Source: Paenibacillus sp. FSL R7-0273
GTDB taxonomy: Bacteria > Bacillota > Bacilli > Paenibacillales > Paenibacillaceae
DNA length: 64,000 bases
Direction: 5' to 3'
Assembly (NCBI RefSeq): GCF_000758625.1
Contig: NZ_CP009283.1
Location: forward strand, 6,248,501-6,312,500
The position numbers and the translations under genes were made by a program. The notes under the pieces are model-generated. The model was not told the DNA's origin. It saw nothing but the letters and a program-made list of their open reading frames with translations, and did not search any database. Shown in pieces: positions 1-64,000 of the stretch; the first letter of the stretch is position 1; each line of letters begins with the position of its first letter.

Positions 1-1
1 C

Positions 2-427
2 CAGAGCTATAATCTGGTGCCGATCCTGAGTGTGCTCGAAAATATTACGCTTCCCATCGAGCTCGACGGAGGAAGAATTGACCAGACGTATCTGGATGAG
101 GTCATTCAGGCGCTGGGCCTGCAGTCCAAAATTCATTCTCTCCCTTCTAATCTCTCTGGAGGACAGCAGCAGCGGGTCGCTATTGCCAGAGCGCTCGCTA
201 CCAAGCCGTCGATTATTCTGGCGGACGAGCCGACAGGAAATCTCGACAGCAAAACAAGCCAGGAAGTGCTGATCCTGCTGAAGCAAATGAGCGAAAAGTT
301 CAACCAGACCATTGTCATGATTACGCATAACGAGTCCATCGCCCAGACAGCCGACCGGATTATCCGTATCGAGGACGGGCGCATTGTATCCGGGAACGCA
401 GCACCATCTGGAGCTAAGACACTATGA
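2..427 (+). CDS. ABC transporter ATP-binding protein (5' end outside window)
   Basis: C-terminal part of an ABC ATPase; the reading frame is open to the first base of the window, so the Walker A end is missing. Visible in order are a Q-loop (QSYNLVPILSVLENI), the signature LSGGQQQRVAIARAL, Walker B with the D-loop (ILADEPTGNLD) and the switch histidine (MITHNES). The pattern is that of the LolD/MacB/BceA branch, which powers FtsX-type permeases rather than classic import. The stop overlaps the next start as ATGA, so the two genes are translationally coupled and almost certainly form one transporter. The substrate (lipid, peptide or antibiotic sensing) cannot be told from the sequence. Confidence 0.93.
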   Translation, partial: QSYNLVPILSVLENITLPIELDGGRIDQTYLDEVIQALGLQSKIHSLPSNLSGGQQQRVAIARALATKPSIILADEPTGNLDSKTSQEVLILLKQMSEKFNQTIVMITHNESIAQTADRIIRIEDGRIVSGNAAPSGAKTL

Positions 428-2955
428 TTGCCAACAATAACGGCAAGATTGTAACCCGTCTCTCCATCAAAAGTCTGCGGGCCAATCCGCTGCGCAACCT
501 GGCTGTTATCTCCGCTGTGGTGCTGACGACACTGCTGATTACATCGATTTTTACGATGGCGCTAAGCCTTAACAAGTCGATGGAATTAACGATGATGAAG
601 ACGGTCGGCAGTGATTTTCACGGCGGCTTCAAACGGGTGAGTCCTGAGCAGATAGAGATTTTAAAGGAGCATCCCAGCATTAAGGAATACAGCGTTTCGC
701 TGAATGCCGGGATCTTGCGGAACGAAGTGTTCCGGGACAGTCCGGTAGAGGTTAAGCAGATTGACGAAGCCTATGCCCGGCATGGTTTTATTCATCTTAT
801 TGAGGGGCGTTTGCCGGAAGCCGAGAATGAGGTTGTGCTGAGCACCTGGGTGCTGGATAAGCTAGGTATAAAACATGCAATTGGTGAGCGGGTACAGCTG
901 GACATTGATATTACTGAGCGTGTTCTCAAGCAGGATTTTATCGTGTCAGGCTATTATGAAGCGGATAAAAATCTGGCGATCGCGGGACTGGCCTTCGTCT
1001 CCGATGCATGGGTGCAGAATAATCTCTCCGGGATCGATCCGGCAGAGTCCGAAGCCAGCGGCTCCTATGTAAACACCGCAGAGATGAGCGTAATGTTCAA
1101 GAACGCAGTCAATATTGAAAAAAAGCTGGATAAAGTGCTCGCCGATACGGGCGTGGATAGACCCATTGGAATTAACTGGGCCTATACGACCTCTTCCCTA
1201 TCCGACAACCTTATTGAATTTGTGCCTTATATAGCTGTCGTCTTCATTATTATGCTGAGCGGGTATCTGCTGATTTATAATATTTTTTACATATCGGTTG
1301 TGCGTGATGTGAAGTTCTACGGTCTGCTCAAAGCGATCGGGACGACACCAAGGCAGCTCAAACGGATCATCAGAATACAATCACAGATATTGTATCTAAT
1401 CGGGCTGCCCTTCGGGCTTGCTGCAGGCTATGTAATCGGACGGCTGCTCACGCCGATGCTGAACACTTTTTCCAGTGAGCCTATGGAAGCCGCTTATTCA
1501 GCCAGCCCGTGGATTTTCATTGGAGCCGCCCTATTCGCCTATCTGACGGTATGGGTTGCCGCAGGGAAGCCGGGCCGGATGGCCGCACGGATTGCGCCTG
1601 TCGAAGCGGTCAGGTATACGGGAGTTCAGGCAAAGCGGCGGATGCACAAACGCTCGAAGCGCGGAGGCCGGCTGCATGTCATGGCCTTCACGAACCTGTT
1701 CCGCAGCAAAAAGAAGCTCACCCTCATGCTGACCTCCCTCTCCTTGAGCATTGTGCTGTTCAGTATTATTTTTACGATGATAGGTTCGCTTGATGTAAAT
1801 AAGTATCTTAGCACGTTTCTTTCCGGGGATGTGGTGATCCGCAATGAGAAAATTGAAACACGTGAAGGTGAGCGCCCGGGTGATCCTTATAAGCTGTCGG
1901 AAGCATTCAGCAGTGAATTGGAGCGGATCGACGGCGTGGAGAGTGTGGAGAAGGTTTACTTCTATTATGATATTCATGATATGGATGAGAAAATACGTGC
2001 TGTATTGCAGCCTTTGTCAGAAACAGAGCCGCCGGAGCCTTATCTTGCAAACATGCTGGAGCATAATCTTATTCATCTAAAACTGTACGGCATCGATTCT
2101 GGCTGGTATGACCTGATACAGAAGGATGTTATCGAGGGGCATTTCGACCCGCAGAAATTCGCTTCCGGGGACTATGTGCTGGTGACTCAAGCCAACATGT
2201 GGGAGGAAGATACTTATACCTCTTACTATCATCCTGGTGACATTATGGAGTTCAAAAATCTGGGCAAAAGCTATGAGGTCATGGCTGTGATGAATTACGA
2301 TGCGCTCTATGCTGCGACGACACAATCTTTCTCAACGTATGGGTTCAATGCGTTCTTCCCCTCATCCGAATTGACCAGAGAGCTGCCTGCGGAGACCAAC
2401 CCGCCATGGGCGCTGTCAGCAACGCTGCATATTGACTCTAACAAGCTGGACAGTGCGACTGAGGCTGCAAAATCTCTCGCCGCTTCCAGTGATGAGCTTG
2501 TGGTCAAATCAAGGGAGGATTATCGGCAGGAGCTGGGCGGATTTATCCGGGTTTTTCAGATTATCGGCTACGGCCTGAGCTTCGTTATTGCGCTGATCGG
2601 TGTTCTTAATTATATTAATACAGTCGTTACGGGTGTTATTACGCGGAAGAATGAATTCGCCCTGCTGGAGAGCATCGGCATGACCAAGCGCCAGCTCAAG
2701 AAGATGCTGATCTATGAGGGGTTGTACAATGTCCTTCTGACCACAGCCATTACATCCAGCCTCGGCGTGTTCCTGACCTATAACATTGCCAAAAGCATTG
2801 CGGACAACATGGCCTTCACCGTGTTCCGCATGAGCTGGCTGCCCTTTGTGCTGGTCGTTCCGGTGCTCGCAGTCATTGCTTACACGGTAACCCTGAGCTC
2901 TTACAGAATGCTGAGTAAGGATACGCTGATTGAACGGCTGCGGCAGGGGGAATAG
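424..2955 (+). CDS. FtsX-family ABC transporter permease
   Basis: An 843-residue membrane protein built as two FtsX-like halves. Each half has one N-terminal hydrophobic segment (near residues 25-48 and 435-455), a large extracytoplasmic domain of about 220-250 residues, then three more membrane segments (near 265-385 and 715-830). The double-repeat layout with two large outside loops is that of MacB-like or lipoprotein-export-like permeases in Gram-positive bacteria. The start overlaps the stop of the ATPase, and a strong terminator follows, so the pair closes an operon that begins upstream of the window. It probably moves or senses a hydrophobic molecule or peptide; the substrate is unknown. 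Confidence 0.92.
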   Translation: MIANNNGKIVTRLSIKSLRANPLRNLAVISAVVLTTLLITSIFTMALSLNKSMELTMMKTVGSDFHGGFKRVSPEQIEILKEHPSIKEYSVSLNAGILRNEVFRDSPVEVKQIDEAYARHGFIHLIEGRLPEAENEVVLSTWVLDKLGIKHAIGERVQLDIDITERVLKQDFIVSGYYEADKNLAIAGLAFVSDAWVQNNLSGIDPAESEASGSYVNTAEMSVMFKNAVNIEKKLDKVLADTGVDRPIGINWAYTTSSLSDNLIEFVPYIAVVFIIMLSGYLLIYNIFYISVVRDVKFYGLLKAIGTTPRQLKRIIRIQSQILYLIGLPFGLAAGYVIGRLLTPMLNTFSSEPMEAAYSASPWIFIGAALFAYLTVWVAAGKPGRMAARIAPVEAVRYTGVQAKRRMHKRSKRGGRLHVMAFTNLFRSKKKLTLMLTSLSLSIVLFSIIFTMIGSLDVNKYLSTFLSGDVVIRNEKIETREGERPGDPYKLSEAFSSELERIDGVESVEKVYFYYDIHDMDEKIRAVLQPLSETEPPEPYLANMLEHNLIHLKLYGIDSGWYDLIQKDVIEGHFDPQKFASGDYVLVTQANMWEEDTYTSYYHPGDIMEFKNLGKSYEVMAVMNYDALYAATTQSFSTYGFNAFFPSSELTRELPAETNPPWALSATLHIDSNKLDSATEAAKSLAASSDELVVKSREDYRQELGGFIRVFQIIGYGLSFVIALIGVLNYINTVVTGVITRKNEFALLESIGMTKRQLKKMLIYEGLYNVLLTTAITSSLGVFLTYNIAKSIADNMAFTVFRMSWLPFVLVVPVLAVIAYTVTLSSYRMLSKDTLIERLRQGE

Positions 2956-2967
2956 CAGTAATAATGT

Positions 2968-3008
2968 AACAGGCAGATCCGTATGGTTACGGGTCTGCCT
3001 GTTTTTTT
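2968..3008 (+). terminator. Rho-independent terminator after the FtsX-type permease
   Basis: A 16-base-pair stem (AACAGGCAGATCCGTA against TACGGGTCTGCCTGTT, with two mismatched or wobble positions) and a 4-base loop is followed by a run of seven T. It ends the ABC transporter operon. The convergent XRE gene ends 19 bases further on. Confidence 0.9.
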
Positions 3009-3026
3009 GCTGATTAGCCGGTTATG

Positions 3027-3713
3027 TCATTCGTCCAGCATCTGCAATGCGATTTGATCGGCGGTGTAGCTATCAAGAAAAGGGAGCAACGGAGTCAAGT
3101 CGCTCAGTTTCCCGCTGCTGATCACTTTCCGGGCGCACTTATTCAAGGCCTCTCCGCTCAGGAACGGAGCGAGCGGCACCAGATCACTGAGCTGCCCTTC
3201 ATGCATCGCCTTGAGTGCACATTCATCAAGAGCCCCTTCACTCAGGAAAGGCGCCAGCGGTACGAGATCACTAAGACTTCCTCCCTCCATTGCCTTCCGG
3301 GCACACTCGTCCAGCACCTCTTCACTCAGGAACGGGGCCAGCGGCACTAACCCGCTGAGAGATACCTTGTCCTTTACTTGTTCAAAAACCTCATCCACCT
3401 GCTCCATTTTAAGCAGCGGTGCAATGCCGGAAATATCCTCAGCGGAAACCTCATGCTGCTGCAGGTACTCCCCCGACTTGTTTTCCAGCAGGCTGGATAT
3501 GAGCGTTGTCGCTTTTCCCTCATCGAGAATTTCTTCAATGCTTACTCCAAAAATCTCCGCCAGCTCCGGCAGCTTCGCAATATCCGGCATGCTGTTGCCG
3601 CGCTCCCAGTTGCTGACCGCCTGATAGCTGATGCCCAGCTTGTCCGCCAGTCCCATCTGTGTGATCCCCGCCTGCCCTCTCAGCCTTGCAATGTTACGCC
3701 CTACCTTGATCAT
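3027..3713 (-). CDS. XRE-family transcriptional regulator with tandem 28-residue repeats
   Basis: Predicted 228-residue cytoplasmic DNA-binding protein. Residues 4-62 form a Cro/C1-type helix-turn-helix (TQMGLADKLGISYQAVSNWE). From about residue 119 to the end come four tandem copies of a 28-residue unit with the core LSDLVPLAPFLSE...LDECA.KAM; a degenerate unit (ISGIAPLL) lies before them. The repeats are leucine- and proline-patterned and probably helical, perhaps for oligomerisation or protein contact. I chose the ATG at 3713 because GGAGG lies 9 bases upstream; an in-frame ATG at 3722 has too short a spacing. Target genes are unknown. Confidence 0.85.
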   Translation of the reverse strand: MIKVGRNIARLRGQAGITQMGLADKLGISYQAVSNWERGNSMPDIAKLPELAEIFGVSIEEILDEGKATTLISSLLENKSGEYLQQHEVSAEDISGIAPLLKMEQVDEVFEQVKDKVSLSGLVPLAPFLSEEVLDECARKAMEGGSLSDLVPLAPFLSEGALDECALKAMHEGQLSDLVPLAPFLSGEALNKCARKVISSGKLSDLTPLLPFLDSYTADQIALQMLDE

Positions 3714-3827
3714 ATCAAACATGGCCTCCACCCTTTCGCTTGTCATGACCTTAGTGTAGTGGAGCACCCATAAAATGTATATCAAGCGTTGCTTGAGTTG
3801 CTTACTTGGGCATAGCCCATACGCTGA

Positions 3828-4013
3828 ATAAGTGTATTTTGTGCAATTAAAAGTAGCCATGAGCCTTATTCGAACCGTATAACTGCACTTCGTGCAACTA
3901 AAATTGCCCGAAACGGCCGAAACAGAAGAGTTAAGCCCATATAGTTGTACGGAATACACTTAAACCGGAGGTAGGAAGAAAAAATGGCGATATAGTTGTA
4001 TAAAGTGCAGCTA
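3828..4013. repeat. Dispersed intergenic repeat, family A, copy 1
   Basis: A roughly 185-base element that recurs at 38310-38494 with the same internal order. It contains units such as GTGCAATTAAAAG, GTGCAACTAAAATTGCCCG, TAGTTGTACGGAATACACTTAAA and TAGTTGTATAAAGTGCA. The first two units point one way and the last two the other, so the element can fold on itself. It fills most of the 370-base gap between the XRE gene and the GbsR-like gene. No coding potential is visible. Confidence 0.7.
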
Positions 4014-4052
4014 ACCTGCAAAAGCAGACTGGTTAAAGTAAGGTTCCATTTC

Positions 4053-4084
4053 CCGCAAAAAAAACGGGCACAGCATGCCGTGAC
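4053..4084 (-). terminator. Possible terminator of the GbsR-like gene
   Basis: On the minus strand, directly after the stop codon, a short GC stem (CGGCA, 5-base loop, TGCCCG) is followed by eight T. The stem is short, so the call is tentative. Confidence 0.5.
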
Positions 4085-4648
4085 TCAACGCTGCTCCGCA
4101 CCCGGCCCGCCGAACATCTCCCCGTTCTTCAGGCCGTCGACAAACTGCTGCAGCCAGCGGTAATACTCCGCCGCATGACGCAGCTTCTCCAGGTCCCGGC
4201 TGCAGGACAGCCGCTCCTCTTCAGGCGTATCCCCCGCCTGCGCCAGCATCTCCAGCTGCGGAATCACCGCCCCCATCGCTTCCTGCATCACATCAATTTC
4301 CCGCTGAAGCTTCAGCGTGAAGAAGTTCCGGAACGCCTGGAAAAAATCCGTCTCCGCCACATACAGGTCCCTCCGCTCCCGTTTCTCCTCAAGCTTGGTC
4401 ACCATCTGTGAGGACATCAGGGAGCGGACGCCGTAGCTCATATTGCTTTTACTCATATTCATCACCTGCTTCATTTCCTCCAGCGTCATCGGCTTGTCCT
4501 CAAAGAACATAATCCCGTACAGCTGTCCAAAGGAATAATTGGCCCCGTACAAATCCATCGTCTGCGCGATTGCATCAATAACCTTGCGCAGCAGCTGCTC
4601 CCGTGGAGATAGCTGCCTGTTGTCTTCACCAAATGCGGCCTGCTTCAT
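4085..4648 (-). CDS. GbsR/MarR-like transcriptional regulator
   Basis: Predicted 187-residue cytoplasmic regulator. Its central winged-helix region (FEDKPMTLEEMKQVMNMSKS then MSYGVRSLM) and the wing (KLEEKRERRDLYVAE) match the GbsR/OpcR branch of the MarR superfamily, which in Bacillus answers choline and controls glycine betaine genes. The C-terminal half looks helical and charged and may dimerise. I place the start at ATG 4648, preceded by AAGGTG at good spacing, instead of an upstream GTG (4663) without a clear ribosome site. It is divergent from the ABC uptake operon starting at 4871 and is the obvious candidate to control it. Confidence 0.82.
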   Translation of the reverse strand: MKQAAFGEDNRQLSPREQLLRKVIDAIAQTMDLYGANYSFGQLYGIMFFEDKPMTLEEMKQVMNMSKSNMSYGVRSLMSSQMVTKLEEKRERRDLYVAETDFFQAFRNFFTLKLQREIDVMQEAMGAVIPQLEMLAQAGDTPEEERLSCSRDLEKLRHAAEYYRWLQQFVDGLKNGEMFGGPGAEQR

Positions 4649-4713
4649 TCGCTGCACCTTCACTTTTCATTAGTCTTGTTGCCTTAGCATTACATAAAAC
4701 GGGAATAAGCGGG

Positions 4714-4736
4714 GTGTATTTCAACAAATTTTACAC
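4714..4736. promoter_or_regulatory. Candidate operator in the GbsR-like/ABC divergent region
   Basis: An inverted repeat, GTGTA separated by 13 bases from TACAC, lies between the divergent regulator and uptake operon. Position and symmetry suit a dimeric winged-helix regulator. No experiment or known consensus supports it. Confidence 0.3.
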
Positions 4737-4870
4737 AATTTCCGAGCCTGCTTTACTTCCGGTTGACCACACGCCGACTTGTCCAGTGTACAATTTTTTT
4801 TGAACAGAGAATGTATTCACCTGCATTATACCGCAAAACTAAGCTGACGGAATGGGGTATCGGAACGAAA

Positions 4871-5752
4871 ATGACACGAAATAAGTTAATAAGCGGTTTA
4901 AAGCCCGTGCTCTTTACGCTGCCGGCGATGATACCCTTTGTGCTGTTCTGGCTGGCACCGCTGATTTATGTGCTCTATCTCAGCTTTACAGAATGGGATT
5001 TCATGAGCCCAACCAAAACCTTTGTCGGACTGCAGAATTATATCGACCTCTTTGGCAATCCGGCTTTTTACAAGGCATTGCGGGTCACTGTGCTGTTCTG
5101 CATCGGCAGCGTGCTGCCGGTTATCGCCCTCGGCCTGGGGCTGGCTCTGCTGATGAACCGCAAGCTGAAGGGCTCCGGCCTCTATCAGGCGCTGCTCTTC
5201 TCGCCTTGGGTTACGCCGACTGTCGCTGTATCGATCGTCTGGTCCTGGATCTACGAGCCTGAAGTCGGACTGGCCAATACGGTGCTGGATTTTCTCGGCC
5301 TTGAACCAATCGGCTGGCTGCAGGACCCCAAGTGGGCACTCGCCGGCGTGCTGCTCGTAACGGTCTGGAAATCGGCGGGCTGGGCGATGATCTTCTATCT
5401 CGTAGCTCTGCGGAATGTTCCTTCCGATCTGCTGGAAGCAGGCGAGCTTGACGGAGCCAGCGCTGTGCAAAAGTTTGTCCGGATTACGCTGCCGATGATC
5501 TCGCCGACCACGCTGTTTCTGTTCGTGGTGCAGATGGTTCAGGCGCTGCAGGCCTACGATCAGATTAACGTGCTGACACAAGGCGGTCCGTCCGGTTCAA
5601 CCCGTACGCTGCTGTATTTGTATTACCAGTCTGCCTTTGAATCCTTCCAGATCGGCGAGGCTTCCAGTGTGGCTGTAGTACTGGTATTCATCTGTATGCT
5701 GCTGTCGGTGCTGTCGCTCAGCATCAGCAGACGGACGACGCACTATCAATAA
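4871..5752 (+). CDS. ABC sugar-type transporter permease (UgpA/MalF-like)
   Basis: Inner-membrane permease of about 293 residues with six predicted membrane segments and the cytoplasmic EAA loop (EAGELDGASAVQKFVRITLP) that contacts the ATPase. It is the first gene of an operon with a second permease (5784), a lipoprotein binding protein (6664), a HAD phosphatase (8117) and a metallophosphoesterase (8950). No ATPase gene is present, as usual where a shared MsmX-like ATPase serves many importers. The start is uncertain: ATG 4871 fits the family N terminus, but its ribosome site is weak and the frame is open further upstream. Confidence 0.88.
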   Translation: MTRNKLISGLKPVLFTLPAMIPFVLFWLAPLIYVLYLSFTEWDFMSPTKTFVGLQNYIDLFGNPAFYKALRVTVLFCIGSVLPVIALGLGLALLMNRKLKGSGLYQALLFSPWVTPTVAVSIVWSWIYEPEVGLANTVLDFLGLEPIGWLQDPKWALAGVLLVTVWKSAGWAMIFYLVALRNVPSDLLEAGELDGASAVQKFVRITLPMISPTTLFLFVVQMVQALQAYDQINVLTQGGPSGSTRTLLYLYYQSAFESFQIGEASSVAVVLVFICMLLSVLSLSISRRTTHYQ

Positions 5753-5783
5753 ATCGTTACATCTAATAAGGAGGTCATTCCAC

Positions 5784-6632
5784 TTGCGTACGAGTATGCT
5801 CTCACGGCTGGGCGGACCGGCCCGCCATGCTTTTTTCGCCGTACTGGCGCTGCTGATGGCCTTCCCGTTCTACTGGATGGTCACCAGCGCCCTCAAAACC
5901 AATGATGAAATCTGGGCCTCCCCGCCAACGCTCTGGCCTGCGGACCCGCTGTGGGGGAATTTCGCCGAAGCCTGGAATGAGGCGCCGTTCGCCAGATATA
6001 TGGGTAACAGCATTCTGGTCGCCGGAAGCATTGTCATCCTGCAGGTTTTTAATTCCGGCATGATGGCCTATGCGCTGACTCATATGAAATTCCGCCTGAA
6101 GGGTATTTTTGCCGGAGTTATCCTTTTCGGCTATATGGTGCCTGCTACGGCAGTCTACCTGCCCAGCTATCTCGTGCTGTCCGAGCTGAATTTGCTCAAC
6201 AGCTACGGCGGCCTGATTCTCTCCAACTGTGTCAGCGTCTTTGCGATCTTCCTGATCCGGCAGGCCTTCCTGCAGGTATCCCACGAGCTGGTCGAGGCCG
6301 GCGAGGTGGACGGGGCATCGCATATGCGGATTCTGTGGACGGTGCTGGTGCCGGTGACCCGGTCCTCTTTTGCCGTAATGGCACTCATCACCTTCATTGA
6401 TCATTACAACAACTATTTCTGGCCGATGCTGATCACCAAGGACCCTGCCCTGCAGCTGGTCTCAGCCGGACTGCGCAGCTTCTTCGTGGAAGGAGGTGCT
6501 TACGGATTGAAATGGCCGCTAATCATGGCCGCCAGTGCCTTCACCATCGCCCCCCTGCTGCTTGTTTTTGTGCTGGCACAGAAAACGATTATGCAAAGTG
6601 TCAATATGACTGCAGGCTCCAGTAAAGGATAA
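5784..6632 (+). CDS. ABC sugar-type transporter permease (UgpE/MalG-like)
   Basis: A 282-residue membrane protein with six predicted transmembrane segments and the EAA motif (EAGEVDGASHMRILWTVLVP). It is the usual partner of the permease just upstream; 31 bases separate them. Translation probably begins at TTG 5784, nine bases after a perfect AAGGAGG; no ATG is equally well placed. Together the two permeases form the channel for the solute bound by the lipoprotein encoded at 6664. Confidence 0.9.
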   Translation: MRTSMLSRLGGPARHAFFAVLALLMAFPFYWMVTSALKTNDEIWASPPTLWPADPLWGNFAEAWNEAPFARYMGNSILVAGSIVILQVFNSGMMAYALTHMKFRLKGIFAGVILFGYMVPATAVYLPSYLVLSELNLLNSYGGLILSNCVSVFAIFLIRQAFLQVSHELVEAGEVDGASHMRILWTVLVPVTRSSFAVMALITFIDHYNNYFWPMLITKDPALQLVSAGLRSFFVEGGAYGLKWPLIMAASAFTIAPLLLVFVLAQKTIMQSVNMTAGSSKG

Positions 6633-6663
6633 ACACTATTTTCTAATAAAGAGGAGAATGATG

Positions 6664-8013
6664 ATGAACGTATCGTTGAAAAGATTGTCGGCACTGTCCG
6701 TGATTGCCGGAATGACTGTCCTTACCGCCTGCGGCGCAAACGGCGCCGCCAATCAGGTTACAGAGGCAAGCGGCGCATCGTCAGCTCCCTCCGCAGCAGC
6801 CCCTGCTGCACAAAGTGAACCGGTAACCATTGAATTCTGGTATGGCCTCGGCGGCAAGCTCGGCGAAAATATGGAAGCACTCATTCAAAAATTCAACGCC
6901 TCCCAGCAGGAGGTTATCGTTAAAGGCATCGTGCAGGCAGATTATACCGAAACCCAGCAGAAGCTTCAGGCGGCGATCGCTACCGGAACGGTTCCTGCAG
7001 CCGTGCTGTCCTCCAATGTGGACTGGGCGCGCAAGGGATATTTCGCCGAATTGGATCAGCTGATTGCGGCACAGCCCGATTTCAACCCGGATGACTTCGT
7101 GCAGACCTTCCTGAACCAGGGCAAGGTTGACGGTAAGCAGTACTTCCTGCCGATGTACGGCACAACGCAGGTGATGTATTACCGTCAGGATGCTTTTGAG
7201 AAGAGCGGCATTGATGCCAGCCAGATCAAGACCTGGGAGGATCTCGCGTCCGCAGCTGAGAAAATGACGGTTAAAGAAGGCGGCAAAACAAGCGTTTACG
7301 GCTGGGAGCCGATGTGGGGCTCCGGCAATATGATCGATGCGGTGCTGAGCAAAGGCGGCAGCATTCTAAGTGAGGACGGCAAGACCGTTACCATTGATTC
7401 AGCGGAGTGGACCGAAACGTGGGATCTGTTCCGCAAATGGATTCATGAAGACCAGATCATGCGCATTCATTCGGGGGGCCAGGGCTGGGAGTACTGGTAT
7501 AAAACGATTGATGACGTAATGAAAGGCCAGGCTGCCGGCTATACCGGCTCCAGCGGTGACCAGGGCGATCTGGACTTCAGCATCGTAGCGGCAATGGAAC
7601 AGCCGGGCTGGGCCGGAGCCGGCGAAGGCAAGCCGGTAGCCGAAGCCATTCAGGCCGGTATTCCTGCCAAGGCAAGTGATGAAGAGAAGCAGGCTGCGCT
7701 GAAATGGCTGGCTTACTTTACAAATTCGGAGAATACTGCCTTCTGGTCGATCAACACCGGATACATTGCGGTCCGCCAGTCTGCCCTGGATGATCCTGCA
7801 TTCATCTCGTTCAGCGAGACTAACCCGCAGATCAAAATCCCGCTGCAGCAGGCCTCCCATGCCTCCGCTCCGTTCCAGGACCCTACGGGCGGCAAAATTA
7901 ATGATGCACTGAAAATCGCTGCGGACAAGGTGCAGATCGAGAACATCCCGGCTGCCGAAGCGCTTAAAGAAGCACAAGCAACTGCACAGGCGGCGCTGGA
8001 TAAGGTGAAATAA
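6664..8013 (+). CDS. Extracellular solute-binding lipoprotein (UgpB-like, family 1)
   Basis: About 449 residues. A short basic N terminus and hydrophobic core end in the lipobox LTAC, so the mature protein is a lipid-anchored receptor on the outer face of the membrane. The rest has the periplasmic-binding fold of cluster-B sugar or glycerophosphate receptors (early motif VTIEFWYGLGGK, tryptophan- and tyrosine-rich middle). Three consecutive in-frame ATG codons exist; the third (6664) has the best spacing from GAGGAG. Its neighbours, a phosphatase and a phosphodiesterase-type enzyme, suggest a phosphorylated ligand such as a glycerophosphodiester, but this is inference. Confidence 0.9.
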   Translation: MNVSLKRLSALSVIAGMTVLTACGANGAANQVTEASGASSAPSAAAPAAQSEPVTIEFWYGLGGKLGENMEALIQKFNASQQEVIVKGIVQADYTETQQKLQAAIATGTVPAAVLSSNVDWARKGYFAELDQLIAAQPDFNPDDFVQTFLNQGKVDGKQYFLPMYGTTQVMYYRQDAFEKSGIDASQIKTWEDLASAAEKMTVKEGGKTSVYGWEPMWGSGNMIDAVLSKGGSILSEDGKTVTIDSAEWTETWDLFRKWIHEDQIMRIHSGGQGWEYWYKTIDDVMKGQAAGYTGSSGDQGDLDFSIVAAMEQPGWAGAGEGKPVAEAIQAGIPAKASDEEKQAALKWLAYFTNSENTAFWSINTGYIAVRQSALDDPAFISFSETNPQIKIPLQQASHASAPFQDPTGGKINDALKIAADKVQIENIPAAEALKEAQATAQAALDKVK

Positions 8014-8116
8014 TCCGGGGGAATGGCGGACCCGCCCGACTCACTGATTAATCCCGTAAATATACAACGATATGAATCATAAATGACGTGAAATGAAAAC
8101 GAAGGAGGCCGAGGCC

Positions 8117-8920
8117 GTGCCTGAGCTGATCACCCCGCAGGGAAATTACAGCATATCCGCCATCCTGTTCGACAAGGACGGTACCCTGCTCGACTTTGTC
8201 TCTCTTTGGGGAAGCTGGAGCGAATGCCTGCTTACGCATTTTTCCCGGCAGCTGAAGCTGCGCGGCCTTCCCTTTCCCGATCCCTGCCTGAACAATCTGC
8301 TGGGGACAGTCCATAACGGTGAGGGCCGGATTACCGGCTATGACCGCAACGGTCCGCTTGCGATGGGCACGATGAATGACCTGTATGCGATTCTCGCCTG
8401 GCAGGGCTATCTGCTTGGCCTCTCCTGGGCGGCGTCGATGGAGCTGGTGGAGGCCTGCCGCCGGGAGGCAGACGCCATGCTGGAGCACAGCCGCCCCGTC
8501 CTTCCGCTGCCCGGCCTGCTCCGCTTCCTGGAAGAATGCGCTGCCGGAGGCGTAAAGATGGCCGTGGTGACGGCAGACGAAACCGAAGCCGCGGAGAAGC
8601 ATCTCCGCTGGCTCGGCATCCGTCATTATTTCTCGGCTGTGATCGGCACCGATCAGGTCGAGCGCGGCAAGCCGTTCCCGGATATGGCTCTGCTGGCCTG
8701 CAGACAGCTCGGGGTGCAGCCTTCCGCCGCTGCTGTAATCGGCGATACGAACGGCGATATGCGCATGGCCAAATCGGCAGGCGCGGCGGTTGCCGTTTCC
8801 ATTGCACCGGATGCCGGGGCTGCTGTGCCGGGGGAGCCTTCAGCTGAAGCGCTGCTTGATCATTTGCTGCCTGATGCTGATATCATTGTACAGTCTTATA
8901 AGGATCTGGCTTTTAAATAA
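8117..8920 (+). CDS. HAD-superfamily hydrolase (phosphoglycolate phosphatase-like)
   Basis: About 267 residues, cytoplasmic. Motif I is DKDGTLLDF (nucleophile and acid/base aspartates), motif II the VVTAD strand, motif III the lysine in GKPFPD, and motif IV GDTNGDMRMAKSAG; the cap inserted after motif I is helical, as in subfamily I phosphatases. The start is GTG 8117, eight bases after AAGGAGG, not the upstream ATG at 8093. It sits 103 bases after the binding-protein gene and just before the metallophosphoesterase, so it may take a phosphate from an imported organophosphate. The exact substrate is unknown. Confidence 0.85.
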   Translation: MPELITPQGNYSISAILFDKDGTLLDFVSLWGSWSECLLTHFSRQLKLRGLPFPDPCLNNLLGTVHNGEGRITGYDRNGPLAMGTMNDLYAILAWQGYLLGLSWAASMELVEACRREADAMLEHSRPVLPLPGLLRFLEECAAGGVKMAVVTADETEAAEKHLRWLGIRHYFSAVIGTDQVERGKPFPDMALLACRQLGVQPSAAAVIGDTNGDMRMAKSAGAAVAVSIAPDAGAAVPGEPSAEALLDHLLPDADIIVQSYKDLAFK

Positions 8921-8949
8921 GCAGGAAATGATGCTCAAGGAGGCGAGCT

Positions 8950-9876
8950 TTGCAGATGGAGACCAAGTTAACAGGCGGGGAAATGCCGCTGCTCACCTTT
9001 CAGATAATTACCGACACCCATGTCACCGCAGACCCTGCCCATGAGTATAACCGGAACTTTGAGCGTGCCCTGCAGGATCTGGCCGTCCATGCCCGGGGCA
9101 GCAGCGGGATCATGCATATCGGCGATATTACCGACCACGGCTTCCCGGAGGAATATGCCGAGGTTCAGCGGATTCTCGGCCAATACCGGACGGTCCTGCC
9201 GGAAATCCGTTATACGCTGGGCAATCACGATGTCGGCATCGGCCACTGGCAGCCGCAATTGGCGGAGGCCCGGCTGGGCGACTGGGAGTCACGTCTCGGA
9301 ATGTATACCTCCCGCATGGGCCCGCCGGGTCCTTATCATGACCATTGGATCGGCGGATATCATTTTATTTTCCTGGGAACCGAAGAGGGATTACCGATCT
9401 TCTGCAGCCTGTCGGCTGAACAGCTCCAGTGGCTGGAGCTGAAGCTCGGCGAGCGGCCTGACGGCGGACCGGCTGCAGCGGATCAGCCCGTTTTTCTCTT
9501 CCTGCATCAGCCGCTGATGAATACTGTCGCCGGCTCTCTTGAAGAACAGGAATGGTACGGAGTTACGCAAGACAAGGAGCTGCGTGCGATTCTGGACAAA
9601 TACCCGCAGACTCTGCTGTTCACCGGCCATACCCACTGGGAGCTGGAAGCGGAGCATACGATGTTCCCGGGTAACGGGGAGACGGCCACGATGTTCAACG
9701 CAGCCTCGGTTGCGTATCTGTGGAACAATGAGGATGTTCACCTGGACGGCAGCCAGGGGTATTATGTTGAAGTGTACAGCGATAAGGTGGTGGTGCGCGG
9801 GCGCGATTTTACCAGTGGAACGTGGATTGAATCAGCATGCTTCGAGGCTCCTGTGCTGCTTAAAACGCATAAGTAA
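8950..9876 (+). CDS. Calcineurin-like metallophosphoesterase
   Basis: A 308-residue enzyme with the full set of metallophosphoesterase motifs in order: DTHVT, GDITDHG, GNHD, FLHQPL and GHTHWE, giving a two-metal centre. No signal peptide is seen, so it acts in the cytoplasm. The family includes phosphodiesterases of the GpdQ and cyclic-nucleotide (Icc-like) type. Translation probably starts at TTG 8950, six bases after AAGGAGG. As last gene of the importer operon it could cleave an imported phosphodiester, leaving a monoester for the HAD enzyme; this pairing is inference. Confidence 0.87.
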   Translation: MQMETKLTGGEMPLLTFQIITDTHVTADPAHEYNRNFERALQDLAVHARGSSGIMHIGDITDHGFPEEYAEVQRILGQYRTVLPEIRYTLGNHDVGIGHWQPQLAEARLGDWESRLGMYTSRMGPPGPYHDHWIGGYHFIFLGTEEGLPIFCSLSAEQLQWLELKLGERPDGGPAAADQPVFLFLHQPLMNTVAGSLEEQEWYGVTQDKELRAILDKYPQTLLFTGHTHWELEAEHTMFPGNGETATMFNAASVAYLWNNEDVHLDGSQGYYVEVYSDKVVVRGRDFTSGTWIESACFEAPVLLKTHK

Positions 9877-9919
9877 CAGGGCAGATATTTATCAGCCATT
9901 CAGATATCCGATAAAAGAC

Positions 9920-9958
9920 AAAGCAGCGGCCCCCCACAAGGAGTAACCGCTGCTTTTT
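9920..9958 (+). terminator. Terminator of the ABC-HAD-phosphoesterase operon
   Basis: AAAGCAGCGG and CCGCTGCTTT form a 10-base-pair stem around a 17-base loop, followed by T residues. It separates the plus-strand operon from the convergent old-yellow-enzyme gene. Confidence 0.8.
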
Positions 9959-10000
9959 GCGCTGTGATTTGCATCCCCCTGCAATGACGGTCAGCAGCAT

Positions 10001-11098
10001 TTAATACAAAACAGCCGCTGCTTCCGGTGTAAACGGCTTAATGTCATCCAGTCTGCCTTCATGCACCTTCTTCGCCCATTCCGGATCACCGAGCAGCGCA
10101 CGGCCTACGGCCACCAGATCAAATTCCTGCTGCTTCAGCCGGCTCATTAGCTCCCGGTAACCGGGTACGCCGGTCTCCCCGTCATCTGCCATACCGACGG
10201 AGCCGACAGCAATCGTGGTCTTGCCGCTGAGCTTCTTCACCCAGCCGGCGAGGCTGAGCTCAGATCCGGCAAATCCCGGCTCATTAAAGCGGCGGGTTGA
10301 GACGTGGAAAATATCCACTCCCGCTTCAACCAATACGCTCAGGAACTGCTCCAGCTGTTCCGGTGTATCCCACAGCTTCGCTGTATAATCCGCCATTTTC
10401 CACTGGGACAGCCGCATCGAAACCGGATAATCCGGCCCGACCGCAGCACGTACAGCCCGCACAGCTTCCGCCGCAAAGGTGGTACGCTGCAGATAATTGC
10501 CGCCGTAACGGTCCGTGCGCCGGTTTGTTTTTGCCCAGAAGAACTGATCGATCAGAAAACCGTGTGCCCCGTGAAGCTCGATTCCGTCAAAGCCGGTCCG
10601 CCGGGCATTCGCCGCTGCGTCCGCATAAGCCTGAATGACTTCAGCAATCTCCTGTTCAGTCATCGGCTCGCCCGCATAGTTGCCTTCAAGGTCCAGCCCT
10701 GAGGGACCCAGTGACTTTGCCTGCGGATGAGGCCCGGTGCCTTCGGGACGGATCATCCCCATATGCACCAGCTGCGGGAAAATAGTGCCCCCTGCTTCAT
10801 GCACCTGCCGCACCACGCTGCTCCAGCCTGCCAAAGCCGCCTCACCGGACAGATCCGGCAATCTGGATTCACTTGCTGCTGCCGGATGGCCGATGACCGC
10901 CCCCTCTGTAATCACAAGTCCGACTTCATTCTGCGCGCGGCGGCTATAGTATGCGGCCACGTCCTCTCCCGGCACACCGTGCGGGGAAAAGGCCCGTGCC
11001 ATGGGTGACATGACAATCCGGTTGGGTATGGTCAATTGCCGGACCTTATACGGCTCAAACAAGGCCTCCAGTGCTTGTGTCTGCTGCTCATTTCTCAA
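10001..11098 (-). CDS. NADH:flavin oxidoreductase, old yellow enzyme family
   Basis: A 365-residue FMN-dependent TIM-barrel enzyme. Early motif LTIPNRIVMSPMAR, the active-site HGAHGFLIDQFFW followed by NRRTDRYGG, and the late VAVGRALLGDPEWA identify the family, which reduces activated alkenes, quinones or nitro compounds with NAD(P)H. No signal peptide, so cytoplasmic. Start is TTG 11098, eight bases after GGGAGG. A TetR-type regulator is encoded divergently 238 bases away, the usual arrangement for xenobiotic- or electrophile-inducible members such as NemA. The natural substrate cannot be told. Confidence 0.92.
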   Translation of the reverse strand: MRNEQQTQALEALFEPYKVRQLTIPNRIVMSPMARAFSPHGVPGEDVAAYYSRRAQNEVGLVITEGAVIGHPAAASESRLPDLSGEAALAGWSSVVRQVHEAGGTIFPQLVHMGMIRPEGTGPHPQAKSLGPSGLDLEGNYAGEPMTEQEIAEVIQAYADAAANARRTGFDGIELHGAHGFLIDQFFWAKTNRRTDRYGGNYLQRTTFAAEAVRAVRAAVGPDYPVSMRLSQWKMADYTAKLWDTPEQLEQFLSVLVEAGVDIFHVSTRRFNEPGFAGSELSLAGWVKKLSGKTTIAVGSVGMADDGETGVPGYRELMSRLKQQEFDLVAVGRALLGDPEWAKKVHEGRLDDIKPFTPEAAAVLY

Positions 11099-11204
11099 AT
11101 GTAACGCCTCCCTGATATTCCGGATCTTTGCCCGGGCTGTTCTCCCAAGCCGTTCACGGCGGGATATGTAGGCTAGCTTATCAAGCAGACGCTCCTCCTA
11201 CAAC

Positions 11205-11226
11205 CGACAATCCAGCCGGATTGTTG
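11205..11226. promoter_or_regulatory. Candidate TetR operator
   Basis: Inverted repeat CGACAATCC-AGCC-GGATTGTTG (8 of 9 positions pair) between the divergent oxidoreductase and TetR genes. Placement fits a TetR dimer site acting on both genes. No consensus was available to test it. Confidence 0.35.
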
Positions 11227-11270
11227 CTTAAGCGAAGCCCCCGGATCATTGTCGGGGAGGAAGAAAACAT

Positions 11271-11299
11271 TTGTTGTCGCATGGGCGCATGATTATAAT
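11271..11299 (+). promoter_or_regulatory. SigA-type promoter of the TetR gene
   Basis: TTGTTG (11271-11276), a 17-base spacer and a perfect TATAAT (11294-11299) lie 38 bases before the ATG. The ribosome site AAAGGA follows at good spacing. Confidence 0.65.
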
Positions 11300-11336
11300 T
11301 AGAAGAATCTTTTGACACCAGAAAGGATGTTCATTA

Positions 11337-11930
11337 ATGGCTAATGTACTATCCCCTAACCCAAACGATCCGCGTGTGATCCGGACACGGCAGCTGATTC
11401 TGGACGCCTTCCTCCGGCTGCTGAATACCAAGGACTTCAACCAGATTACGATCAGTGATATAACCAGTAACGCAACAGTTAACCGGGCTACGTTTTATGC
11501 CCATTTTGCCGATAAATATGCGCTGCTGGAAGCCATGCTGTCCGGTGCTTTTACAACCCTGGTCGTTCAAAAGCTTGATACCGAAGCCCTGCTGACGGAG
11601 CAGACTCTTCTGGAGCTAATCGGAGCGCTGTGTGCCTACCACGAATCAAGCCAGCATTGCGTCAAGAAATATGATTCCGTGGCCCTGATGATCGAAGAAA
11701 ATATTAAGCTGCAGCTCGAACAGCTCATTCTCAGGCTGCTTGGCAAAACGGCGGGCACACCCGGTCATTCAAAAGCGTTAGGCTCCGCCGCAACGCTGCT
11801 AAGCTGGTCCATCTATGGCGTAACCTACCGCTGGAATCAGGATGGCCGGACAGAAACGCCTGCCGAGCTGGCCAAGCGCGTTAGCCCGTTTATTATCGGG
11901 GGAATCTCCCATTTGCACAGTATCACATAA
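11337..11930 (+). CDS. TetR-family transcriptional regulator
   Basis: A 197-residue regulator. Residues about 15-60 form the TetR helix-turn-helix (LILDAFLRLLNTKDFNQIT, then NRATFYAHFADKYALLEAM); the remainder is the helical ligand-binding and dimer domain. ATG 11337 follows AAAGGA. It is divergent from the old-yellow-enzyme gene and likely represses it, and possibly itself, until an electrophile or quinone-like ligand binds. That role rests on position only. Confidence 0.88.
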   Translation: MANVLSPNPNDPRVIRTRQLILDAFLRLLNTKDFNQITISDITSNATVNRATFYAHFADKYALLEAMLSGAFTTLVVQKLDTEALLTEQTLLELIGALCAYHESSQHCVKKYDSVALMIEENIKLQLEQLILRLLGKTAGTPGHSKALGSAATLLSWSIYGVTYRWNQDGRTETPAELAKRVSPFIIGGISHLHSIT

Positions 11931-11973
11931 AAAAGAGGCGCCACGGTGATGATTCACCAGGACGACCTCTTTG
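11931..11973 (-). terminator. Terminator of the metNIQ-like operon
   Basis: On the minus strand AAAGAGG and CCTCTTT pair around an inner TGGTGA/TCACC stem and run into TTTTTT. It lies directly after the binding-protein stop and also touches the end of the convergent TetR gene. Confidence 0.75.
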
Positions 11974-11981
11974 ATCAATGG

Positions 11982-12836
11982 TTATTCAAAAGCCGGCAGA
12001 GCGATGTCTGCATAATTATCTTCCAGGAACTTCTTCACCTCAGGACCGCTGATGCGCTTCGCCAGCTTCTGGATCGCATCGGAATCCTGATTGTCTTCAC
12101 GGGCAACCATTGTAATGGTAAACTCGGAATCCTCGCGCTCGGTAATCAGCGCATCCTTCTTCGGAGTCAGGCCAAGCGGGCTGGCATAAGCCGGAGTCAT
12201 CGCCACCAGGTCACCGTCATCCAGCATCCGGGCAAGCATCAGCAGGTCAACTTCCTCGATCTTGAAGTTCTTCGGATTTTCCGTAATATCCGCCTGGGTT
12301 GCTGTGATGCCTACTCCATCCTTCAGCTTAATCAGACCGGCATCGGCAAACATCTGCAGCGAACGTCCGATATTCGACGGGTCATTGGCCATTACCAGCG
12401 TCGCACCTTCCGGCAGCTCTTCGATGGATTTGACCTTTTTGGAGTATCCGCCGTAAATCGCATCATATACAGGCTGTACCGGAACGAGATTCGAGCCCTT
12501 GCTCTCATTGAACTGCTTCATGTAAGGCACATGCTGGAAGAAGTTCGCGTCCACTTCCTTGTTCGCCAGCGCCTCGTTCGGCTGCACATTGTCGGACAAC
12601 ACAACGATCTCCATATCCACCCCGTCCTCCAGCAGCAGCGGTTTTACAATATCAAGAATATCGGTCATCGGGGGAATCAGCGTGGCTACCTTGATTTTCA
12701 CGGGTTCGGTACTTGCTGCTGTAGCAGCCGGTGCTTCCGTAGCTTCTGCGGCATTTTGAGCATTGTTAGTGTTGTTACCGCAGCCAGCAGCGACCAGGAC
12801 GAACAGCATCAGCATTGCAATCATGGACTTTTTCAT
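11982..12836 (-). CDS. metQ: MetQ/NlpA-family methionine-binding lipoprotein
   Basis: A 284-residue lipoprotein with signal peptide and lipobox AAGC, then a low-complexity Ala/Asn/Thr linker (residues 22-45) and the NlpA fold (KVATLIPPMTDIL, ANKEVDANFFQHVPY, NDPSNIGRSLQ). The family binds D- or L-methionine outside the cell for the MetNI transporter. It is last in a minus-strand operon after an ATPase and a permease of the same system. Ligand identity follows from family; a related compound cannot be excluded. Confidence 0.92.
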   Translation of the reverse strand: MKKSMIAMLMLFVLVAAGCGNNTNNAQNAAEATEAPAATAASTEPVKIKVATLIPPMTDILDIVKPLLLEDGVDMEIVVLSDNVQPNEALANKEVDANFFQHVPYMKQFNESKGSNLVPVQPVYDAIYGGYSKKVKSIEELPEGATLVMANDPSNIGRSLQMFADAGLIKLKDGVGITATQADITENPKNFKIEEVDLLMLARMLDDGDLVAMTPAYASPLGLTPKKDALITEREDSEFTITMVAREDNQDSDAIQKLAKRISGPEVKKFLEDNYADIALPAFE

Positions 12837-12918
12837 TGTTTTTCATTAACCCCCAGTATTTATATTCGGATTTCAAAATAGTACAGCCTGCACATTCATT
12901 GCTCAGTCTTCCCTTTAA

Positions 12919-13581
12919 TCAGCGCTTATCCAGCAGTCTTGCCACAGTGCTTCCGGTGAACTGGATCAGCTGCACGAGCGCAATCATGACGACGATGGCG
13001 TAGGCCATCACTTCCGTCTCAAACCGCTGATACCCGTAACGGATGGCAAAATCGCCGACACCCCCGCCTCCAACAACACCCATCACCGTTGAAAAAGAAA
13101 TAAAGCTGATCGTGGAAGCCGTGAGTCCGAGCACCAGCCCCGACCGCGCCTCCACATACAGGAACTTGAAAATCAGCTCCACCTTCGATGCCCCCATGGA
13201 CAGGGCCGCCTCAATCGTACCCTTGGATACCTCCAGCAGGGACTGCTCTACCAGACGCGCATAGTAAGCTATAGCGACTACGGACAGAGGCACCGTCGAG
13301 GCCAAGGTTCCGATAGACGTTCCAACCAGGAAGCGGGTCACCGGAATGAGCGCCACCACCAGCAGCAGGAACGGAAAGGAGCGGACCACATTAACGATGC
13401 TGTTCAGCGTCAGCGACAGGCTCCGGTTCTCATAAAGCTGTCCCTTGCGGCAAAAATACAGCACCGTGCCCAGCGGAAGTCCGACCAGCAGCGCCGCCAG
13501 AATGGATATCCCGACCATGACAAAGGTTTCGCCGATCGACTGCCACATCAGATCCTGGTATTTCAGCATGCTTTCCCACAT
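12919..13581 (-). CDS. metI: Methionine ABC transporter permease
   Basis: A 220-residue membrane protein with five predicted segments and the MetI-type binding-protein-dependent transport signature (EAALSMGASKVELIFKFLY). Its ATG overlaps the stop of the upstream ATPase gene as TAATG, showing translational coupling. It forms the membrane channel of the MetNIQ importer; the binding protein gene follows after 82 bases. Confidence 0.93.
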   Translation of the reverse strand: MWESMLKYQDLMWQSIGETFVMVGISILAALLVGLPLGTVLYFCRKGQLYENRSLSLTLNSIVNVVRSFPFLLLVVALIPVTRFLVGTSIGTLASTVPLSVVAIAYYARLVEQSLLEVSKGTIEAALSMGASKVELIFKFLYVEARSGLVLGLTASTISFISFSTVMGVVGGGGVGDFAIRYGYQRFETEVMAYAIVVMIALVQLIQFTGSTVARLLDKR

Positions 13582-14336
13582 TATCGCCCACCTGCCTTGC
13601 CGGTAATCTGCTCGCGGTAGGAGCCGGAATGCCCCGAAGGCGGAAGGAAACCGTGCTCTTCCCGTGAAAAGGAATCCACGATTCTCCCGTCCTCCATGAC
13701 GGAGACCTCAGTGCAGATGCTGCGCACCACATCCAGCTCATGGGTTACGATCACAATCGTTACGCCGAGCGCAGCGTTGATATGCTTCAGCACGCTAAGG
13801 ATGTCCGCCGTAGTCACCGGGTCCAGCGCGGAGGTCGGCTCATCGCACAGCAGCAGCTGCGGGCTGTTGGCAAGGGCGCGGGCAATCGCTACCCTTTGCC
13901 GCTGGCCGCCGCTGAGCCGGGCGGGATACTGCTCCGCTTTGTCGGTCAGGCCGACGAACTCAAGCACCTCAGCCACCCGCTTCTGGCGCTCTCCCTTCGG
14001 CACACGCGCCAGCTCCAGCGGAATGGACACATTACGGCTGACGGTGGCATTGGCGACCAGATTAAAATGCTGAAAGATCATCCCGATCTTCTGCCGCTCC
14101 CGGCGCAGCTCTTTCTCTGTTAATGCCGTCAGCTCTTTGCCGGCCACAGTCACCGTGCCGTTGTCCGGCCGCTCCAGCAGATTCATCAGACGCAGCAGCG
14201 TCGATTTACCGGCCCCGCTTGCCCCGATGATGCCGTGGATTGAAGCAGGTTTTACTGTAAGCGATACGTCCCGGACCGCGTGATGACTGCCTCCCCTTAG
14301 TTCGAAGCTTTTACTTACTCCGCTCAGCGATAAAAT
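13581..14336 (-). CDS. metN: Methionine-type ABC transporter ATPase, short form with a probable ATT start
   Basis: ABC ATPase of about 251 residues: Walker A GASGAGKST near residue 38-46, Q-loop MIFQHFNLV, signature LSGGQRQRVAIARAL, Walker B LLLCDEPTSALDP, switch IVTHELDVV. The alignable N terminus (LSLSGVSKSF) lies upstream of the first in-frame ATG at 14186, and no ATG, GTG or TTG exists there; ATT 14336 follows GGAGAGGGG and gives the normal family length at the front. The protein stops near residue 251, so the roughly 90-residue C-terminal NIL domain that senses methionine in typical MetN proteins is absent. The start codon is inference. Confidence 0.82.
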   Translation of the reverse strand: MLSLSGVSKSFELRGGSHHAVRDVSLTVKPASIHGIIGASGAGKSTLLRLMNLLERPDNGTVTVAGKELTALTEKELRRERQKIGMIFQHFNLVANATVSRNVSIPLELARVPKGERQKRVAEVLEFVGLTDKAEQYPARLSGGQRQRVAIARALANSPQLLLCDEPTSALDPVTTADILSVLKHINAALGVTIVIVTHELDVVRSICTEVSVMEDGRIVDSFSREEHGFLPPSGHSGSYREQITGKAGGR

Positions 14337-14670
14337 CGTATTCCGCCCCTCTCCGGACCTGCTGATAATAAAGCTTGTTCCCCCGTGAAGTGTACTACAA
14401 CTATTTTAAAACTGTTTTATTAAAAATCTCTTTAAATAATAAGGCATAACCTTCACTGTGTCATCATTTATTTTTAAAAATATATATCAGACCTGTGAGA
14501 GGATTCCCTTCCTCTAAGGATGTGCGGCCGGAGTTAAAATTATCCTGCTCCTCCGGAAGAAGGGGCTGTTATGTAAGAAATACAGCGCGGCTCGGGGTTT
14601 CCGCGCCGCCCGCGCCTTCCCGTGCGCGGTCGGGAAGCCCCAGGCGGCGGGGCAAACCTCAGTGTGCCGC
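14337..14670. other. AT-rich gap upstream of metN
   Basis: About 330 bases between the metN start and the tandem array. The part nearest metN is very AT-rich and probably holds its promoter (for example TTTAAAATAG on the minus strand at about 14399-14408). No S-box or T-box landmarks and no convincing ORF were found. Confidence 0.4.
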
Positions 14671-15137
14671 CCGGCTTTCGGCTCATTAAAGGGATTTTTC
14701 CCTTTAATGATGGGCTTGGGACCCGGCTTTCGGCGCATTAAAGGGATTTTTCCCTTTAATGATGGGCTCGAGGTCCGGCTTTCGGCTCATTAAAGGGATT
14801 TTTCCCTTTAATGATGGGCTCGCGGACCGGCTTTCAGCTCATTAAAGGGATTTTTCCCTTTAAGGGCGGGCTTGGGACCCGGCTTTCAGTTCATTAAAGG
14901 GATTTTTCCCTTTCATGATGGGCTTGGGGCCCGGCTTTCGGCGCATTAAAGGGATTTTTCCCTTTAAGGGCGGGCTTGGGGCCCGGCTTTCGGCGCATTA
15001 AAGGGATTTTTCCCTTTAGTGATGGGCTCGAGGCCCGGCCTTCGGCTCATTAAAGGGATTTTTCCCTTTAAGGGCGGGCTCGCGGCCGGCTTTCAGCTCA
15101 TTAAAGGGATTTTTCCCTTTAAGGGTGGGCTTGGGAC
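14671..15137. repeat. Tandem array of nine 52-bp hairpin-bearing repeats
   Basis: Nine near-identical units begin with CCGGCTTTC at 14671, 14723, 14775, 14827, 14879, 14931, 14983, 15035 and 15086; the period is 52 bases once 51, and a partial tenth follows at 15138. Each unit carries a palindrome of the form ATTAAAGGGA-TTTT-TCCCTTTAAT and a variable GGGCTTGGGACC-like linker. The hairpin core is invariant, while linkers differ by a few bases and some palindrome right arms read AAGGGCG. A 52-base period shifts the reading frame each unit, so the array is not a protein repeat. Confidence 0.95.
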
Positions 15138-15243
15138 CCGGCTTCCGGCCGGCGGCCTTAATCTGGAGTTTGACTTCAGTCAAACGCATTTTGCCTCTCA
15201 TTTAGTCCCACGGGCCAGTTTAGGTTACTTAACTACATAAACA

Positions 15244-15275
15244 AAATAGCGGCCCCCATAAACGGGAGACCGCTG
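15244..15275 (-). terminator. Terminator-like hairpin in the metN-GH10 gap
   Basis: On the minus strand AGCGG and CCGCT pair around an inner CCC/GGG and are followed by ATTTTG. It may be a relic or second terminator behind the GH10 gene. The rest of 15145-15440 shows nothing further that I can support. Confidence 0.35.
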
Positions 15276-15441
15276 CCCTAACTTGTATAGTTACTTTAAC
15301 TGCATCCAATGAGCCTCACTGAGAGGATAAGCGGAACTTAGATTGAACCTATACGTTTGTTAACAAGTCCGGATCGCCTCTAGTCAGTAAGTCGATAAAC
15401 TCTAACCGGTGACCTTAACAAACCAGCTCTTATTCAACCAG

Positions 15442-15472
15442 AGAAAAGCGGAGCTAAGCTAGCTCCGCTCTC
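15442..15472 (-). terminator. Terminator of the xylan-utilisation operon
   Basis: On the minus strand AGCGGAGC and GCTCCGCT form a perfect 8-base-pair stem with a 7-base loop, then TTTTCT. It follows the GH10 stop by 15 bases. Confidence 0.85.
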
Positions 15473-15487
15473 TTGTTCTATTACAGC

Positions 15488-16498
15488 TCAGCGGCTGCGC
15501 ACAGCAAGCCGCTCGAATGCGGGCTTCGGCCGGTGCTGTTCGTCGAACAGGAACGGCCAGTTTTTGCGTCCGCGGACAGGGAAGTTGTCCAGCCAGGTGT
15601 AGTCGTCCGCCGCCCCCCAGAAGGTGACGGACGAGATGACCTGCCGGTATTCCTGGAGCAGCCGGAATACCGCGTCATAGCGCTCCGCCTGGAGCTCAAG
15701 CAGCTCCGGCGGCGGGCTTGTCAGGTCCGTCCGCTTATCGTCGAAGCGGAACAGGGACATATCCAGCTCGGTAAGCTGCAGCTGCAGCCCGAGCGAGGCG
15801 TACTTCTCGATCGCTGCCCGGATCTCATCCAGCGCGGGGTCGTACAGATTCCAGTGGGCCTGCAGTCCGACACCGTGGACCGGCACCCCCTGCTCCAGCA
15901 GCGACTTCATTAGAGTATAGATTTTGTCGCGCTTCTGCGGATGACTTTCATTGTAGTCATTGTAGAATAGCAGGGCCTGCGGATCAGCCGCGTGGGCATA
16001 TTCGAACGCCCGCGCAATGAACTCAGGTCCGGCTATCTCCAGCCATTTGGATGGCCGCAGCAGCTCCGGGCCTTCATCAGCGATTACCTCGTTGACGACA
16101 TCCCAGGCATAAATCTGCCCCCGGTAACGTCCGACTACTGTATCAATATGTGACTTCAGGCGTGACAGCAGAAGCTCTTTACTTACCGCTGCGCCTGCTC
16201 CGTCCCTAAACAGCCAATCGCTCGTCTGGTTATGCCACACCAGGGTATGACCGCGCATCGCGAGCCCGTGCTTCCGGGCAAAAGCCGCCAGCTCGTCCGC
16301 ATGATCAAAGGTGTATACCTCCTCCTGCGGATGCATACTCTCAAACTTCATTTCATTCTCGGCAGTAATACTGTTAAAATGATACGCCAGCAGCTGCTCC
16401 TGGGAACGGATCGTCAGCGGGTTTACCGTTGCACCGATTTTGAAATCATCAGTAAATATCTCTTTTAACGAGGGCCCGCTAAAACTGTTATTCTCCAT
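15488..16498 (-). CDS. Cytoplasmic GH10 endo-1,4-beta-xylanase
   Basis: A 336-residue glycoside hydrolase family 10 enzyme. It shows the acid/base glutamate in WDVVNE, the nucleophile glutamate in LTELDMS, the substrate-site motifs ITAENEMKFE and GHTLVWH, and the late WGAADDYTW. No signal peptide is present, so it acts inside the cell on imported xylo-oligosaccharides rather than on polymeric xylan. Start is ATG 16498, eight bases after GGGAGG; an upstream in-frame ATG at 16567 would overlap the GH43 gene. It is the last gene of the operon and follows the GH43 gene by 43 bases. Confidence 0.94.
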   Translation of the reverse strand: MENNSFSGPSLKEIFTDDFKIGATVNPLTIRSQEQLLAYHFNSITAENEMKFESMHPQEEVYTFDHADELAAFARKHGLAMRGHTLVWHNQTSDWLFRDGAGAAVSKELLLSRLKSHIDTVVGRYRGQIYAWDVVNEVIADEGPELLRPSKWLEIAGPEFIARAFEYAHAADPQALLFYNDYNESHPQKRDKIYTLMKSLLEQGVPVHGVGLQAHWNLYDPALDEIRAAIEKYASLGLQLQLTELDMSLFRFDDKRTDLTSPPPELLELQAERYDAVFRLLQEYRQVISSVTFWGAADDYTWLDNFPVRGRKNWPFLFDEQHRPKPAFERLAVRSR

Positions 16499-16541
16499 CG
16501 TACTAGCCTCCCGAATTAAGCTGAATTGTGTTGACTGCCGC

Positions 16542-18104
16542 TCAAGCCCTCCACTCAAACCAGTCAAAATAAGCAGCCCCCGGCAGTTCCCGCCCGTTGC
16601 CCGCAGCGTACATGCCGACCACTACTCCGGTAAAAGCATTTCCTTCAGCCGCCTGCGGTGACAGCTCATATGCTGCGCCTGCTGCAAGCTGGATCCACTC
16701 CTCACCGTCCATGGAATACAGCAGACGGTACTCGTGGTAATCTGCGGCAATTTTCAGAAAAACGCTGCCTTCAGACCACTTTACCGGAACCTCCGCCGCC
16801 AGCTCAGTCTGCCCTCTCACCGTCAGCCGTGCAAACACCAGCAGCTGTCCGTTCCTGCGGACCATCCCCGCCTCATAATGGGCACGCTCATTCATTCTGA
16901 CGCACAATCCGGCTTCCGCATCATCTGAATGAACATCCAGCTCGACCAGCGTGCTCCACTCAGCGGTAAAATGCTGCTGTCTGCGGCCGATGAAGGCTGT
17001 CTGCCCGGCATCGCTAAGTCCGGCCGGCTGGCCCTTCAGCGCCAGCCAGCCGGTACGTTCCTCCAGCGACCAGCTGTGTTCAGCTGGATTCCGCAGGAAG
17101 ACCAGATCATACGGAAGCATACTTTGGTCAAAATCGTGCCGACCGCTATAACCACCGTCACTCTCAACTTCCTCATTCCCGTCACTGTAACCAGGCCGCT
17201 CAACACACATCTCCAGTCCTACGGTACCCTCGTTATTATCAATCATCGGCCAGCCGTCTTCGCTCCAGCTCACCGGAGCAAGATACGTCTCCCGGCCAAG
17301 CACCCCGTAGCCCTCTTCTCCAAGACGTACACCAAGAAAGACCGACCACCAGCCGCCATCCGGCCCTTCGATCAGATCGGCATGACCCAGGTACTGGATC
17401 GGATGCTCAAGCTCCCTGTGGGTCAGAATCGGCTCGGCCAGCTCCTCGAACGGACCGTACGGCGAGCTGCTGCGGCCGATAATTTCACGGTGCTCCTTTG
17501 CCGTGCCGCCGGAGGCCGCCATGATATAGTACGTCCCGTTAATCTTATACAGATGCGGCCCCTCCAGCCACGGTCCTCCGTCCCCGGTCCAGATCACCAC
17601 AGGCTCAGTCAGCGCTGCTCCGGTAGCAATATCAATCTCATACTGGATGATATGCGAGTCATAGCCTGCACCCTGCTGGGCGGTTACATAGACTCTGCCA
17701 TCCTCATCAAACATGAGCGATGGATCAATACCGCCGAACGGTACTGAGACCGGGTCAGACCAGGGGCCTGCGGGGTCGGCGGCAGTCACATAGAAATTGC
17801 CCCGGCCCCGCACATCTGTTGTAATCATATAAAACACCCCGTCGTGATAACGGATGGTCGGCGCATAAATCCCGTCAGAGCTGCCGCAATTGCGGATATC
17901 GAGCTGGCTGATCCGGTCCAGCACATGGCCGATTTGCTCCCAGTGAATCAGATCACGGCTGTGAAACAGCGGAACACCGGGGAAATACTCAAAGGTGCTG
18001 CAGACCAAATAATAGTCCTCTCCCGCCCGGGTAATGCTCGGATCAGGATAAAAACCCGGCAGCACCGGGTTCGTATACTTTATGAATGACTGCTTCATCT
18101 CCAT
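16542..18104 (-). CDS. GH43 beta-xylosidase/arabinofuranosidase
   Basis: A 520-residue enzyme with the five-bladed propeller of family 43: catalytic base aspartate in GFYPDPSI, pKa-modulating aspartate in GGIDPSLMFDEDG, acid glutamate in WLEGPHLY. The C-terminal 200 residues form a beta-sandwich of the type paired with GH43 xylosidases. No signal peptide, so cytoplasmic. It should release xylose or arabinose from imported oligosaccharides. AAGGAAGG precedes ATG 18104. It shares the operon with a GH10 xylanase and an Lpl-type importer; the exact specificity cannot be settled by eye. Confidence 0.93.
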   Translation of the reverse strand: MEMKQSFIKYTNPVLPGFYPDPSITRAGEDYYLVCSTFEYFPGVPLFHSRDLIHWEQIGHVLDRISQLDIRNCGSSDGIYAPTIRYHDGVFYMITTDVRGRGNFYVTAADPAGPWSDPVSVPFGGIDPSLMFDEDGRVYVTAQQGAGYDSHIIQYEIDIATGAALTEPVVIWTGDGGPWLEGPHLYKINGTYYIMAASGGTAKEHREIIGRSSSPYGPFEELAEPILTHRELEHPIQYLGHADLIEGPDGGWWSVFLGVRLGEEGYGVLGRETYLAPVSWSEDGWPMIDNNEGTVGLEMCVERPGYSDGNEEVESDGGYSGRHDFDQSMLPYDLVFLRNPAEHSWSLEERTGWLALKGQPAGLSDAGQTAFIGRRQQHFTAEWSTLVELDVHSDDAEAGLCVRMNERAHYEAGMVRRNGQLLVFARLTVRGQTELAAEVPVKWSEGSVFLKIAADYHEYRLLYSMDGEEWIQLAAGAAYELSPQAAEGNAFTGVVVGMYAAGNGRELPGAAYFDWFEWRA

Positions 18105-18140
18105 GCAAATAACCTTCCTTTTAGTCGATAAAGGTACCTA

Positions 18141-18256
18141 TATCCCGTAAGCCCCAATAGTGGCGAAAACAGCAGATTTAGATGACCATTTTCCCGCTAA
18201 TACTCAATTTCCAGCCTTTAGCCGCAAAATAGGTGGCCAATTTCCACTTAATTTGA
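18141..18256 (-). repeat. Dispersed repeat, family B, partial copy inside the xylan operon
   Basis: Read on the minus strand, this stretch follows the left part of the element at 38971-39163: AATTAAGTGGAA, then TATTTT, GTATTAG(C/T)GG, and CGCCACTATTGGGGCTTACGG near the end. It lies in the 163-base gap between the second permease and the GH43 gene, so it is transcribed within the operon mRNA. Confidence 0.6.
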
Positions 18257-18267
18257 GAACTCAGCTC

Positions 18268-19227
18268 CTACTCCTTAACACTCCCCACATTCAGCCCGAC
18301 CACAAAATACTTCTGCATGAACGGATACACGAGCAGGATCGGAACCGAAGCGACTACTGTAATCGCGGCCCGGATCGACAGCGGTGTCACCAGCGCCCGT
18401 GCTGAATCTTGGTCCATCCCTACCCCGGCGGCAACGTTCGGGTTGCTGTTGGAGTTCATCGTCGAGGACAGCAGCTTCATCAGCTCGTACTGCAGTGTAC
18501 TCAGGTGCTGCCGGGAGGAGGTGTAGATAAAGGCATCGAACCAGGAGTTCCAGGCGCCTACCGCCACAAACAGCGCTATCGTTGCAAGCACCGGCTTACA
18601 CAGCGGGAAGACCACCCTCATGAAGATTTTGAAATCTCCGGCTCCGTCAATTTTCGCTGATTCCATCAGGCTTTCAGGAATGGTACCGATATAAGTCCGG
18701 ATAACGATCATATTGAAGGCACTGATCATCGACGGGAGAATATAAACCCAGAAGCTGTTAATCAGGTTCAGATCCTTGATCAGGAAATAGCTCGGGATCA
18801 GACCGGCGCTGAAATACATCGTCAGCACGAAGATCACCGTGATCGGCTGGCGGAAGACATATTCCCGCCGGCTCAGCGTATAGGCCAGCATGGTCGTCAG
18901 AAAGATATTCAGTACTGTCGACAGCACCGTCCGCGCTACAGAAACCAGAAAAGCATCATAAATCGTGCCGGAGGCAAAGATCGCCTTGTAATTCTGGACA
19001 GTCCAGGCTCTCGGCCATAAGTAAATGCCGCCGCGGATTGTGTCATTCCCCGCGTTAAACGAAACGGCAATGGTATTCAGGAACGGATACAAGGTAACAA
19101 TCACGAGACAAATCATAAATACTGTATTAAAGGTGGTGAACAGCACAGGCTCCAGCTTCCCTTTGCCAATGCTTTTTCTCACTGTCATGCCTGTGTTGTG
19201 CCCGGGGCTAATCTGCTTGTTATCCAT
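18268..19227 (-). CDS. ABC sugar transporter permease, LplC/YtcP type
   Basis: A 319-residue inner-membrane protein with six predicted segments and the EAA loop (ESAKIDGAGDFKIFMRVVFP). It begins with ATG directly after the stop of the upstream permease, with GAGAGG nine bases before, so both are translated from one message. The family imports oligosaccharides or complex carbohydrates; here neighbouring GH10 and GH43 genes point to xylo- or arabinoxylo-oligosaccharides. Confidence 0.92.
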   Translation of the reverse strand: MDNKQISPGHNTGMTVRKSIGKGKLEPVLFTTFNTVFMICLVIVTLYPFLNTIAVSFNAGNDTIRGGIYLWPRAWTVQNYKAIFASGTIYDAFLVSVARTVLSTVLNIFLTTMLAYTLSRREYVFRQPITVIFVLTMYFSAGLIPSYFLIKDLNLINSFWVYILPSMISAFNMIVIRTYIGTIPESLMESAKIDGAGDFKIFMRVVFPLCKPVLATIALFVAVGAWNSWFDAFIYTSSRQHLSTLQYELMKLLSSTMNSNSNPNVAAGVGMDQDSARALVTPLSIRAAITVVASVPILLVYPFMQKYFVVGLNVGSVKE

Positions 19228-20202
19228 TTATAACAACCTCTCTTCCCCAAGCCGCTTGGAAATACCGTTAGCCATAAGCAGCAAGGTTACGCTGACCACT
19301 GTTTTGAAGATACCGCCTGCGGTTGCGAGTGAATAGTTGCCTTGCGCCAGCCCGTATTTTAGTACAAAAATATCTATCGTTTCCGCCCAATCGACGACAA
19401 GCCCGTTACCAAGCAGGTACTGTACCTCAAAGCCTGCCTCCAGCACATGCCCGATGGACATGATCATCAGGATGACGATGGTCGCTTTAATGCCGGGCAG
19501 CGTGACAAACTGCATTTTTTTGTAGCGGCTCGCACCGTCGATTTCCGCAGCCTCATACAGCGCCGGGTCGATTGATGCAATAGCTGCCAGATAAATAATC
19601 GTATTCCAGCCGACTTCCTTCCACACATGCGAGGCGCCGACAATGCCCCAGAAGTACTTGCCCTCACTGAGCCACAGAATTGGCTCTTTAATCAGGTGCA
19701 GCTTCATCAATACAATATTGATAATCCCGTCATTGATCGACAGCGAGGTCGCCACAATGCCGGTAACGATAATCCACGACAGGAAATGCGGCAGATAAGA
19801 GATGGTTTGTACCGTTCTTTTCCAAAGCACATTTTTGATTTCATTCAGCAGCAGCGCCAGCACAATGGCCGTTACAAATCCCAGCACCAGGTTAATGATC
19901 CCCATGGACAAGGTATTGCGCAGGACACGCAGAAAATTATCGTCGGTAAACAGAAAGTTGAACTGCTTGAAGCCCACCCATTCCTGTTCACTAAAGGACT
20001 TTGCAGGGCGGTAATTTTGGAAGGCCATTGTCCAGCCCCAGACGGGCACGTAGGCAAAAAGAATAATGTAGAGCATTAAAGGCACTGACATCCAAATCAG
20101 CTGATTCTGGCTTTTAATCAGCGACCAGGTAACCGGCCGCTTTTTCTTTTTGCGGCGGTTGGGATGCCGGACGGCTATTTCTGTTTCTAAGGTCTCAGCC
20201 AT
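19228..20202 (-). CDS. ABC sugar transporter permease, LplB type
   Basis: A 324-residue membrane protein with a basic N-terminal stretch (RRKKKKR), six predicted segments and the EAA loop (EAAEIDGASRYKKMQFVTLP). GGGGAG sits nine bases before ATG 20202. It pairs with the permease immediately downstream and with the lipoprotein encoded upstream (20287-21990). No ATPase is encoded, as is typical for this transporter type. Confidence 0.92.
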   Translation of the reverse strand: MAETLETEIAVRHPNRRKKKKRPVTWSLIKSQNQLIWMSVPLMLYIILFAYVPVWGWTMAFQNYRPAKSFSEQEWVGFKQFNFLFTDDNFLRVLRNTLSMGIINLVLGFVTAIVLALLLNEIKNVLWKRTVQTISYLPHFLSWIIVTGIVATSLSINDGIINIVLMKLHLIKEPILWLSEGKYFWGIVGASHVWKEVGWNTIIYLAAIASIDPALYEAAEIDGASRYKKMQFVTLPGIKATIVILMIMSIGHVLEAGFEVQYLLGNGLVVDWAETIDIFVLKYGLAQGNYSLATAGGIFKTVVSVTLLLMANGISKRLGEERLL

Positions 20203-20234
20203 AGTAATTGTCTCCCCGCTCCATCGTTTATTGG

Positions 20235-20269
20235 AGCAGGCGGAAGGCCGGAACGGCCCTCCGCCTGCT
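20235..20269 (-). other. Strong intercistronic stem-loop between binding protein and permease genes
   Basis: On the minus strand AGCAGGCGGA-GGGCC pairs with GGCC-TTCCGCCTGCT, about 15 base pairs, without a following T run. Such hairpins usually protect the 3' end of the upstream message, letting the binding protein be made in excess over the permeases. Function here is inferred. Confidence 0.6.
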
Positions 20270-20286
20270 GTTTCATTGCGCCTTCC

Positions 20287-21990
20287 TTACTTGCTCCAGT
20301 TATCAATTCTCCATTTGATCTGCTCGTTGATCTTGTCTTCGTAAGCCTTCACATTGGCCTTCTGGATCTGCCCGACATAATCGGTCCACACGGCATCGAA
20401 TTCATCCGGACTCGCAAGAATTGCCTTAGGAAGGAATTTGGTCTGTAATTCATTTAATTTGGTGTTGGCTATTTTGGCATCGGAGCCTTCAATCAGGTCA
20501 ATGGACCAGGCCGGGTAATAGACCGGGTTGGCAGGCGGCTCACTGAAGAAATCCACATAAGTATCGTAGCCATAAGCATCAAGCACTTCCTTATCAAAAG
20601 GCTTGAGTCCTGCCTTATACTCTTCCGGCTGTGCTGCTGCGTCCGTCGAGTTGCCATCACTGAAGCTTCCCTCCATCTTAGGAAGGTAGCTGAAGAGCGA
20701 CTTGGCTTTATTGGCCAGCTGCCAGGTAGCATCAGCTGCATTGTCGCGCTGCTCCTGTGTTCTCATGAATCTGCCGTTCTCTACGATATAATCTTCGCCT
20801 TCAATACCCCAGGAGAAGGTCTTCTGCCATTCTTCCTGAATCAGGGTGTCGAGCAGCTTGATAATTTTTACCGGATCCTTGGCGTTGATACTGATACCGA
20901 AGCCGTTGTTAAGGTTCAGAACCGCAAGATCACGGTAATAGTCCTTGGTAGCCTTGTCGTATACGAGCGGGAGCCCGACGTAGGTACGTTCAATTTTGCC
21001 CTGGGTGGTCAGTGAATCCTCGGCAGCGTTGAAGTTCCAGTGCTGGTCGAACATCCCCAGAACGGTTCCGCTGGACAGCTTCGCCATATACTGGTCATAG
21101 TTCTGCACAAAGGTCTCTTTATCGATCAGACCCTTTTGATTGAGTTCATTGAGCTTCTGGTAATACTGCTTGGCATAATCCTTGTCTGCAAAAATCTCAG
21201 CCACGCCGTCTTTGACCACAACACCGCCATCGTTCGGATGCCCGATCAGATGCTGAGGCGCATTGAACAGTCCCCAGTTTTTCCAGTCATAATTCAGAAT
21301 TTCGAAGCCGATGGTCGGACTGCCGTCAATTTTCGGATATTTCTCTTTGTATTTCTCAATCAGGTCAAAGTACTCATCCAGTGTCTTGACCTGCGGATAG
21401 CCGAATTCCTTGAGCACTGCCTTCTGGATCCAGAAGGCCGGGCCTGAATACCAGGCGCTGTTTACCTTGCCGTTGTATACCCCGTAGTTAGGCAGGATAT
21501 AGATATGTCCGTCATTAGGGTCCTTCATCATGTTCCAGTACTCTGCATAATGCGCTTTCAAATTCGGAGCATGCTCTTCAATCAGATCTTCGAGCGGAAT
21601 ATATGCACCCGCTGCAGTCAGCTTCGTATTCCCTGTCATCATATCGGGATAATCCTGGCCGGCAATCATAACGCCCAGCTTCTGGTTAATGTCGCCTGCC
21701 AAAAATTCAAAATTGAAGCTGGCACCCGTTTCATCTTTGATTTTCTTGTAAATTTTATTGTCCGGCGTCGGCTGCTGGCCGGCTTCGCCCAGAAACACAC
21801 TGATGTTGAACGGCTCAATTTTGTCGCCCGTGTCCGCAGCTCCTGCAGTTTGTGCCGCACCGGTCTCTTCAGCCTTGGCATTATCCTTGGTATTGCCGTT
21901 GTTATTGCCGCCGCAGCCGGCGAGTGCAAAGCTCAGGGATAACAGCGTGATCAGCGATAACTTGAACGTCCGTTTTGACTTGCCCCCCAT
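20287..21990 (-). CDS. Lpl-type extracellular solute-binding lipoprotein
   Basis: A 567-residue family-1 binding lipoprotein with signal peptide and lipobox ALAGC near residue 25. The mature part begins with a low-complexity Asn/Ala linker, then the large LplA/LipO-type fold (NISVFLGEAGQQPTPDNKIY, IKDETGASFNFEF). It is the surface receptor of the importer formed by the two permeases downstream. GGAGGTG precedes ATG 21990. A cre-like site and a TATAAT box lie in the 114-base gap upstream, so the gene probably has its own catabolite-repressed promoter. Confidence 0.92.
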   Translation of the reverse strand: MGGKSKRTFKLSLITLLSLSFALAGCGGNNNGNTKDNAKAEETGAAQTAGAADTGDKIEPFNISVFLGEAGQQPTPDNKIYKKIKDETGASFNFEFLAGDINQKLGVMIAGQDYPDMMTGNTKLTAAGAYIPLEDLIEEHAPNLKAHYAEYWNMMKDPNDGHIYILPNYGVYNGKVNSAWYSGPAFWIQKAVLKEFGYPQVKTLDEYFDLIEKYKEKYPKIDGSPTIGFEILNYDWKNWGLFNAPQHLIGHPNDGGVVVKDGVAEIFADKDYAKQYYQKLNELNQKGLIDKETFVQNYDQYMAKLSSGTVLGMFDQHWNFNAAEDSLTTQGKIERTYVGLPLVYDKATKDYYRDLAVLNLNNGFGISINAKDPVKIIKLLDTLIQEEWQKTFSWGIEGEDYIVENGRFMRTQEQRDNAADATWQLANKAKSLFSYLPKMEGSFSDGNSTDAAAQPEEYKAGLKPFDKEVLDAYGYDTYVDFFSEPPANPVYYPAWSIDLIEGSDAKIANTKLNELQTKFLPKAILASPDEFDAVWTDYVGQIQKANVKAYEDKINEQIKWRIDNWSK

Positions 21991-22023
21991 AAAGCACCTC
22001 CATATTTTTGGTTACGCCTTTTT

Positions 22024-22037
22024 TGTAAGCACTTACA
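22024..22037. promoter_or_regulatory. cre-like site (CcpA) before the xylan binding-protein gene
   Basis: TGTAAGCACTTACA differs by one central base from the ideal TGTAAGCGCTTACA. It lies just downstream of the -10 box of the binding-protein gene, where bound CcpA would block transcription. Confidence 0.65.
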
Positions 22038-22044
22038 TTTATAA

Positions 22045-22050
22045 ATTATA
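22045..22050 (-). promoter_or_regulatory. -10 box of the binding-protein promoter
   Basis: A perfect TATAAT on the minus strand 55 bases before the start codon. The best -35 (TTGTAT) is 20 bases away, longer than ideal, which suits an activator-dependent promoter served by the nearby response regulators. Confidence 0.5.
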
Positions 22051-22104
22051 GAGGTGATTCCAGGCGCAAAATACAACCGAATTAAAGGTATAACCCAAAA
22101 AACT

Positions 22105-23640
22105 TTAGGACTTTGCCTGCCGGTATTCGTTCGGGGACAGATGCATCTTCTTCTCAAACTGCTTCAGGAACTGCCCGTAATTGGCATAGCCTACCTTCTC
22201 GGCAATCTCCGACAGCTTAAGCCTGCGCTCCTCCAGCAGCTTCACCGCCTCTTCAATCCGCAGGCTGTGCAGAAGCTCATTGAAGCCCATTCCGTTCTTT
22301 TTGATCAGGAGCTGGCCCAGATAGACGGGGTGCAGATAAAAGATTTCCGCCAGCCTCTGAATCGTCAGGCTCTCACGGTAGTGCTCCCGGATGTAGAGGT
22401 TGATATCTCTTACAACATCGTGCGAGCGCCTGTCCCGCTCCTGCAGCAGCAGTCCGATTCCTGCCTCGGCAGCAGCATCCAGATGCTTCATCAGTCTGTC
22501 CAGCGTTAGCAACTGGCTGGTAAGCTCGGATAAACGGCGCTCCCCGGAATTCTCGCTGGCCGCTTCCTCCTCCGGCAGCGGAGCCAGCTCCCGGATCCGG
22601 TAGATCAGATGAATGATGAATTTCCTCACGGTACCCGGGGACACATGCTTTGCACGGAAGCTGCGGGCCGCACTGGCCGTCGCCTCCCGGAAGCCGGGCA
22701 GGTCCAGCGTATTTACGAAGCCGGTCAGTTCATCGGCCAGCCGGATATGGTCATAATCGCTGCTGAAGGGGGTATTACGGATCTCCTCATACATCAGCAG
22801 CCCTGCCGCAGGAGCTCTATAAAAGAAATGCTGCAGCGTTTCTTTAGCTGTCTGGTAGCTGTGATTAATGCCGTTAAGTACAGCTGTATTGTCACCGGAC
22901 GCCATAAATAACGGAATATCCGGGCACTCCTGCCGCAGTGCATCGGTTATCCGCACTAGTGTCCGGCGGCCTTCCTCAGCCGAAGCACTGCCAAGCACCA
23001 TTGCGCAGCCGCCCGCTTCCATATCTGCAAGAACCGCATCCGCCATGCCCGTGAGCAGCGCAGCGGCCCGGCCTCTGACTTCGGCATAACGCTGCGGCTC
23101 AGTCAGGATTAGGCATACACTCCAGCTGTCCGCGTCTTCCGGCAGCCCGGCAAGCAGCTCCGGGGCAGCCTGTACAGAGGTCTGCCCGAGGAGCAGCCCT
23201 TTAATGAACGCCGCGGCCTCTTCCGACACGGCAAGCTGACGGCATTTGCGGCTGTGTGCCTCCTGGTCCAGCTCCAGGCGGATTTGACGCAGCTCTTCCC
23301 CGGCCTCCTCCGGAAATACCGGCTTCAGCAGATAGTGATGAATGCCGTACCGGATCGCCGTCTGCGCATATTCAAACTCACTGTAGCCGCTGAGAATAGC
23401 GAACTTGGTCTCCCTGCCCCCTGCCTGCTGCCAGGCGGCAACCATCTCCAGGCCGCTGAGCAGCGGCATGTTCACATCTGTAATGACGAGATCCGGTGCA
23501 AGCTCCCGGATCATCTGCAGTCCCGCCTGGCCGTTCGCACAGGTTCCGACAATTTCAAAGCCCAGCACCTGCCAGTCGATCCACAGCTCCATTGCCTCCA
23601 GAGCGCTAGGCTCATCATCAATCAGCAGCACTTTATACAT
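22105..23640 (-). CDS. YesN-like response regulator with AraC DNA-binding domain
   Basis: A 511-residue protein. The N-terminal receiver domain has the acidic pair in LLIDDEPSA, the phospho-accepting aspartate in LVITDVNMP and the lysine in LLKPVFPEE. A long middle region links to a C-terminal AraC pair of helix-turn-helix motifs (TIQRLAEIFYLHPVYLGQLL and KLSEIAEKVGYANYGQFLKQ). ATG 23640 has GAAGG at good spacing and overlaps the region of the kinase stop. It probably activates the oligosaccharide importer gene downstream when phosphorylated by the adjacent kinase. Confidence 0.92.
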   Translation of the reverse strand: MYKVLLIDDEPSALEAMELWIDWQVLGFEIVGTCANGQAGLQMIRELAPDLVITDVNMPLLSGLEMVAAWQQAGGRETKFAILSGYSEFEYAQTAIRYGIHHYLLKPVFPEEAGEELRQIRLELDQEAHSRKCRQLAVSEEAAAFIKGLLLGQTSVQAAPELLAGLPEDADSWSVCLILTEPQRYAEVRGRAAALLTGMADAVLADMEAGGCAMVLGSASAEEGRRTLVRITDALRQECPDIPLFMASGDNTAVLNGINHSYQTAKETLQHFFYRAPAAGLLMYEEIRNTPFSSDYDHIRLADELTGFVNTLDLPGFREATASAARSFRAKHVSPGTVRKFIIHLIYRIRELAPLPEEEAASENSGERRLSELTSQLLTLDRLMKHLDAAAEAGIGLLLQERDRRSHDVVRDINLYIREHYRESLTIQRLAEIFYLHPVYLGQLLIKKNGMGFNELLHSLRIEEAVKLLEERRLKLSEIAEKVGYANYGQFLKQFEKKMHLSPNEYRQAKS

Positions 23641-23651
23641 TGTCACAGCCT

Positions 23652-25457
23652 TCACTCCCCTCCCGGCGGATGAATCCGCTCCAGCAGCTTCAGCGGGATA
23701 CCGAACGACACGGACGTCCCTTCATCCGGTGCGCTGATGATTTCAAAAGTAACCTGATCCGCATAATACAGCTCCAGCCTGCGGTATACATTACGCATCC
23801 CGATATTCAGCCCGGAGGAATCCTCGGTGCGGATATTATGCAGCAGCTCCTTCAGCTTGGCAGCATCCATCCCTTTTCCGTTGTCTGAAACGGTAATCTG
23901 CAGACGGTCCTCCAGGGCAGCCGCCCTGATCCTGATCACCCCGAGCCCCTCTATGGTCTGCAGGCCGTGCTTGCAGGAGTTCTCGACAAGCGGCTGCATG
24001 CTCAGCTTAGGTATTTTGTAGGTAAGCGCCTGCTCTTCAATTTCGAACTGGTAATCGAACTTGTCGCGGAACCTGAATTTCTCGATCTTCAGATACATTT
24101 CGATAAACTGCATTTCCTCCTGCAGTGACACGAGGTCCTCCTTCCATCTGAGCAGCCTGCGCAGCAGCTTGGAGAGGCTTTTGATAATATCCGTCACATC
24201 GTCATATTTGTTCTTGGTGCAGACTACGAGAATGGCATTCAGCGTGTTGAACAGAAAATGCGGATTCATCTGGCTCTGCAGAAAATTCAGCTCAGCCCTC
24301 ACCCGCTCCATCTCCAGGTTCTTACTCTGGATCTCCAGCTTATACACGTCGTTAATCAGCGAATTGATCCGTGAGGTCATCCGGTTGAAATTATGAATCA
24401 GCCCGCCGATTTCATCCCGGCCCTCATCAATTCTGATCAGCTCAAACTTCTCGTTGCTCACCTTCTGCATATGCCGGGCCAGCCGCTTCACCCGGTAATT
24501 ATAGGAGCGCAGCATCACATAGATAAAAGCCGAGGTCAGCAGGGTGACCGTGGTCGCCAGCACCGCCGCATACAGCCGGATATCCAGAACAGCCTGGGCA
24601 ATCCGCTCCCCCTGAGTAATGCCGATTAGCCGCCAGCCTTTGAGATAATTGGCTGTACCGATAGGCAGGATGTGCACCTCCTGTTCCCCGTCCTCAGGCT
24701 GCGTAAACAGCGGATAAGGCTCATCTGTTATATGCTGATAGCCGCTTGCCTCTGACATGACGATCTGATTCTGCTCATTGACCAGGTAAAGGCTCAAATA
24801 ATCCTTTTCGCGGACAATGATGTCATACACCTCACTGAGGTCGAGATCAATCCGCGACAGCTTCTCATAGGTGCCGAACGAGCTGTAGTGATCCATCCAG
24901 TCAATGATGCTGAGCATTGGTGTGGAAGAGTTACTGTTCTCGCTTATCCGGTAGGCGGCTACAACCACCTGGTTGCCGGAAGACTCCGCTTGCCTGTACC
25001 AGCCGCTTGTGCGGATTTTCGCGTTAATAGCCTGATAATTGCCGCCGGATACAATAGACTGGTTGGCAGTATATACCGTAATCCGCTCAATCTGGTTGTT
25101 AACAGGCATGAAACTGTACAGCCGGTCGCGCAGCTCCTCATCATAGGCGTCATAAAAATCAATGGAATCCTTATAGGGACGGTCCAGCATTTCATACAGG
25201 TTCTTGTCTGTGGACAGGGTATAGCTGACGGCGACCCCGCCCTCAATAAAATCATGAATATCCTTTCTTGCCCGCTCCAGGGAAATTTCCAGGTTCTGCT
25301 CCTCCCTCGACTTGATGAGGTCCGTAATCCGTCCGAGAAACACCAGGTTGATGACCATAATGGGCAGCAGTACACCCACGATGTAGATCAGAATAAACTT
25401 ATAATTCAGCGGAATGTCGTTGACGATATTGTTGAAGCGGAACCTTTTTTTGAGCAT
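23652..25457 (-). CDS. YesM-like sensor histidine kinase
   Basis: A 601-residue membrane kinase: one membrane segment near residues 19-41, an extracellular sensor region of about 240 residues, a second segment near 288-310, a HAMP linker, the phospho-acceptor motif QMNPHFLFNTLNAI near residue 395, and the ATPase domain with the N-box VENSCKHGL and DNGKGMD. It should sense a sugar, or its binding protein, at the cell surface. It is flanked by two response regulator genes, so which one it phosphorylates is open. Confidence 0.93.
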   Translation of the reverse strand: MLKKRFRFNNIVNDIPLNYKFILIYIVGVLLPIMVINLVFLGRITDLIKSREEQNLEISLERARKDIHDFIEGGVAVSYTLSTDKNLYEMLDRPYKDSIDFYDAYDEELRDRLYSFMPVNNQIERITVYTANQSIVSGGNYQAINAKIRTSGWYRQAESSGNQVVVAAYRISENSNSSTPMLSIIDWMDHYSSFGTYEKLSRIDLDLSEVYDIIVREKDYLSLYLVNEQNQIVMSEASGYQHITDEPYPLFTQPEDGEQEVHILPIGTANYLKGWRLIGITQGERIAQAVLDIRLYAAVLATTVTLLTSAFIYVMLRSYNYRVKRLARHMQKVSNEKFELIRIDEGRDEIGGLIHNFNRMTSRINSLINDVYKLEIQSKNLEMERVRAELNFLQSQMNPHFLFNTLNAILVVCTKNKYDDVTDIIKSLSKLLRRLLRWKEDLVSLQEEMQFIEMYLKIEKFRFRDKFDYQFEIEEQALTYKIPKLSMQPLVENSCKHGLQTIEGLGVIRIRAAALEDRLQITVSDNGKGMDAAKLKELLHNIRTEDSSGLNIGMRNVYRRLELYYADQVTFEIISAPDEGTSVSFGIPLKLLERIHPPGGE

Positions 25458-25477
25458 GGCTTGTGCACCCGGCTTTC

Positions 25478-27019
25478 CTAGAGCTGCTTGCTGTGATCAG
25501 AGTTCTTGTATACAGAAGGCAGAACGCCTGCGATTCCCTTGAATTTGTCGATAAAATAATCCGTGTTGCTGAACCCGACCTGGGCCGCCACATCGGAAAT
25601 TTTCAGCTCTGTCCGCTTGAGCAGCGCCTTGGCTGCTTCAATCCGCTTGACGTTCAGATATTCGCTGAAGCTGCGTCCCGTCTCCTTGCGGAACAGCTGT
25701 CCAAGATAGGCCGGGTTCATATGAAACTGCCGGGCCAGCTCCTGCAGCTGCAGCTTATTGCGGAATTCCTGGTCCACATAGCGGATGACGTTATAGATGG
25801 TGTTCCCCTCATTCGCCTCCTGGAGCTGTGCCAGATAAGCCGCCGCCGTATTGCAGAGACCGCTGGCATAGGCTCCGAGCCGCGAATAATCACTGAGCTC
25901 GCCCAGACTGCCCCAGGCCTCCTGATGCCCCTTCATCATCGCTGCCGGGTCTCCGCTATGCTCAGCCGCCAGCCTGCACAGGTTCATTTCCAGATGGGCA
26001 ATGCCGGCCTGCACAGCTTCCACGGAATACTGCTGCTGCGAATACAGCCGGAAGAGCTCCCGCACACACGGTTCAATCTCCTGCAGTTCACCTGCTTTGA
26101 CTTTATCCAGCAGGTCTGTAAAGGTGACCTGCTCCCTGCCTCCAGCTCGGCCGCTCCGCTTGAACTCACTGTGAAAAAACACGCCTCCCTGCTCGGCAGA
26201 GTACCTCAGCTTCTGCATTTCCAGCAGCTGCAGATAAATCTCCTTAACGGATTCGATGCCTGCCATTCTGTCACTGACCATCACCGCCACCGGCTCCAGC
26301 AGCAGCTTCTCCAGCTCCTGCTGCAGGCCAGTGATGCCGGCCTTCAGGCTCTCCCGGGAGATCCCTTCCGATTGCAGCAGCAGCCCTGCCCGTTCAGCAC
26401 TGTCCTGAAAGCTGCAGGTCAGCTCGGCGGGAAAGCAGCTGTGCGCCAGCTGCCGCAGATGCCCTGCAGCTGACGGCGGATCGGCCAGAATGCCGAGCAG
26501 CTCGCTATCCGCGGGGAGCTTAATCAGGCTGGAGGCCACCAGCCGGAAATCACCCTCATCCTCGCCCTGAATCAGACGGTTTAGCAGGCTGCCGATGATT
26601 CCCGCCTGCTTCTGCTGCTGCTCATCGATGGAAGCGATTTCACTAGTGATTATGGTACTGAGCCTGCCCAGCAGGTCCTCCAGCTCCTCCTCGTCAACCG
26701 GCTTCAGCAGATACTGCTCCACCCGCTGGCGCAGGGCTGTCCGGGCATACTGGAAATCATCATACCCGCTCAGAATGACAAACCGGGGCGGCCGGGCCAT
26801 CGATTGATTCAGCCTGGTGATCAGCTCCAGTCCGTTAAATACCGGTATATTGATATCCGTCAGTACAAGGTCCGGCTGGTGCAGCTCAATCAGCCGCAGC
26901 GCCTCCGGCCCGTTCAACGCCTCACCGCACAGCTCAAAGCCGGATTTCTCCCAGTCCACCATAATCCGCAGCCCCTCCAGTACCCAGGGCTCATCATCCA
27001 CAATCAGCGCCTTTAGCAT
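25478..27019 (-). CDS. Second YesN-like response regulator with AraC domain
   Basis: A 513-residue protein with receiver motifs LIVDDEPW, LVLTDINIP and YLLKPVDEEE, and a C-terminal AraC DNA-binding domain (LQELARQFHMNPAYLGQLFR, KISDVAAQVGFSNTDYFIDK). GGAGGAG lies eight bases before ATG 27019. It is the first gene of the minus-strand cluster and precedes the kinase gene by 20 bases. Sequence outside the domains differs clearly from the other regulator in the cluster, so this is not a recent tandem copy. Confidence 0.92.
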   Translation of the reverse strand: MLKALIVDDEPWVLEGLRIMVDWEKSGFELCGEALNGPEALRLIELHQPDLVLTDINIPVFNGLELITRLNQSMARPPRFVILSGYDDFQYARTALRQRVEQYLLKPVDEEELEDLLGRLSTIITSEIASIDEQQQKQAGIIGSLLNRLIQGEDEGDFRLVASSLIKLPADSELLGILADPPSAAGHLRQLAHSCFPAELTCSFQDSAERAGLLLQSEGISRESLKAGITGLQQELEKLLLEPVAVMVSDRMAGIESVKEIYLQLLEMQKLRYSAEQGGVFFHSEFKRSGRAGGREQVTFTDLLDKVKAGELQEIEPCVRELFRLYSQQQYSVEAVQAGIAHLEMNLCRLAAEHSGDPAAMMKGHQEAWGSLGELSDYSRLGAYASGLCNTAAAYLAQLQEANEGNTIYNVIRYVDQEFRNKLQLQELARQFHMNPAYLGQLFRKETGRSFSEYLNVKRIEAAKALLKRTELKISDVAAQVGFSNTDYFIDKFKGIAGVLPSVYKNSDHSKQL

Positions 27020-27171
27020 GAACCGCACTCCTCCCCCATTGATTCTGTATGCAATTGTTAGTTAACTGCCAACCAAATAACTATAGATTATGCTAACATA
27101 GTTCACTATTTCTGTGACATATTTCCGTTGTTATTTTATTCGTGGATGGGCAGCGGCTTGCCGGCCCGGCC

Positions 27172-27232
27172 ATAAAAAAACGCTCTTTGCCGGAAGAGAC
27201 ACCGCAGTGTCCGCTTCTTGCAAAGAGCGTTA
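27172..27232 (-). terminator. Terminator of the nucleoside operon
   Basis: On the minus strand ACGCTCTTTGC and GCAAAGAGCGT pair, with a smaller inner hairpin between them, followed by seven T. It separates the nucleoside operon from the response-regulator gene downstream. Confidence 0.88.
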
Positions 27233-27252
27233 TTATACATTTTATAAGCAAC

Positions 27253-28647
27253 CTAACCCTGTCCAAGCTCCGCACGCAGCTTCAGAAACACCTGATAGCT
27301 CCGCTCCGCGCAGGCCGAAATGGCAATCGGATGGAAGCCCGGAAGGTCAGCATACAGCGTATCGTTCAGCGGTGCTGTCCAGCTTGCCGGCAGCTGGCTT
27401 GCACCCAGCTTCGCACCCATGATCGAGCCTACCGTAGCCCCGTTGCAGTCCGTGTCCATTCCGCCATATACAGAGGTAACTACCGCCTTCTCAAAGTCAT
27501 TGCCGCCATAGACCAGCGATGCAGCAACAAGCGCAGCATTATTGACTGTATGCACCGGATCATAATGGCTGAACTTATCCCAGATACGGCTGACCAGCTC
27601 GCGTTCACTTTTGGCTGATTGGGCAATATCAATCCCCTGGAGCACCGCCTCGGCGAGCCGGCTCTTAGCCGGAACCTCGCTGAGTCCAATCTCCAGAATC
27701 CGCTCGTTGTCCTGCTCCGCGAAGGCGGCCGAGATCATGGCCGCGTTGAACATCTCGCCGTAGATCCCGTTCTTCACATGGGAGAAGGACGCATCACGCC
27801 AGCCCAGCTCGGCGGCCAGCTCCGGATGCCCGGCTGCGCCGTAAGCCAGCCCGTCTGCCCGGATGGCAGCGCCGATCCATTCACGGTACGGATTAAGATG
27901 CATCCGCACCCGTTCCAGCCGCTGCGCCCAGTCAGCCGGCTTCTCCTTATGCATATGGGAGGTTTCAGCGGCGAAGTTCATATAGGTCTGCGTTTCGGCG
28001 GTACATACCTGCGCATAGGTCAGGTTGCCGTGCCACAGCTTGCCGATATCCCAGGCATCCCAGGTAAGCCCCTTCTGCTCCAGCAGCAGCAGCCCCAGGA
28101 CGGTATAACGGAGGTCGTCGTCACTCTCCATGAACCTGATCTTCTCCCGCGTGCTGGTGAAGGACCAGGCGCTAAGGCCAAGCCCGTACTCCGCTTCCGC
28201 TCTGGAGTTATCCGGCGTATAGCCCTTAATCGGCCAGGCATCCGCACCCTGGAACCAGAGCTCGATGTTCTCCCAGCCCGGACGGCCGTCCTTGCCGTAC
28301 AGATAATCCCAATGCTCCAGCGGCTTGCCGAGCGCGCAGCCGACGCTTCTGCCCAGCCAGGCCCCGTGGAATTTATCCCGCCACTGCTCAGGCGTCCACG
28401 AAGGGTCAAGCCTGCGCGGCCCGTCCGGCCGCAGGGCGCGGATTTCATCAAGCCCCGAGGGCTCCTGATACGGGAAATCCTCAGCCACCTCAAGCTCCAT
28501 CAGCTCGCGGTAGACTTCCATCAGCCTGCTTTCATCAGTACCTGCAGCGGCCAGCTTCTCAGCTATTCCATCCGTCCGGCAGCCTTCCTCGTTTCGCTGC
28601 TGCAGCTCGAACTTTGCCGTCTCCTGCAGATTCTCCCAGCCGGCCAT
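27253..28647 (-). CDS. ADP-ribosylglycohydrolase-family protein
   Basis: A 464-residue protein whose C-terminal 340 residues carry the ADP-ribosylglycohydrolase (DraG) fold: GAWLGRSVGCALGKPLE near residue 93 and the metal-binding GGMDTDCNGATVGSIMGA near 400. The first 80 residues are an extra helical region. Its ATG overlaps the stop of the nucleoside hydrolase gene as TGATG. In this context it probably hydrolyses an N-glycosidic bond of an ADP-ribose-like or nucleoside-like compound as part of salvage, not protein de-ADP-ribosylation; that is inference from the operon. Confidence 0.88.
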   Translation of the reverse strand: MAGWENLQETAKFELQQRNEEGCRTDGIAEKLAAAGTDESRLMEVYRELMELEVAEDFPYQEPSGLDEIRALRPDGPRRLDPSWTPEQWRDKFHGAWLGRSVGCALGKPLEHWDYLYGKDGRPGWENIELWFQGADAWPIKGYTPDNSRAEAEYGLGLSAWSFTSTREKIRFMESDDDLRYTVLGLLLLEQKGLTWDAWDIGKLWHGNLTYAQVCTAETQTYMNFAAETSHMHKEKPADWAQRLERVRMHLNPYREWIGAAIRADGLAYGAAGHPELAAELGWRDASFSHVKNGIYGEMFNAAMISAAFAEQDNERILEIGLSEVPAKSRLAEAVLQGIDIAQSAKSERELVSRIWDKFSHYDPVHTVNNAALVAASLVYGGNDFEKAVVTSVYGGMDTDCNGATVGSIMGAKLGASQLPASWTAPLNDTLYADLPGFHPIAISACAERSYQVFLKLRAELGQG

Positions 28648-29606
28648 CAGCTATTTCCCCCGGCCGCCGCAAGCAGCCCCTGGTCCAGCCGTTCCAGTGA
28701 ATCGAACAGCAGCTTCATGAACGCTTCGCGGTCAACACCGGTCAGCACCTGCACATTCGGCTGGCGGTCCGGCTTCTTTCTGCGGTCAGCCACGGTCATG
28801 CCGCGGGTCAGCTTACCCTCGGTTTCCACCGTCACATAGAGCTGCTCTGACTGGAACAGCTCCGGGTGCACCAGCCAGGCTACGGCGCATGGATCATGCA
28901 GCGCGTTGCCGACGTAGCCCATTTTTTTGCCATAGATTGAGTAGAAATCCAGCAGCTCCCCGACCATTACAGACACCGGGCCCTTCTGCTTCAGCTCAAG
29001 GATTTCCTCCTCGAAAATCGCCGCCTTATCCGTCACATCCAGACCGCTCATCACAATAGGAATACCCGATTCATAGACGATCCGTGCAGCTTCCGGGTCT
29101 ACAAAGATATTGAATTCAGCCGTGCTGGTCACATTCCCGTAAGCCAGGCCCCCGCCCATCAGCGAGATTTCCTTAATCTTGCTCTTTACTTCCGGGTAAG
29201 CGGTGATTAGCAGTGCAATATTGGTTAACGGTGCCAGCGGCACCAGTGTAACCGGCTTCTCCGATGCGCGGATAAGCCCGAGCATGAATTCAACCGCACC
29301 CTGCTCCACCGGCTTGAACCTGCTGGCCGGCAGCACCGGGCCGTCCATCCCGGATTCTCCGTGCGCTTCCTCTCCCGTCACCAGCTTGCCGAACAGCGGT
29401 CCGGCTGCCCCTTTGGCAACAGGGATATCCGCATTAACGAAGCTGAGCACCTTCAGGGCGTTATCCGTTATTTTATCAAGAATCTGGTTACCGCCTACCG
29501 TTGTAATGCCCCGGATTTCCAGCTCCTCCGGATGCGCCAGCGCCAGCAGAATCGCAATCGCGTCATCATGCCCCGGGTCACAGTCAATAATTATGGGTCT
29601 TGGCAT
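28647..29606 (-). CDS. Inosine/uridine-preferring nucleoside hydrolase
   Basis: A 319-residue enzyme with the calcium-binding N-terminal motif IIIDCDPGHDDAIAI and the later VPLAPLTNIALL and NIFVDPEAA segments of the nucleoside hydrolase family. It splits ribonucleosides into base and ribose in the cytoplasm. ATG 29606 follows GGGGGAG at seven bases. It lies between a BMP-type nucleoside importer and the glycohydrolase gene, so it should act on imported nucleosides and release free purine bases. Confidence 0.94.
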   Translation of the reverse strand: MPRPIIIDCDPGHDDAIAILLALAHPEELEIRGITTVGGNQILDKITDNALKVLSFVNADIPVAKGAAGPLFGKLVTGEEAHGESGMDGPVLPASRFKPVEQGAVEFMLGLIRASEKPVTLVPLAPLTNIALLITAYPEVKSKIKEISLMGGGLAYGNVTSTAEFNIFVDPEAARIVYESGIPIVMSGLDVTDKAAIFEEEILELKQKGPVSVMVGELLDFYSIYGKKMGYVGNALHDPCAVAWLVHPELFQSEQLYVTVETEGKLTRGMTVADRRKKPDRQPNVQVLTGVDREAFMKLLFDSLERLDQGLLAAAGGNS

Positions 29607-29665
29607 CGTTGTTCTCCCCCTTATGTCTTTCTCAGCAGCCAATCCTTGCCTGAAGCAGCTCTCCG

Positions 29666-30604
29666 CTACTTCACCACAGGAGCTTTAACCTTCTTGTTCT
29701 TCTTCCGGGTCTCTGAGACCGCATAGATGACCAGACCGATCACAGTTGCCACATAAGGCAGCGTAGCGATCAGCTCAGCCGGAATTTTCAGCACCTGAAG
29801 CGCATTGGACAATGCATCGGCTGCTCCGAACAGCAGCGAGGTCAGCGCCGTCCCGATCGTTGTGCTGCGGCCCATGGATTCTGCGGCAATCGCGATCCAG
29901 CCCCGGCCGGCGATCATATCACGCGTGAACAGTGACAGATAGCCCATAGACATGTAAGCTCCGCCCAGGCTGGCAAAAAATCCGCTGAGCAGCAGCGCAG
30001 TATACTGAATCCGGACTACACTGACCCCGACCGACTGGGCGGCATGCGGGTTCTCGCCGACTGAACGGATACGCAGTCCAAGCGGTGTGCGGTTCAGCAG
30101 ATAATACACGACCAGTACAGCCAGAATGGAGACGTAGGTCAGAATGTGGTGCCCTGACAGAATAGGCCCAAGCACCGGAATATCCTTCAGCAGCGGAATC
30201 TGCACATTTGGCAGCACTTTACTGGCCAGAGAGGTCGAGGACCCCTTGTCTCCGCTAAGCAGATACAGGATGAACACTGTACCGCCTGAGGCGAACATGT
30301 TGATTGCAACCCCGCCGAGAATAATATGCGTCTTAAATTTCAGGGTAAAAAAGGCCAGCACGCCGGCAATCAGTGTTCCCGACATCACCGCGCCAAGCAG
30401 TCCAACCCAGGCACTCTGGGTATACGCGCTGACAATGACCCCGGCCAGGGCCGACACCAGCATGATCCCTTCCATCCCGATATTAATAATGCCGGCCCGG
30501 TTGGAAATCAGCGCCCCCAGTGCAGCGAACAGAATAGGTGTGGTTACACGCAGCAGCGAGAAGGCAAAGTCCGTCGTAAAAATAACATCCAGCAGACTGT
30601 TCAT
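29666..30604 (-). CDS. BMP-type nucleoside ABC transporter permease (NupQ-like)
   Basis: A 312-residue membrane protein of the branched-chain/ribose-type permease family, with eight or more hydrophobic segments and the glycine-rich loop VGENPHAAQSVGVSV near the cytoplasmic side. The start overlaps the stop of the preceding permease by four bases. With the gene upstream it forms the heteromeric channel of a guanosine/purine nucleoside importer. Confidence 0.91.
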   Translation of the reverse strand: MNSLLDVIFTTDFAFSLLRVTTPILFAALGALISNRAGIINIGMEGIMLVSALAGVIVSAYTQSAWVGLLGAVMSGTLIAGVLAFFTLKFKTHIILGGVAINMFASGGTVFILYLLSGDKGSSTSLASKVLPNVQIPLLKDIPVLGPILSGHHILTYVSILAVLVVYYLLNRTPLGLRIRSVGENPHAAQSVGVSVVRIQYTALLLSGFFASLGGAYMSMGYLSLFTRDMIAGRGWIAIAAESMGRSTTIGTALTSLLFGAADALSNALQVLKIPAELIATLPYVATVIGLVIYAVSETRKKNKKVKAPVVK

Positions 30605-31642
30605 GCGTTTGCTTTCGCCTCCTTCAGCAGCATCCGGTTTTTCCAGAATTTCAGGAATTGCTCAGCGGAGATCAGCAGGATAATAACCGCCTGGATGATC
30701 GAGATCATCTCGGAGGGCACATCCGACAGACGGGCCATCATATCGGCGCCGATGCGGATGTAAGCCAGGAACAGGGCTGAGCCGATAACGGATATCGGAT
30801 TGTTTTTGGCCAGCATCGCCACCAGTGCACCGTCAAGACCGTACCCGGGCAGAGATGCCCACTGGAACCGGTTGTACATTCCCAATACTTCGACTGATCC
30901 GCCCATTCCGGCGATAAAGCCGGCAATCAGATGGACCAGAATGATTACTTTTGCAGTCTTCATACCCGAGTAGCGGGCAAAATCACGGTTCACACCGGTC
31001 ATCCGCAGCTCATAGCCCCATTTGGTCCGGTACAGGAACAGGTGGGCCAGAACGATCATTACCAGTACAATAATCAGACCGGTGTGGATGCGTGTGCCGG
31101 TGAAGATTTTGCTCAGCTGGGCTGTCTCTTGAAACTTGTAGGATACATTGGCAAAAGCCTTTGCATCGCGCAGATGATAGTTAAGCAGATAGAGTCCGAT
31201 TCCGAACAAAATATTGTTGAACATCAGTGAAGTGACCAGCTCGTTGGCGTTCCACTTGGCTTTGAGAATACCCGGGATCGCCGACAGCAGCGCTCCGACA
31301 ATTGAACCTGCCGCAATCGCTACGATTGGATGAAACCAGCTGTTCAGGCTCAGGTGGATGGCCAGTACAGAAGCCACTACGCCGGAGAAATAGAAGATAC
31401 CTTCTGCCCCGAGGTTGAACATATTCGCCCGGAACAGCAGGGACACGGCAAGACCGGTGAACATCAGCGGAATGGCCATTTCGATCACGTTGCCGATATG
31501 CCCCTTGGTGGAAATAGGCTCCCACAGAAAAATACCTATGGTCTTAAGCGGCTGGTCGCTGACGAGCGAAATAATGATAAAGGCGATGGCCAGCGCAATC
31601 AGTATGACCGCCGCCGTCCGGATCACCTCAAAATATTTGACT

Positions 31643-31650
<8 letters not shown>
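30601..31650 (-). CDS. BMP-type nucleoside ABC transporter permease (NupP-like)
   Basis: A 349-residue hydrophobic protein of the same permease family, with MFNLGAEGIFYFSGV and the loop MTGVNRDFARYSGMK. It overlaps the ATPase gene upstream by eight bases and the second permease gene downstream by four, a tightly coupled order typical of nupOPQ clusters. Confidence 0.91.
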
Positions 31651-33205
<1,555 letters not shown>

Positions 33206-33241
33206 GGGTTATCAACGCCTTTCAACTAGACTGGTTTTCTG

Positions 33242-33290
33242 CAAAAATAGGCAGCTGGAATTCTTCTTGGCTGAAGGAATCCCAACTGCA
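33242..33290 (-). terminator. Intra-operon attenuator-like hairpin after the binding-protein gene
   Basis: On the minus strand GCAGTTGGGATTC and GAATTCCAGCTGC form a 13-base-pair stem (two wobble pairs), then CTATTTTTGC. It lies between the binding-protein gene and the ATPase gene and may let most transcripts stop after the first gene, giving excess receptor. Confidence 0.65.
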
Positions 33291-33324
33291 GGAGATACGG
33301 CGTACCGGTTAGTGTTTAATTTAA

Positions 33325-34464
33325 TTAAGGCTTAACAGCATTACGGATCGCTTCAACCTCTGAAGTTTCCATGCCCATTGCGTTGTCTACTGTGATTTCC
33401 TTGTTGATCAGCTTCTGCTTCACTTCTTCAACCTTGGCCTGCAGATCTGCAGGGAATACGCTGGTGTAGATGTCATTTTCGGCAATGCCTACGCCGTCTT
33501 CAACAAAGCCGAGGACATCGCGTTTGCCCATTTCAAGTGTACCGTCCTGGAGCTTAGTCACAGCGCCCAGAATGGCACTGTCGATTTTTTTGATTGCAGA
33601 GGTGATGATCAGGTTTGCTTTTTCACTGTCTGTATCTTTAAGCAGCAGTGCCTGGTCGGAATCGACGCCGATGGCATACTTTGTCTTTTCTTTTGCAGCA
33701 TCGAAGATACCAAGGCCTGTACCGCCGGCTACGTTAAAAATAATGTCCACTCCGGAGTTGTACTGAATCAGCGACAATTCCTTGCCTTTGGCAGGGTTAA
33801 CGAAATCGCCCGCGTAGGACACGGCCACTTTTACATCAGGATCAACATATTGCGCACCCTGAATGTAGCCGACCAGGAACGCGTTGATACCAGGGATATC
33901 CATACCGCCGACAAAGCCGATCACATTATCCGGATTCGCATTCGGCATATCCGATTGTGTAGCCAGTGCTGCAGTTGCGCCGGCCAGGAAGGAGACTTCA
34001 TTAGTGGAGTAAGACATGTTATACATATTAGCTGGTGCTTCTTCGATGTCTGTATCGTAGTTGATGAACTTTTTATCCGGATTCGCTTCTGCGGTCATAT
34101 TGAACATTTCAGTAATTTCCGATCCGCCGGAGATCACAACATCCCAGTCTTCAGCAGCGATATCGTTGAAGCTAGGCTCCCATTTGGTTTTGTCAGTGCC
34201 CATCTCGATTACTTTGGTCTCCGCGCCCAGCTCTGTCTTCACTTTCTGCAGGCCGTTGTTGGCAGCATCGAAGAAGGATTTATCTCCAAGCGTTCCCGGA
34301 ATCAGCAGTACAACCTTCAGCTTGTCGCCTGCACCGGCGTTTGTGCTGTCTGCTGCATTGCTGCCGGTATCCGCCGCGTTTCCATTGTTAGCTGTGTTGT
34401 TTCCGCAAGCAGTGACGAGTACCATTACCATAAGCAGCAATAATGTAAGAACATTCTTTTTCAT
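33325..34464 (-). CDS. BMP/NupN-family nucleoside-binding lipoprotein
   Basis: A 379-residue lipoprotein: signal peptide, lipobox VTAC near residue 20, then an Asn/Ala-rich linker and the BMP fold (VVLLIPGTLGDKSFFDAAN, VISGGSEITEMF, VIGFVGGMDIPGINAFL). Members bind purine nucleosides at the cell surface. It is the first gene of the minus-strand operon with one ATPase, two permeases, nucleoside hydrolase and glycohydrolase. Confidence 0.93.
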   Translation of the reverse strand: MKKNVLTLLLLMVMVLVTACGNNTANNGNAADTGSNAADSTNAGAGDKLKVVLLIPGTLGDKSFFDAANNGLQKVKTELGAETKVIEMGTDKTKWEPSFNDIAAEDWDVVISGGSEITEMFNMTAEANPDKKFINYDTDIEEAPANMYNMSYSTNEVSFLAGATAALATQSDMPNANPDNVIGFVGGMDIPGINAFLVGYIQGAQYVDPDVKVAVSYAGDFVNPAKGKELSLIQYNSGVDIIFNVAGGTGLGIFDAAKEKTKYAIGVDSDQALLLKDTDSEKANLIITSAIKKIDSAILGAVTKLQDGTLEMGKRDVLGFVEDGVGIAENDIYTSVFPADLQAKVEEVKQKLINKEITVDNAMGMETSEVEAIRNAVKP

Positions 34465-34632
34465 TTTGTCTGTTCACACCCCTGTTTGATATTGATGTAG
34501 CTTGTAAAACGGCTGACTTCCCCAATTACACGTTTTGTTCTGTTGTTATGCGGCAGAAGATTTTATGCAAATCCATAAAACGACTGAAAATTAATGAATA
34601 GCTTACATTCAGTGATAAAAAAGGTGGTTTTT

Positions 34633-34702
34633 CGTCAATTAAACAGTCAATTCCCGAACAAGATGGCCAGTCAGGTTGCGAATCTTTCGTTTAATTGATA
34701 CG
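34633..34702. promoter_or_regulatory. Spaced inverted repeat between the nucleoside operon and AraC gene
   Basis: CGTCAATTAAAC (34633-34644) is mirrored by GTTTAATTGATACG (34689-34702), 44 bases apart in the 327-base divergent region. It could be a pair of regulator sites serving both directions. I saw no purine-riboswitch core in this region. Confidence 0.35.
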
Positions 34703-34791
34703 ATCATAGCAAATACAGAGACAAACTTTTATATACATTCGGTCATTTTTTTGCACGATTCGGCTAAAAGAAAAAGACTAGGAGGATCAAC

Positions 34792-35547
34792 ATGGATCGA
34801 GTCCTATATATTGTAAATGCTGAGCATGAAGCGGACACCCATATCCCGCGCCATCAGCATGAATGCTTCGAGCTGGTTTATTACATTCACGGGCTCGGCA
34901 CCTGCAGCATCGGGCAGCGCAGCTATCACTTCCGGCCGCACTCCTTTGCGCTGATCCCGCCTAATTTTAAGCATGATGAGAATCACCAGCCCCGCTCCGA
35001 GGTGCTGTTCGTCGGCTTCCATTGCGAGAACCCGGCAATCAGTACATTGTCCGGCGTATTTGAAGATGACAAGGAGCATACCGTGCTGCAGACGCTGGTG
35101 CGGATGAACGGGGAATTCAAGCGCAAGCGTGAGGGCTTCTCCGAGCTTTTAAATTTGCAGATGAGCGAAATTACGGTACACCTGCAGCGGCTGCTGGGCG
35201 GCTCCGGCTTCCAGTCCCCGGTACAGGACCAGATGCAGTATGTTCTCAACTATATGGAGGAGCATTACCGTCATAAGCTGTCAGTCCAGTCACTGGCGGA
35301 GATGTCCGGGTACAGCTACGACCGGTTCCGGCATTTGTTTAAGGAGCGCTTTGGCGAGTCGCCCCACCGTTATCTTTTACTAAAACGCATCAATTATGCC
35401 AAATCCCTCCTGCTGCATACCCAGATGCATATTTCCGAGGTATCTGCCACAGCCGGATTCGTGAATGACGCGCAGTTCTGCAATATGTTCAAAAGAGAGG
35501 TTGGACTCTCGCCCCGGACCTTCCGCGTTCGCAGTAAAGTTATATAA
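34792..35547 (+). CDS. AraC-family transcriptional regulator with cupin domain
   Basis: A 251-residue protein. The N-terminal half is a cupin-like ligand domain (HIPRHQHECFELVYYIHGLG then FALIPPNFKHDE); the C-terminal half has two AraC helix-turn-helix motifs (SVQSLAEMSGYSYDRFRHLF and HISEVSATAGFVNDAQFCNM). AGGAGG precedes ATG 34792. It is divergent from the nucleoside import operon and is the best candidate for its regulator; its ligand is unknown. Confidence 0.9.
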   Translation: MDRVLYIVNAEHEADTHIPRHQHECFELVYYIHGLGTCSIGQRSYHFRPHSFALIPPNFKHDENHQPRSEVLFVGFHCENPAISTLSGVFEDDKEHTVLQTLVRMNGEFKRKREGFSELLNLQMSEITVHLQRLLGGSGFQSPVQDQMQYVLNYMEEHYRHKLSVQSLAEMSGYSYDRFRHLFKERFGESPHRYLLLKRINYAKSLLLHTQMHISEVSATAGFVNDAQFCNMFKREVGLSPRTFRVRSKVI

Positions 35548-35673
35548 TGTAACATTAGTCACTTACTTCGGCAGAATTTTCTCTATAATGGAGTTTAACT
35601 TATCGAAAAAATGAAGCTTGGACGTTAAGACGGGATATATCGCGTAAGATATTATTACAGGGAAGTGATCTTC

Positions 35674-36039
35674 TTGAACGTCTCTCTGCTGCTCTCCTCC
35701 AATGAATATAAGAAGAAGCTGTCCCGCTGCTATAACGAGGTCCATAAGGAGCTGTACGGCGTCGGGGTAACCCAGCTCCGGCTGGAGGCTGCCAACGATA
35801 CGATGATCATGTTCCTCGTGAAGCATCAGCGGGTTGCCGCCTTGCGCGCCCTGGAGGAGCATTATCCCGAGCTTAAGCAGTCCGTGGATGCTGCGCTGCA
35901 CCAGGAATTCAAACGGCGCATCCAGAAGAAGCTGACTGAAGAGCTTGAGCTGCCGGTTGCGGGCGTACTCAGGGATTACGATCCCCAGACTGCCTGGGCC
36001 TGTACTGTTGTAATCTGTGATACCGGGGCTGAACAATGA
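35674..36039 (+). CDS. DUF2294-like small protein
   Basis: About 121 residues, mixed alpha/beta, no membrane segment. The body, from YNEVHKELYGVGVTQLR through MFLVKHQRVAALRALEE to LRDYDPQTA, resembles DUF2294 proteins, a family I cannot assign a firm function. The likely start is TTG 35674, eight bases after GGGAAG in a run that mimics the anti-SD complement; GTG 35665 is also in frame. It stands alone between the AraC gene and the UbiX gene. Confidence 0.65.
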   Translation: MNVSLLLSSNEYKKKLSRCYNEVHKELYGVGVTQLRLEAANDTMIMFLVKHQRVAALRALEEHYPELKQSVDAALHQEFKRRIQKKLTEELELPVAGVLRDYDPQTAWACTVVICDTGAEQ

Positions 36040-36193
36040 TGCAGGATTTATCTTGCGGATTTCCGGCTGCCGCTATCGTTCAAGAAGCTATTGTAAGATA
36101 AATGAATGGACTTCATGTCAGGCTGCATTTCGGTTTATCCTGATGCGCCGCACGTATACTAAGGCTCGCCCTATATCTGTTTACAGATTGCCG

Positions 36194-36239
36194 GAAGCCG
36201 TTGATTAGAGGACTCTCTCTATTTCAGCGGCTTCTTTTT
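36194..36239 (+). terminator. Terminator upstream of ubiX
   Basis: GAAGCCGTTGA and TTCAGCGGCTTC pair around an 18-base loop and run into TTTTT. It probably ends the DUF2294-like transcript. The rest of the 258-base gap shows no gene. Confidence 0.75.
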
Positions 36240-36297
36240 GTTATACACAAGTGAAAACATGGATAATCAAGCTCTCTGCTAAAGGAGATTGCCGCTT

Positions 36298-36852
36298 ATG
36301 CGAATTGTAGTAGCTATCACGGGAGCCAGCGGCTCCATCTACGGATATTCCCTGATCCGCAGCCTGCACCAGCTTGGTGTGGAGGTCTATATCATCGCTA
36401 CCGGTGCCGGGGAAAATGTGCTCGGTTACGAATGCGGTATCAAGCTGCAGGAGCTGGAGCAGTACGGAACGGTGCTGTCTAACACAGACCTGTTCGCTCC
36501 CGTAGCCAGCGGTTCATTCAAAACGGACGGGATGGTCATCATCCCCTGCTCGATGAATACGCTTGGCGCGATCGCGAACGGCATGGGTGACACCCTGCTG
36601 AACCGGGCTGCCAGCGTCGTACTGAAGGAACGGCGCCGTCTGGTCATCGTCCCGCGTGAGACACCGCTGCATCTGATCCATCTGGAGAATATGCTGCGGC
36701 TGGCCCGGGCGGGTGCAGACATTGTGCCCGCCTCTCCCGGCTTCTATAATCACCCGACCGAAATCTGGGAGCTGGTCAATTTTATGAATGCCAGGGTGCT
36801 GGATGCGTTCGGCATTGAGCACCCGCTGATGAAAAGATGGGGGGAAAGCTAA
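36298..36852 (+). CDS. ubiX: UbiX-family flavin prenyltransferase
   Basis: A 184-residue flavoprotein with the N-terminal loop VVAITGASGSIYGYSLI, the middle IIPCSMNTLGAIANGMGD and the late PRETPLHLIHLENM and PASPGFYNHP motifs of flavin prenyltransferases. These make prenylated FMN, the cofactor of UbiD decarboxylases, from FMN and dimethylallyl phosphate. AAGGAG lies ten bases before ATG 36298. The stop overlaps the UbiD start as TAATG, so cofactor enzyme and client enzyme are coupled. Confidence 0.94.
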   Translation: MRIVVAITGASGSIYGYSLIRSLHQLGVEVYIIATGAGENVLGYECGIKLQELEQYGTVLSNTDLFAPVASGSFKTDGMVIIPCSMNTLGAIANGMGDTLLNRAASVVLKERRRLVIVPRETPLHLIHLENMLRLARAGADIVPASPGFYNHPTEIWELVNFMNARVLDAFGIEHPLMKRWGES

Positions 36853-38195
36853 TGGCAGCCGTCAATATCAGGCAACTGCTTCACCGCTGGGAGCCTGGCG
36901 GAGAGCTGCTGCGGATCCGCCGCGAGGTTGACCCACGCTTCGAGCTTGGCGCTGTGGCCAAGGCTGTCCGCGGCAGGCAGCCGCTGCTGTTCGAGAAGGT
37001 CAAAGGCTACACCGGACCGATGGCCGTTGGCCTCGGCGGCTCCAAGGAGCTGATTGCTGACAGCATGGATATGGCTCCGGAGGAGCTGCTGCCCAGGCTG
37101 ATAGCTGCGATCGTCCAGCCTACACCAACCCGGCTGGTGCAGCAGGCTCCGGTGCAGGAGCAGGTCATCACCAGCCGGATCAGTCTGAAGGAGCTTTTCC
37201 CGGTCTGTACGTACCATGCGGAGGACAGCGGCGCTTATTACGTCTCCGGCGTAATGGTCGTCAAGGGCGAGGACGGCCGCAAGCTTTACACCTCCATCCG
37301 GCGGATGCAGCTGCTGGACGGGAACCGGACCGGCATCCTGATCTCATCGCCGGAGCTGTTCCAGCAGTATAGGGATTCCGAGGCGCGCGGCGAGCCGCTG
37401 GAGTGTGCCTTTATGTTCGGGGTGGTCCCGGCAGTGGTGCTGGCTTCGCAGATCAGCACCCATCTCTTCCACACCGACAAGCTGGAGGTGGCCTCCACCC
37501 TGCTCGGCCAGCCGCTGGAGATCGTCCGGTGCCGGACGGTCGATCTGGAGGTGCTGGCGGAGGCCGAGGTTGTGTTCGAGGGCCGGATTTTGCCCGGGGT
37601 GCGTCAGCCGGAGGGTCCGTTCGGCGAGCTGGGCGGCTATTACGGGCTGCGGACAGAGCAGCCGGTGGTCGAAATCTCGGCCGTCACCCACCGCAGCGGG
37701 CCTATCTGGCAGACCATTCTGCCGGCCAGCTATGAGGAGAAGCTGCCGATGGCTATCGCCCGGGAGGTCGCATTGCTCGGCTCGGTCCGCCAGGTCGTGC
37801 CGGGGGTGCAGGCCGTGCACATCACCATGGGCGGAGTCGGACGCTATCATGCCGTCCTCCAGATCCGCAAGGTTCAGGAGGGCGACGGGAAAACAGCGCT
37901 GCTGGCCGCTTTTGCCGGGGATAAGGATCTCAAGCATGCCGTGGTGGTCGATGAGGATGTCAATCTGCTGGAACCGCTCGATGTCGAGTGGGCCATCGCC
38001 ACCCGGGTACAGGCCGACCTCGACCTGTTCATTGTGCCGGGAGCCAAAGGCTCACCGCTCGAGCCCTCGCACAATCTGCGCGGCGTATCCGCCAAAATGG
38101 GCATCGACGCCACCTGCCCCCTCGCCCACCGGGAACAATACCGGAGAACCCATATTCCGGGGCAGGATGAAATCCGGCTGGCGGATTATTTGTAG
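36852..38195 (+). CDS. ubiD: UbiD-family prenylated-FMN decarboxylase
   Basis: A 447-residue enzyme of the UbiD family. It shows EVDPRFELGAVAKA near the N terminus, the metal and cofactor region (YYVSGVMVV, TSIRRMQLL), the acidic triad region EGPFGELGGYYG and a late VPGAKGSPLEPSH. Such enzymes reversibly decarboxylate aromatic, heteroaromatic or unsaturated acids. The start overlaps the ubiX stop. The substrate is not evident; its position 1.1 kb before the microcompartment locus raises the option of an N-heterocyclic carboxylate, which is inference. Confidence 0.92.
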   Translation: MAAVNIRQLLHRWEPGGELLRIRREVDPRFELGAVAKAVRGRQPLLFEKVKGYTGPMAVGLGGSKELIADSMDMAPEELLPRLIAAIVQPTPTRLVQQAPVQEQVITSRISLKELFPVCTYHAEDSGAYYVSGVMVVKGEDGRKLYTSIRRMQLLDGNRTGILISSPELFQQYRDSEARGEPLECAFMFGVVPAVVLASQISTHLFHTDKLEVASTLLGQPLEIVRCRTVDLEVLAEAEVVFEGRILPGVRQPEGPFGELGGYYGLRTEQPVVEISAVTHRSGPIWQTILPASYEEKLPMAIAREVALLGSVRQVVPGVQAVHITMGGVGRYHAVLQIRKVQEGDGKTALLAAFAGDKDLKHAVVVDEDVNLLEPLDVEWAIATRVQADLDLFIVPGAKGSPLEPSHNLRGVSAKMGIDATCPLAHREQYRRTHIPGQDEIRLADYL

Positions 38196-38309
38196 GTATG
38201 GGGCGGATAACACCGTTAGCCTTGATACCTTGCTAGCTTTGACGCTTGTTAGAATGGACTCTTTGTTAACATCGGCAGCTCATCAGCACCCGCCTCCTTT
38301 TCTCAGGAA

Positions 38310-38494
38310 TAGATGCAGCTTATGCAACTAAAAGCAGCTTCTATCCCTCTCTGCACCTGACAGCTGTAATCCGTACAACTAAAAGTGCCCGATTTAGCCA
38401 AAACGAGCCTTTCACAGAAGTTTAGTTGTACGCAATACACTTAAAGCGGCGCGGGGCGAAAAAAACGGCCTTTTAGTTGTATGGAGTGCAATTA
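38310..38494. repeat. Dispersed intergenic repeat, family A, copy 2
   Basis: Matches the element at 3828-4013 in order and spacing of units: ATGCAACTAAAAG, CCGTACAACTAAAAGTGCCCG, TTTAGTTGTACGCAATACAC and TTTTAGTTGTATGGAGTGCA. Two forward and two inverted units allow a folded structure. It starts about 115 bases after the UbiD stop. Confidence 0.7.
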
Positions 38495-38496
38495 TG

Positions 38497-38931
38497 CTGA
38501 GTTAGTGTTGATGCTGAGCGCTGAACTGCTGTTGAGTTGCGTTGTTTTGATGCTGAGTGTGTGTGGCTGTTGAGCTGGAGCTGAGATACTGTGAGTTCGC
38601 ATTGAGGTGCTGTTAAGTAACGTTGTTTTGCTGCTGGGCGTGTGGGGTTGTTGAGCTGGAGCTGAGATACTGCTGAGTTCGCGTTGAGGTGCTGTTGAGT
38701 AACGTTGTTTTGCTGCTGGGCGCGAGGGTCTGTTGAGCTGGAGCTGAGATACTGCTGAGTTCGCGTTGAGGTGCTGTTGAGTAACGTTGTTTTGCTGCTG
38801 GGCGCGAGGGTCTGTTGAGCTGGAGCTGAGATACTGCTGAGTTCGCGTTGAGGACCTGTTGAGTAACATTGTTTTGCTGCTGGGCGTGCGAGGCTGTTTA
38901 GTAACGTTGTTTTACCGCTGAGCGTTGAGTT
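38497..38931. repeat. 82-bp G/T-rich tandem repeat
   Basis: Units of about 82 bases share GTTGAGCTGGAGCTGAGATA, GTTCGCGTTGAGG and GTAACGTTGTTTTGCTGCTGG. GTTGAGCTGGAG recurs at 38569, 38650, 38732 and 38814, with degenerate partial units on both sides. The plus strand is rich in G and T and poor in C. The period is not a multiple of three, so the ORF on the minus strand is not credible as a gene. Confidence 0.85.
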
Positions 38932-38970
38932 TCTTCTTACTAAATTTAATTCTGCGGTCCATCACCGGCT

Positions 38971-39163
38971 GAATTAAGTGGAATTTTGTCATCTATTTTC
39001 TGGTAATCCCCGGGATAAGAAGTATTAGTGGTAAAAACGCCACTTAATTATCCCGTTTTAGCCCCAATAGGGGCTTGCAGTCAAAATTAAATATCTTTTA
39101 TCCAACTAATGATAAGAAATTCTGAAAATCAGAAGAATTAAGTGCCGAAAATCCAACTAAATG
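38971..39163. repeat. Dispersed repeat, family B, full-length copy
   Basis: A roughly 190-base element with imperfect terminal inverted repeats: it opens TTAAGTGGAATTTTG and closes CGAAAATCCAACTAAA. Its left part matches 18141-18256 (opposite strand) and its right part matches 55940-56043. The remaining 130 bases up to the first microcompartment gene hold only the candidate hairpin and the ribosome site. Confidence 0.65.
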
Positions 39164-39257
39164 CTGCGGACTACCCGTTCCGGTAAAGTCTTAGATATTC
39201 TCCTCAAATCCGTCGCCCCTTCTCATCCAAGAGGCTAAATTAACAGGCTCATATATC

Positions 39258-39274
39258 AGGCGTTAGTTACGCCT
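39258..39274 (+). promoter_or_regulatory. Palindrome ahead of the microcompartment operon
   Basis: AGGCGT-TAGTT-ACGCCT, a perfect 6-base-pair inverted repeat, lies 22 bases before the first shell-protein start. It could be an operator or a small leader hairpin. No clear promoter hexamers were recognised beside it. Confidence 0.4.
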
Positions 39275-39296
39275 CAATACTTATAGGAGGTGGATC

Positions 39297-39563
39297 ATGC
39301 AAGCAATCGGCTTGATTGAAACACGCGGCCTGACCCCGGCTCTGGAAGCGCTGGATGCCATGTGCAAAGCCGCCAATGTGCGGATGGCCGGCTTCAAGCG
39401 GGTCGGCTCCGGCCTGATTACCGTTATCGTCGAAGGGGATGTCGCAGCAGTAACTGCCGCTGTGGATGCCGGCCTTGCTGCTTATTCAAAAACCGGCGGA
39501 CAGTTAATGTCATCTAATGTTATTCCGCGCCCGCATGCCGATCTCGCCAGAATGCTCCTTTAA
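39297..39563 (+). CDS. BMC-H shell protein 1 (PduA/EutM-like)
   Basis: An 88-residue single-domain microcompartment shell protein of canonical length. It opens MQAIGLIETRGL, has the pore loop RVGSGL in the usual place, then TVIVEGDVAAVTAAVDAG and VIPRPHADL. Six copies form the hexagonal tile whose central pore lets small molecules through; a GSG pore is the ordinary polar type. AGGAGGTG precedes the ATG. It is first in an operon that reaches at least to 42660 and probably to 45916. Confidence 0.97.
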   Translation: MQAIGLIETRGLTPALEALDAMCKAANVRMAGFKRVGSGLITVIVEGDVAAVTAAVDAGLAAYSKTGGQLMSSNVIPRPHADLARMLL

Positions 39564-39603
39564 CCCGCAAGCAGCATTGAAGTCATCAGGGAGGTGATTA
39601 CCC

Positions 39604-40689
39604 TTGTCCAGCTTTATGAAAGATGTTGTGGCCGAAGTGCTGCAGCGGAACCGCACTCCGGCTCCGGCAGGTCCGGCAACTCCTGTAGCATCTGCCGTCA
39701 GCTGCACTGCTGACAGCAAAAAAAACTGCACGCATACCTGCTCCACTCCAGGGAATTGCCCTAAGCCGGAGCTAGCCCTTCCGCTTAAACGGATCAATTA
39801 CCAGAAGGAGCAGGCAGCCAGGCGGCTGGCCTCAATTGCCGCCGAAGCAGCTGCCGCTATCGGCAATGTGCAGCAGCGCCCCCCAGGCGGCGCCAGCTTA
39901 GCTAGTGCCGCTGGAACAGCAGGACCTTCGCTGCCGGCAGCAGACTCGACCTTCCCGCCTGTCAATGAGCCGCAGGGGCAGGGACGCCAGTTCGCAGAGC
40001 AGTACCTGTCTCCGCTGCTCCAGCGCACGTTAGCCCGGCCGGATCAGCAGAATAACAGCTCTCCGGGCAGCGCGCCCGCGCGATCCTTCGTCCCGGAAGA
40101 AGCGCAGGACCCGCGGGAGCCTGTCCGCCTCCCTGCTGCAGACATGGAGGTCTGGCTGTTCCCCCTCATCCGCGATGATCTCCGCCCGCTGCTCGGCAGC
40201 CCGGGCCAGAACTACAGCGCAGCCGGGGTCATCAGCGCTCCCTCCTGCCATCCCGGCCAGCTGTTCGCCGCCGAAGAGCTGCTCCCGCAGGACTCCGGCC
40301 TGGAGGCCGATATCAACTGGAGCGCGGACGGCGGCAGCTTTGAGCTTAAGCTGTTCGGCCTGGATCACCAGCTGGTCGCGGATAAGCTTAAACAGCTTAC
40401 CGCCCGGATGCAGGACGGTGCTAATTCAGCCGTCCGGGTCTGGATCAGCCGGGAGCCCGGCCGGCTGCTGCGCCGCTATTTCAGCGGCGGTCCGCAGGAA
40501 GCCATTGCGGTAGTAGCAGGCTCCTCCCGCTGGAACAGCATTGGCAGCGCCGAGCAGTGGCTGCAGCGCAATCCCGGCTCCGGCCTGCGCTTACGTCTAG
40601 AGCGCGGCTACTGCATTCTTAGCGGCACAGCAGAGCAGATATCAGCGTCCGCGCCGGGGCTTACCAACTTATCTGCTCCAAGCAGATGA
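39604..40689 (+). CDS. Microcompartment-locus protein of unknown family, with targeting-like N terminus and Cys cluster
   Basis: A 361-residue protein I do not recognise. Residues 2-16 (SSFMKDVVAEVLQRN) form a short amphipathic helix followed by a Pro/Ala linker, which is how cargo-targeting peptides of microcompartments look. Next comes a cysteine cluster, C-x7-C-x3-C-x5-C near residues 34-52, that could hold metal or an iron-sulphur centre. A charged helix (NYQKEQAARRLASIAAEAAA) and a long Pro/Ser/Ala-rich linker lead to a folded C-terminal region from about 185. Start is TTG 39604 after GGGAGG. It lies between two shell genes and may be a scaffold or redox cargo. Confidence 0.8.
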   Translation: MSSFMKDVVAEVLQRNRTPAPAGPATPVASAVSCTADSKKNCTHTCSTPGNCPKPELALPLKRINYQKEQAARRLASIAAEAAAAIGNVQQRPPGGASLASAAGTAGPSLPAADSTFPPVNEPQGQGRQFAEQYLSPLLQRTLARPDQQNNSSPGSAPARSFVPEEAQDPREPVRLPAADMEVWLFPLIRDDLRPLLGSPGQNYSAAGVISAPSCHPGQLFAAEELLPQDSGLEADINWSADGGSFELKLFGLDHQLVADKLKQLTARMQDGANSAVRVWISREPGRLLRRYFSGGPQEAIAVVAGSSRWNSIGSAEQWLQRNPGSGLRLRLERGYCILSGTAEQISASAPGLTNLSAPSR

Positions 40690-40737
40690 GCTTAACCACT
40701 GCCAGACAACGGATCAACGTACAAGGAGGCACTTTTC

Positions 40738-41226
40738 ATGCAAGCACTTGGTTTAATCGAGACGCTGGGGTTCACCACTGCCGTCTCTGCGGCAGATGCT
40801 GCACTCAAAGCAGCGGATGTTCAGCTCGTCGCCGTTGAGAAGGTAATCGGAGTCGGTGGCTCACTGGGTGTCACTCTGCATTTCAGCGGCGATGTCGCTG
40901 CTGTAACAGCATCCGTTGAAGCCGGCAAAGCAGAGGGCCAGCGGATTGGTGCAGTGGTATCCGCCCATGTCATTGCCAAGGCGCACAGTGATGTGACCGG
41001 CAAGATACTTGGCAATTACCTGCTGCCTGAGGATAGGACTGCACGGGCTGCTGATGGTGTTTCGGTTATCAAGACTACCACTACTACTACAACCGCTCCT
41101 ATTGCTTCTATTCTTCCTGCCGATTCTGCTGCTGCTTCTGCTTCTTCTGCTCCTGTCTCTTCTACCGCCCTGGCTGAAGCAGACGGAGCATCAAAACCAA
41201 AGAATACAGATGATTCACCGGATTAA
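40738..41226 (+). CDS. BMC-H shell protein 2 with extended pore loop and C-terminal tail
   Basis: A 162-residue protein. Residues 1-92 are a BMC domain (MQALGLIETLGF, SGDVAAVTASVEAG, SAHVIAKAHSDV). The pore loop is longer than normal: VIGVGGSLG replaces the usual KIGSG. Residues about 100-162 form a low-complexity tail rich in Thr, Ala and Ser with an acidic end. Codon use in the tail is strikingly pyrimidine-rich (TCT, GCT, ACT), unlike the neighbours. Tails of this kind in EutK- or PduK-like shell proteins may face the lumen or bind other parts. AAGGAGG precedes the ATG. Confidence 0.93.
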   Translation: MQALGLIETLGFTTAVSAADAALKAADVQLVAVEKVIGVGGSLGVTLHFSGDVAAVTASVEAGKAEGQRIGAVVSAHVIAKAHSDVTGKILGNYLLPEDRTARAADGVSVIKTTTTTTTAPIASILPADSAAASASSAPVSSTALAEADGASKPKNTDDSPD

Positions 41227-41243
41227 CCTAATTAAATCAGTTT

Positions 41244-41300
41244 CGTTTCTGCAATTTAAATATTAATTTAATCGTTTCTGAAATTTAAATCTTAATTTAA
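41244..41300. repeat. 29-bp AT-rich direct repeat before shell gene 3
   Basis: CGTTTCTG(C/A)AATTTAAAT(A/C)TTAATTTAA occurs twice head to tail, filling the gap between shell genes 2 and 3 up to the ribosome site. It is a recent duplication and could carry an internal promoter. Confidence 0.7.
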
Positions 41301-41314
41301 CGGAGGTTATTCAC

Positions 41315-41596
41315 ATGGGAGAATCACTCGGCTTGATCGAAACAAAAGGTCTGGTAGGCGCAATTGAAGCGGCGGATGCAATGGTGAAGGCAGCTAATGT
41401 GGAGATTTGCGGCTACGAAAAAATCGGTTTCGGTCTCGTAACCGTAATGGTCCGGGGCGATGTCGGTGCAGTAAAGGCCGCAACCGATGCAGGCGCCGCC
41501 GCTGCCAAGCGTGTCGGGGAGCTGGTGTCGGTGCATGTCATTCCGCGTCCGCACAGCGAAGTTGAGCGCGCCCTACTGTCCAAGGGCATTGAATAA
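41315..41596 (+). CDS. BMC-H shell protein 3 (PduA/EutM-like, GFG pore)
   Basis: A 93-residue single-domain shell protein: [18 protein letters not shown], then the pore loop [23 protein letters not shown] and [11 protein letters not shown] phenylalanine takes the place of the small residue in the usual GSG pore, which should narrow the pore or make it more hydrophobic. GGAGG precedes the ATG. It is closest to the standard major hexamer of PduA or EutM type. Confidence 0.96.
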
Positions 41597-41604
41597 TTAA
41601 GGCC

Positions 41605-42345
41605 ATGGACAGCCGGCATAGTACGGTTGCAGCCAATACCCTGCTCAGCCTGGCCTACCGGTCCAGGGAGCAGGAGCTGAACAAGGACTTCCCCCGTGTC
41701 CTAATTCTGCTAACCGGCAATTTCATCGGTATGGAGGAAGGCTTTACCGCCATCCGCCAGCTGGAGCGTTCCAGGATGAGGCTTAAGCTTGCAGCAGATG
41801 AGCAGCTTCTCCAGAATTACACAGCTCAGCAGCTGGCGGAAAAAACAGGAATCGACGATATCGCCACCTCCGCTGCGCTCCGCTCACTTGCACCGGAGGC
41901 TGCTGATCTTCTGTTCATTCCGGTTCTCTCACTCCCCCTGCTATCCCGCTTATGTATGCTGGATGCCGGTGATCCTTATGTGGAGCTGATTATCCGCTTC
42001 ATCTGTGCAGGCAGGCCTGCCGGGACACTAACCCTGGGAGCGAACCCCGGACATTACCGCTGGGGGGAGCAAGGCCTGCTGCATGCCCCTCCCGGGCTAC
42101 AAGCAGCCCTGAAGCATAAGCTGGACGCTATCGAAGACTTCGGTATAACCCTGCTTGAGCCGGATCAGGTGAACCATTGGATTACCTCCGCACAGTCACG
42201 GCTACACAAGCAGGTGCTCACCGCAGAGGATATTCAGGACGCAGTAAGCCTTGGCCGAACGTCGATCAGACCGTCAGTCCAGGCTGTAATCACTCCGCTT
42301 GCCGCAGATCTAGCCAGACAGCATGGCATCGAGATTATCCTTTAG
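41605..42345 (+). CDS. Microcompartment-associated flavoprotein-like protein
   Basis: A 246-residue protein whose N-terminal half has a Rossmann-like pattern (RVLILLTGNFIGMEEGF, LLFIPVLSLPLLSRL), and whose end (ITPLAADLARQHGIEI) recalls flavoproteins found in several microcompartment operons. The assignment to the UbiX/HFCD-type flavoprotein group is tentative; no cofactor motif is decisive. It starts eight bases after shell gene 3 with a weak ribosome site, so it depends on coupling. It may supply flavin or reducing power, or be a structural accessory. Confidence 0.6.
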   Translation: MDSRHSTVAANTLLSLAYRSREQELNKDFPRVLILLTGNFIGMEEGFTAIRQLERSRMRLKLAADEQLLQNYTAQQLAEKTGIDDIATSAALRSLAPEAADLLFIPVLSLPLLSRLCMLDAGDPYVELIIRFICAGRPAGTLTLGANPGHYRWGEQGLLHAPPGLQAALKHKLDAIEDFGITLLEPDQVNHWITSAQSRLHKQVLTAEDIQDAVSLGRTSIRPSVQAVITPLAADLARQHGIEIIL

Positions 42346-42378
42346 ATTCAACCATCAAGTATACGAGGTGACAATCAC

Positions 42379-42660
42379 ATGAAGCTGGGAATCATTACGG
42401 GGCATGTCGTGGCAACGAGAAAAGATGACAATCTCATCGGCGCCAAGCTGCTCATCGTTCAGCCGATTCTGCCCGACCTTACAACGGCCGGTCAGCCCAT
42501 CATCGCCGTAGATACCGTAGGCGCGGGAATCGGCGAGACGATCCTTTATGCGGTGGGCAGCGTGGCCTCAAGAGCAGCACAGCAGCCGAATGCCCCGGTT
42601 GATGCCGCGATTGTCGGAATCGTGGACAGTATAGATTGCGCCAAGGCAGGAGGGATATAA
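42379..42660 (+). CDS. BMC-P vertex protein (EutN/CcmL family)
   Basis: A 93-residue pentamer-forming shell protein with the family landmarks GHVVATRKDDNLIGAKLLIV and AVDTVGAGIGETILYA. Five copies cap each corner of the icosahedral shell, so together with the BMC-H genes the locus has the minimal set for a closed compartment. GAGGTGAC precedes the ATG. Only one pentamer gene is present. Confidence 0.96.
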   Translation: MKLGIITGHVVATRKDDNLIGAKLLIVQPILPDLTTAGQPIIAVDTVGAGIGETILYAVGSVASRAAQQPNAPVDAAIVGIVDSIDCAKAGGI

Positions 42661-42663
42661 CAG

Positions 42664-44478
42664 ATGATCACTACTGAGTTAAAAGATGCCATTCACCGCC
42701 GGGGGATGATTGATGTGCTGCTCTCCGGCAGCGCTTATGCCGACCTGGTGCTGAAGGGCGGCTTCATTATCAACGTCATTACCCGGGAGATTTATCCCGG
42801 CGATGTTGCCGTTAAAGGCGACCGGATTCTGCTTGTCGGTCAGGCCGATAAGCTTATCGGGCCTGCTACAGTTGTCGAAGACGTGAGCGGCAAGTTTATA
42901 AGCCCCGGCTTCATCGATTCCCACATGCATTTTGAAAGTGCAATGCTGACGGTTACGGAGTTCTCGAAGCTGTCCATTCCTACAGGAACAACCACCCTGG
43001 TAGCCGACCCGCATGAAATCGGCAACGTCCTGGGTGTGCCCGGCATGAAAGCTATGATTGATGAGGCGCGCACCCTGCCTAACCGCGTTCTGTTCACCGT
43101 CCCTTGTCTCACTCCCGATGTGCCCGGCCTGGAAACCGCAGGCGCAGATATCACCTCCCAGGATATGCAGGACCTGCTGAGCGATGATTATGTGCAGGGC
43201 ATCGGTGAGCTGCAGGGCTTCAGCAACGTCCATCCGGTGTACAACAACGCACCTTATCTGATAGATGATCTGCTGGCTTCCGTCTCTTATGCCAAATCCA
43301 TCGGCAAAACCATTGAAGGCAACGCCCCCGGCCTGTCCGGCCCGGAGCTGGCGGCCCACATTATCTGCGGCGGAGGCCATGTCTCCTGCCACGAGACAAC
43401 AACCAAGGAAGAAATGATGGAGAAGCTGCGTTACGGGGTCAGCGTGTTCATGCGTGAGGGCTCCTCGCAGCGCAATATGGCTGAATGCATCCGCGCCATT
43501 ACCGAGGAAGGAATGGACTCCCGGCGCGCCATCCTCGTCTCCGACGATATGGTCCCTGAGGACCTGCTAAAGTACGGGCATATGAACGACATTGTCCGCC
43601 GGACGATCGCCGTAGGCATTGATCCGGTTGAAGCCATCCAGATGGTTACGATTAACCCGGCCACTCATTTCGGCTTCCAGGATATCGGACTGCTTGCTCC
43701 CGGCAAAAAAGCCGACATCGCCGTTATCAGCGATCTGGCGCAAATGACCGTTGCCCAGGTATATATCGGCGGAGTCAAACTCGCCGAGAACGGTGAACTC
43801 ACCCGTGACATCCCGTCTTACATTTATCCCGAATCCGTCAAAAAGTCGGTCAAGCGGAAACCGGTCAGGCTGGAAGATTTGCAGCTCTCCTCCGGCGGAG
43901 CACACGGCAGTGTCCGGGTCCGCGCCATCGAGGTGATCCCGGACCAGAACCTGACCGGAGCCGGCATCTACACCGCTTCAGTCAAAGACGGTGTCGTACA
44001 GCCCTCGGTCGAAAATGACCTCCTGCCCCTGCTCGTCGTCGAGCGGCATGGCCGCAGCGGCAAGATCGGTAAAACCTTTGTCCGCGGCATGAAGCTGAAG
44101 GCCGGAGCCATCGCTGAAAGCGTGGCCCACGACACCCACAACATCATTGTCACCGGCACCAATTACGCCGATATGGTAACCGCGGTCAACCGGGTTATTG
44201 CCATGGACGGCGGGATCGCAATGATTGAGGGCGGCAAGGTGGTCGGTGATCTGCCGCTGCGGATCGGCGGCCTAATGACCGACGAGCTGACCGGCAAAGA
44301 GATGAGCGCGCGAATTACCGGGCTGCATCGGCTGGCCCGTGAGGAGCTGGGCTGTACGCTGCATGTACCGTTCATGCACCTCTCCTTCCTCTCGCTCGTC
44401 ACCAGCCCGGCGTGGAAAATCACCGACATCGGCCTGATCGATGCGGATGCCTTCACGGTACTGCCGCCGCTGGCCTGA
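42664..44478 (+). CDS. ade: Adenine deaminase
   Basis: A 604-residue amidohydrolase of the AdeC family, which turns adenine into hypoxanthine and ammonia. Metal-site motifs are GFIDSHMHFES, VADPHEIGNV and GGGHVSCHETT, with the catalytic aspartate in LVSDD; the C-terminal adenine-deaminase domain follows (TGTNYADMVTAVN, GGIAMIEGGKVV). Length and domains are normal for the family. GGAGG lies ten bases before ATG 42664, four bases after the pentamer stop. Its place inside the shell operon suggests an encapsulated or compartment-linked enzyme, though no certain targeting peptide is seen. Confidence 0.94.
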   Translation: MITTELKDAIHRRGMIDVLLSGSAYADLVLKGGFIINVITREIYPGDVAVKGDRILLVGQADKLIGPATVVEDVSGKFISPGFIDSHMHFESAMLTVTEFSKLSIPTGTTTLVADPHEIGNVLGVPGMKAMIDEARTLPNRVLFTVPCLTPDVPGLETAGADITSQDMQDLLSDDYVQGIGELQGFSNVHPVYNNAPYLIDDLLASVSYAKSIGKTIEGNAPGLSGPELAAHIICGGGHVSCHETTTKEEMMEKLRYGVSVFMREGSSQRNMAECIRAITEEGMDSRRAILVSDDMVPEDLLKYGHMNDIVRRTIAVGIDPVEAIQMVTINPATHFGFQDIGLLAPGKKADIAVISDLAQMTVAQVYIGGVKLAENGELTRDIPSYIYPESVKKSVKRKPVRLEDLQLSSGGAHGSVRVRAIEVIPDQNLTGAGIYTASVKDGVVQPSVENDLLPLLVVERHGRSGKIGKTFVRGMKLKAGAIAESVAHDTHNIIVTGTNYADMVTAVNRVIAMDGGIAMIEGGKVVGDLPLRIGGLMTDELTGKEMSARITGLHRLAREELGCTLHVPFMHLSFLSLVTSPAWKITDIGLIDADAFTVLPPLA

Positions 44479-44605
44479 CCGGCAATGAGCTTTCACTGCT
44501 TACCATCTCTGCTCTAAAAGCAGCGCTTCCCCCGCCGGTAACGGAACCGGAACCGGCTTACTAAACTCATCGCATTGCCACAACAAACAAAAGGAGGCCT
44601 CTTCC

Positions 44606-45289
44606 ATGGGAATCCAGGTAATCGATCTGTCCCAGGAAATCTATCAGGGGATGCCGGTATTTCCGCCGCATCAGAAGACGATGATATTTCCAAATATGAG
44701 CCATGAAGAGAGCCGGCGGAAGCTCGGCTTCGAGTTCGCCACCAACAATCTGCTCATCAACGAGCATGGCCCGACCCACAGCGATGCCATCTATGAATAT
44801 GACCCGCAGGGGGCGACGATCGATGAGATGCCGCTGGAGTATTTTTACGGCCCGGCTATCTGCCTTGACCTCTCCCATATTTCACCGGATGCCTATATTA
44901 CCCGCAGCGATTTGGAGCTGGCACTAAGCAGAGGCTATCTTCACCTCGACAAAGGCGATATCGTGCTGCTCTACACCGGCCACTATAACCGTGCGTATGG
45001 TACCGGCGAATGGCTTACCCGCTATACAGGGCTGGATTACGGTGCGGCCGAGTGGCTGGCGAAGCAGGGCGTTGTCAACATCGGCATTGATGCACCGTCG
45101 ATTGACAATCCGCTGGACACCACCTTTGCCGGACATCTGATCTGCCGTGAATACAGGCTGACCAACACCGAGAACCTGTGCAACCTCGACCAAATCGCGC
45201 AGAAGCGCTTCCTCTACTTCGGGCTCCCGCTCAAAATCCGCAAAGGCACCGGCTCCCCCATCCGGGCTGTCGCAGTATTCATTGAATAA
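44606..45289 (+). CDS. Cyclase-family metal hydrolase (kynurenine formamidase-like) with altered metal motif
   Basis: A 227-residue protein of the cyclase family, whose members hydrolyse formamides, isatin or similar cyclic amides. The family metal motif H-x3-H-x-D-x3-H appears here as HGPTHSDAIYE: the first three ligands stay and the last histidine is glutamate. Later motifs VIDLSQEI, LLYTGHYNR and IGIDAPSID are normal. AAGGAGG precedes the ATG. It follows the adenine deaminase gene by 127 bases and precedes the DUF1989 gene by 21. A role in opening a ring or cleaving an amide is likely; the substrate is unknown. Confidence 0.85.
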   Translation: MGIQVIDLSQEIYQGMPVFPPHQKTMIFPNMSHEESRRKLGFEFATNNLLINEHGPTHSDAIYEYDPQGATIDEMPLEYFYGPAICLDLSHISPDAYITRSDLELALSRGYLHLDKGDIVLLYTGHYNRAYGTGEWLTRYTGLDYGAAEWLAKQGVVNIGIDAPSIDNPLDTTFAGHLICREYRLTNTENLCNLDQIAQKRFLYFGLPLKIRKGTGSPIRAVAVFIE

Positions 45290-45310
45290 ATAATGAAGCA
45301 GGTGAAGCAG

Positions 45311-45916
45311 ATGAGAAACGGAACGTTAATCGAGGAAATACGGGTGCCGGCTTACGAGGGCAGAAGCGCACTGGTACGAAAGGGGCAGACACTCTATATT
45401 ATCGACGTGGAGGGTAAGCAGGTCGGCGATTTTGTCTGCTTCAATGCCATGGACCCGGATGAGCACGTCTCTCCCGTTCATATGCGGGCTTCACTGAGCA
45501 GCATCCGGCTCAAAACAGGCGACGGCCTGTACAGTAACCGGCGGCAGCCGCTGATGCAGCTGACTCAGGATACGGTGGGACGGCATGACTTCTTTTTTCC
45601 GGCGTGTGATTATTACCGCTATAAGATTGATTTCGGGCTGGAGGAGCATCCGAACTGCCATGATAACCTGCAGCAGGCACTGCAGAAATATGGCCTGGGG
45701 AACAGGGAGCTGCCCGATCCGATTAACTGGTTCATGAACAATAAGCTGGACGACAATCTCGACTATATCATTGAAGAGCCGCTCTCGAGGCCCGGTGATT
45801 ATATTGCCCTCCTCGCTCTGACGGATGTGATAGTCGCCCTCTCCTCCTGCTCGCAGGATCTGGCTCCGGTCAACGGGTTCAAGGTTACGCCGCTGCTGAT
45901 GCAGATTACGGGGTAG
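45311..45916 (+). CDS. DUF1989 / urea carboxylase-associated family protein
   Basis: About 201 residues, cytoplasmic. Matches the DUF1989 family in its sequence flow: an early VRKGQTLYIIDVEGKQVGDF, a middle GLYSNRRQPLMQLTQDTVG and the late conserved SCSQDLAPVNG. Members often sit beside urea carboxylase, allantoin or other nitrogen-compound genes, and their reaction is not well settled. ATG 45311 has AGGTGA at good spacing; ATG 45293 has no ribosome site. It ends the run of genes linked to the microcompartment. Confidence 0.85.
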   Translation: MRNGTLIEEIRVPAYEGRSALVRKGQTLYIIDVEGKQVGDFVCFNAMDPDEHVSPVHMRASLSSIRLKTGDGLYSNRRQPLMQLTQDTVGRHDFFFPACDYYRYKIDFGLEEHPNCHDNLQQALQKYGLGNRELPDPINWFMNNKLDDNLDYIIEEPLSRPGDYIALLALTDVIVALSSCSQDLAPVNGFKVTPLLMQITG

Positions 45917-45952
45917 TTGCTTTTGTACAGGAATATCACTTTTGTTCACTCC

Positions 45953-46036
45953 CCCGGAATTCCGGTTTGTGCACGGTTGTCAGCTTGCTGCACTGTTCTG
46001 TTCACCCTGTGAAGCTTATACTTATTACTGTGAACA
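45953..46036. promoter_or_regulatory. Cluster of TGTTCAC half-sites
   Basis: TGTTCAC at 45953 and 45999 and its reverse GTGAACA at 46030 lie in the 173-base gap before the AraC-type sensor gene. Repeated half-sites are typical of AraC-family operators, possibly for autoregulation. Confidence 0.4.
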
Positions 46037-46089
46037 ATACAGATGCAGCCCTGGCTGCCAGAACACAGAATGAATTCAGGGGGATGACA

Positions 46090-48321
46090 ATGAGACTGAA
46101 CAAGCTCAGCAGCCGGAGAGCGCTGTACAGCCGGATATTGGTCAGCATGACGCTTTGCGTATCCTTAACCTTCCTTGCCTCCACCATCATTTATTACAAC
46201 TACTACATCGGCGTAGAGAAAACCCAGGCCTTCCGCTCCGACCTCAGCAACCTCACCCAGACCAGCAAAGAGGTTGTGAACATGAATGAGGCTGCACAAT
46301 CCCTTTCTTTTCAAATTTACCGCAACAGCACTATCTCCAAAATCGTCCTCTACGACAAGCCCGACATCTACGACGTCACCGCCGCCATGTCCGAGCTCGG
46401 GAATTATCTAAGCTCCATGCCGTACATTGAGTCCATCTATGTCTATAATCCGAAAAGCGCCAAGCTATACATTGCCTCCTCCCACGGCCAGAATGGTGTT
46501 TTTACCGAGCGTGAGCTGGTGGATAAGGGCATTCTCGATATTTTGAACCATTATGAGGAATACAAGCCGTTTACACCGATTCCCCGCGTCTACTCGAACG
46601 GCGCCAAGGAGAGTGACCAGGTCCGGGCCTATACTTTTCTGTGCTATGACGCCATCGGCTGGGACCGTTCCATCAATTCAGCAGTCATTGTTAACATCTC
46701 CGCGCCCTGGATCAACAAGGAGATCAACACTCCGGCAGATTCTGAAAGCGCTACCTTTATTCTGTCTGACAACGGGACCTTTCTGTCCGGCAACAGTCTG
46801 GAGCAGCAGGAGCTGGGTCCTGAAGAAGCAGTGTGGGTGAGGCAAAAGATCAAGGGTGATGCTGAGGGCTATTTTATCGGAACCTTTGCAGGTGTTAATT
46901 CGCTGATCTCCTATACCGCACCGGATGCCCTAAGCTGGCAGTATGTGCGGATCACGCCGTATGACATCATCACCAGACAGACGGACAGCATCCGTAATGC
47001 CACTCTGCTGATCGCCGCCCTCATTCTCATCGGGGGGATCGGATTATCCTGGCTCACCTCAAGGACACTGTATCTGCCGATCAGCCGGATTGTTAAGGAG
47101 ATGAATATTCTGGAGTCCGAGAAACGGGACAGCATGTTCATGATCAGGCAAAATACAATGCGCGATCTCGTTCTCGGCCTGAAGCCGCTGCAGTCGATTC
47201 AGCAGATGGAGAAGCTGAGACAGCTTGGCATCCATTTTACTTTTAATGATGACTACCGGATGATCCTGCTGCGTATCGATAATTACAAAGAGCTGCGGGA
47301 TGAGCGCTCCTCCTACCTGCTGGCTTACAAATTCGCAATTATGAATATCGCCTCGGAAATCTGCGGCACGACCTACCGCGTCGAGACTGTGGATATGAAT
47401 GATGACGGCATCCTGGTGCTCCTGAACATCGTTGATCCTAGCGAATACACCGACACCGGACTGATCGAGACGCTCCTGCGCCAGCTTCAGCAGGCCTGCT
47501 CCGATTATCTGAAGATCAGCCTCACACCCACCTACAGCCATATCGACCGGAACGCCCAGCAGCTGCACCAGCTTTATAAGCAGGTTAAGGATGCGTCGAA
47601 CCACCGGCTGTTTTATGGACATGGATGTATCATAGCAGCGCAGTCTATAAGTGCACTTCAGGCTCAAACGTACCATTATCCGACGGAAAAAGAAAAACGT
47701 CTCGCCGACGCGCTCATGTGCGGCAAGGCCGATGAAGCAATGGAGCATTTCAGCTCCATTATCCGTGAGACACAAGACTATCCCTTCCATACCGTACAGC
47801 TTGCCGTGTCGAGACTCAGTGTGACGATAAAAGAAATTATCAGCACCGTCCAGAAACGCAACCGCCTGCAAAGCGGCAATACATCCGCTCTGCCTGCCCT
47901 GGATTCCGTAGAAACGGTCACCGAGCTGGAAGAGGCCTTCTCCGCCGTATTCCGTGAAATGCGTGAGCAGCTGTCCGAGAAAAAAAATACCAAGCAGCAT
48001 GATCTGATCCGCCTGATCAACCAAAAGATCGCGGACAACTACCGGGAGCCGAATCTCAGCCTCAACCAGATTGCCGATGAGCTGGATATGTCGCCGATCT
48101 ATATCAGCCGCCTCTACAAGCAGCAGACCCTGAACAGCATCGTCGATGTGATCCTGGAGGTGCGGATGCGCGAGGTATGCAGCCTGCTGGAAAATACCGA
48201 CCTGCCGGTAACCGTCATCGCCGAGCGCTGCGGCTTCACCAGCAGCTCCTATCTGCACCGGATGTTCAAGCGCAGCTTCGGCACGACCCCGAGCGATTAC
48301 CGGCGCTCTAAACATGCATAA
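46090..48321 (+). CDS. Membrane-anchored AraC-family regulator
   Basis: A 743-residue one-component sensor. A membrane segment near residues 16-38, an extracellular domain of about 260 residues, and a second segment near 303-323 are followed by a cytoplasmic linker and a C-terminal AraC DNA-binding domain (SLNQIADELDMSPIYISRLY and PVTVIAERCGFTSSSYLHRM). Such proteins usually sense a sugar or small molecule outside the cell and control nearby transport genes. ATG 46090 is seven bases after AGGGGG. Candidate targets are the microcompartment operon upstream on the same strand or the ABC system at 49.6-53.3 kb. Confidence 0.9.
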   Translation: MRLNKLSSRRALYSRILVSMTLCVSLTFLASTIIYYNYYIGVEKTQAFRSDLSNLTQTSKEVVNMNEAAQSLSFQIYRNSTISKIVLYDKPDIYDVTAAMSELGNYLSSMPYIESIYVYNPKSAKLYIASSHGQNGVFTERELVDKGILDILNHYEEYKPFTPIPRVYSNGAKESDQVRAYTFLCYDAIGWDRSINSAVIVNISAPWINKEINTPADSESATFILSDNGTFLSGNSLEQQELGPEEAVWVRQKIKGDAEGYFIGTFAGVNSLISYTAPDALSWQYVRITPYDIITRQTDSIRNATLLIAALILIGGIGLSWLTSRTLYLPISRIVKEMNILESEKRDSMFMIRQNTMRDLVLGLKPLQSIQQMEKLRQLGIHFTFNDDYRMILLRIDNYKELRDERSSYLLAYKFAIMNIASEICGTTYRVETVDMNDDGILVLLNIVDPSEYTDTGLIETLLRQLQQACSDYLKISLTPTYSHIDRNAQQLHQLYKQVKDASNHRLFYGHGCIIAAQSISALQAQTYHYPTEKEKRLADALMCGKADEAMEHFSSIIRETQDYPFHTVQLAVSRLSVTIKEIISTVQKRNRLQSGNTSALPALDSVETVTELEEAFSAVFREMREQLSEKKNTKQHDLIRLINQKIADNYREPNLSLNQIADELDMSPIYISRLYKQQTLNSIVDVILEVRMREVCSLLENTDLPVTVIAERCGFTSSSYLHRMFKRSFGTTPSDYRRSKHA

Positions 48322-48506
48322 TGAGGCTGGCAGCTTGCAAAGCTGTTAACTATAACCCATTCCTTTACACCGGCGATAATGGACACAGCCAACTGCTGAC
48401 CCTATTACTTACTGGGCCAGGTCTGGAGTGTAACCAACGTTATAGCCGTCCAGCTCTTTCTGCCGCACAATAAATGCAACTAATATTGGAACGGGGTGAC
48501 TGGCAA

Positions 48507-49112
48507 GTGGAAAAGCAGAAGCTGATCCGGATCTTCGACAAGCAGGCTGCCCGGTACGGCAACCAACGGGAAGATGCCCGGCAGACACGCTGGCGCCGCC
48601 AGCTCATAGGCTGTGCCGAGGGCGAGGTTCTTGAGCTGGCCGTAGGGGCAGGCGCCAATTTTCCGTATTATCCTCCGGGCATCCGGCTTACCGCAGCAGA
48701 TTTCAGCACGGGAATGCTGGAGAAGGCCAGACAGGCGGCAGCCCATTACCGGATGAACAGCAGCTTCATCTGCTCAGACATAGAAGAGCTGAGCTTCCCT
48801 GATCATTCGTTCGATACCATCGTATCGACCTTATCCTTCTGCAGCTACGCCCGCCCGCTGCCGGTACTGCAGCGCCTCGGCCGCTGGTGCAGACCCGGCG
48901 GGCAAATCCTGCTCATGGAGCATGGTATCAGCACGAGCCCGGCCCTTTCCCTGGCCCTCAGAGCACTTAACCCCCTGCTCTACCGGATTTACGGCTGCCA
49001 CCATACCCGCGACATACTTGGGCTGGTCCGTGAGTCCGGCCTGACCATCAACAAGGTGGAGAGCCACTGGCAGGGGATGGTGCACCTGATTTGGGCCAGT
49101 CCTCAGAAGTAA
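48507..49112 (+). CDS. Class I SAM-dependent methyltransferase
   Basis: About 201 residues with the Rossmann-type methyltransferase motifs: VLELAVGAGANFPYYP (motif I; the usual G-x-G-x-G appears as AVGAGAN), the acidic residue in TAADFSTGML, SFDTIVSTLSFC and GGQILLMEHG. It is of the UbiE-like small-molecule group; the acceptor is unknown. Start is GTG 48507, eight bases after GGGGTG; an upstream ATG at 48474 is less likely. It is a single gene with its own terminator. Confidence 0.85.
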   Translation: MEKQKLIRIFDKQAARYGNQREDARQTRWRRQLIGCAEGEVLELAVGAGANFPYYPPGIRLTAADFSTGMLEKARQAAAHYRMNSSFICSDIEELSFPDHSFDTIVSTLSFCSYARPLPVLQRLGRWCRPGGQILLMEHGISTSPALSLALRALNPLLYRIYGCHHTRDILGLVRESGLTINKVESHWQGMVHLIWASPQK

Positions 49113-49240
49113 TCGTAGATTGGCTGTTTGTCTCTGAGCTGCCCGCATTCCCTTACAAACATTATCCTCTGCTCACTTTCTGACGCATCTCATACCACCT
49201 CCAACCAGGCTCCCCCATCCCCAGCCACACCAACTTTCCC

Positions 49241-49276
49241 AAAGCCAGCCTCCATATCTACCGGAGGCTGGCTTTT
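49241..49276 (+). terminator. Terminator of the methyltransferase gene
   Basis: AAGCCAGCCTCC and GGAGGCTGGCTT form a perfect 12-base-pair stem with a 10-base loop, followed by TT. It lies 130 bases after the stop codon. Confidence 0.85.
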
Positions 49277-49382
49277 CCTGCTGCTCCCCCTCTCCCTGCC
49301 CCGGAGGCTGTTGGCTGGCGGGCTTTGCTGCCTTGCGGTCCTAAAGAGCTTGTATCCACCATTAAGGTGAGGAGCAGCGGAA

Positions 49383-49503
49383 GGGAAGTTTGGAACTGGA
49401 GGAGCGGGAGCGTCCGCCTTTATATTTGGATTTCTACCGCGTCCAGCGGTTTCAATCAGGAAATCCAAATATAACAGCGGCCGGAAGTCCAAACATTCCC
49501 TGG
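49383..49503. repeat. Palindromic intergenic element
   Basis: Two arms of about 45-50 bases mirror each other. The inner 15 bases are perfect (TTATATTTGGATTTC at 49420 and GAAATCCAAATATAA at 49460); the outer arms (GGGAAGTTTGGA and the mirror of TCCAAACATTCCC) are imperfect. The centre holds a further ACCGC/GCGGT pair. It could be a miniature inverted-repeat element or a structured RNA. Confidence 0.7.
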
Positions 49504-49558
49504 AGTTGCGTAACCACCCAAATGCCCCTCTACAAGCTCTCTCCCTCCCCCCGGCAAC

Positions 49559-49592
49559 AAAAAAGCCCCAAAAGCCATTGGCCTCCGGGGCA
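49559..49592 (-). terminator. Terminator of the second sugar ABC operon
   Basis: On the minus strand GCCCC and GGGGC pair with an inner GGCC/GGCT helix and are followed by six T. It begins eight bases after the binding-protein stop. Confidence 0.8.
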
Positions 49593-49599
49593 TCCTCCA

Positions 49600-51213
49600 C
49601 TATTTAATACCTTTTTCAGCCACGTACGCATTCCACTGCTTCGTCCACTCCGCCTGGATCTTCTCCAGACCAGCCTGTTTGGCCTTCTGCAGGAAGGTAT
49701 CCAGACCCTTGTCGATGTCCTCGACAAGCCCGGCCTGCAGCGGGAAGAGGTATTGCTTCTCCACCTGCTCCAGCGCCGCTTTTTCCGCCTGGTAGGAGGA
49801 GTAGTCTTCCGCAAAGCCAAGGAACAAGTCCGGCTTCTGGATTTTGTCCAGCTCATCAAAGATCGCCTTCACCCCGTCGAAGCCCTGGTCAAACAGCATG
49901 TACTCCGGATTCCGCCAGGCCCAGCCGTTCATTCCTTCGCGGGAGAAGCCGTTGCTGGTGCTGGTGCCGACCAGCTTGTAATAGCCGTTCTCAACGGTGT
50001 AGTTCTTGCCCTCGATCCCGTACTGGGTCAGCAGATTGTAGCGTTTGTCGAGTACCAGCTTCTCATAGAAGGCCAGTGCGCGTTCCGGATTCTTGCTGCT
50101 CTTCGGAATCGCAAAACCGTTATGAATCGGATGCACAGGCGTAGCATAACCGGTAGTCAGACCGAACGGGGAATAGGCCAGCTCCCACTCGGGATGAGTC
50201 GTGCTGATCTTCATCTTCATGTCATTGTAGCGGGTCGGGTTATCCCCGAACATGCTGGCTGCTTTGCCGGAAGTAATCGGGTCCTGCATCGTGTCCTTGA
50301 TGTTCAGCACGTTTTTCGGGATAAAGCCTTTGTCCGCCCAGCGCTTCATCGTTTTCAGCTCTTCTTTTTGCTCATCGGAGCCCCAGTAGGAGTAGACGGT
50401 AGTCGGGGATTCATATTTCACGCCCATGCCGTAAGGGAGCGCACCGACCATTTTGTTAAGCTCGGTATAAATGTAGTGGAGATTATTGCCGATATCACTG
50501 TTCAGGGACATTGGCATCAGATCCGGCTCGTTCGCGGCAATGCCGTCCATGTAAGCCTCATAGCTGGCCAGATCCTTTGGCACCGGCAGATCATATTTCT
50601 TGCGCAGATCCTCGCGGTATACGAAGCCGTTGGTCACATACTCCTTGTATGTGGCAGGTACCGTGTAGATTTTGCCGTCTACCTTTACATCCTCCCACAT
50701 CGATTCCGGGACAAACTTTTGCAGCTCAGGAGCAGCCTTAGGCAGCAGGTCGTCTATCGCCAGGAAGGCACCGCGTTTTGCATACGATTGATATTGGGTC
50801 CAGTCCGCCGTAAAAATCAGATCAATCGCCTGCCCGGAGGACAGCAGCAGCTTGTATTTCTGATCCCAGTCCGTCCAGCTGGTATAGTTGAACTTGACGG
50901 TGGCGTTCAGCTCTTCCTGCGCCATTTTGTTGATTTCGTCCTGGATGACCGGCAGATCCTTCGGCGCATCCCCGAGCATATAGAACTGAAGCTCCACCTT
51001 CTTGGACGTGTCGATACCGGTCTCTGCCGGGGCTGCTGTACTGGCGCTTTCTGTTGCCGCAGGGGTACCCGCATTGCCGCCCTCTCCGCTGCTGTTTGCC
51101 CCGTTTGCACTGTTGCCGCCATTGCTGTTGCCTCCGCAGCCTGCAAGGAGCGATAAGGCCAGCGCCGCCGTTGTAAGCGTAACCAGAGATCTTCGGCCTG
51201 CTTTCTTTGTCAT
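49600..51213 (-). CDS. Extracellular solute-binding lipoprotein, Lpl type
   Basis: About 537 residues: signal peptide with lipobox LLAGC, a Gly/Asn/Ser-rich linker of about 40 residues, then the large family-1 binding fold (VELQFYMLGDAPKDLPVIQD, INKMAQEELNATVKF). It is the surface receptor for the two permeases upstream in the same operon. Of two adjacent ATG codons, 51213 has the better spacing from AGGAGG. The ligand is probably an oligosaccharide; no glycosidase gene is in the operon to narrow it. Confidence 0.9.
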   Translation of the reverse strand: MTKKAGRRSLVTLTTAALALSLLAGCGGNSNGGNSANGANSSGEGGNAGTPAATESASTAAPAETGIDTSKKVELQFYMLGDAPKDLPVIQDEINKMAQEELNATVKFNYTSWTDWDQKYKLLLSSGQAIDLIFTADWTQYQSYAKRGAFLAIDDLLPKAAPELQKFVPESMWEDVKVDGKIYTVPATYKEYVTNGFVYREDLRKKYDLPVPKDLASYEAYMDGIAANEPDLMPMSLNSDIGNNLHYIYTELNKMVGALPYGMGVKYESPTTVYSYWGSDEQKEELKTMKRWADKGFIPKNVLNIKDTMQDPITSGKAASMFGDNPTRYNDMKMKISTTHPEWELAYSPFGLTTGYATPVHPIHNGFAIPKSSKNPERALAFYEKLVLDKRYNLLTQYGIEGKNYTVENGYYKLVGTSTSNGFSREGMNGWAWRNPEYMLFDQGFDGVKAIFDELDKIQKPDLFLGFAEDYSSYQAEKAALEQVEKQYLFPLQAGLVEDIDKGLDTFLQKAKQAGLEKIQAEWTKQWNAYVAEKGIK

Positions 51214-51315
51214 CATGAACCCTCCTAAAAGTTTTGTTCTCCTGATTTACAAACTTCCCTTTATGTCAGCCGGACAACAGGCACACCCTTGAAGAGCGTG
51301 CTCCACTATTCGGTT

Positions 51316-52209
51316 CTAACCTTTTACAGCCCCGATCGTCAAGCCTTTTACGAAATAGCGCTGGATGAACGGGTACAGGAACAGAATCGGTCCGGTAACC
51401 ACAATGGCCATGGCCATCTTGGTGGATTCCGTCGGCAGGTCACTGCCCAGGCTGACCCCGGTGCCCGCGCCCATGTTGGCGATAAACGCCGCCGAGTTGA
51501 TGACATTGTACAGATGGAACTGCAGCTGATATTTATGCGGATCATTGATGAACAGTGAGGAGGAGAACCAGTCATTCCAGTAGGCCAGTGCGAGGAACAG
51601 GCCCACCGTGGCAATGCCGGGCATCGACAGCTGGAGCACAATGCGCCAGTAGATCCGGAAATCGCCGGCCCCGTCGATTTTGGCCGATTCGAACAGCTCC
51701 TCGGGAACCGCCGAACGGATAAAGTTTTTCATCAGGATAATCAGGAACGGAGTCATCAGCCCCGGAAAAATCAGCGCACCATACGAATCCGTCAGATGCA
51801 GATATTTAGTAATCATGATGTACCAGGGCACCAGCCCCCCGCCGAACAGCGTCGTAAAGTAGATATAGAAGGAGAACGTATTACGGTATTTAAAATCCTT
51901 GCGGGCCAGCACATACCCGGCCATTGTCATAAAAAACAGCCCTGTCAGCGTACCCGTCACCGTCGTAAACAGCGTAACCCCGTAGGCCCGCAGCACCTCA
52001 TCCGGGAAGGTGAACACCGTTTTGTAGCCCTCCAGCGAAAACTCCGCCGGGATCAGATGATAGCCATCCTTGATGATCGACTCATTGGCTGTCAGGGAGG
52101 CGGATATAATCAGCAGAAACGGTATCAGGCAGGCCAGCGAGCCGAGAATAATGACCGCGTACGCCAATCCCTGCAGCAGCCTTGTATAAGGATCGTCTTT
52201 AATATGCAT
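51316..52209 (-). CDS. ABC sugar transporter permease, LplC/YtcP type
   Basis: A 297-residue membrane protein with six predicted segments and the EAA loop (ESAKIDGAGDFRIYWRIVLQ). It follows the first permease gene by 15 bases and precedes the binding-protein gene. The closely similar loop to the permease at 18268-19227 shows both belong to the same transporter family, but the sequences are clearly distinct paralogues. Confidence 0.91.
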   Translation of the reverse strand: MHIKDDPYTRLLQGLAYAVIILGSLACLIPFLLIISASLTANESIIKDGYHLIPAEFSLEGYKTVFTFPDEVLRAYGVTLFTTVTGTLTGLFFMTMAGYVLARKDFKYRNTFSFYIYFTTLFGGGLVPWYIMITKYLHLTDSYGALIFPGLMTPFLIILMKNFIRSAVPEELFESAKIDGAGDFRIYWRIVLQLSMPGIATVGLFLALAYWNDWFSSSLFINDPHKYQLQFHLYNVINSAAFIANMGAGTGVSLGSDLPTESTKMAMAIVVTGPILFLYPFIQRYFVKGLTIGAVKG

Positions 52210-52224
52210 ACTCCTTCTCCCCTC

Positions 52225-53256
52225 CTAGAACAGCGCGTAGTCATCGTTTATTTTGCGGATAATGTAGTTGACGGTCATGATGAGAATGAAGCCGAACAGG
52301 GATTGGTAGAGCCCCGCCGCCGTCGCCATCCCGATGTCAAACGTCACCTTTAGTGAACGGAATACATACGTGTCCAGAATATCCGTTGTATTGTAGAGCA
52401 CCCCGTTATTACCTATTAGCTGGTAAAAGAGGTCAAACTGTCCCTTCATAATACTGCCGAGCGAGAACAGCAGCAGCACAACGAAGGTCGACTTCAGCAT
52501 CGGTACTGTGATATACCAGATCCGCTGGAAAATATGTGCACCGTCGATTTTGGCCGCCTCATAATATTCGTCACTGATTCCGGTAATGGCCGCGAGGTAG
52601 ATCACCATGCTGTAGCCGAGATTTTTCCACAGGTAAAAAAGAATGATCAGGAAGATCCACACCAGCGGCTTATTGTACACATCGACCGGACCCGCACCGA
52701 ATCTGGCCAGCAGCGTATTCAGGAAACCGCTATCATAATTGAATACGTTGTAGACGATAACACTCAGGATAACGAAGGATACAAAGTACGGCAGGAACAT
52801 AATCGACTGGGTCAGCTTTTTGAACCATTTGACGCGCAGCTCGCTGAGCAGGATTGCACAGACAATTGCCAGAACGTTGCCAAGCAGGATAAAAGCCAGA
52901 TTGTAGCCGATCGTATTCAGGGTAAGCTTTACCAGCGTGCCGGACTTCCATAGGAATTCAAAGTTCTTGAACCCGACGAACGGTGCATCGAACAGACCTG
53001 AATTGAAGTCAAACTGGGTGAACGCGTAATAGACGCCTACCATCGGAAAATACGAATTGATCAGGAAAAACAGCAGTGCCGGGAGCAGCATCAGAAACAG
53101 AACCCGGTTATGGATCAGCTCGTGCAGAAAGCCCTTCTTTTTCTTCTTTATGGTGCCAGCCCCCAGTGGTGAAGCTGCCGGAGTGCCTCCCTTTAAAGGA
53201 AGCTCTATCGCCAGCGGTGTTCCGGATTTGCGTGTGCGCTGTCTCAAAGCCCTCAC
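52225..53256 (-). CDS. ABC sugar transporter permease, LplB type
   Basis: A 343-residue membrane protein: a basic N-terminal stretch with five lysines (IKKKKKG) and six predicted segments, plus the EAA loop (EAAKIDGAHIFQRIWYITVP). It is first in the minus-strand operon, so permeases precede the receptor gene. The start is uncertain: GTG 53256 is very close to AGGAGA, and TTG 53247 is an alternative with wider spacing. Confidence 0.9.
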   Translation of the reverse strand: MRALRQRTRKSGTPLAIELPLKGGTPAASPLGAGTIKKKKKGFLHELIHNRVLFLMLLPALLFFLINSYFPMVGVYYAFTQFDFNSGLFDAPFVGFKNFEFLWKSGTLVKLTLNTIGYNLAFILLGNVLAIVCAILLSELRVKWFKKLTQSIMFLPYFVSFVILSVIVYNVFNYDSGFLNTLLARFGAGPVDVYNKPLVWIFLIILFYLWKNLGYSMVIYLAAITGISDEYYEAAKIDGAHIFQRIWYITVPMLKSTFVVLLLFSLGSIMKGQFDLFYQLIGNNGVLYNTTDILDTYVFRSLKVTFDIGMATAAGLYQSLFGFILIMTVNYIIRKINDDYALF

Positions 53257-53408
53257 TCTCCTATGCCTGTATATGCCCCAAGTATAGAAAAGCCCCGTCC
53301 GCCAGGACAGTAGCCGTTCAGGGTATTCCTGTATTATGTTGCGGTTATGCGGGTGAACTTTTGCAACTTTTGTGCAGGATCACAGGATAACGGCCTATAT
53401 ACGCACGC

Positions 53409-53451
53409 CAAAAAGCCCCTGCGCTTCTTCCGCAGAAGAAAGCACCGGGGT
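53409..53451 (-). terminator. Terminator of the MATE gene
   Basis: On the minus strand CCCCGGTGCTTTCTTC pairs with GAAGAAGCGCAGGGG around TGCG, then TTTTT. It lies 20 bases after the MATE stop and protects the ABC operon downstream from read-through. Confidence 0.82.
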
Positions 53452-53471
53452 GAAATATCCGAATTTACATT

Positions 53472-54869
53472 TTAAAAAGAAGCCTCTGCCGCTTTGCCCT
53501 GGACAGTCCGCTGACCTCCATTCTGCGATTCTGATGCATACAGCACCTTCCGCCCGCGCCAGCGCCGCAGCACCAAGAGCCCTCTCGCCGCTTCATCGGC
53601 GATCATGCAGCAGTAAATACCGACCAGACCCCAGCCCCAGCTGATGCCGAGGAGATAGGAACCTCCGATTCCAATAGTGGTCATGCAGATCAGGGAAATC
53701 GTCATCGTATAGCGGGTATCCCCGATGGCGTTAAGCGCATTGCCCATGGCCATGTTGAGCATTTTGCACGGCTGCAGCAGCAGGTTCAGCACCAGCAGCG
53801 TCACACCAATTGAGATAATCTCCCCGTCTACCGTGAACATACCAAGCAGTGACTTTCCAAAAGCGAACAGCAGCACGACATTCGCACTGACAATTGCCAG
53901 CCCGATATACAGCGTCCGGAATGCGCTGCGGTAGACCTCAGACAGCTGACGTGCGCCGAATAAAGTAGCAATCCGGATCTGGCCTGCCATCGCTACCGCG
54001 TAGCCCAGGGTAAAGCAGAACGACTCCAGTGTATTCAGATAGGTGCGTGCCGCCAGCTCTTTGGCCCCGAGCATAGCCAGAAAAGAGTAAATCGCCAGCT
54101 GTGAGACTACCCAGGCTGAGGAATTCAGCCCCAGCGGCCAGCTGATCTTCACAATCTCCCCGAACAGCTTCCGCTTGAAGACAGCGAAATCCCGCAGCCG
54201 GATTCTGCGTTCAAAGGCGCCGCAGAACATCACCAGCAGAACAATTGTGCCGAGCCCTCTGCTGATCACATTAGAGATGGCGATTCCGCCAAGTCCCATT
54301 TGCGGCAGTCCGAACATGCCGAAGATAAAAATATAATTCAGAATAATATGGATTACATTAACTGCAACCCCCGTATACATCGGCCCCCGGGTATTGCCTG
54401 TATTGCGGATAGCCGAGCCCAGGGAAGCGGTCAGTCCTACCAGGAATAATCCGCCGCCCACATAAGTCAGATAGACATGAGCCAGCGGAATCAGCTCTCC
54501 GGATATATTCAGCGCTCCCCCGATCGGATCGGCGAACAAAAACATAACCACGCTGACGATAAGCCCCAGCACCGTACTTGCTGTAACCCCCATTATCGCA
54601 ATTACACGTGCATCCTCCTGCCGTCCCGAACCGAGCCGCTGGGCAATCAGAATGCCTGCGCCGCCGGCAAAGGTGGTGAACAATGTTGTCAGCGCCCCAA
54701 ACAGCTGGTTCGATATGCCGACGACCGCCACCGCATCGTCCGAAATACGGCTGACCATAATGGTATCCACGGTTCCCAGCAGCGTCTGCAGAAAAATCTC
54801 AATAAAAATCGGCCAGGCCAGCACCCAAAGTCCGACGTTTCCTGTCTTCAGTTTCACGTTGGGTTTCAC
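53472..54869 (-). CDS. MATE-family efflux transporter
   Basis: A 465-residue inner-membrane protein with twelve predicted segments in two homologous halves, each opening with a MATE pattern (WPIFIEIFLQTLLGTVDTIM and SWPLGLNSSAWVVSQLAIYS). Members export drugs or metabolites using sodium or proton gradients. Start is GTG 54869, eight bases after GGGGGAG. It is divergent from the AraC gene at 55033, which may control it. Confidence 0.92.
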   Translation of the reverse strand: MKPNVKLKTGNVGLWVLAWPIFIEIFLQTLLGTVDTIMVSRISDDAVAVVGISNQLFGALTTLFTTFAGGAGILIAQRLGSGRQEDARVIAIMGVTASTVLGLIVSVVMFLFADPIGGALNISGELIPLAHVYLTYVGGGLFLVGLTASLGSAIRNTGNTRGPMYTGVAVNVIHIILNYIFIFGMFGLPQMGLGGIAISNVISRGLGTIVLLVMFCGAFERRIRLRDFAVFKRKLFGEIVKISWPLGLNSSAWVVSQLAIYSFLAMLGAKELAARTYLNTLESFCFTLGYAVAMAGQIRIATLFGARQLSEVYRSAFRTLYIGLAIVSANVVLLFAFGKSLLGMFTVDGEIISIGVTLLVLNLLLQPCKMLNMAMGNALNAIGDTRYTMTISLICMTTIGIGGSYLLGISWGWGLVGIYCCMIADEAARGLLVLRRWRGRKVLYASESQNGGQRTVQGKAAEASF

Positions 54870-55032
54870 TAAATGAACTCCCCCTCATCCTGCTGCACTC
54901 TTAGATAGTATCCTTGTAACCTGCCTGCAAATTACCTTGCTAGGAGTAAATTATAGGTGATATACTACGGGAAATGTAGCAAATTCCCAACCTAAACTTT
55001 CAATTTCTAAACCTGATCTGCAGGAGGACGAT

Positions 55033-55914
55033 ATGAGTCTGCTCCAATTCTCCAGCCCGCCGCTGCCGCATTACATTATCAGCGGACTTACGAATTATCC
55101 GCAGGGCTTCCGCCATGTGAACCGCCATAACATCAAAGTGTTCGACCTGCTGGTCGTCCGGGAGGGCTGCCTCTATCTTGGCGAAGAGGACAGAACCTAT
55201 GAAGTCCGGGCAGGAGAAGCACTGATTCTCCGTCCGGACTGCCATCATTACGGGACCGAAGCTTGCCGTGAGGACGGCTCCTACTACTGGCTCCATTTTC
55301 AGACCCCGGGTCCGTGGTGTTCCATAAGCTGTCATGCTGAAGCTCCCCGTGAACGGGATACCACGGAGGAGTCTGATCATTTCAACTTGTATAACGCACG
55401 TACCTTCAGCCTCCGGCTGTCGCAGTATATGACGCTGCTGCAGCCGGCCAGAATGGAGGAGCTGCTCGCCCAGCTCGAGCTCCTTAAGGTCAACGCCCAC
55501 CTGGATGCCGTCCGCTTCAAGCAGCAGATGCTGTTCCAGGAGCTGCTGCAGCAGCTCTCCGCCTCCGTGCACCGCGAACGGTCCGCGTCTCAATCGACCG
55601 CCTGCGCCGAGCAGGCGGCCTCCTTCCTCCGCGCCCATTACCGCGAGGAGATTACGACCGGCATGCTGGGCGACTGCCTCAACTTTCATCCGGTCTATAT
55701 CGCCCGCTGCATGAATCAGGAGTACGGCTGTCCTCCGATGGAATACCTGCTCCGCTACCGGATCGAGCAGAGCAAGCTGCTGCTGATGCAGACCAGCTTC
55801 CCGATTGCCCGTATTGCCGAGGAGGTCGGCTTCAACCAGGCGCCCTACTTCAGCTCCAGCTTCATGAAGCTGGAGGGGATTTCGCCGCGCCAGTACCGGC
55901 AGCGGTTCTCTTGA
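55033..55914 (+). CDS. AraC-family transcriptional regulator
   Basis: A 293-residue regulator with an N-terminal cupin-like sensor (FDLLVVREGCLYLGEEDRTY, ALILRPDCHHYG) and a C-terminal AraC domain (ITTGMLGDCLNFHPVYIARC and PIARIAEEVGFNQAPYFSSS). GGAGG precedes the ATG. It is divergent from the MATE gene across 163 bases. The ligand and targets are unknown. Confidence 0.9.
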   Translation: MSLLQFSSPPLPHYIISGLTNYPQGFRHVNRHNIKVFDLLVVREGCLYLGEEDRTYEVRAGEALILRPDCHHYGTEACREDGSYYWLHFQTPGPWCSISCHAEAPRERDTTEESDHFNLYNARTFSLRLSQYMTLLQPARMEELLAQLELLKVNAHLDAVRFKQQMLFQELLQQLSASVHRERSASQSTACAEQAASFLRAHYREEITTGMLGDCLNFHPVYIARCMNQEYGCPPMEYLLRYRIEQSKLLLMQTSFPIARIAEEVGFNQAPYFSSSFMKLEGISPRQYRQRFS

Positions 55915-55939
55915 GCAACATTACCTAATTCGGTGCATA

Positions 55940-56043
55940 GGTCCCTTTGGGCCAAATCAGGGACATTTAAGTGAACTTTTTCCCACTATTATTCTAAAAC
56001 CGTTGTTTCACGAAGAATTAAGTAGCGAAAGTCCACCTAATTT
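55940..56043. repeat. Dispersed repeat, family B, right-half copy
   Basis: Shares with 39060-39163 the order GGGGC/GGGCC, ATTTAAGT or AATTAAAT, and near the end GAAGAATTAAGT(G/A)(C/G)CGAAA(A/G)TCCA(A/C)CTAA. It lies in the 360-base gap between the AraC and isochorismatase genes. Confidence 0.6.
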
Positions 56044-56095
56044 ACTAAAAGCAGCTCACAGTTCGTTCTGCTCCGATCCTGACAATAGCGCAGAC

Positions 56096-56152
56096 AACAG
56101 CCCCTGTATAACCGGTAGCATTCCCGGCAATACAGGGGCTGTTTATTTTTTG
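56096..56152 (+). terminator. Strong terminator after the AraC gene
   Basis: AACAGCCCCTGTAT and ATACAGGGGCTGTT form a 14-base-pair stem, with a small ACCGG/CCGG helix in the loop, and run into TTATTTTTTG. It may also slow read-through from the opposite strand. No further gene is seen between it and 56274. Confidence 0.88.
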
Positions 56153-56274
56153 TGTAATATAAAGGGCAATTCTTTGCAGTACATCCAGTTGGCTCAGACC
56201 CGATCAAATCCCTTACGTATTACCAATCGCACAGAACATCAGCTAGCCGCTACCCAGCTTACCAGCTAACCTTC

Positions 56275-56835
56275 TTAGCCTTTCACCACCGCGTACTTCT
56301 CTTTATACTGCTCCAGCGTTACCACCTCGCCAAAGATCCCGATATCGCGCAGCCCCGACCGGTGCATCTCCTCATCCTTGGAAGCGCAGCAGTCGCTGAT
56401 GCAGACAACCTTGTACGTATGGTACATCGCATCCGATGCCGTTGAGCGGACACAGACATTGGTCCATACACCGGTAACCGCTACCGTGTCGATCCCCTCT
56501 TCCCGCAGGAACAGGTCCATATCCGTATAGCTGAACGCGCTGTGGCGTCTCTTTTGCACCACATAGTCTCCCTTTGACTCATCCGGTGTAAGCTCGGCAA
56601 TGAAATCCGATCCCCAGCTGCCCTTGATAGCATGAACCGGCCGGACCCGGAAGTCGGCATCGTTTTTGCGGTGCGCTTCCTGTACGAAGATCACCTGGAT
56701 CTCATTTTCGTGGCTGAACGCAATCAGGTCCTGGAGCGCCGGTACGATTCCCGCTCCGTTTGGACAAGTCAGTGCCCCGTCCGGATGAATAAAATCATTT
56801 AGCATATCTATGACTACTATTGCGTGTTTTCCCAT
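56275..56835 (-). CDS. Isochorismatase-family cysteine hydrolase
   Basis: About 186 residues with the catalytic triad of the family: aspartate in VVIDMLNDF, lysine in VVQKRRHSAF and cysteine in GVWTNVCVRSTA, the last preceded by the usual cis-peptide region. Members include nicotinamidase, N-carbamoylsarcosine amidase and ureidoacrylate hydrolase, all amide or carbamoyl cleavers. It follows the allantoinase-like gene by 21 bases in one operon, so hydrolysis of a ureido or carbamoyl product is likely. ATG 56835 matches family N termini; GTG 56844 is possible. Confidence 0.9.
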   Translation of the reverse strand: MGKHAIVVIDMLNDFIHPDGALTCPNGAGIVPALQDLIAFSHENEIQVIFVQEAHRKNDADFRVRPVHAIKGSWGSDFIAELTPDESKGDYVVQKRRHSAFSYTDMDLFLREEGIDTVAVTGVWTNVCVRSTASDAMYHTYKVVCISDCCASKDEEMHRSGLRDIGIFGEVVTLEQYKEKYAVVKG

Positions 56836-56856
56836 ATTACTCACGTTCCCTTCGGT

Positions 56857-58272
56857 TTAGTATTTCAGCAGGCGCGGAAGCTCGCTGATCGTCTGGCGCT
56901 TTACATATTCACCATGTCCCGGCTTGCCGACCACACCCAGTGCATCATCGTAGACCAGCGTACCGCGGACGATCGTTTTATCCACCTTGCCTTTTAGCTT
57001 CATACCATGGAACGGCGTATATTTAGGCTTACAGTGCATCTGATCCTTATCCAGCGTCCACTCCTTCTCCAGATCCACAATGGTGAAGTCCGCGTCAGTA
57101 CCGATCTCCAGCGCCCCTTTTTTCGGATACAGGCCGTAGTGGATTGCCGGATTTGTGCAGAGCAGCTCTACCAGCCGGGAGAGACTCAGTCTGCCTTTGT
57201 TGTAGCCTTCGCTGATCATAATCGGCACCAGTGTCTCTACCCCCGGGATTCCCGGAAAAGAAGTCCAGACATCCATCCCCGGCGCATCCTTCTCAGTGGC
57301 AATTTCATAAGGGGCATGGTCGGTGGCCATAAAATCGATCGTTCCGTCCGCCAGTCCCTGCCACAGTACTTCATTATCCTTTGCTGTGCGCAGCGGCGGC
57401 GCGATCTTGGCGAACGTACCGAACTCGGTCATCGCATCTACCGCATTAAGCGTCAGGTAGTGCGGACAGGATTCCGCAGTCACCTTGGTTCCCTTCAGCT
57501 TGGCTTCACGGATCAGCTCGTTGCCTGCCCCGGTGCTCATATGCACGATATGCAGCCTGGCACCTGTCTCCTCAGCAAAGCTGATGCCCAGCTGGATTGC
57601 AGCTTTTTCAGCAAGCGCCATACGCGCTTCAGCCCATGCAGGGTAATCAAGGCGGCCCTCACCCTTCAGCTTGTTAGTGAAGTAATCGCAGATGGCAAAG
57701 TTCTCGGCGTGAATACCAATCGGCAGCCCCGTAGGTGATACAGCGGCAAAAGCCTCCAGCATCTCCGGATCGGTTACACGCGGGTAGCTCGGCACCGACG
57801 GCGTCATATATACTTTAAAAGCAACTACCCCATTGGCAATCTGCTCACTGATAATCTCCGGCAGCACATTATTGCGTACATCCTCGCCGGTAATACCGCC
57901 CCACATCGCATAGTCAACAATCCCTTTGCCTTCCAATGCATTCAGCTTATTGAACAGGTTATCGGCAGAACGGACTGACGGCACGCTGCAGCAAGGCATA
58001 TCTACAATCATCGTTACGCCGCCGGCTGCAGCGCTGCTTGTTCCAGTCACGAAGTCCTCACGATGCGTAAACCCCGGATCATTAAAATGCGTATGCGAAT
58101 CAATAACGCCCGGCAGCACCAGCTTTCCGCCAGCATCAATAATCTCTGCTGCATCAGCCTCAATGTCCTTGGCAAAGCCGACGATTACTCCTTTGTTCAC
58201 CAGAATGTCTGTCAGCACCTGTCGGTCACCCTGCGGAATGCTGGCATTTTTAATAATCAGATCATAGCTCAT
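56857..58272 (-). CDS. allB: Allantoinase / cyclic-amidohydrolase
   Basis: A 471-residue amidohydrolase of the allantoinase-dihydropyrimidinase group. Metal motif GVIDSHTHFNDPGFTHREDF, the lysine to be carboxylated in VVAFKVYM, then GIHAENF, LHIVHMS and the catalytic aspartate in MATDHAPY, and a C-terminal TIVRGTLVYDD. The FNDPG.THRE pattern and neighbours favour allantoinase (allantoin to allantoate), but a hydantoinase or dihydropyrimidinase is not excluded. GAGGTG precedes the ATG. It leads a two-gene operon with the isochorismatase-type gene and has an unusual structured leader. Confidence 0.88.
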   Translation of the reverse strand: MSYDLIIKNASIPQGDRQVLTDILVNKGVIVGFAKDIEADAAEIIDAGGKLVLPGVIDSHTHFNDPGFTHREDFVTGTSSAAAGGVTMIVDMPCCSVPSVRSADNLFNKLNALEGKGIVDYAMWGGITGEDVRNNVLPEIISEQIANGVVAFKVYMTPSVPSYPRVTDPEMLEAFAAVSPTGLPIGIHAENFAICDYFTNKLKGEGRLDYPAWAEARMALAEKAAIQLGISFAEETGARLHIVHMSTGAGNELIREAKLKGTKVTAESCPHYLTLNAVDAMTEFGTFAKIAPPLRTAKDNEVLWQGLADGTIDFMATDHAPYEIATEKDAPGMDVWTSFPGIPGVETLVPIMISEGYNKGRLSLSRLVELLCTNPAIHYGLYPKKGALEIGTDADFTIVDLEKEWTLDKDQMHCKPKYTPFHGMKLKGKVDKTIVRGTLVYDDALGVVGKPGHGEYVKRQTISELPRLLKY

Positions 58273-58326
58273 GAATACACACCTCTTCTTTTGAATTTAG
58301 ATTCATTTCCGCGCACGACAAATAAA

Positions 58327-58427
58327 CCCCAGGTTACAAAAGGTACAGGGCAGACACCATTCTCACACAGCCATAAATAGCCGCACATAGAACAGTAATT
58401 CTTTTCTGCACCTCTTGTAGCCTGGGG
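58327..58427 (-). ncRNA. Long structured leader before the allantoinase gene
   Basis: On the minus strand the segment begins CCCCAGGCTACAAGAGG and ends CCTTTTGTAACCTGGGG. With GGTGCAG/CTGTACC the outer helix reaches about 22 base pairs. An inner helix (GTTCT...TGTGCGGCTA against TGGCTGTGTG...AGAAT) caps it, and the two are separated by an asymmetric internal loop. It lies 55 bases upstream of the start codon. It does not match the purine, guanidine, THF or glycine riboswitch cores I know. The remainder of the gap (58428-58625) shows AT-rich sequence only. Confidence 0.5.
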
Positions 58428-58625
58428 CAATTTACGGTCGCCTGGTCGAAACGCTCAAACCGGATTAATGAGCTTATACAAGAGCTTATTCTGTTAGTCC
58501 ATCCAAGAAAGTCATTCGATATAATGTAATGTTTAGTAACGTGATAGTATTGAATTTGCTTTCTTAATTACCCTAATCATATCACCAGAGGAATTATCGT
58601 CAAGATACTTAAGCAGTTCGTCAAC

Positions 58626-58671
58626 AAAAAGCCAATTTATATGTTATATTACCTAACAACCAAGGCTTTTT
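58626..58671 (-). terminator. Terminator of the MerR gene
   Basis: AAAAAGCC and GGCTTTTT pair around a 30-base AT-rich loop on the minus strand, followed by TG. The stem is short, so efficiency is doubtful. Confidence 0.55.
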
Positions 58672-58717
58672 CCGGTATAATTGTAAGCCTATCAGCGACA
58701 TTCATCACTTTTCCGGC

Positions 58718-59098
58718 TCAATTATTTTCAGCCTCTGCCCGTTCCTCCAGCGAAGCAAAATAAGCAATCTTATGCTCAACCTTCTCCGCAAACGCCTGAA
58801 AAAATTTGATCTTCTCATCAATATGCACCTTATGCTCCTGCAGCAGTTTGCGCTGCTCAGGGAGTGAGCTATGCCCTTCCTTGGAGAGCGAGATAAACTG
58901 TTTAATGTCGGCAATCGGCATACCGGTATCCTTCAGGCAGCAGATTAACGAAATCAGCTCCAGATCCTCATCATGGAAGCAACGGTTTCCGTGCTCATCC
59001 CTGGCTACCTCAGGCAGAACACCCTCTCTTTCGTAATAACGCAGTGTATATTGGCTCAGTCCGCTTTTTTGTGATATGGTTTTGATGCTGTATCCCAT
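58718..59098 (-). CDS. MerR-family transcriptional regulator
   Basis: A 126-residue regulator. The N-terminal winged helix (SIKTISQKSGLSQYTLRYYE, GVLPEVARDEHGNR) is followed by a helical dimer arm. No cysteine metal-binding pattern is present, so it belongs with the MerR proteins that sense electrophiles, like AdhR, more than with metal sensors. It is divergent from an aldo/keto reductase gene whose promoter has the 19-base spacer MerR proteins act on. Confidence 0.92.
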   Translation of the reverse strand: MGYSIKTISQKSGLSQYTLRYYEREGVLPEVARDEHGNRCFHDEDLELISLICCLKDTGMPIADIKQFISLSKEGHSSLPEQRKLLQEHKVHIDEKIKFFQAFAEKVEHKIAYFASLEERAEAENN

Positions 59099-59184
59099 GA
59101 TTGCAGCTCCCTTCTGCCGTAAAGCTACGGCCCATCTCTAAAGTAACACCATTTCCATGCAATTAAAAGCGCTTCAAAAACCTG

Positions 59185-59215
59185 TTGACTTACACTTAAC
59201 TCTAAGGTCTACACT
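59185..59215 (+). promoter_or_regulatory. MerR-type promoter of the aldo/keto reductase gene
   Basis: TTGACT (59185-59190) and TACACT (59210-59215) are separated by 19 bases, longer than the normal 17. An imperfect dyad ACTTA...TAAGGT fills the spacer. This is the layout of promoters twisted into action by MerR regulators. Confidence 0.65.
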
Positions 59216-59251
59216 AAACCAGAAACCTTACAAATGAGGAGTGAACACAAA

Positions 59252-60172
59252 GTGGTAAAAAAAATTAAAGCAGGCAGCAGCCAGCTTGAGGTAGCAGAGA
59301 TCTCTTTAGGATGTATGCGGATTGCCGAGCTTTCCCCGAAAGAGGCCGATGTACATATTCACAGTGCATTAGAGGCGGGAATCGACTTTTTTGACCATGC
59401 AGATATATACGCAGGCGGTAAGGCGGAGGAAGTATTCGGAGATGTAGTAGCAGCTACTCCGGGCATGCGCGATAAAATGCTGATTCAGACCAAATGCGGA
59501 ATCCGTGACGGGTTCTTCGACTTTTCCAGGGATCATATTGTAACGTCGGTTGAGAACAGCCTGAAGCGCCTGAAGACGGATTATGTTGATGTACTGCTGC
59601 TGCACCGCCCGGACACTCTGATGGAGCCTGAGGAGGTCGCTGAAGCCTTTGATTATCTTGAGCAAAAGGGTATGGTCAAACACTTCGGCGTCAGCAACCT
59701 GAACCCGCTGCAGATTGAGCTGCTCAAAAAGAATGTACAGCAGCCCCTGCTCTTCAACCAGCTGCAGCTTAGCATCATGGTCTCCGGAATGATTGATGCC
59801 GGCTTCAATGTCAATATGACTAACTCTGCATCCGTAGTGCATGACGGAGGAATTTTGGAGTACAGCCGCCTGCATGATATGACCATCCAGCCTTGGTCCC
59901 CGTTCCAGTACGGTTTCTTTGAAGGGGTATTCCTGGGCAACGACAAGTTCCCTGTGCTGAATGAAGTGATTAACCGCCTTGCAGCTGAAAAAGAGGTCGC
60001 TGACACTGCTATCGCGATCGCCTGGCTGCTCAGACACCCTGCAGGCATGCAGCCGATTGTCGGAACAACGAACACACAGCGCCTGCTGGATATTGCTAAA
60101 GCCTCTGATATTACCCTGACCCGTCAGGAATGGTATGAAATTTACCGTGCCGCCGGCAACAAGCTGCCTTAA
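59252..60172 (+). CDS. Aldo/keto reductase
   Basis: About 306 residues, TIM-barrel NADPH-dependent reductase. The catalytic tetrad is visible as Asp in FFDHADIYAGG, Tyr in the same motif, Lys in IQTKCG and His in LLLHRPD; cofactor motif near QPIVGTTNTQRL. It reduces aldehydes or ketones in the cytoplasm. GTG 59252 lies ten bases after GAGGAG; ATG 59234 overlaps that ribosome site and is unlikely. Control by the divergent MerR regulator suggests induction by reactive carbonyls. Confidence 0.92.
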   Translation: MVKKIKAGSSQLEVAEISLGCMRIAELSPKEADVHIHSALEAGIDFFDHADIYAGGKAEEVFGDVVAATPGMRDKMLIQTKCGIRDGFFDFSRDHIVTSVENSLKRLKTDYVDVLLLHRPDTLMEPEEVAEAFDYLEQKGMVKHFGVSNLNPLQIELLKKNVQQPLLFNQLQLSIMVSGMIDAGFNVNMTNSASVVHDGGILEYSRLHDMTIQPWSPFQYGFFEGVFLGNDKFPVLNEVINRLAAEKEVADTAIAIAWLLRHPAGMQPIVGTTNTQRLLDIAKASDITLTRQEWYEIYRAAGNKLP

Positions 60173-60212
60173 GCAGCGGACAAGCCTCTTTAGCACCACC
60201 ATAAATAAAAAT

Positions 60213-60256
60213 AAGAGTACTCTTCCCAGCCACATGGCAGGTGGAGTACTCTTTGC
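60213..60256 (+). terminator. Terminator of the aldo/keto reductase gene
   Basis: AAGAGTACTC and GAGTACTCTT form a 10-base-pair stem with a 21-base loop, followed by TGCTTTGC. Confidence 0.7.
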
Positions 60257-60353
60257 TTTGCGCCTTTGAACAGCAGTGACAGAATGCTTTGACAGCCTGC
60301 GGCTCCTTGCGCTATTTTTAACTCATTATTCAATAGGAGAACGGAGCCTGATA

Positions 60354-60812
60354 ATGGGATTACACTATATAGGGTTTATCCTGCCACTTTTAGTTTTGCT
60401 GCCGAATCTGCTGTTCATCTTTTTTGCTCCGCGTTATGTCCCCTCATCAATCACTGCTCCGCCTGTGATCTTCACTATATTGGAGAGGGCCGGTCAGATT
60501 ACATGCTTCACTTTACCCATCCTGTATGGACACAAAATTGCTGTTCAGCCCGTAACCTCCTTAAGCTGGTTAATGTTAATCTGTTTAATCTTTTACTATA
60601 TGTGCTGGCTGCGCTACTACCGGTCCGGCAGAGCGTTCAGCATGTTATTTAAACCGCTAGGCCCGCTTCCTTTACCTATGGCCATATTCCCGGTTCTTTA
60701 TTTCAGCCTGCTTGCACTAGGAATAGACTCTCTTCTCTTTGCTGCCGCTGCCGCAGTCTTCGCCATCGGGCATCTCACTGTAAGCTGGAACACCTATAAA
60801 CAAATCAGATAA
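60354..60812 (+). CDS. Small integral membrane protein of unknown function
   Basis: A 152-residue hydrophobic protein with about five predicted membrane segments (for example IGFILPLLVLLPNLLFIFF and LSWLMLICLIFYYMCWL). I do not recognise the family. Start ATG 60354 has GGAG seven bases upstream; the longer in-frame version from 60276 would overlap a poor leader. It stands alone between the reductase and GNAT genes. Confidence 0.7.
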   Translation: MGLHYIGFILPLLVLLPNLLFIFFAPRYVPSSITAPPVIFTILERAGQITCFTLPILYGHKIAVQPVTSLSWLMLICLIFYYMCWLRYYRSGRAFSMLFKPLGPLPLPMAIFPVLYFSLLALGIDSLLFAAAAAVFAIGHLTVSWNTYKQIR

Positions 60813-60831
60813 AATAATGACTTCATAAGCG

Positions 60832-61461
60832 TTACACAGGGTTTATATTCAGCTCGAAGCTATAATTAGGTATGGATTTCCCCTTTGGCCCAATGCCAAA
60901 TTCGTTAAAAACCTTAAAGCCATTTTTACAATAGAACTTTTTGTTTAGTTCCGTATGGGTAACTAATGTGATCCGGCCGCCACCGTGCTTACTAACATAA
61001 GGGAATAAAAAGGCATTAAACAATGTACTCCCCAGGTTTTTCCCTTGAAAGCCCCTCGCAACCGCAAGGGAATCGATATACCAGCTCTCCTGCCCGTATC
61101 GGTCACAAGCCTCTTTCATTGTATCCAGTGTCTTCAGAATATGAAAAATTCGTTTCATGCCAATCTGAGCAGCCAGTGCTAAGCCGCCATTAAACAGATA
61201 TTGTAAGAAGCCCGGGCCCTTTGCCCCGCTTTTTTTCAACAAAACAGCAGAAACAATTTTTCCATCCATAATTCCTACAAAGCACGCCTTTTGCTGATAA
61301 TAAGATTTTGTATTAGTATAATTAAGTCTAAACAAGTGCTCCTTATAGTCCCTGCCCTCAGGTAAGATAAGCGGAAACAACGGATATTCTGAAAATGACT
61401 CGGTAAATAAGGTAGCGACTTCGTGCAACTCCTCTTTCTCAGCCAGCCGAAAAGACTTCAT
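60832..61461 (-). CDS. GNAT-family N-acetyltransferase
   Basis: A 209-residue acetyltransferase. The acetyl-CoA loop is in the segment SWYIDSLAVARGFQGKNLGS, with the R/Q-x-x-G-x-G/A pattern as RGFQGKNLG, and the late VTHTELNKKFYCKNGFKVF is typical of the fold. AGGAGG lies six bases before ATG 61461. Base composition is lower in GC than most of the window, shared with the divergent TetR gene. The acceptor is unknown. Confidence 0.87.
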   Translation of the reverse strand: MKSFRLAEKEELHEVATLFTESFSEYPLFPLILPEGRDYKEHLFRLNYTNTKSYYQQKACFVGIMDGKIVSAVLLKKSGAKGPGFLQYLFNGGLALAAQIGMKRIFHILKTLDTMKEACDRYGQESWYIDSLAVARGFQGKNLGSTLFNAFLFPYVSKHGGGRITLVTHTELNKKFYCKNGFKVFNEFGIGPKGKSIPNYSFELNINPV

Positions 61462-61523
61462 GTGAGCCCTCCTTTTTACTTTCTTTGATTTCCTTATTGT
61501 AATAAGCAGAGGCATAAAAAAGT

Positions 61524-62153
61524 ATGGTCAATTCATTTGATTTGTTTATTAATGAACAGGTAGAACCTAATTGTACAGAAATGGGGTTAATTGTGGGCGA
61601 CAGACGATCGATTAGAACTAAAGCATCCATTAAACAGGCCTTTTTGTCATTATTGAATACTAAGGTCATTTCTAAAATAACCATTCTGGAAATCTCGGAG
61701 CTTGCCGATATCGGCAGAGGCACTTTTTATTTACATTATAAGGATATCTACGATTTATATAATGAAATTGAAGCAGAGATGTTTGATCAGTTAAATCAGT
61801 TTTATGATGATTCCTTTCCCATCAAGGAACATCATGATATTATGCATTTTATAAATAAACTTACGAATTATATTTATCAAAACAAAACGTTGTTTAACAT
61901 GCTTACCAATCCGGAAGACAAATTATTAACCTCCGATAAATTTAAGCAGTTTTTCAAAATGAAGATTTTGCAGGAAATGCTTATGGACAACAAAAATAGG
62001 GATACATCAACGGTGAATGTAGAAACAGAAAGTCTGTTTATTGCCTCTGGGGTGGTCGGGGTGATCGAAGACTGGGTCGTACGCGGCATGGAAGAAGAGC
62101 CCACGGGCATGTCCCTACGTATACAACAGCTGCTGCTGAAGTTAGAGGGCTAG
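61524..62153 (+). CDS. TetR-family transcriptional regulator
   Basis: About 209 residues with a TetR helix-turn-helix (KASIKQAFLSLLNTKVISKI, ELADIGRGTFYLHYKDIYDL) and a helical C-terminal domain. Start is uncertain: ATG 61524 lacks a clear ribosome site, and GTG 61593 after GGGG would give a normal-length N terminus. It is divergent from the GNAT gene across 62 bases and may repress it. The gene is AT-richer than most of its neighbours. Confidence 0.85.
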   Translation: MVNSFDLFINEQVEPNCTEMGLIVGDRRSIRTKASIKQAFLSLLNTKVISKITILEISELADIGRGTFYLHYKDIYDLYNEIEAEMFDQLNQFYDDSFPIKEHHDIMHFINKLTNYIYQNKTLFNMLTNPEDKLLTSDKFKQFFKMKILQEMLMDNKNRDTSTVNVETESLFIASGVVGVIEDWVVRGMEEEPTGMSLRIQQLLLKLEG

Positions 62154-62173
62154 GCACTTAGTCAATAAAAATA

Positions 62174-62210
62174 AAAGAGTGCATTAGAGATATTCTCTAA
62201 TGCACTCTTT
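62174..62210. terminator. Bidirectional terminator between the TetR gene and the tRNA array
   Basis: AAAGAGTGCATTAGAGA and its exact mirror TCTCTAATGCACTCTTT form a 17-base-pair stem around a TATT loop. The minus-strand side runs into TTATTTTTA, ending the long tRNA transcript; the plus side ends the TetR gene. Confidence 0.9.
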
Positions 62211-62215
62211 AGCTA

Positions 62216-62294
62216 TACCGGCGAGAGGACTCGAACCTCCACGGTTTCCCACTCGATTTTGAGTCGAGCGCGTCTGCCATTCCGCCACGCCGGC
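62216..62294 (-). tRNA. tRNA-Leu (CAA)
   Basis: Full cloverleaf with anticodon loop CTCAAAA. The variable arm is short for a leucine tRNA (about 11 bases), and the acceptor ends with a G-U pair. CCA is not encoded. Confidence 0.88.
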
Positions 62295-62321
62295 GTATTG
62301 AACTGATAACTCCAAAATCAA

Positions 62322-62395
62322 TGGAGGCGCCACCCAGATTTGAACTGGGGATAAAGCTTTTGCAGAGCTTTGCCTTACCACTTGGCTATGGCGCC
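62322..62395 (-). tRNA. tRNA-Cys (GCA)
   Basis: Cloverleaf with anticodon loop CTGCAAA, acceptor GGCGCC/GGCGCC, encoded CCA end. Confidence 0.95.
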
Positions 62396-62401
62396 ATAAA
62401 A

Positions 62402-62476
62402 TGGAGCGGACGACGGGAATCGAACCCGCGACCCTCGCCTTGGCAAGGCGATGCTCTACCGCTGAGCCACGTCCGC
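62402..62476 (-). tRNA. tRNA-Gly (GCC)
   Basis: Cloverleaf with anticodon loop TTGCCAA, acceptor GCGGACG, encoded CCA. Confidence 0.95.
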
Positions 62477-62481
62477 ATAAA

Positions 62482-62556
62482 TGGCTGGGGATATAGGATT
62501 TGAACCTATGCATGACGGAGTCAAAGTCCGTTGCCTTACCGCTTGGCTAATCCCCA
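62482..62556 (-). tRNA. tRNA-Gln (TTG)
   Basis: Cloverleaf with anticodon loop CTTTGAC, acceptor TGGGGAT, encoded CCA. Confidence 0.94.
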
Positions 62557-62590
62557 ATATTCATTTCATTTCATCAATTTAATAATAAAG

Positions 62591-62664
62591 GGCGACTGAT
62601 GGGTCTCGAACCCACGAATGCCGGAACCACAATCCGGTGCGTTAACCCCTTCGCCACAGTCGCC
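62591..62664 (-). tRNA. tRNA-His (GTG), copy 1
   Basis: Anticodon loop TTGTGGT. The extra G at position -1 pairs with C73 as required for histidine tRNAs. CCA is not encoded. Apart from the acceptor stem and 3' end it is identical to the next tRNA-His. Confidence 0.94.
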
Positions 62665-62710
62665 ATATTAAACTATTATTAGATTCTTACAATCCATACT
62701 TTTAAAGAAA

Positions 62711-62787
62711 TGGGGCGGCCGATGGGTCTCGAACCCACGAATGCCGGAACCACAATCCGGTGCGTTAACCCCTTCGCCACGGCCGCC
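62711..62787 (-). tRNA. tRNA-His (GTG), copy 2
   Basis: Same body as copy 1 with a changed acceptor stem (GGCGGCCG instead of GGCGACTG) and matching changes on the other strand, plus an encoded CCA. Confidence 0.94.
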
Positions 62788-62811
62788 ATATTAAGCTTTA
62801 AAGTATTTCAT

Positions 62812-62885
62812 TGGCAGGGGCAGCAGGAATTGAACCCACACCAACGGTTTTGGAGACCGTTGTTCTACCTTTAAACTATGCCCCT
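62812..62885 (-). tRNA. tRNA-Trp (CCA)
   Basis: Anticodon loop CTCCAAA, acceptor AGGGGCA with G discriminator, encoded CCA end. Confidence 0.95.
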
Positions 62886-62890
62886 AAAGA

Positions 62891-62976
62891 TGGTGGAGGC
62901 TGATGGATTCGAACCACCGAACACGTACGTGAGCAGATTTACAGTCTGATGCGTTTGGCCACTTCGCTAAGCCTCC
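62891..62976 (-). tRNA. tRNA-Tyr (GTA)
   Basis: Anticodon loop CTGTAAA and a long variable arm (CTCACGTACGTG region), encoded CCA. Confidence 0.95.
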
Positions 62977-62981
62977 ACAGA

Positions 62982-63057
<76 letters not shown>

Positions 63058-63077
63058 ATATTCTATTGTAATAATCA

Positions 63078-63153
63078 TGGTGGCGCGGGAGGGAATCGAA
63101 CCCCCGACACAAGGATTTTCAGTCCTTTGCTCTACCGACTGAGCTACCGAGCC
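63078..63153 (-). tRNA. tRNA-Phe (GAA) with an acceptor-stem mismatch
   Basis: Anticodon loop CTGAAAA, normal D and T arms, encoded CCA. The 5' acceptor strand GGCTCGG faces CCGCGCC; positions 4 and 69 are U and C and cannot pair, while the common bacterial form has CCGAGCC. Confidence 0.9.
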
Positions 63154-63173
63154 AAGAAAATTTGTGATACTAA

Positions 63174-63251
63174 TGGCGGAACCGACGGGATTCGAACCCG
63201 CGATCTCCTGCGTGACAGGCAGGCATGTTAGGCCAACTACACCACGGTTCC
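63174..63251 (-). tRNA. tRNA-Asp (GTC)
   Basis: Anticodon loop CTGTCAC, acceptor GGAACCG/CGGTTCC, encoded CCA. Confidence 0.95.
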
Positions 63252-63258
63252 AAATAAA

Positions 63259-63332
<74 letters not shown>

Positions 63333-63349
63333 TCAGTAAAAAATCTATA

Positions 63350-63425
63350 TGGTGGAGGCTGAGGGGATCGAACCCCCGACCCTCTGCTTGTAAGGCAGAT
63401 GCTCTCCCAGCTGAGCTAAGCCTCC
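63350..63425 (-). tRNA. tRNA-Val (TAC)
   Basis: Anticodon loop CTTACAA, acceptor GGAGGCT/AGCCTCC, encoded CCA. Confidence 0.95.
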
Positions 63426-63492
63426 ATCAAAACCAGAACTTTTATATCTTATCATTTCCTCTCAATAAAGTCAAGCTTTATTTAAAGGATAA

Positions 63493-63567
63493 TGGTGACC
63501 CGTAGGGGATTCGAACCCCTGTTACCTCCGTGAAAGGGAGGTGTCTTAACCCCTTGACCAACGGGCC
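63493..63567 (-). tRNA. tRNA-Glu (TTC)
   Basis: Anticodon loop CTTTCAC, acceptor GGCCCGT/ACGGGTC with one G-U pair, encoded CCA. Confidence 0.94.
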
Positions 63568-63592
63568 ATGCTATTGATAAATCCATAAGGAA

Positions 63593-63682
63593 CGGAGAGA
63601 GAGGGATTCGAACCCTCGAGACGCTTGTGGCGCCTACACGATTTCCAATCGTGCTCCTTCGGCCAAACTCGGACACCTCTCC
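63593..63682 (-). tRNA. tRNA-Ser (GGA)
   Basis: Anticodon loop TTGGAAA, long variable arm around GGCGCCACAAGCGTC, acceptor GGAGAGG/TCTCTCC. CCA is not encoded. Confidence 0.94.
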
Positions 63683-63685
63683 AGA

Positions 63686-63761
63686 TGGCTCCCCGAACAG
63701 GACTCGAACCTGTGACAACTCGATTAACAGTCGAGTGCTCTACCAACTGAGCTATCAGGGA
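63686..63761 (-). tRNA. tRNA-Asn (GTT)
   Basis: Anticodon loop CTGTTAA, acceptor TCCCTGA/TCGGGGA, encoded CCA. It is the first tRNA after the 23S gene. Confidence 0.95.
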
Positions 63762-63824
63762 ATATACATACCAGGCTTGATCGCCTGAAAACTGAATCCG
63801 AAACGAATCTGCGTCTTAAATATT

Positions 63825-64000
63825 GGATAAGCCCTCGACCGATTAGTATTGGTCAGCTCCATGCATTGCTGCACTTCCACCTCCAACCTATCTACCTCGT
63901 CGTCTTCAAGGGGTCTTACTAATTGGGAAATCTCATCTTGAGGGGGGCTTCACGCTTAGATGCTTTCAGCGCTTATCCCGTCCGTACGTAGCTACCCAGC
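63825..64000 (-). rRNA. 23S ribosomal RNA, 3' end (partial)
   Basis: The minus strand reads through highly conserved 23S 3' sequence, such as GATAAGCGCTGAAAGCATCT, GGAGGTGGAAGTGCAGCAAT and ACCAATACTAATCGGTCGAG, ending GGGCTTATCC. The gene continues beyond the window. The 63-base spacer to tRNA-Asn holds no 5S gene. Confidence 0.96.

What the first reader, a model, noticed from the sequence alone, without database searches (positions are those of the whole stretch)
39297..45916. Microcompartment locus without an aldehyde core, tied to adenine deaminase and amide hydrolases
Seen: three BMC-H genes, one BMC-P gene, an unknown 361-residue protein, a flavoprotein-like protein, adenine deaminase, a cyclase-family hydrolase and DUF1989 in one plus-strand run. 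Known: typical metabolosomes (Pdu, Eut, glycyl-radical, choline) encode aldehyde dehydrogenase, alcohol dehydrogenase and a phosphotransacylase, often with BMC-T. None of these is in the window. Inference: this compartment handles purine or other N-heterocycle breakdown, perhaps to contain a reactive or ammonia-releasing step. It may fall in the class of loci described as microcompartments of unknown function; I cannot confirm that here.
Basis: partly seen in the sequence, partly recalled or inferred. Interest (0 to 1): 0.93.

Follow-up and report, generated by a model that had tools for sequence, protein, structure and literature searches.

The report
Xanthine-to-glycine bacterial microcompartment locus
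These genes appear to build a protein shell and the enzymes with which a Paenibacillus takes the purine xanthine apart by hydrolysis, probably down to glycine; a related locus type has been predicted before, but the gene-by-gene chemistry proposed here can now be tested.

Summary
The gene run is real. It is a Paenibacillus variant of a shell locus already in print as BUF (2014) and as Xau, predicted xanthine utilisation (2019); an adenine compartment is unlikely. New here: (1) the 'unknown' 361-residue protein is a divergent BMC-T shell protein; (2) the locus is larger: UbiX/UbiD upstream, and at 56.3-58.3 kb a hydantoinase-like and an isochorismatase-family hydrolase behind a purine aptamer with the U51G change of xanthine-II riboswitches. 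An allB aptamer of Paenibacillus sp. DMB5, which carries this locus, was shown in print to bind xanthine; (3) the 'adenine deaminase' belongs to a clade with Asn for the GHxPG His, found elsewhere beside the cyclase and a formimidoyltransferase; (4) in Bacilli DUF1989 fills that transferase's slot. Best reading: xanthine -> 4-aminoimidazole -> 4-imidazolone -> formiminoglycine -> formylglycine -> glycine + formate. The substrate is well supported; step assignments are inferred and untested. Against: the hydantoinase passes the allantoinase cut-off, the genome lacks xanthine dehydrogenase, M20 is unlinked here, and three genomes have the deaminase clade without shell genes.

The parts
27253..34464 (-). 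Possibly associated nucleoside supply operon: BMP lipoprotein 33325-34464, ABC ATPase 31643-33205, two permeases 30601-31650 and 29666-30604, RihA-like nucleoside hydrolase 28647-29642 (below its cut-off), ADP-ribosylglycohydrolase family 27253-28647
   Evidence: relatives of the transporter (L018, L019, L022) and of RihA (L022) lie on the same strand ahead of the shell block
34792..35547 (+). AraC-type regulator
   Evidence: relatives upstream in L004-L007 and L011-L016
35665..36039 (+). 124-residue protein without Pfam or NCBIfam match; hit in 31 of 34 loci L004-L037
36289..36852 (+). UbiX flavin prenyltransferase (TIGR00421, 222.4 > 108.9 bits)
36837..38195 (+). UbiD-family prenyl-FMN decarboxylase; proposed 4-amino-5-imidazolecarboxylate decarboxylase
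   Evidence: SIRRM and EGPFGEL motifs largely kept in an alignment of 26
39297..39563 (+). BMC-H shell protein 1
39604..40689 (+). Divergent BMC-T shell protein (PduB/EtuB type) with N-terminal encapsulation-peptide-like helix
   Evidence: hhalign 98.9%, E 2.6e-17 to the BMC-T in the same slot of L120-L122; Foldseek best hits PduB 1.4e-8, EtuB, EutL
40738..41226 (+). BMC-H shell protein 2 with long C-terminal tail
41315..41596 (+). BMC-H shell protein 3 (88-100% identical to its relatives in 44 Bacilli stretches)
41605..42345 (+). Shell-associated protein with UbiX/HFCD flavoprotein fold; N-terminal helix
   Evidence: AF2 pLDDT 86; Foldseek TvaF 7.7e-6, Hal3, UbiX; weak TIGR02536
42379..42660 (+). 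BMC-P vertex protein (EutN/CcmL)
42664..44478 (+). Asn-type adenine-deaminase-family hydrolase; proposed 4-aminoimidazole deaminase
44606..45289 (+). PF04199 cyclase-family hydrolase; proposed 4-imidazolonase (ring opening to formiminoglycine)
   Evidence: beside the Asn-type deaminase and a formimidoyltransferase in L125, L126, L128
45293..45916 (+). DUF1989 protein; proposed formiminoglycine deiminase
   Evidence: three Cys kept in an alignment of 20
56275..56844 (-). Isochorismatase-family amidohydrolase; proposed 4-ureido-5-imidazolecarboxylate amidohydrolase
   Evidence: Asp, Lys and Cys of the family (triad recalled) invariant in an alignment of 25
56857..58272 (-). Hydantoinase/allantoinase-family hydrolase; proposed xanthine amidohydrolase
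58398..58501 (-). Purine riboswitch aptamer with U51G, as in xanthine-II riboswitches
   Evidence: RF00167 58.3 bits; class defined in PMC9295807

Best explanation
The locus builds a bacterial microcompartment (three BMC-H, one divergent BMC-T, one BMC-P) for hydrolytic breakdown of xanthine. Proposed route: (1) the hydantoinase-like enzyme opens xanthine to 4-ureido-5-imidazolecarboxylate; (2) the isochorismatase-family enzyme removes the carbamoyl group; (3) UbiD with its UbiX-made cofactor decarboxylates to 4-aminoimidazole; (4) the Asn-type deaminase makes 4-imidazolone; (5) the cyclase-family enzyme opens it to formiminoglycine; (6) DUF1989 removes ammonia, giving N-formylglycine, in place of the clostridial formimidoyltransferase; (7) an M20 hydrolase, unlinked in this genome, gives glycine and formate. 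A xanthine-II-type riboswitch would turn on steps 1-2; a guanine-deaminase-like enzyme behind a guanine-type riboswitch elsewhere in the genome may supply xanthine. The shell would hold the labile imidazole intermediates of steps 3-5. Shown by computation: gene content, conserved linkage, folds, riboswitch class. Shown by others: xanthine binding by a DMB5 allB aptamer. Inferred: each enzyme's reaction, which proteins are inside, and why a shell is needed.
For: Block UbiD, three BMC-H, P361, P246, BMC-P, deaminase, cyclase in 34 of 34 loci L004-L037, DUF1989 in 33, UbiX in 31. In the 20 loci L018-L037: isochorismatase 20, M20 19, hydantoinase 17, guanine/5'-deoxyadenosine-deaminase-like 15, xanthine dehydrogenase 2Fe-2S-subunit-like 14, xanthine permease 13 (names from one representative each). 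Window aptamer with U51G; the same in 6 of 6 Paenibacillus stretches where the hydantoinase start was held (window, L011, L012, L015, L017, L130). DMB5: aptamer 4124-4227, then a hydantoinase 98.5% identical to the window's. Deaminase, cyclase and formimidoyltransferase in one cluster without shell genes nearby (L125, L126, L128). Glycine riboswitch before GlyA and Lpd in L023, before Lpd in L096. Guanine-type riboswitch before the guanine-deaminase-like gene of this genome. Motifs kept. Gene order in loci such as L024 follows the proposed reaction order (noticed after the assignment).
Against: No enzyme of this locus has been assayed, as far as my searches show. The hydantoinase passes the allantoinase cut-off (380.8 > 357.85). 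The guanine-deaminase-like family passes the 5'-deoxyadenosine deaminase cut-off (729 > 522) and fails that for guanine deaminase (261 < 375). No match for the molybdenum subunit of xanthine dehydrogenase in the genome, whereas Ravcheev reports the enzyme in all Xau genomes. M20 is unlinked in this genome and not found in any of the 14 close Paenibacillus stretches L004-L017. Hydantoinase was not found in L018, L019, L022; no cyclase in the 20 kb of L120-L122. None of the 14 scanned loci outside Paenibacillus that hold the hydantoinase has a purine aptamer ahead of it. Deaminase clade without any PF00936 in G614, G589, G566. Glycine riboswitch in 2 of 21 loci; none in the window.
Confidence: 0.8

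Rival explanations
1. Allantoin route: the hydantoinase-like enzyme is a true allantoinase in an oxidative purine pathway, and the shell block acts on another nitrogen compound.
For: The hydantoinase scores above the allantoinase cut-off; PMC9295807 calls the DMB5 gene allB/pucH.
Against: No xanthine dehydrogenase molybdenum subunit in the genome. In loci such as L024 the hydantoinase sits in the same strand run between xanthine permease and isochorismatase-UbiX-UbiD-shell genes. Uricase was not searched.
Confidence: 0.1
2. One reading: adenine (or adenosine) is the substrate and the shell contains an ammonia-releasing adenine deaminase.
For: Family membership, with a score only 4 bits under the adenine deaminase cut-off; nucleoside transport and nucleoside hydrolase genes nearby.
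Against: Asn for His in 120 of 120 listed homologues (of 5652 matches; one read by eye); two His-type family members elsewhere in the genome could serve adenine. Clostridium acidurici has putative adenine deaminase genes yet does not use adenine (PMC3519856).
Confidence: 0.04
3. Same xanthine compartment, different ending: DUF1989 and M20 act on other intermediates, and formiminoglycine is handled by a formimidoyltransferase encoded elsewhere.
For: DUF1989 relatives act on carboxyguanidine and TMAO, so specificity cannot be read from the family; formimidoyltransferase was not searched in this genome; M20 is unlinked in Paenibacillus.
Against: DUF1989 follows deaminase-cyclase where L125, L126 and L128 have formimidoyltransferase in the cluster; Ravcheev found no transferase gene in two Bacillus clusters.
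Confidence: 0.25

Closest known systems
BUF / BUF1 (Axen 2014 PMC4207490; BUF1 in PMC8156839) = Xau, predicted xanthine utilisation (Ravcheev 2019 PMC6620236)
   Same: No aldehyde dehydrogenase in the locus; BMC-H, BMC-T, BMC-P; amidohydrolase, deaminase, UbiD-type carboxy-lyase, isochorismatase. Two Bacillus members are named in print.
   Different: No xanthine dehydrogenase in this genome; BMC-T so diverged that Pfam misses it; DUF1989 where other loci have formimidoyltransferase; hydantoinase and isochorismatase split off on the other strand; nucleoside ABC transporter nearby.
Xanthine-II riboswitch (PMC9295807)
   Same: Guanine-riboswitch scaffold, U51G, insertion in J3-1, upstream of an allB-like gene; DMB5 has the same arrangement.
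   Different: The paper treats the gene as allB/pucH; no microcompartment is mentioned in the parts I read (1-3 of 6).
Clostridial xanthine fermentation (Rabinowitz and Pricer 1956, as cited in PMC3519856)
   Same: Proposed intermediates from xanthine to formiminoglycine (those between are recalled).
   Different: Proposed exit by deiminase and deformylase instead of the tetrahydrofolate-dependent transferase; found in Bacilli; genes were not identified in C. acidurici.
Adenine deaminase 2, PDB 3nqb
   Same: HxH, E, HE and DD motifs align.
   Different: His of GHARGL is Asn.
PduB / EtuB BMC-T shell proteins
   Same: Fold of the 361-residue protein and, through the L120-L122 proteins, profile similarity including an N-terminal helix.
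   Different: 13-14% identity; long disordered linker.

Membership tests
BUF1 / Xau microcompartment | Shell genes without aldehyde dehydrogenase in the locus | tested here: met
   Six PF00171 matches in the genome, none in the window
[quoted passage not shown]
   BMC-T only by profile-profile and fold comparison
BUF1 / Xau microcompartment | Amidohydrolase, deaminase, carboxy-lyase, isochorismatase | tested here: met
BUF1 / Xau microcompartment | Formimidoyltransferase (absent from two Bacillus clusters in print) | tested here: inconclusive
   None among the window proteins scanned, which are not all of them; genome not searched
BUF1 / Xau microcompartment | Xanthine dehydrogenase in the genome (reported for all Xau genomes) | tested here: not met
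   PF02738: 0 matches. Hence filed as a variant, not a plain member
BUF1 / Xau microcompartment | Direct synteny with the named members Bacillus sp. 2_A_57_CT2, B. fordii, Alkaliphilus metalliredigens | not tested
   These records were not fetched; Cytobacillus and Bacillus loci of L024-L035 stand in
Xanthine-II riboswitch | Guanine-riboswitch scaffold with U51G | tested here: met
   position 51 assigned from the J2-3 motif by eye
Xanthine-II riboswitch | Insertions in J3-1 and J2-3 | tested here: inconclusive
   Two inserted bases next to J3-1 in the cmscan alignment, none shown in J2-3
Xanthine-II riboswitch | Binds xanthine | not testable with these tools
   Shown in print for a DMB5 allB aptamer, KD about 36.5 uM; that it is the aptamer in L130 is inferred from strain, gene and U51G
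Adenine deaminase (TIGR01178) | Score over curated cut-off | tested here: not met
   468.6 < 472.5, a narrow miss
Adenine deaminase (TIGR01178) | His of the GHxPG motif (metal ligand: recalled) | tested here: not met
   Asn
Carboxyguanidine deiminase / UAAP2 (TIGR03424) | Score over curated cut-off | tested here: not met
   131.5 < 284.7
Carboxyguanidine deiminase / UAAP2 (TIGR03424) | Zn-binding Cys triad of DUF1989 | tested here: met
   triad described for Tdm in PMC12560246
Aldehyde-type metabolosome | Aldehyde dehydrogenase in the locus | tested here: not met
   None in the window; PTAC and alcohol dehydrogenase not searched

The most novel reading that the evidence does not exclude
In Bacilli the classical clostridial xanthine route, whose genes were never assigned, runs in a microcompartment with a new folate-independent ending: DUF1989 deiminates formiminoglycine to formylglycine and an M20 enzyme splits it to glycine and formate. 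The Asn-type 'adenine deaminase' is 4-aminoimidazole deaminase, the cyclase 4-imidazolonase. The shell lets air-exposed bacteria handle the labile imidazoles, with a xanthine riboswitch at the entry in Paenibacillus and, in some relatives, a glycine riboswitch at the exit.
Probability: 0.45. Interest if true: 0.85.

Novelty: new variant of a known kind. Interest (0 to 1): 0.66.

Why it matters
The enzymes between xanthine and formiminoglycine were studied in clostridia in the 1950s, but their genes could not be found in the C. acidurici genome paper of 2012 (PMC3519856, passages), and in 2019 no gene of the pathway was known (PMC6620236). The locus gives one candidate gene per step, with an outside handle on the substrate (a xanthine-binding riboswitch class) and a hint at the product (glycine riboswitches in two relatives). 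It would be a microcompartment whose cargo makes no aldehyde, and it suggests that some 'adenine deaminase' and 'allantoinase' annotations in Bacillota are wrong.

Tried and rejected
Adenine as substrate: set aside on the His-to-Asn change and the neighbours; the cut-off is missed only narrowly. Recent invention in one strain: rejected, the block is shared across several Bacillota genera. 361-residue protein as a scaffold unrelated to shell proteins: given up after hhalign and Foldseek; a direct profile search of the PDB was weak (EtuB, E 0.062) and TM-scores are modest (0.36 by query, 0.52 by target). Obligate shell: rejected, of five genomes whose deaminase-clade gene has no shell gene nearby (one of them on a 5.3-kb contig) three have no PF00936 at all and two have it elsewhere; two shell-bearing genomes in the same call were positive (completeness not told).

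Literature: searches found no paper; nothing relevant in 6 listed; only Ravcheev 2019; two reviews or surveys met through repeat its prediction (passages). One search (20 papers, 8 listed) showed none on DUF1989 and formiminoglycine by title or abstract start.

Dropped rows: L038-L059 (22 of 56 loci) lack the deaminase and cyclase and were not annotated. One of the 12 genomes (G620) has the same match coordinates and size as G061 and was not fetched. L123 (5.3 kb contig) says little about shell genes. L129's deaminase, cut by its contig end, was left out of the tree and motif table.


Full report
What is there. Nine plus-strand genes at 39297-45916 encode three PF00936 BMC-H proteins, one PF03319 BMC-P, a 361-residue and a 246-residue protein without Pfam match, an adenine-deaminase-family protein, a PF04199 cyclase and a DUF1989 protein. 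Just upstream on the same strand are UbiX (222.4 bits against a cut-off of 108.9) and UbiD (301.1 against 244.85) at 36289-38195. The genome (one contig, 7.29 Mb) has three PF00936 matches, all here, and six aldehyde dehydrogenase matches, none in the window.

Conserved block. A scan of named genomes with the 246-residue family returned 56 loci. In 34 of them (L004-L037) all of UbiD, three BMC-H, P361, P246, BMC-P, deaminase and cyclase are found; DUF1989 in 33 (not L036), UbiX in 31 (not L012, L014, L016). They come from Paenibacillus, Cohnella, Thermoflavimicrobium, Virgibacillus, Cytobacillus, Sporosarcina, Neobacillus and Bacillus. The other 22 lack the deaminase and cyclase and were set aside. 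Independently, the deaminase searched in 398 Bacilli genomes matched 11 (own included) at E <= 1e-150, 6 of 145 genera. The ten other regions all hold three BMC-H genes, P246, UbiX, UbiD, cyclase and DUF1989; BMC-P was hit in 9 and P361 in 7.

Neighbours point to xanthine. In the 20 loci L018-L037, ORF clustering gave an isochorismatase-family gene in 20, an M20 hydrolase in 19, a hydantoinase/allantoinase-like gene in 17, a guanine/5'-deoxyadenosine-deaminase-like gene in 15, a xanthine dehydrogenase 2Fe-2S-subunit-like gene in 14 (below the NCBIfam cut-offs), a MocA-like gene in 14 and a xanthine permease (TIGR03173, 563 against 414 bits) in 13 (one representative each annotated). The window's own orthologues of the hydantoinase (63%) and isochorismatase lie in the window itself at 56275-58272 minus, about 10 kb from DUF1989; in L011 and L012 they lie directly behind DUF1989. 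The M20 orthologue is at 2.54 Mb, and M20 was not hit in any of the 14 close Paenibacillus stretches L004-L017.

Riboswitches. Rfam finds a purine aptamer at 58398-58501 minus, just before the hydantoinase start (58.3 bits). Its J2-3 reads GUUUCGACC, the U51G change of xanthine-II riboswitches (PMC9295807, parts 1-3 of 6 read). That paper tested an aptamer of the predicted allB gene of Paenibacillus sp. DMB5: xanthine KD about 36.5 uM, guanine rejected at 100 uM, ON-switch architecture. DMB5 is L005 here; its contig has a U51G aptamer at L130 4124-4227, then a hydantoinase 98.5% identical to the window's, then the isochorismatase, with DUF1989, cyclase and deaminase 10 kb on. That this is the tested RNA is an inference from strain, gene and sequence class. 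Six of six Paenibacillus stretches with a held hydantoinase start have the U51G form. None of the 14 scanned loci outside Paenibacillus that hold the hydantoinase has an aptamer ahead of it. Aptamers before xanthine-dehydrogenase-like or guanine-deaminase-like genes (nine, one) keep U51 as read by eye. The one in this genome precedes the guanine-deaminase-like gene at 6.01 Mb. NCBIfam would name that family 5'-deoxyadenosine deaminase (729 against 522 bits; guanine deaminase 261 against 375), so its role as xanthine supplier rests on the riboswitch. The genome has no match to the xanthine dehydrogenase molybdenum domain. In 21 loci scanned in three calls, purine aptamers were found in 3, 4 and 4 of 7, and glycine aptamers in two: in L023 before serine hydroxymethyltransferase and dihydrolipoyl dehydrogenase, right behind the pathway genes, and in L096 before a dihydrolipoyl dehydrogenase at the other end of the operon (these names by reading the sequences, not by HMM). 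These hint that glycine is the product.

The deaminase. It falls just short of the adenine deaminase cut-off (468.6 against 472.5). Against 3nqb it keeps HxH, E, HE and DD but has Asn for the His of GHARGL. Asn is kept in 21 of 21 aligned locus members, in 120 of 120 listed homologues (119 by pattern, P0077 by eye; 5652 matched, the best 120 were listed), and in 19 of 19 of a wider set, whereas 4 of 4 others, two from this genome, have His; a tree separates the groups with support 1.0. A search of 398 genomes drawn around another Bacillota genome gave 12 with the clade (one a Paenibacillus already seen). Of 11 regions fetched, L120, L121, L122, L124 and L129 have the shell block and L119 has BMC-P at its edge; L125, L127 and L128 have deaminase and cyclase with no shell gene found nearby, L126 likewise in 9 kb, L123 is too short. 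In L125, L126 and L128 a formimidoyltransferase (PF07837/PF02971) lies in the same cluster, in L125 and L128 with a cyclodeaminase. So the deaminase-cyclase pair keeps company with the enzyme that handles formiminoglycine, as expected if the two make 4-imidazolone and formiminoglycine. Whole-genome search: G614, G589 and G566 have no PF00936 at all; G449 and G613 have it elsewhere. The shell is therefore an addition to a pathway that can run without it.

DUF1989. In Bacilli it stands directly behind deaminase and cyclase, where the three loci above have formimidoyltransferase, and outside the close Paenibacillus group M20 usually follows. DUF1989 relatives are carboxyguanidine deiminases and the Zn domain of TMAO demethylase (PMC12560246 and PMC11410670, passages); the three Cys are kept in 20 of 20. 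Removal of ammonia from formiminoglycine, then deformylation, would mirror histidine breakdown through formylglutamate (recalled). This step is a prediction.

The two 'unknown' proteins. In L120-L122 the slot of the 361-residue protein holds a related protein; in L120 it has two PF00936 stretches, and the three together match EtuB and PduB. Profile comparison with the Bacilli family gives 98.9%, E 2.6e-17, over 292 columns including the N-terminal helix and the NYQ motif. AlphaFold2 (mean pLDDT 74, residues 171-360 about 84-96 per block) best matches PduB (E 1.4e-8), EtuB and EutL; a direct PDB profile search was not significant. The 246-residue protein has the UbiX/HFCD flavoprotein fold (pLDDT 86; Foldseek 7.7e-6); its role is unknown.

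Known or new. Axen 2014 (passages) defined BUF with amidohydrolases, deaminase, carboxy-lyase, isochorismatase and formiminotransferases; Ravcheev 2019 (passages and section 15) predicted anaerobic xanthine use (Xau) and named two Bacillus members without the transferase gene in the cluster; a 2021 survey calls it BUF1 and a 2024 review XAU (passages). The window is a variant: no xanthine dehydrogenase, diverged BMC-T, split operon, DUF1989 in the transferase slot. I found no experiment on this compartment. PMC3519856 (passages) states that C. acidurici has putative adenine deaminase genes but does not use adenine, and that genes for the steps to formiminoglycine could not be found; the Asn-type clade offers candidates.

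How sure. Hydrolytic xanthine breakdown as the function: about 0.8. Each step assignment rests on family chemistry and position: about 0.6-0.7 for hydantoinase, isochorismatase, UbiD, deaminase and cyclase, about 0.55 for DUF1989, lower for M20. The reason for a shell (instability of 4-aminoimidazole and 4-imidazolone in air, recalled) is the weakest part, since relatives do without it.

Noticed in passing
window 38527-38898: Tandem array of an 82-base unit, 4.5 copies, 92% matches, between UbiD and the first BMC-H gene.
   Followed up: no
window 41243-41300: 29-base unit, two copies, between the second and third BMC-H genes.
   Followed up: no
window 62216-64000: Sixteen tRNA genes and the 3' end of 23S rRNA on the minus strand; a similar cluster lies behind the locus in L011.
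   Followed up: no
window 15488-20202: GH10 and GH43 glycosidases and two ABC permeases on the minus strand.
   Followed up: no
L131 5359-6872 (G000, 6.01 Mb): Gene of a family that NCBIfam names 5'-deoxyadenosine deaminase lies behind a guanine-type riboswitch; a guanine deaminase seems more likely.
   Followed up: partly
L128 9254-15904: Two Asn-type deaminase genes flank a permease-like gene (by reading) and a cyclase gene, followed by formimidoyltransferase and cyclodeaminase.
   Followed up: no
L120 9684-10493: Actin/Hsp70-fold protein (FtsA, MreB, weak EutA hits) within the shell block of L120-L122; no gene stands in that slot in L018-L037.
   Followed up: no
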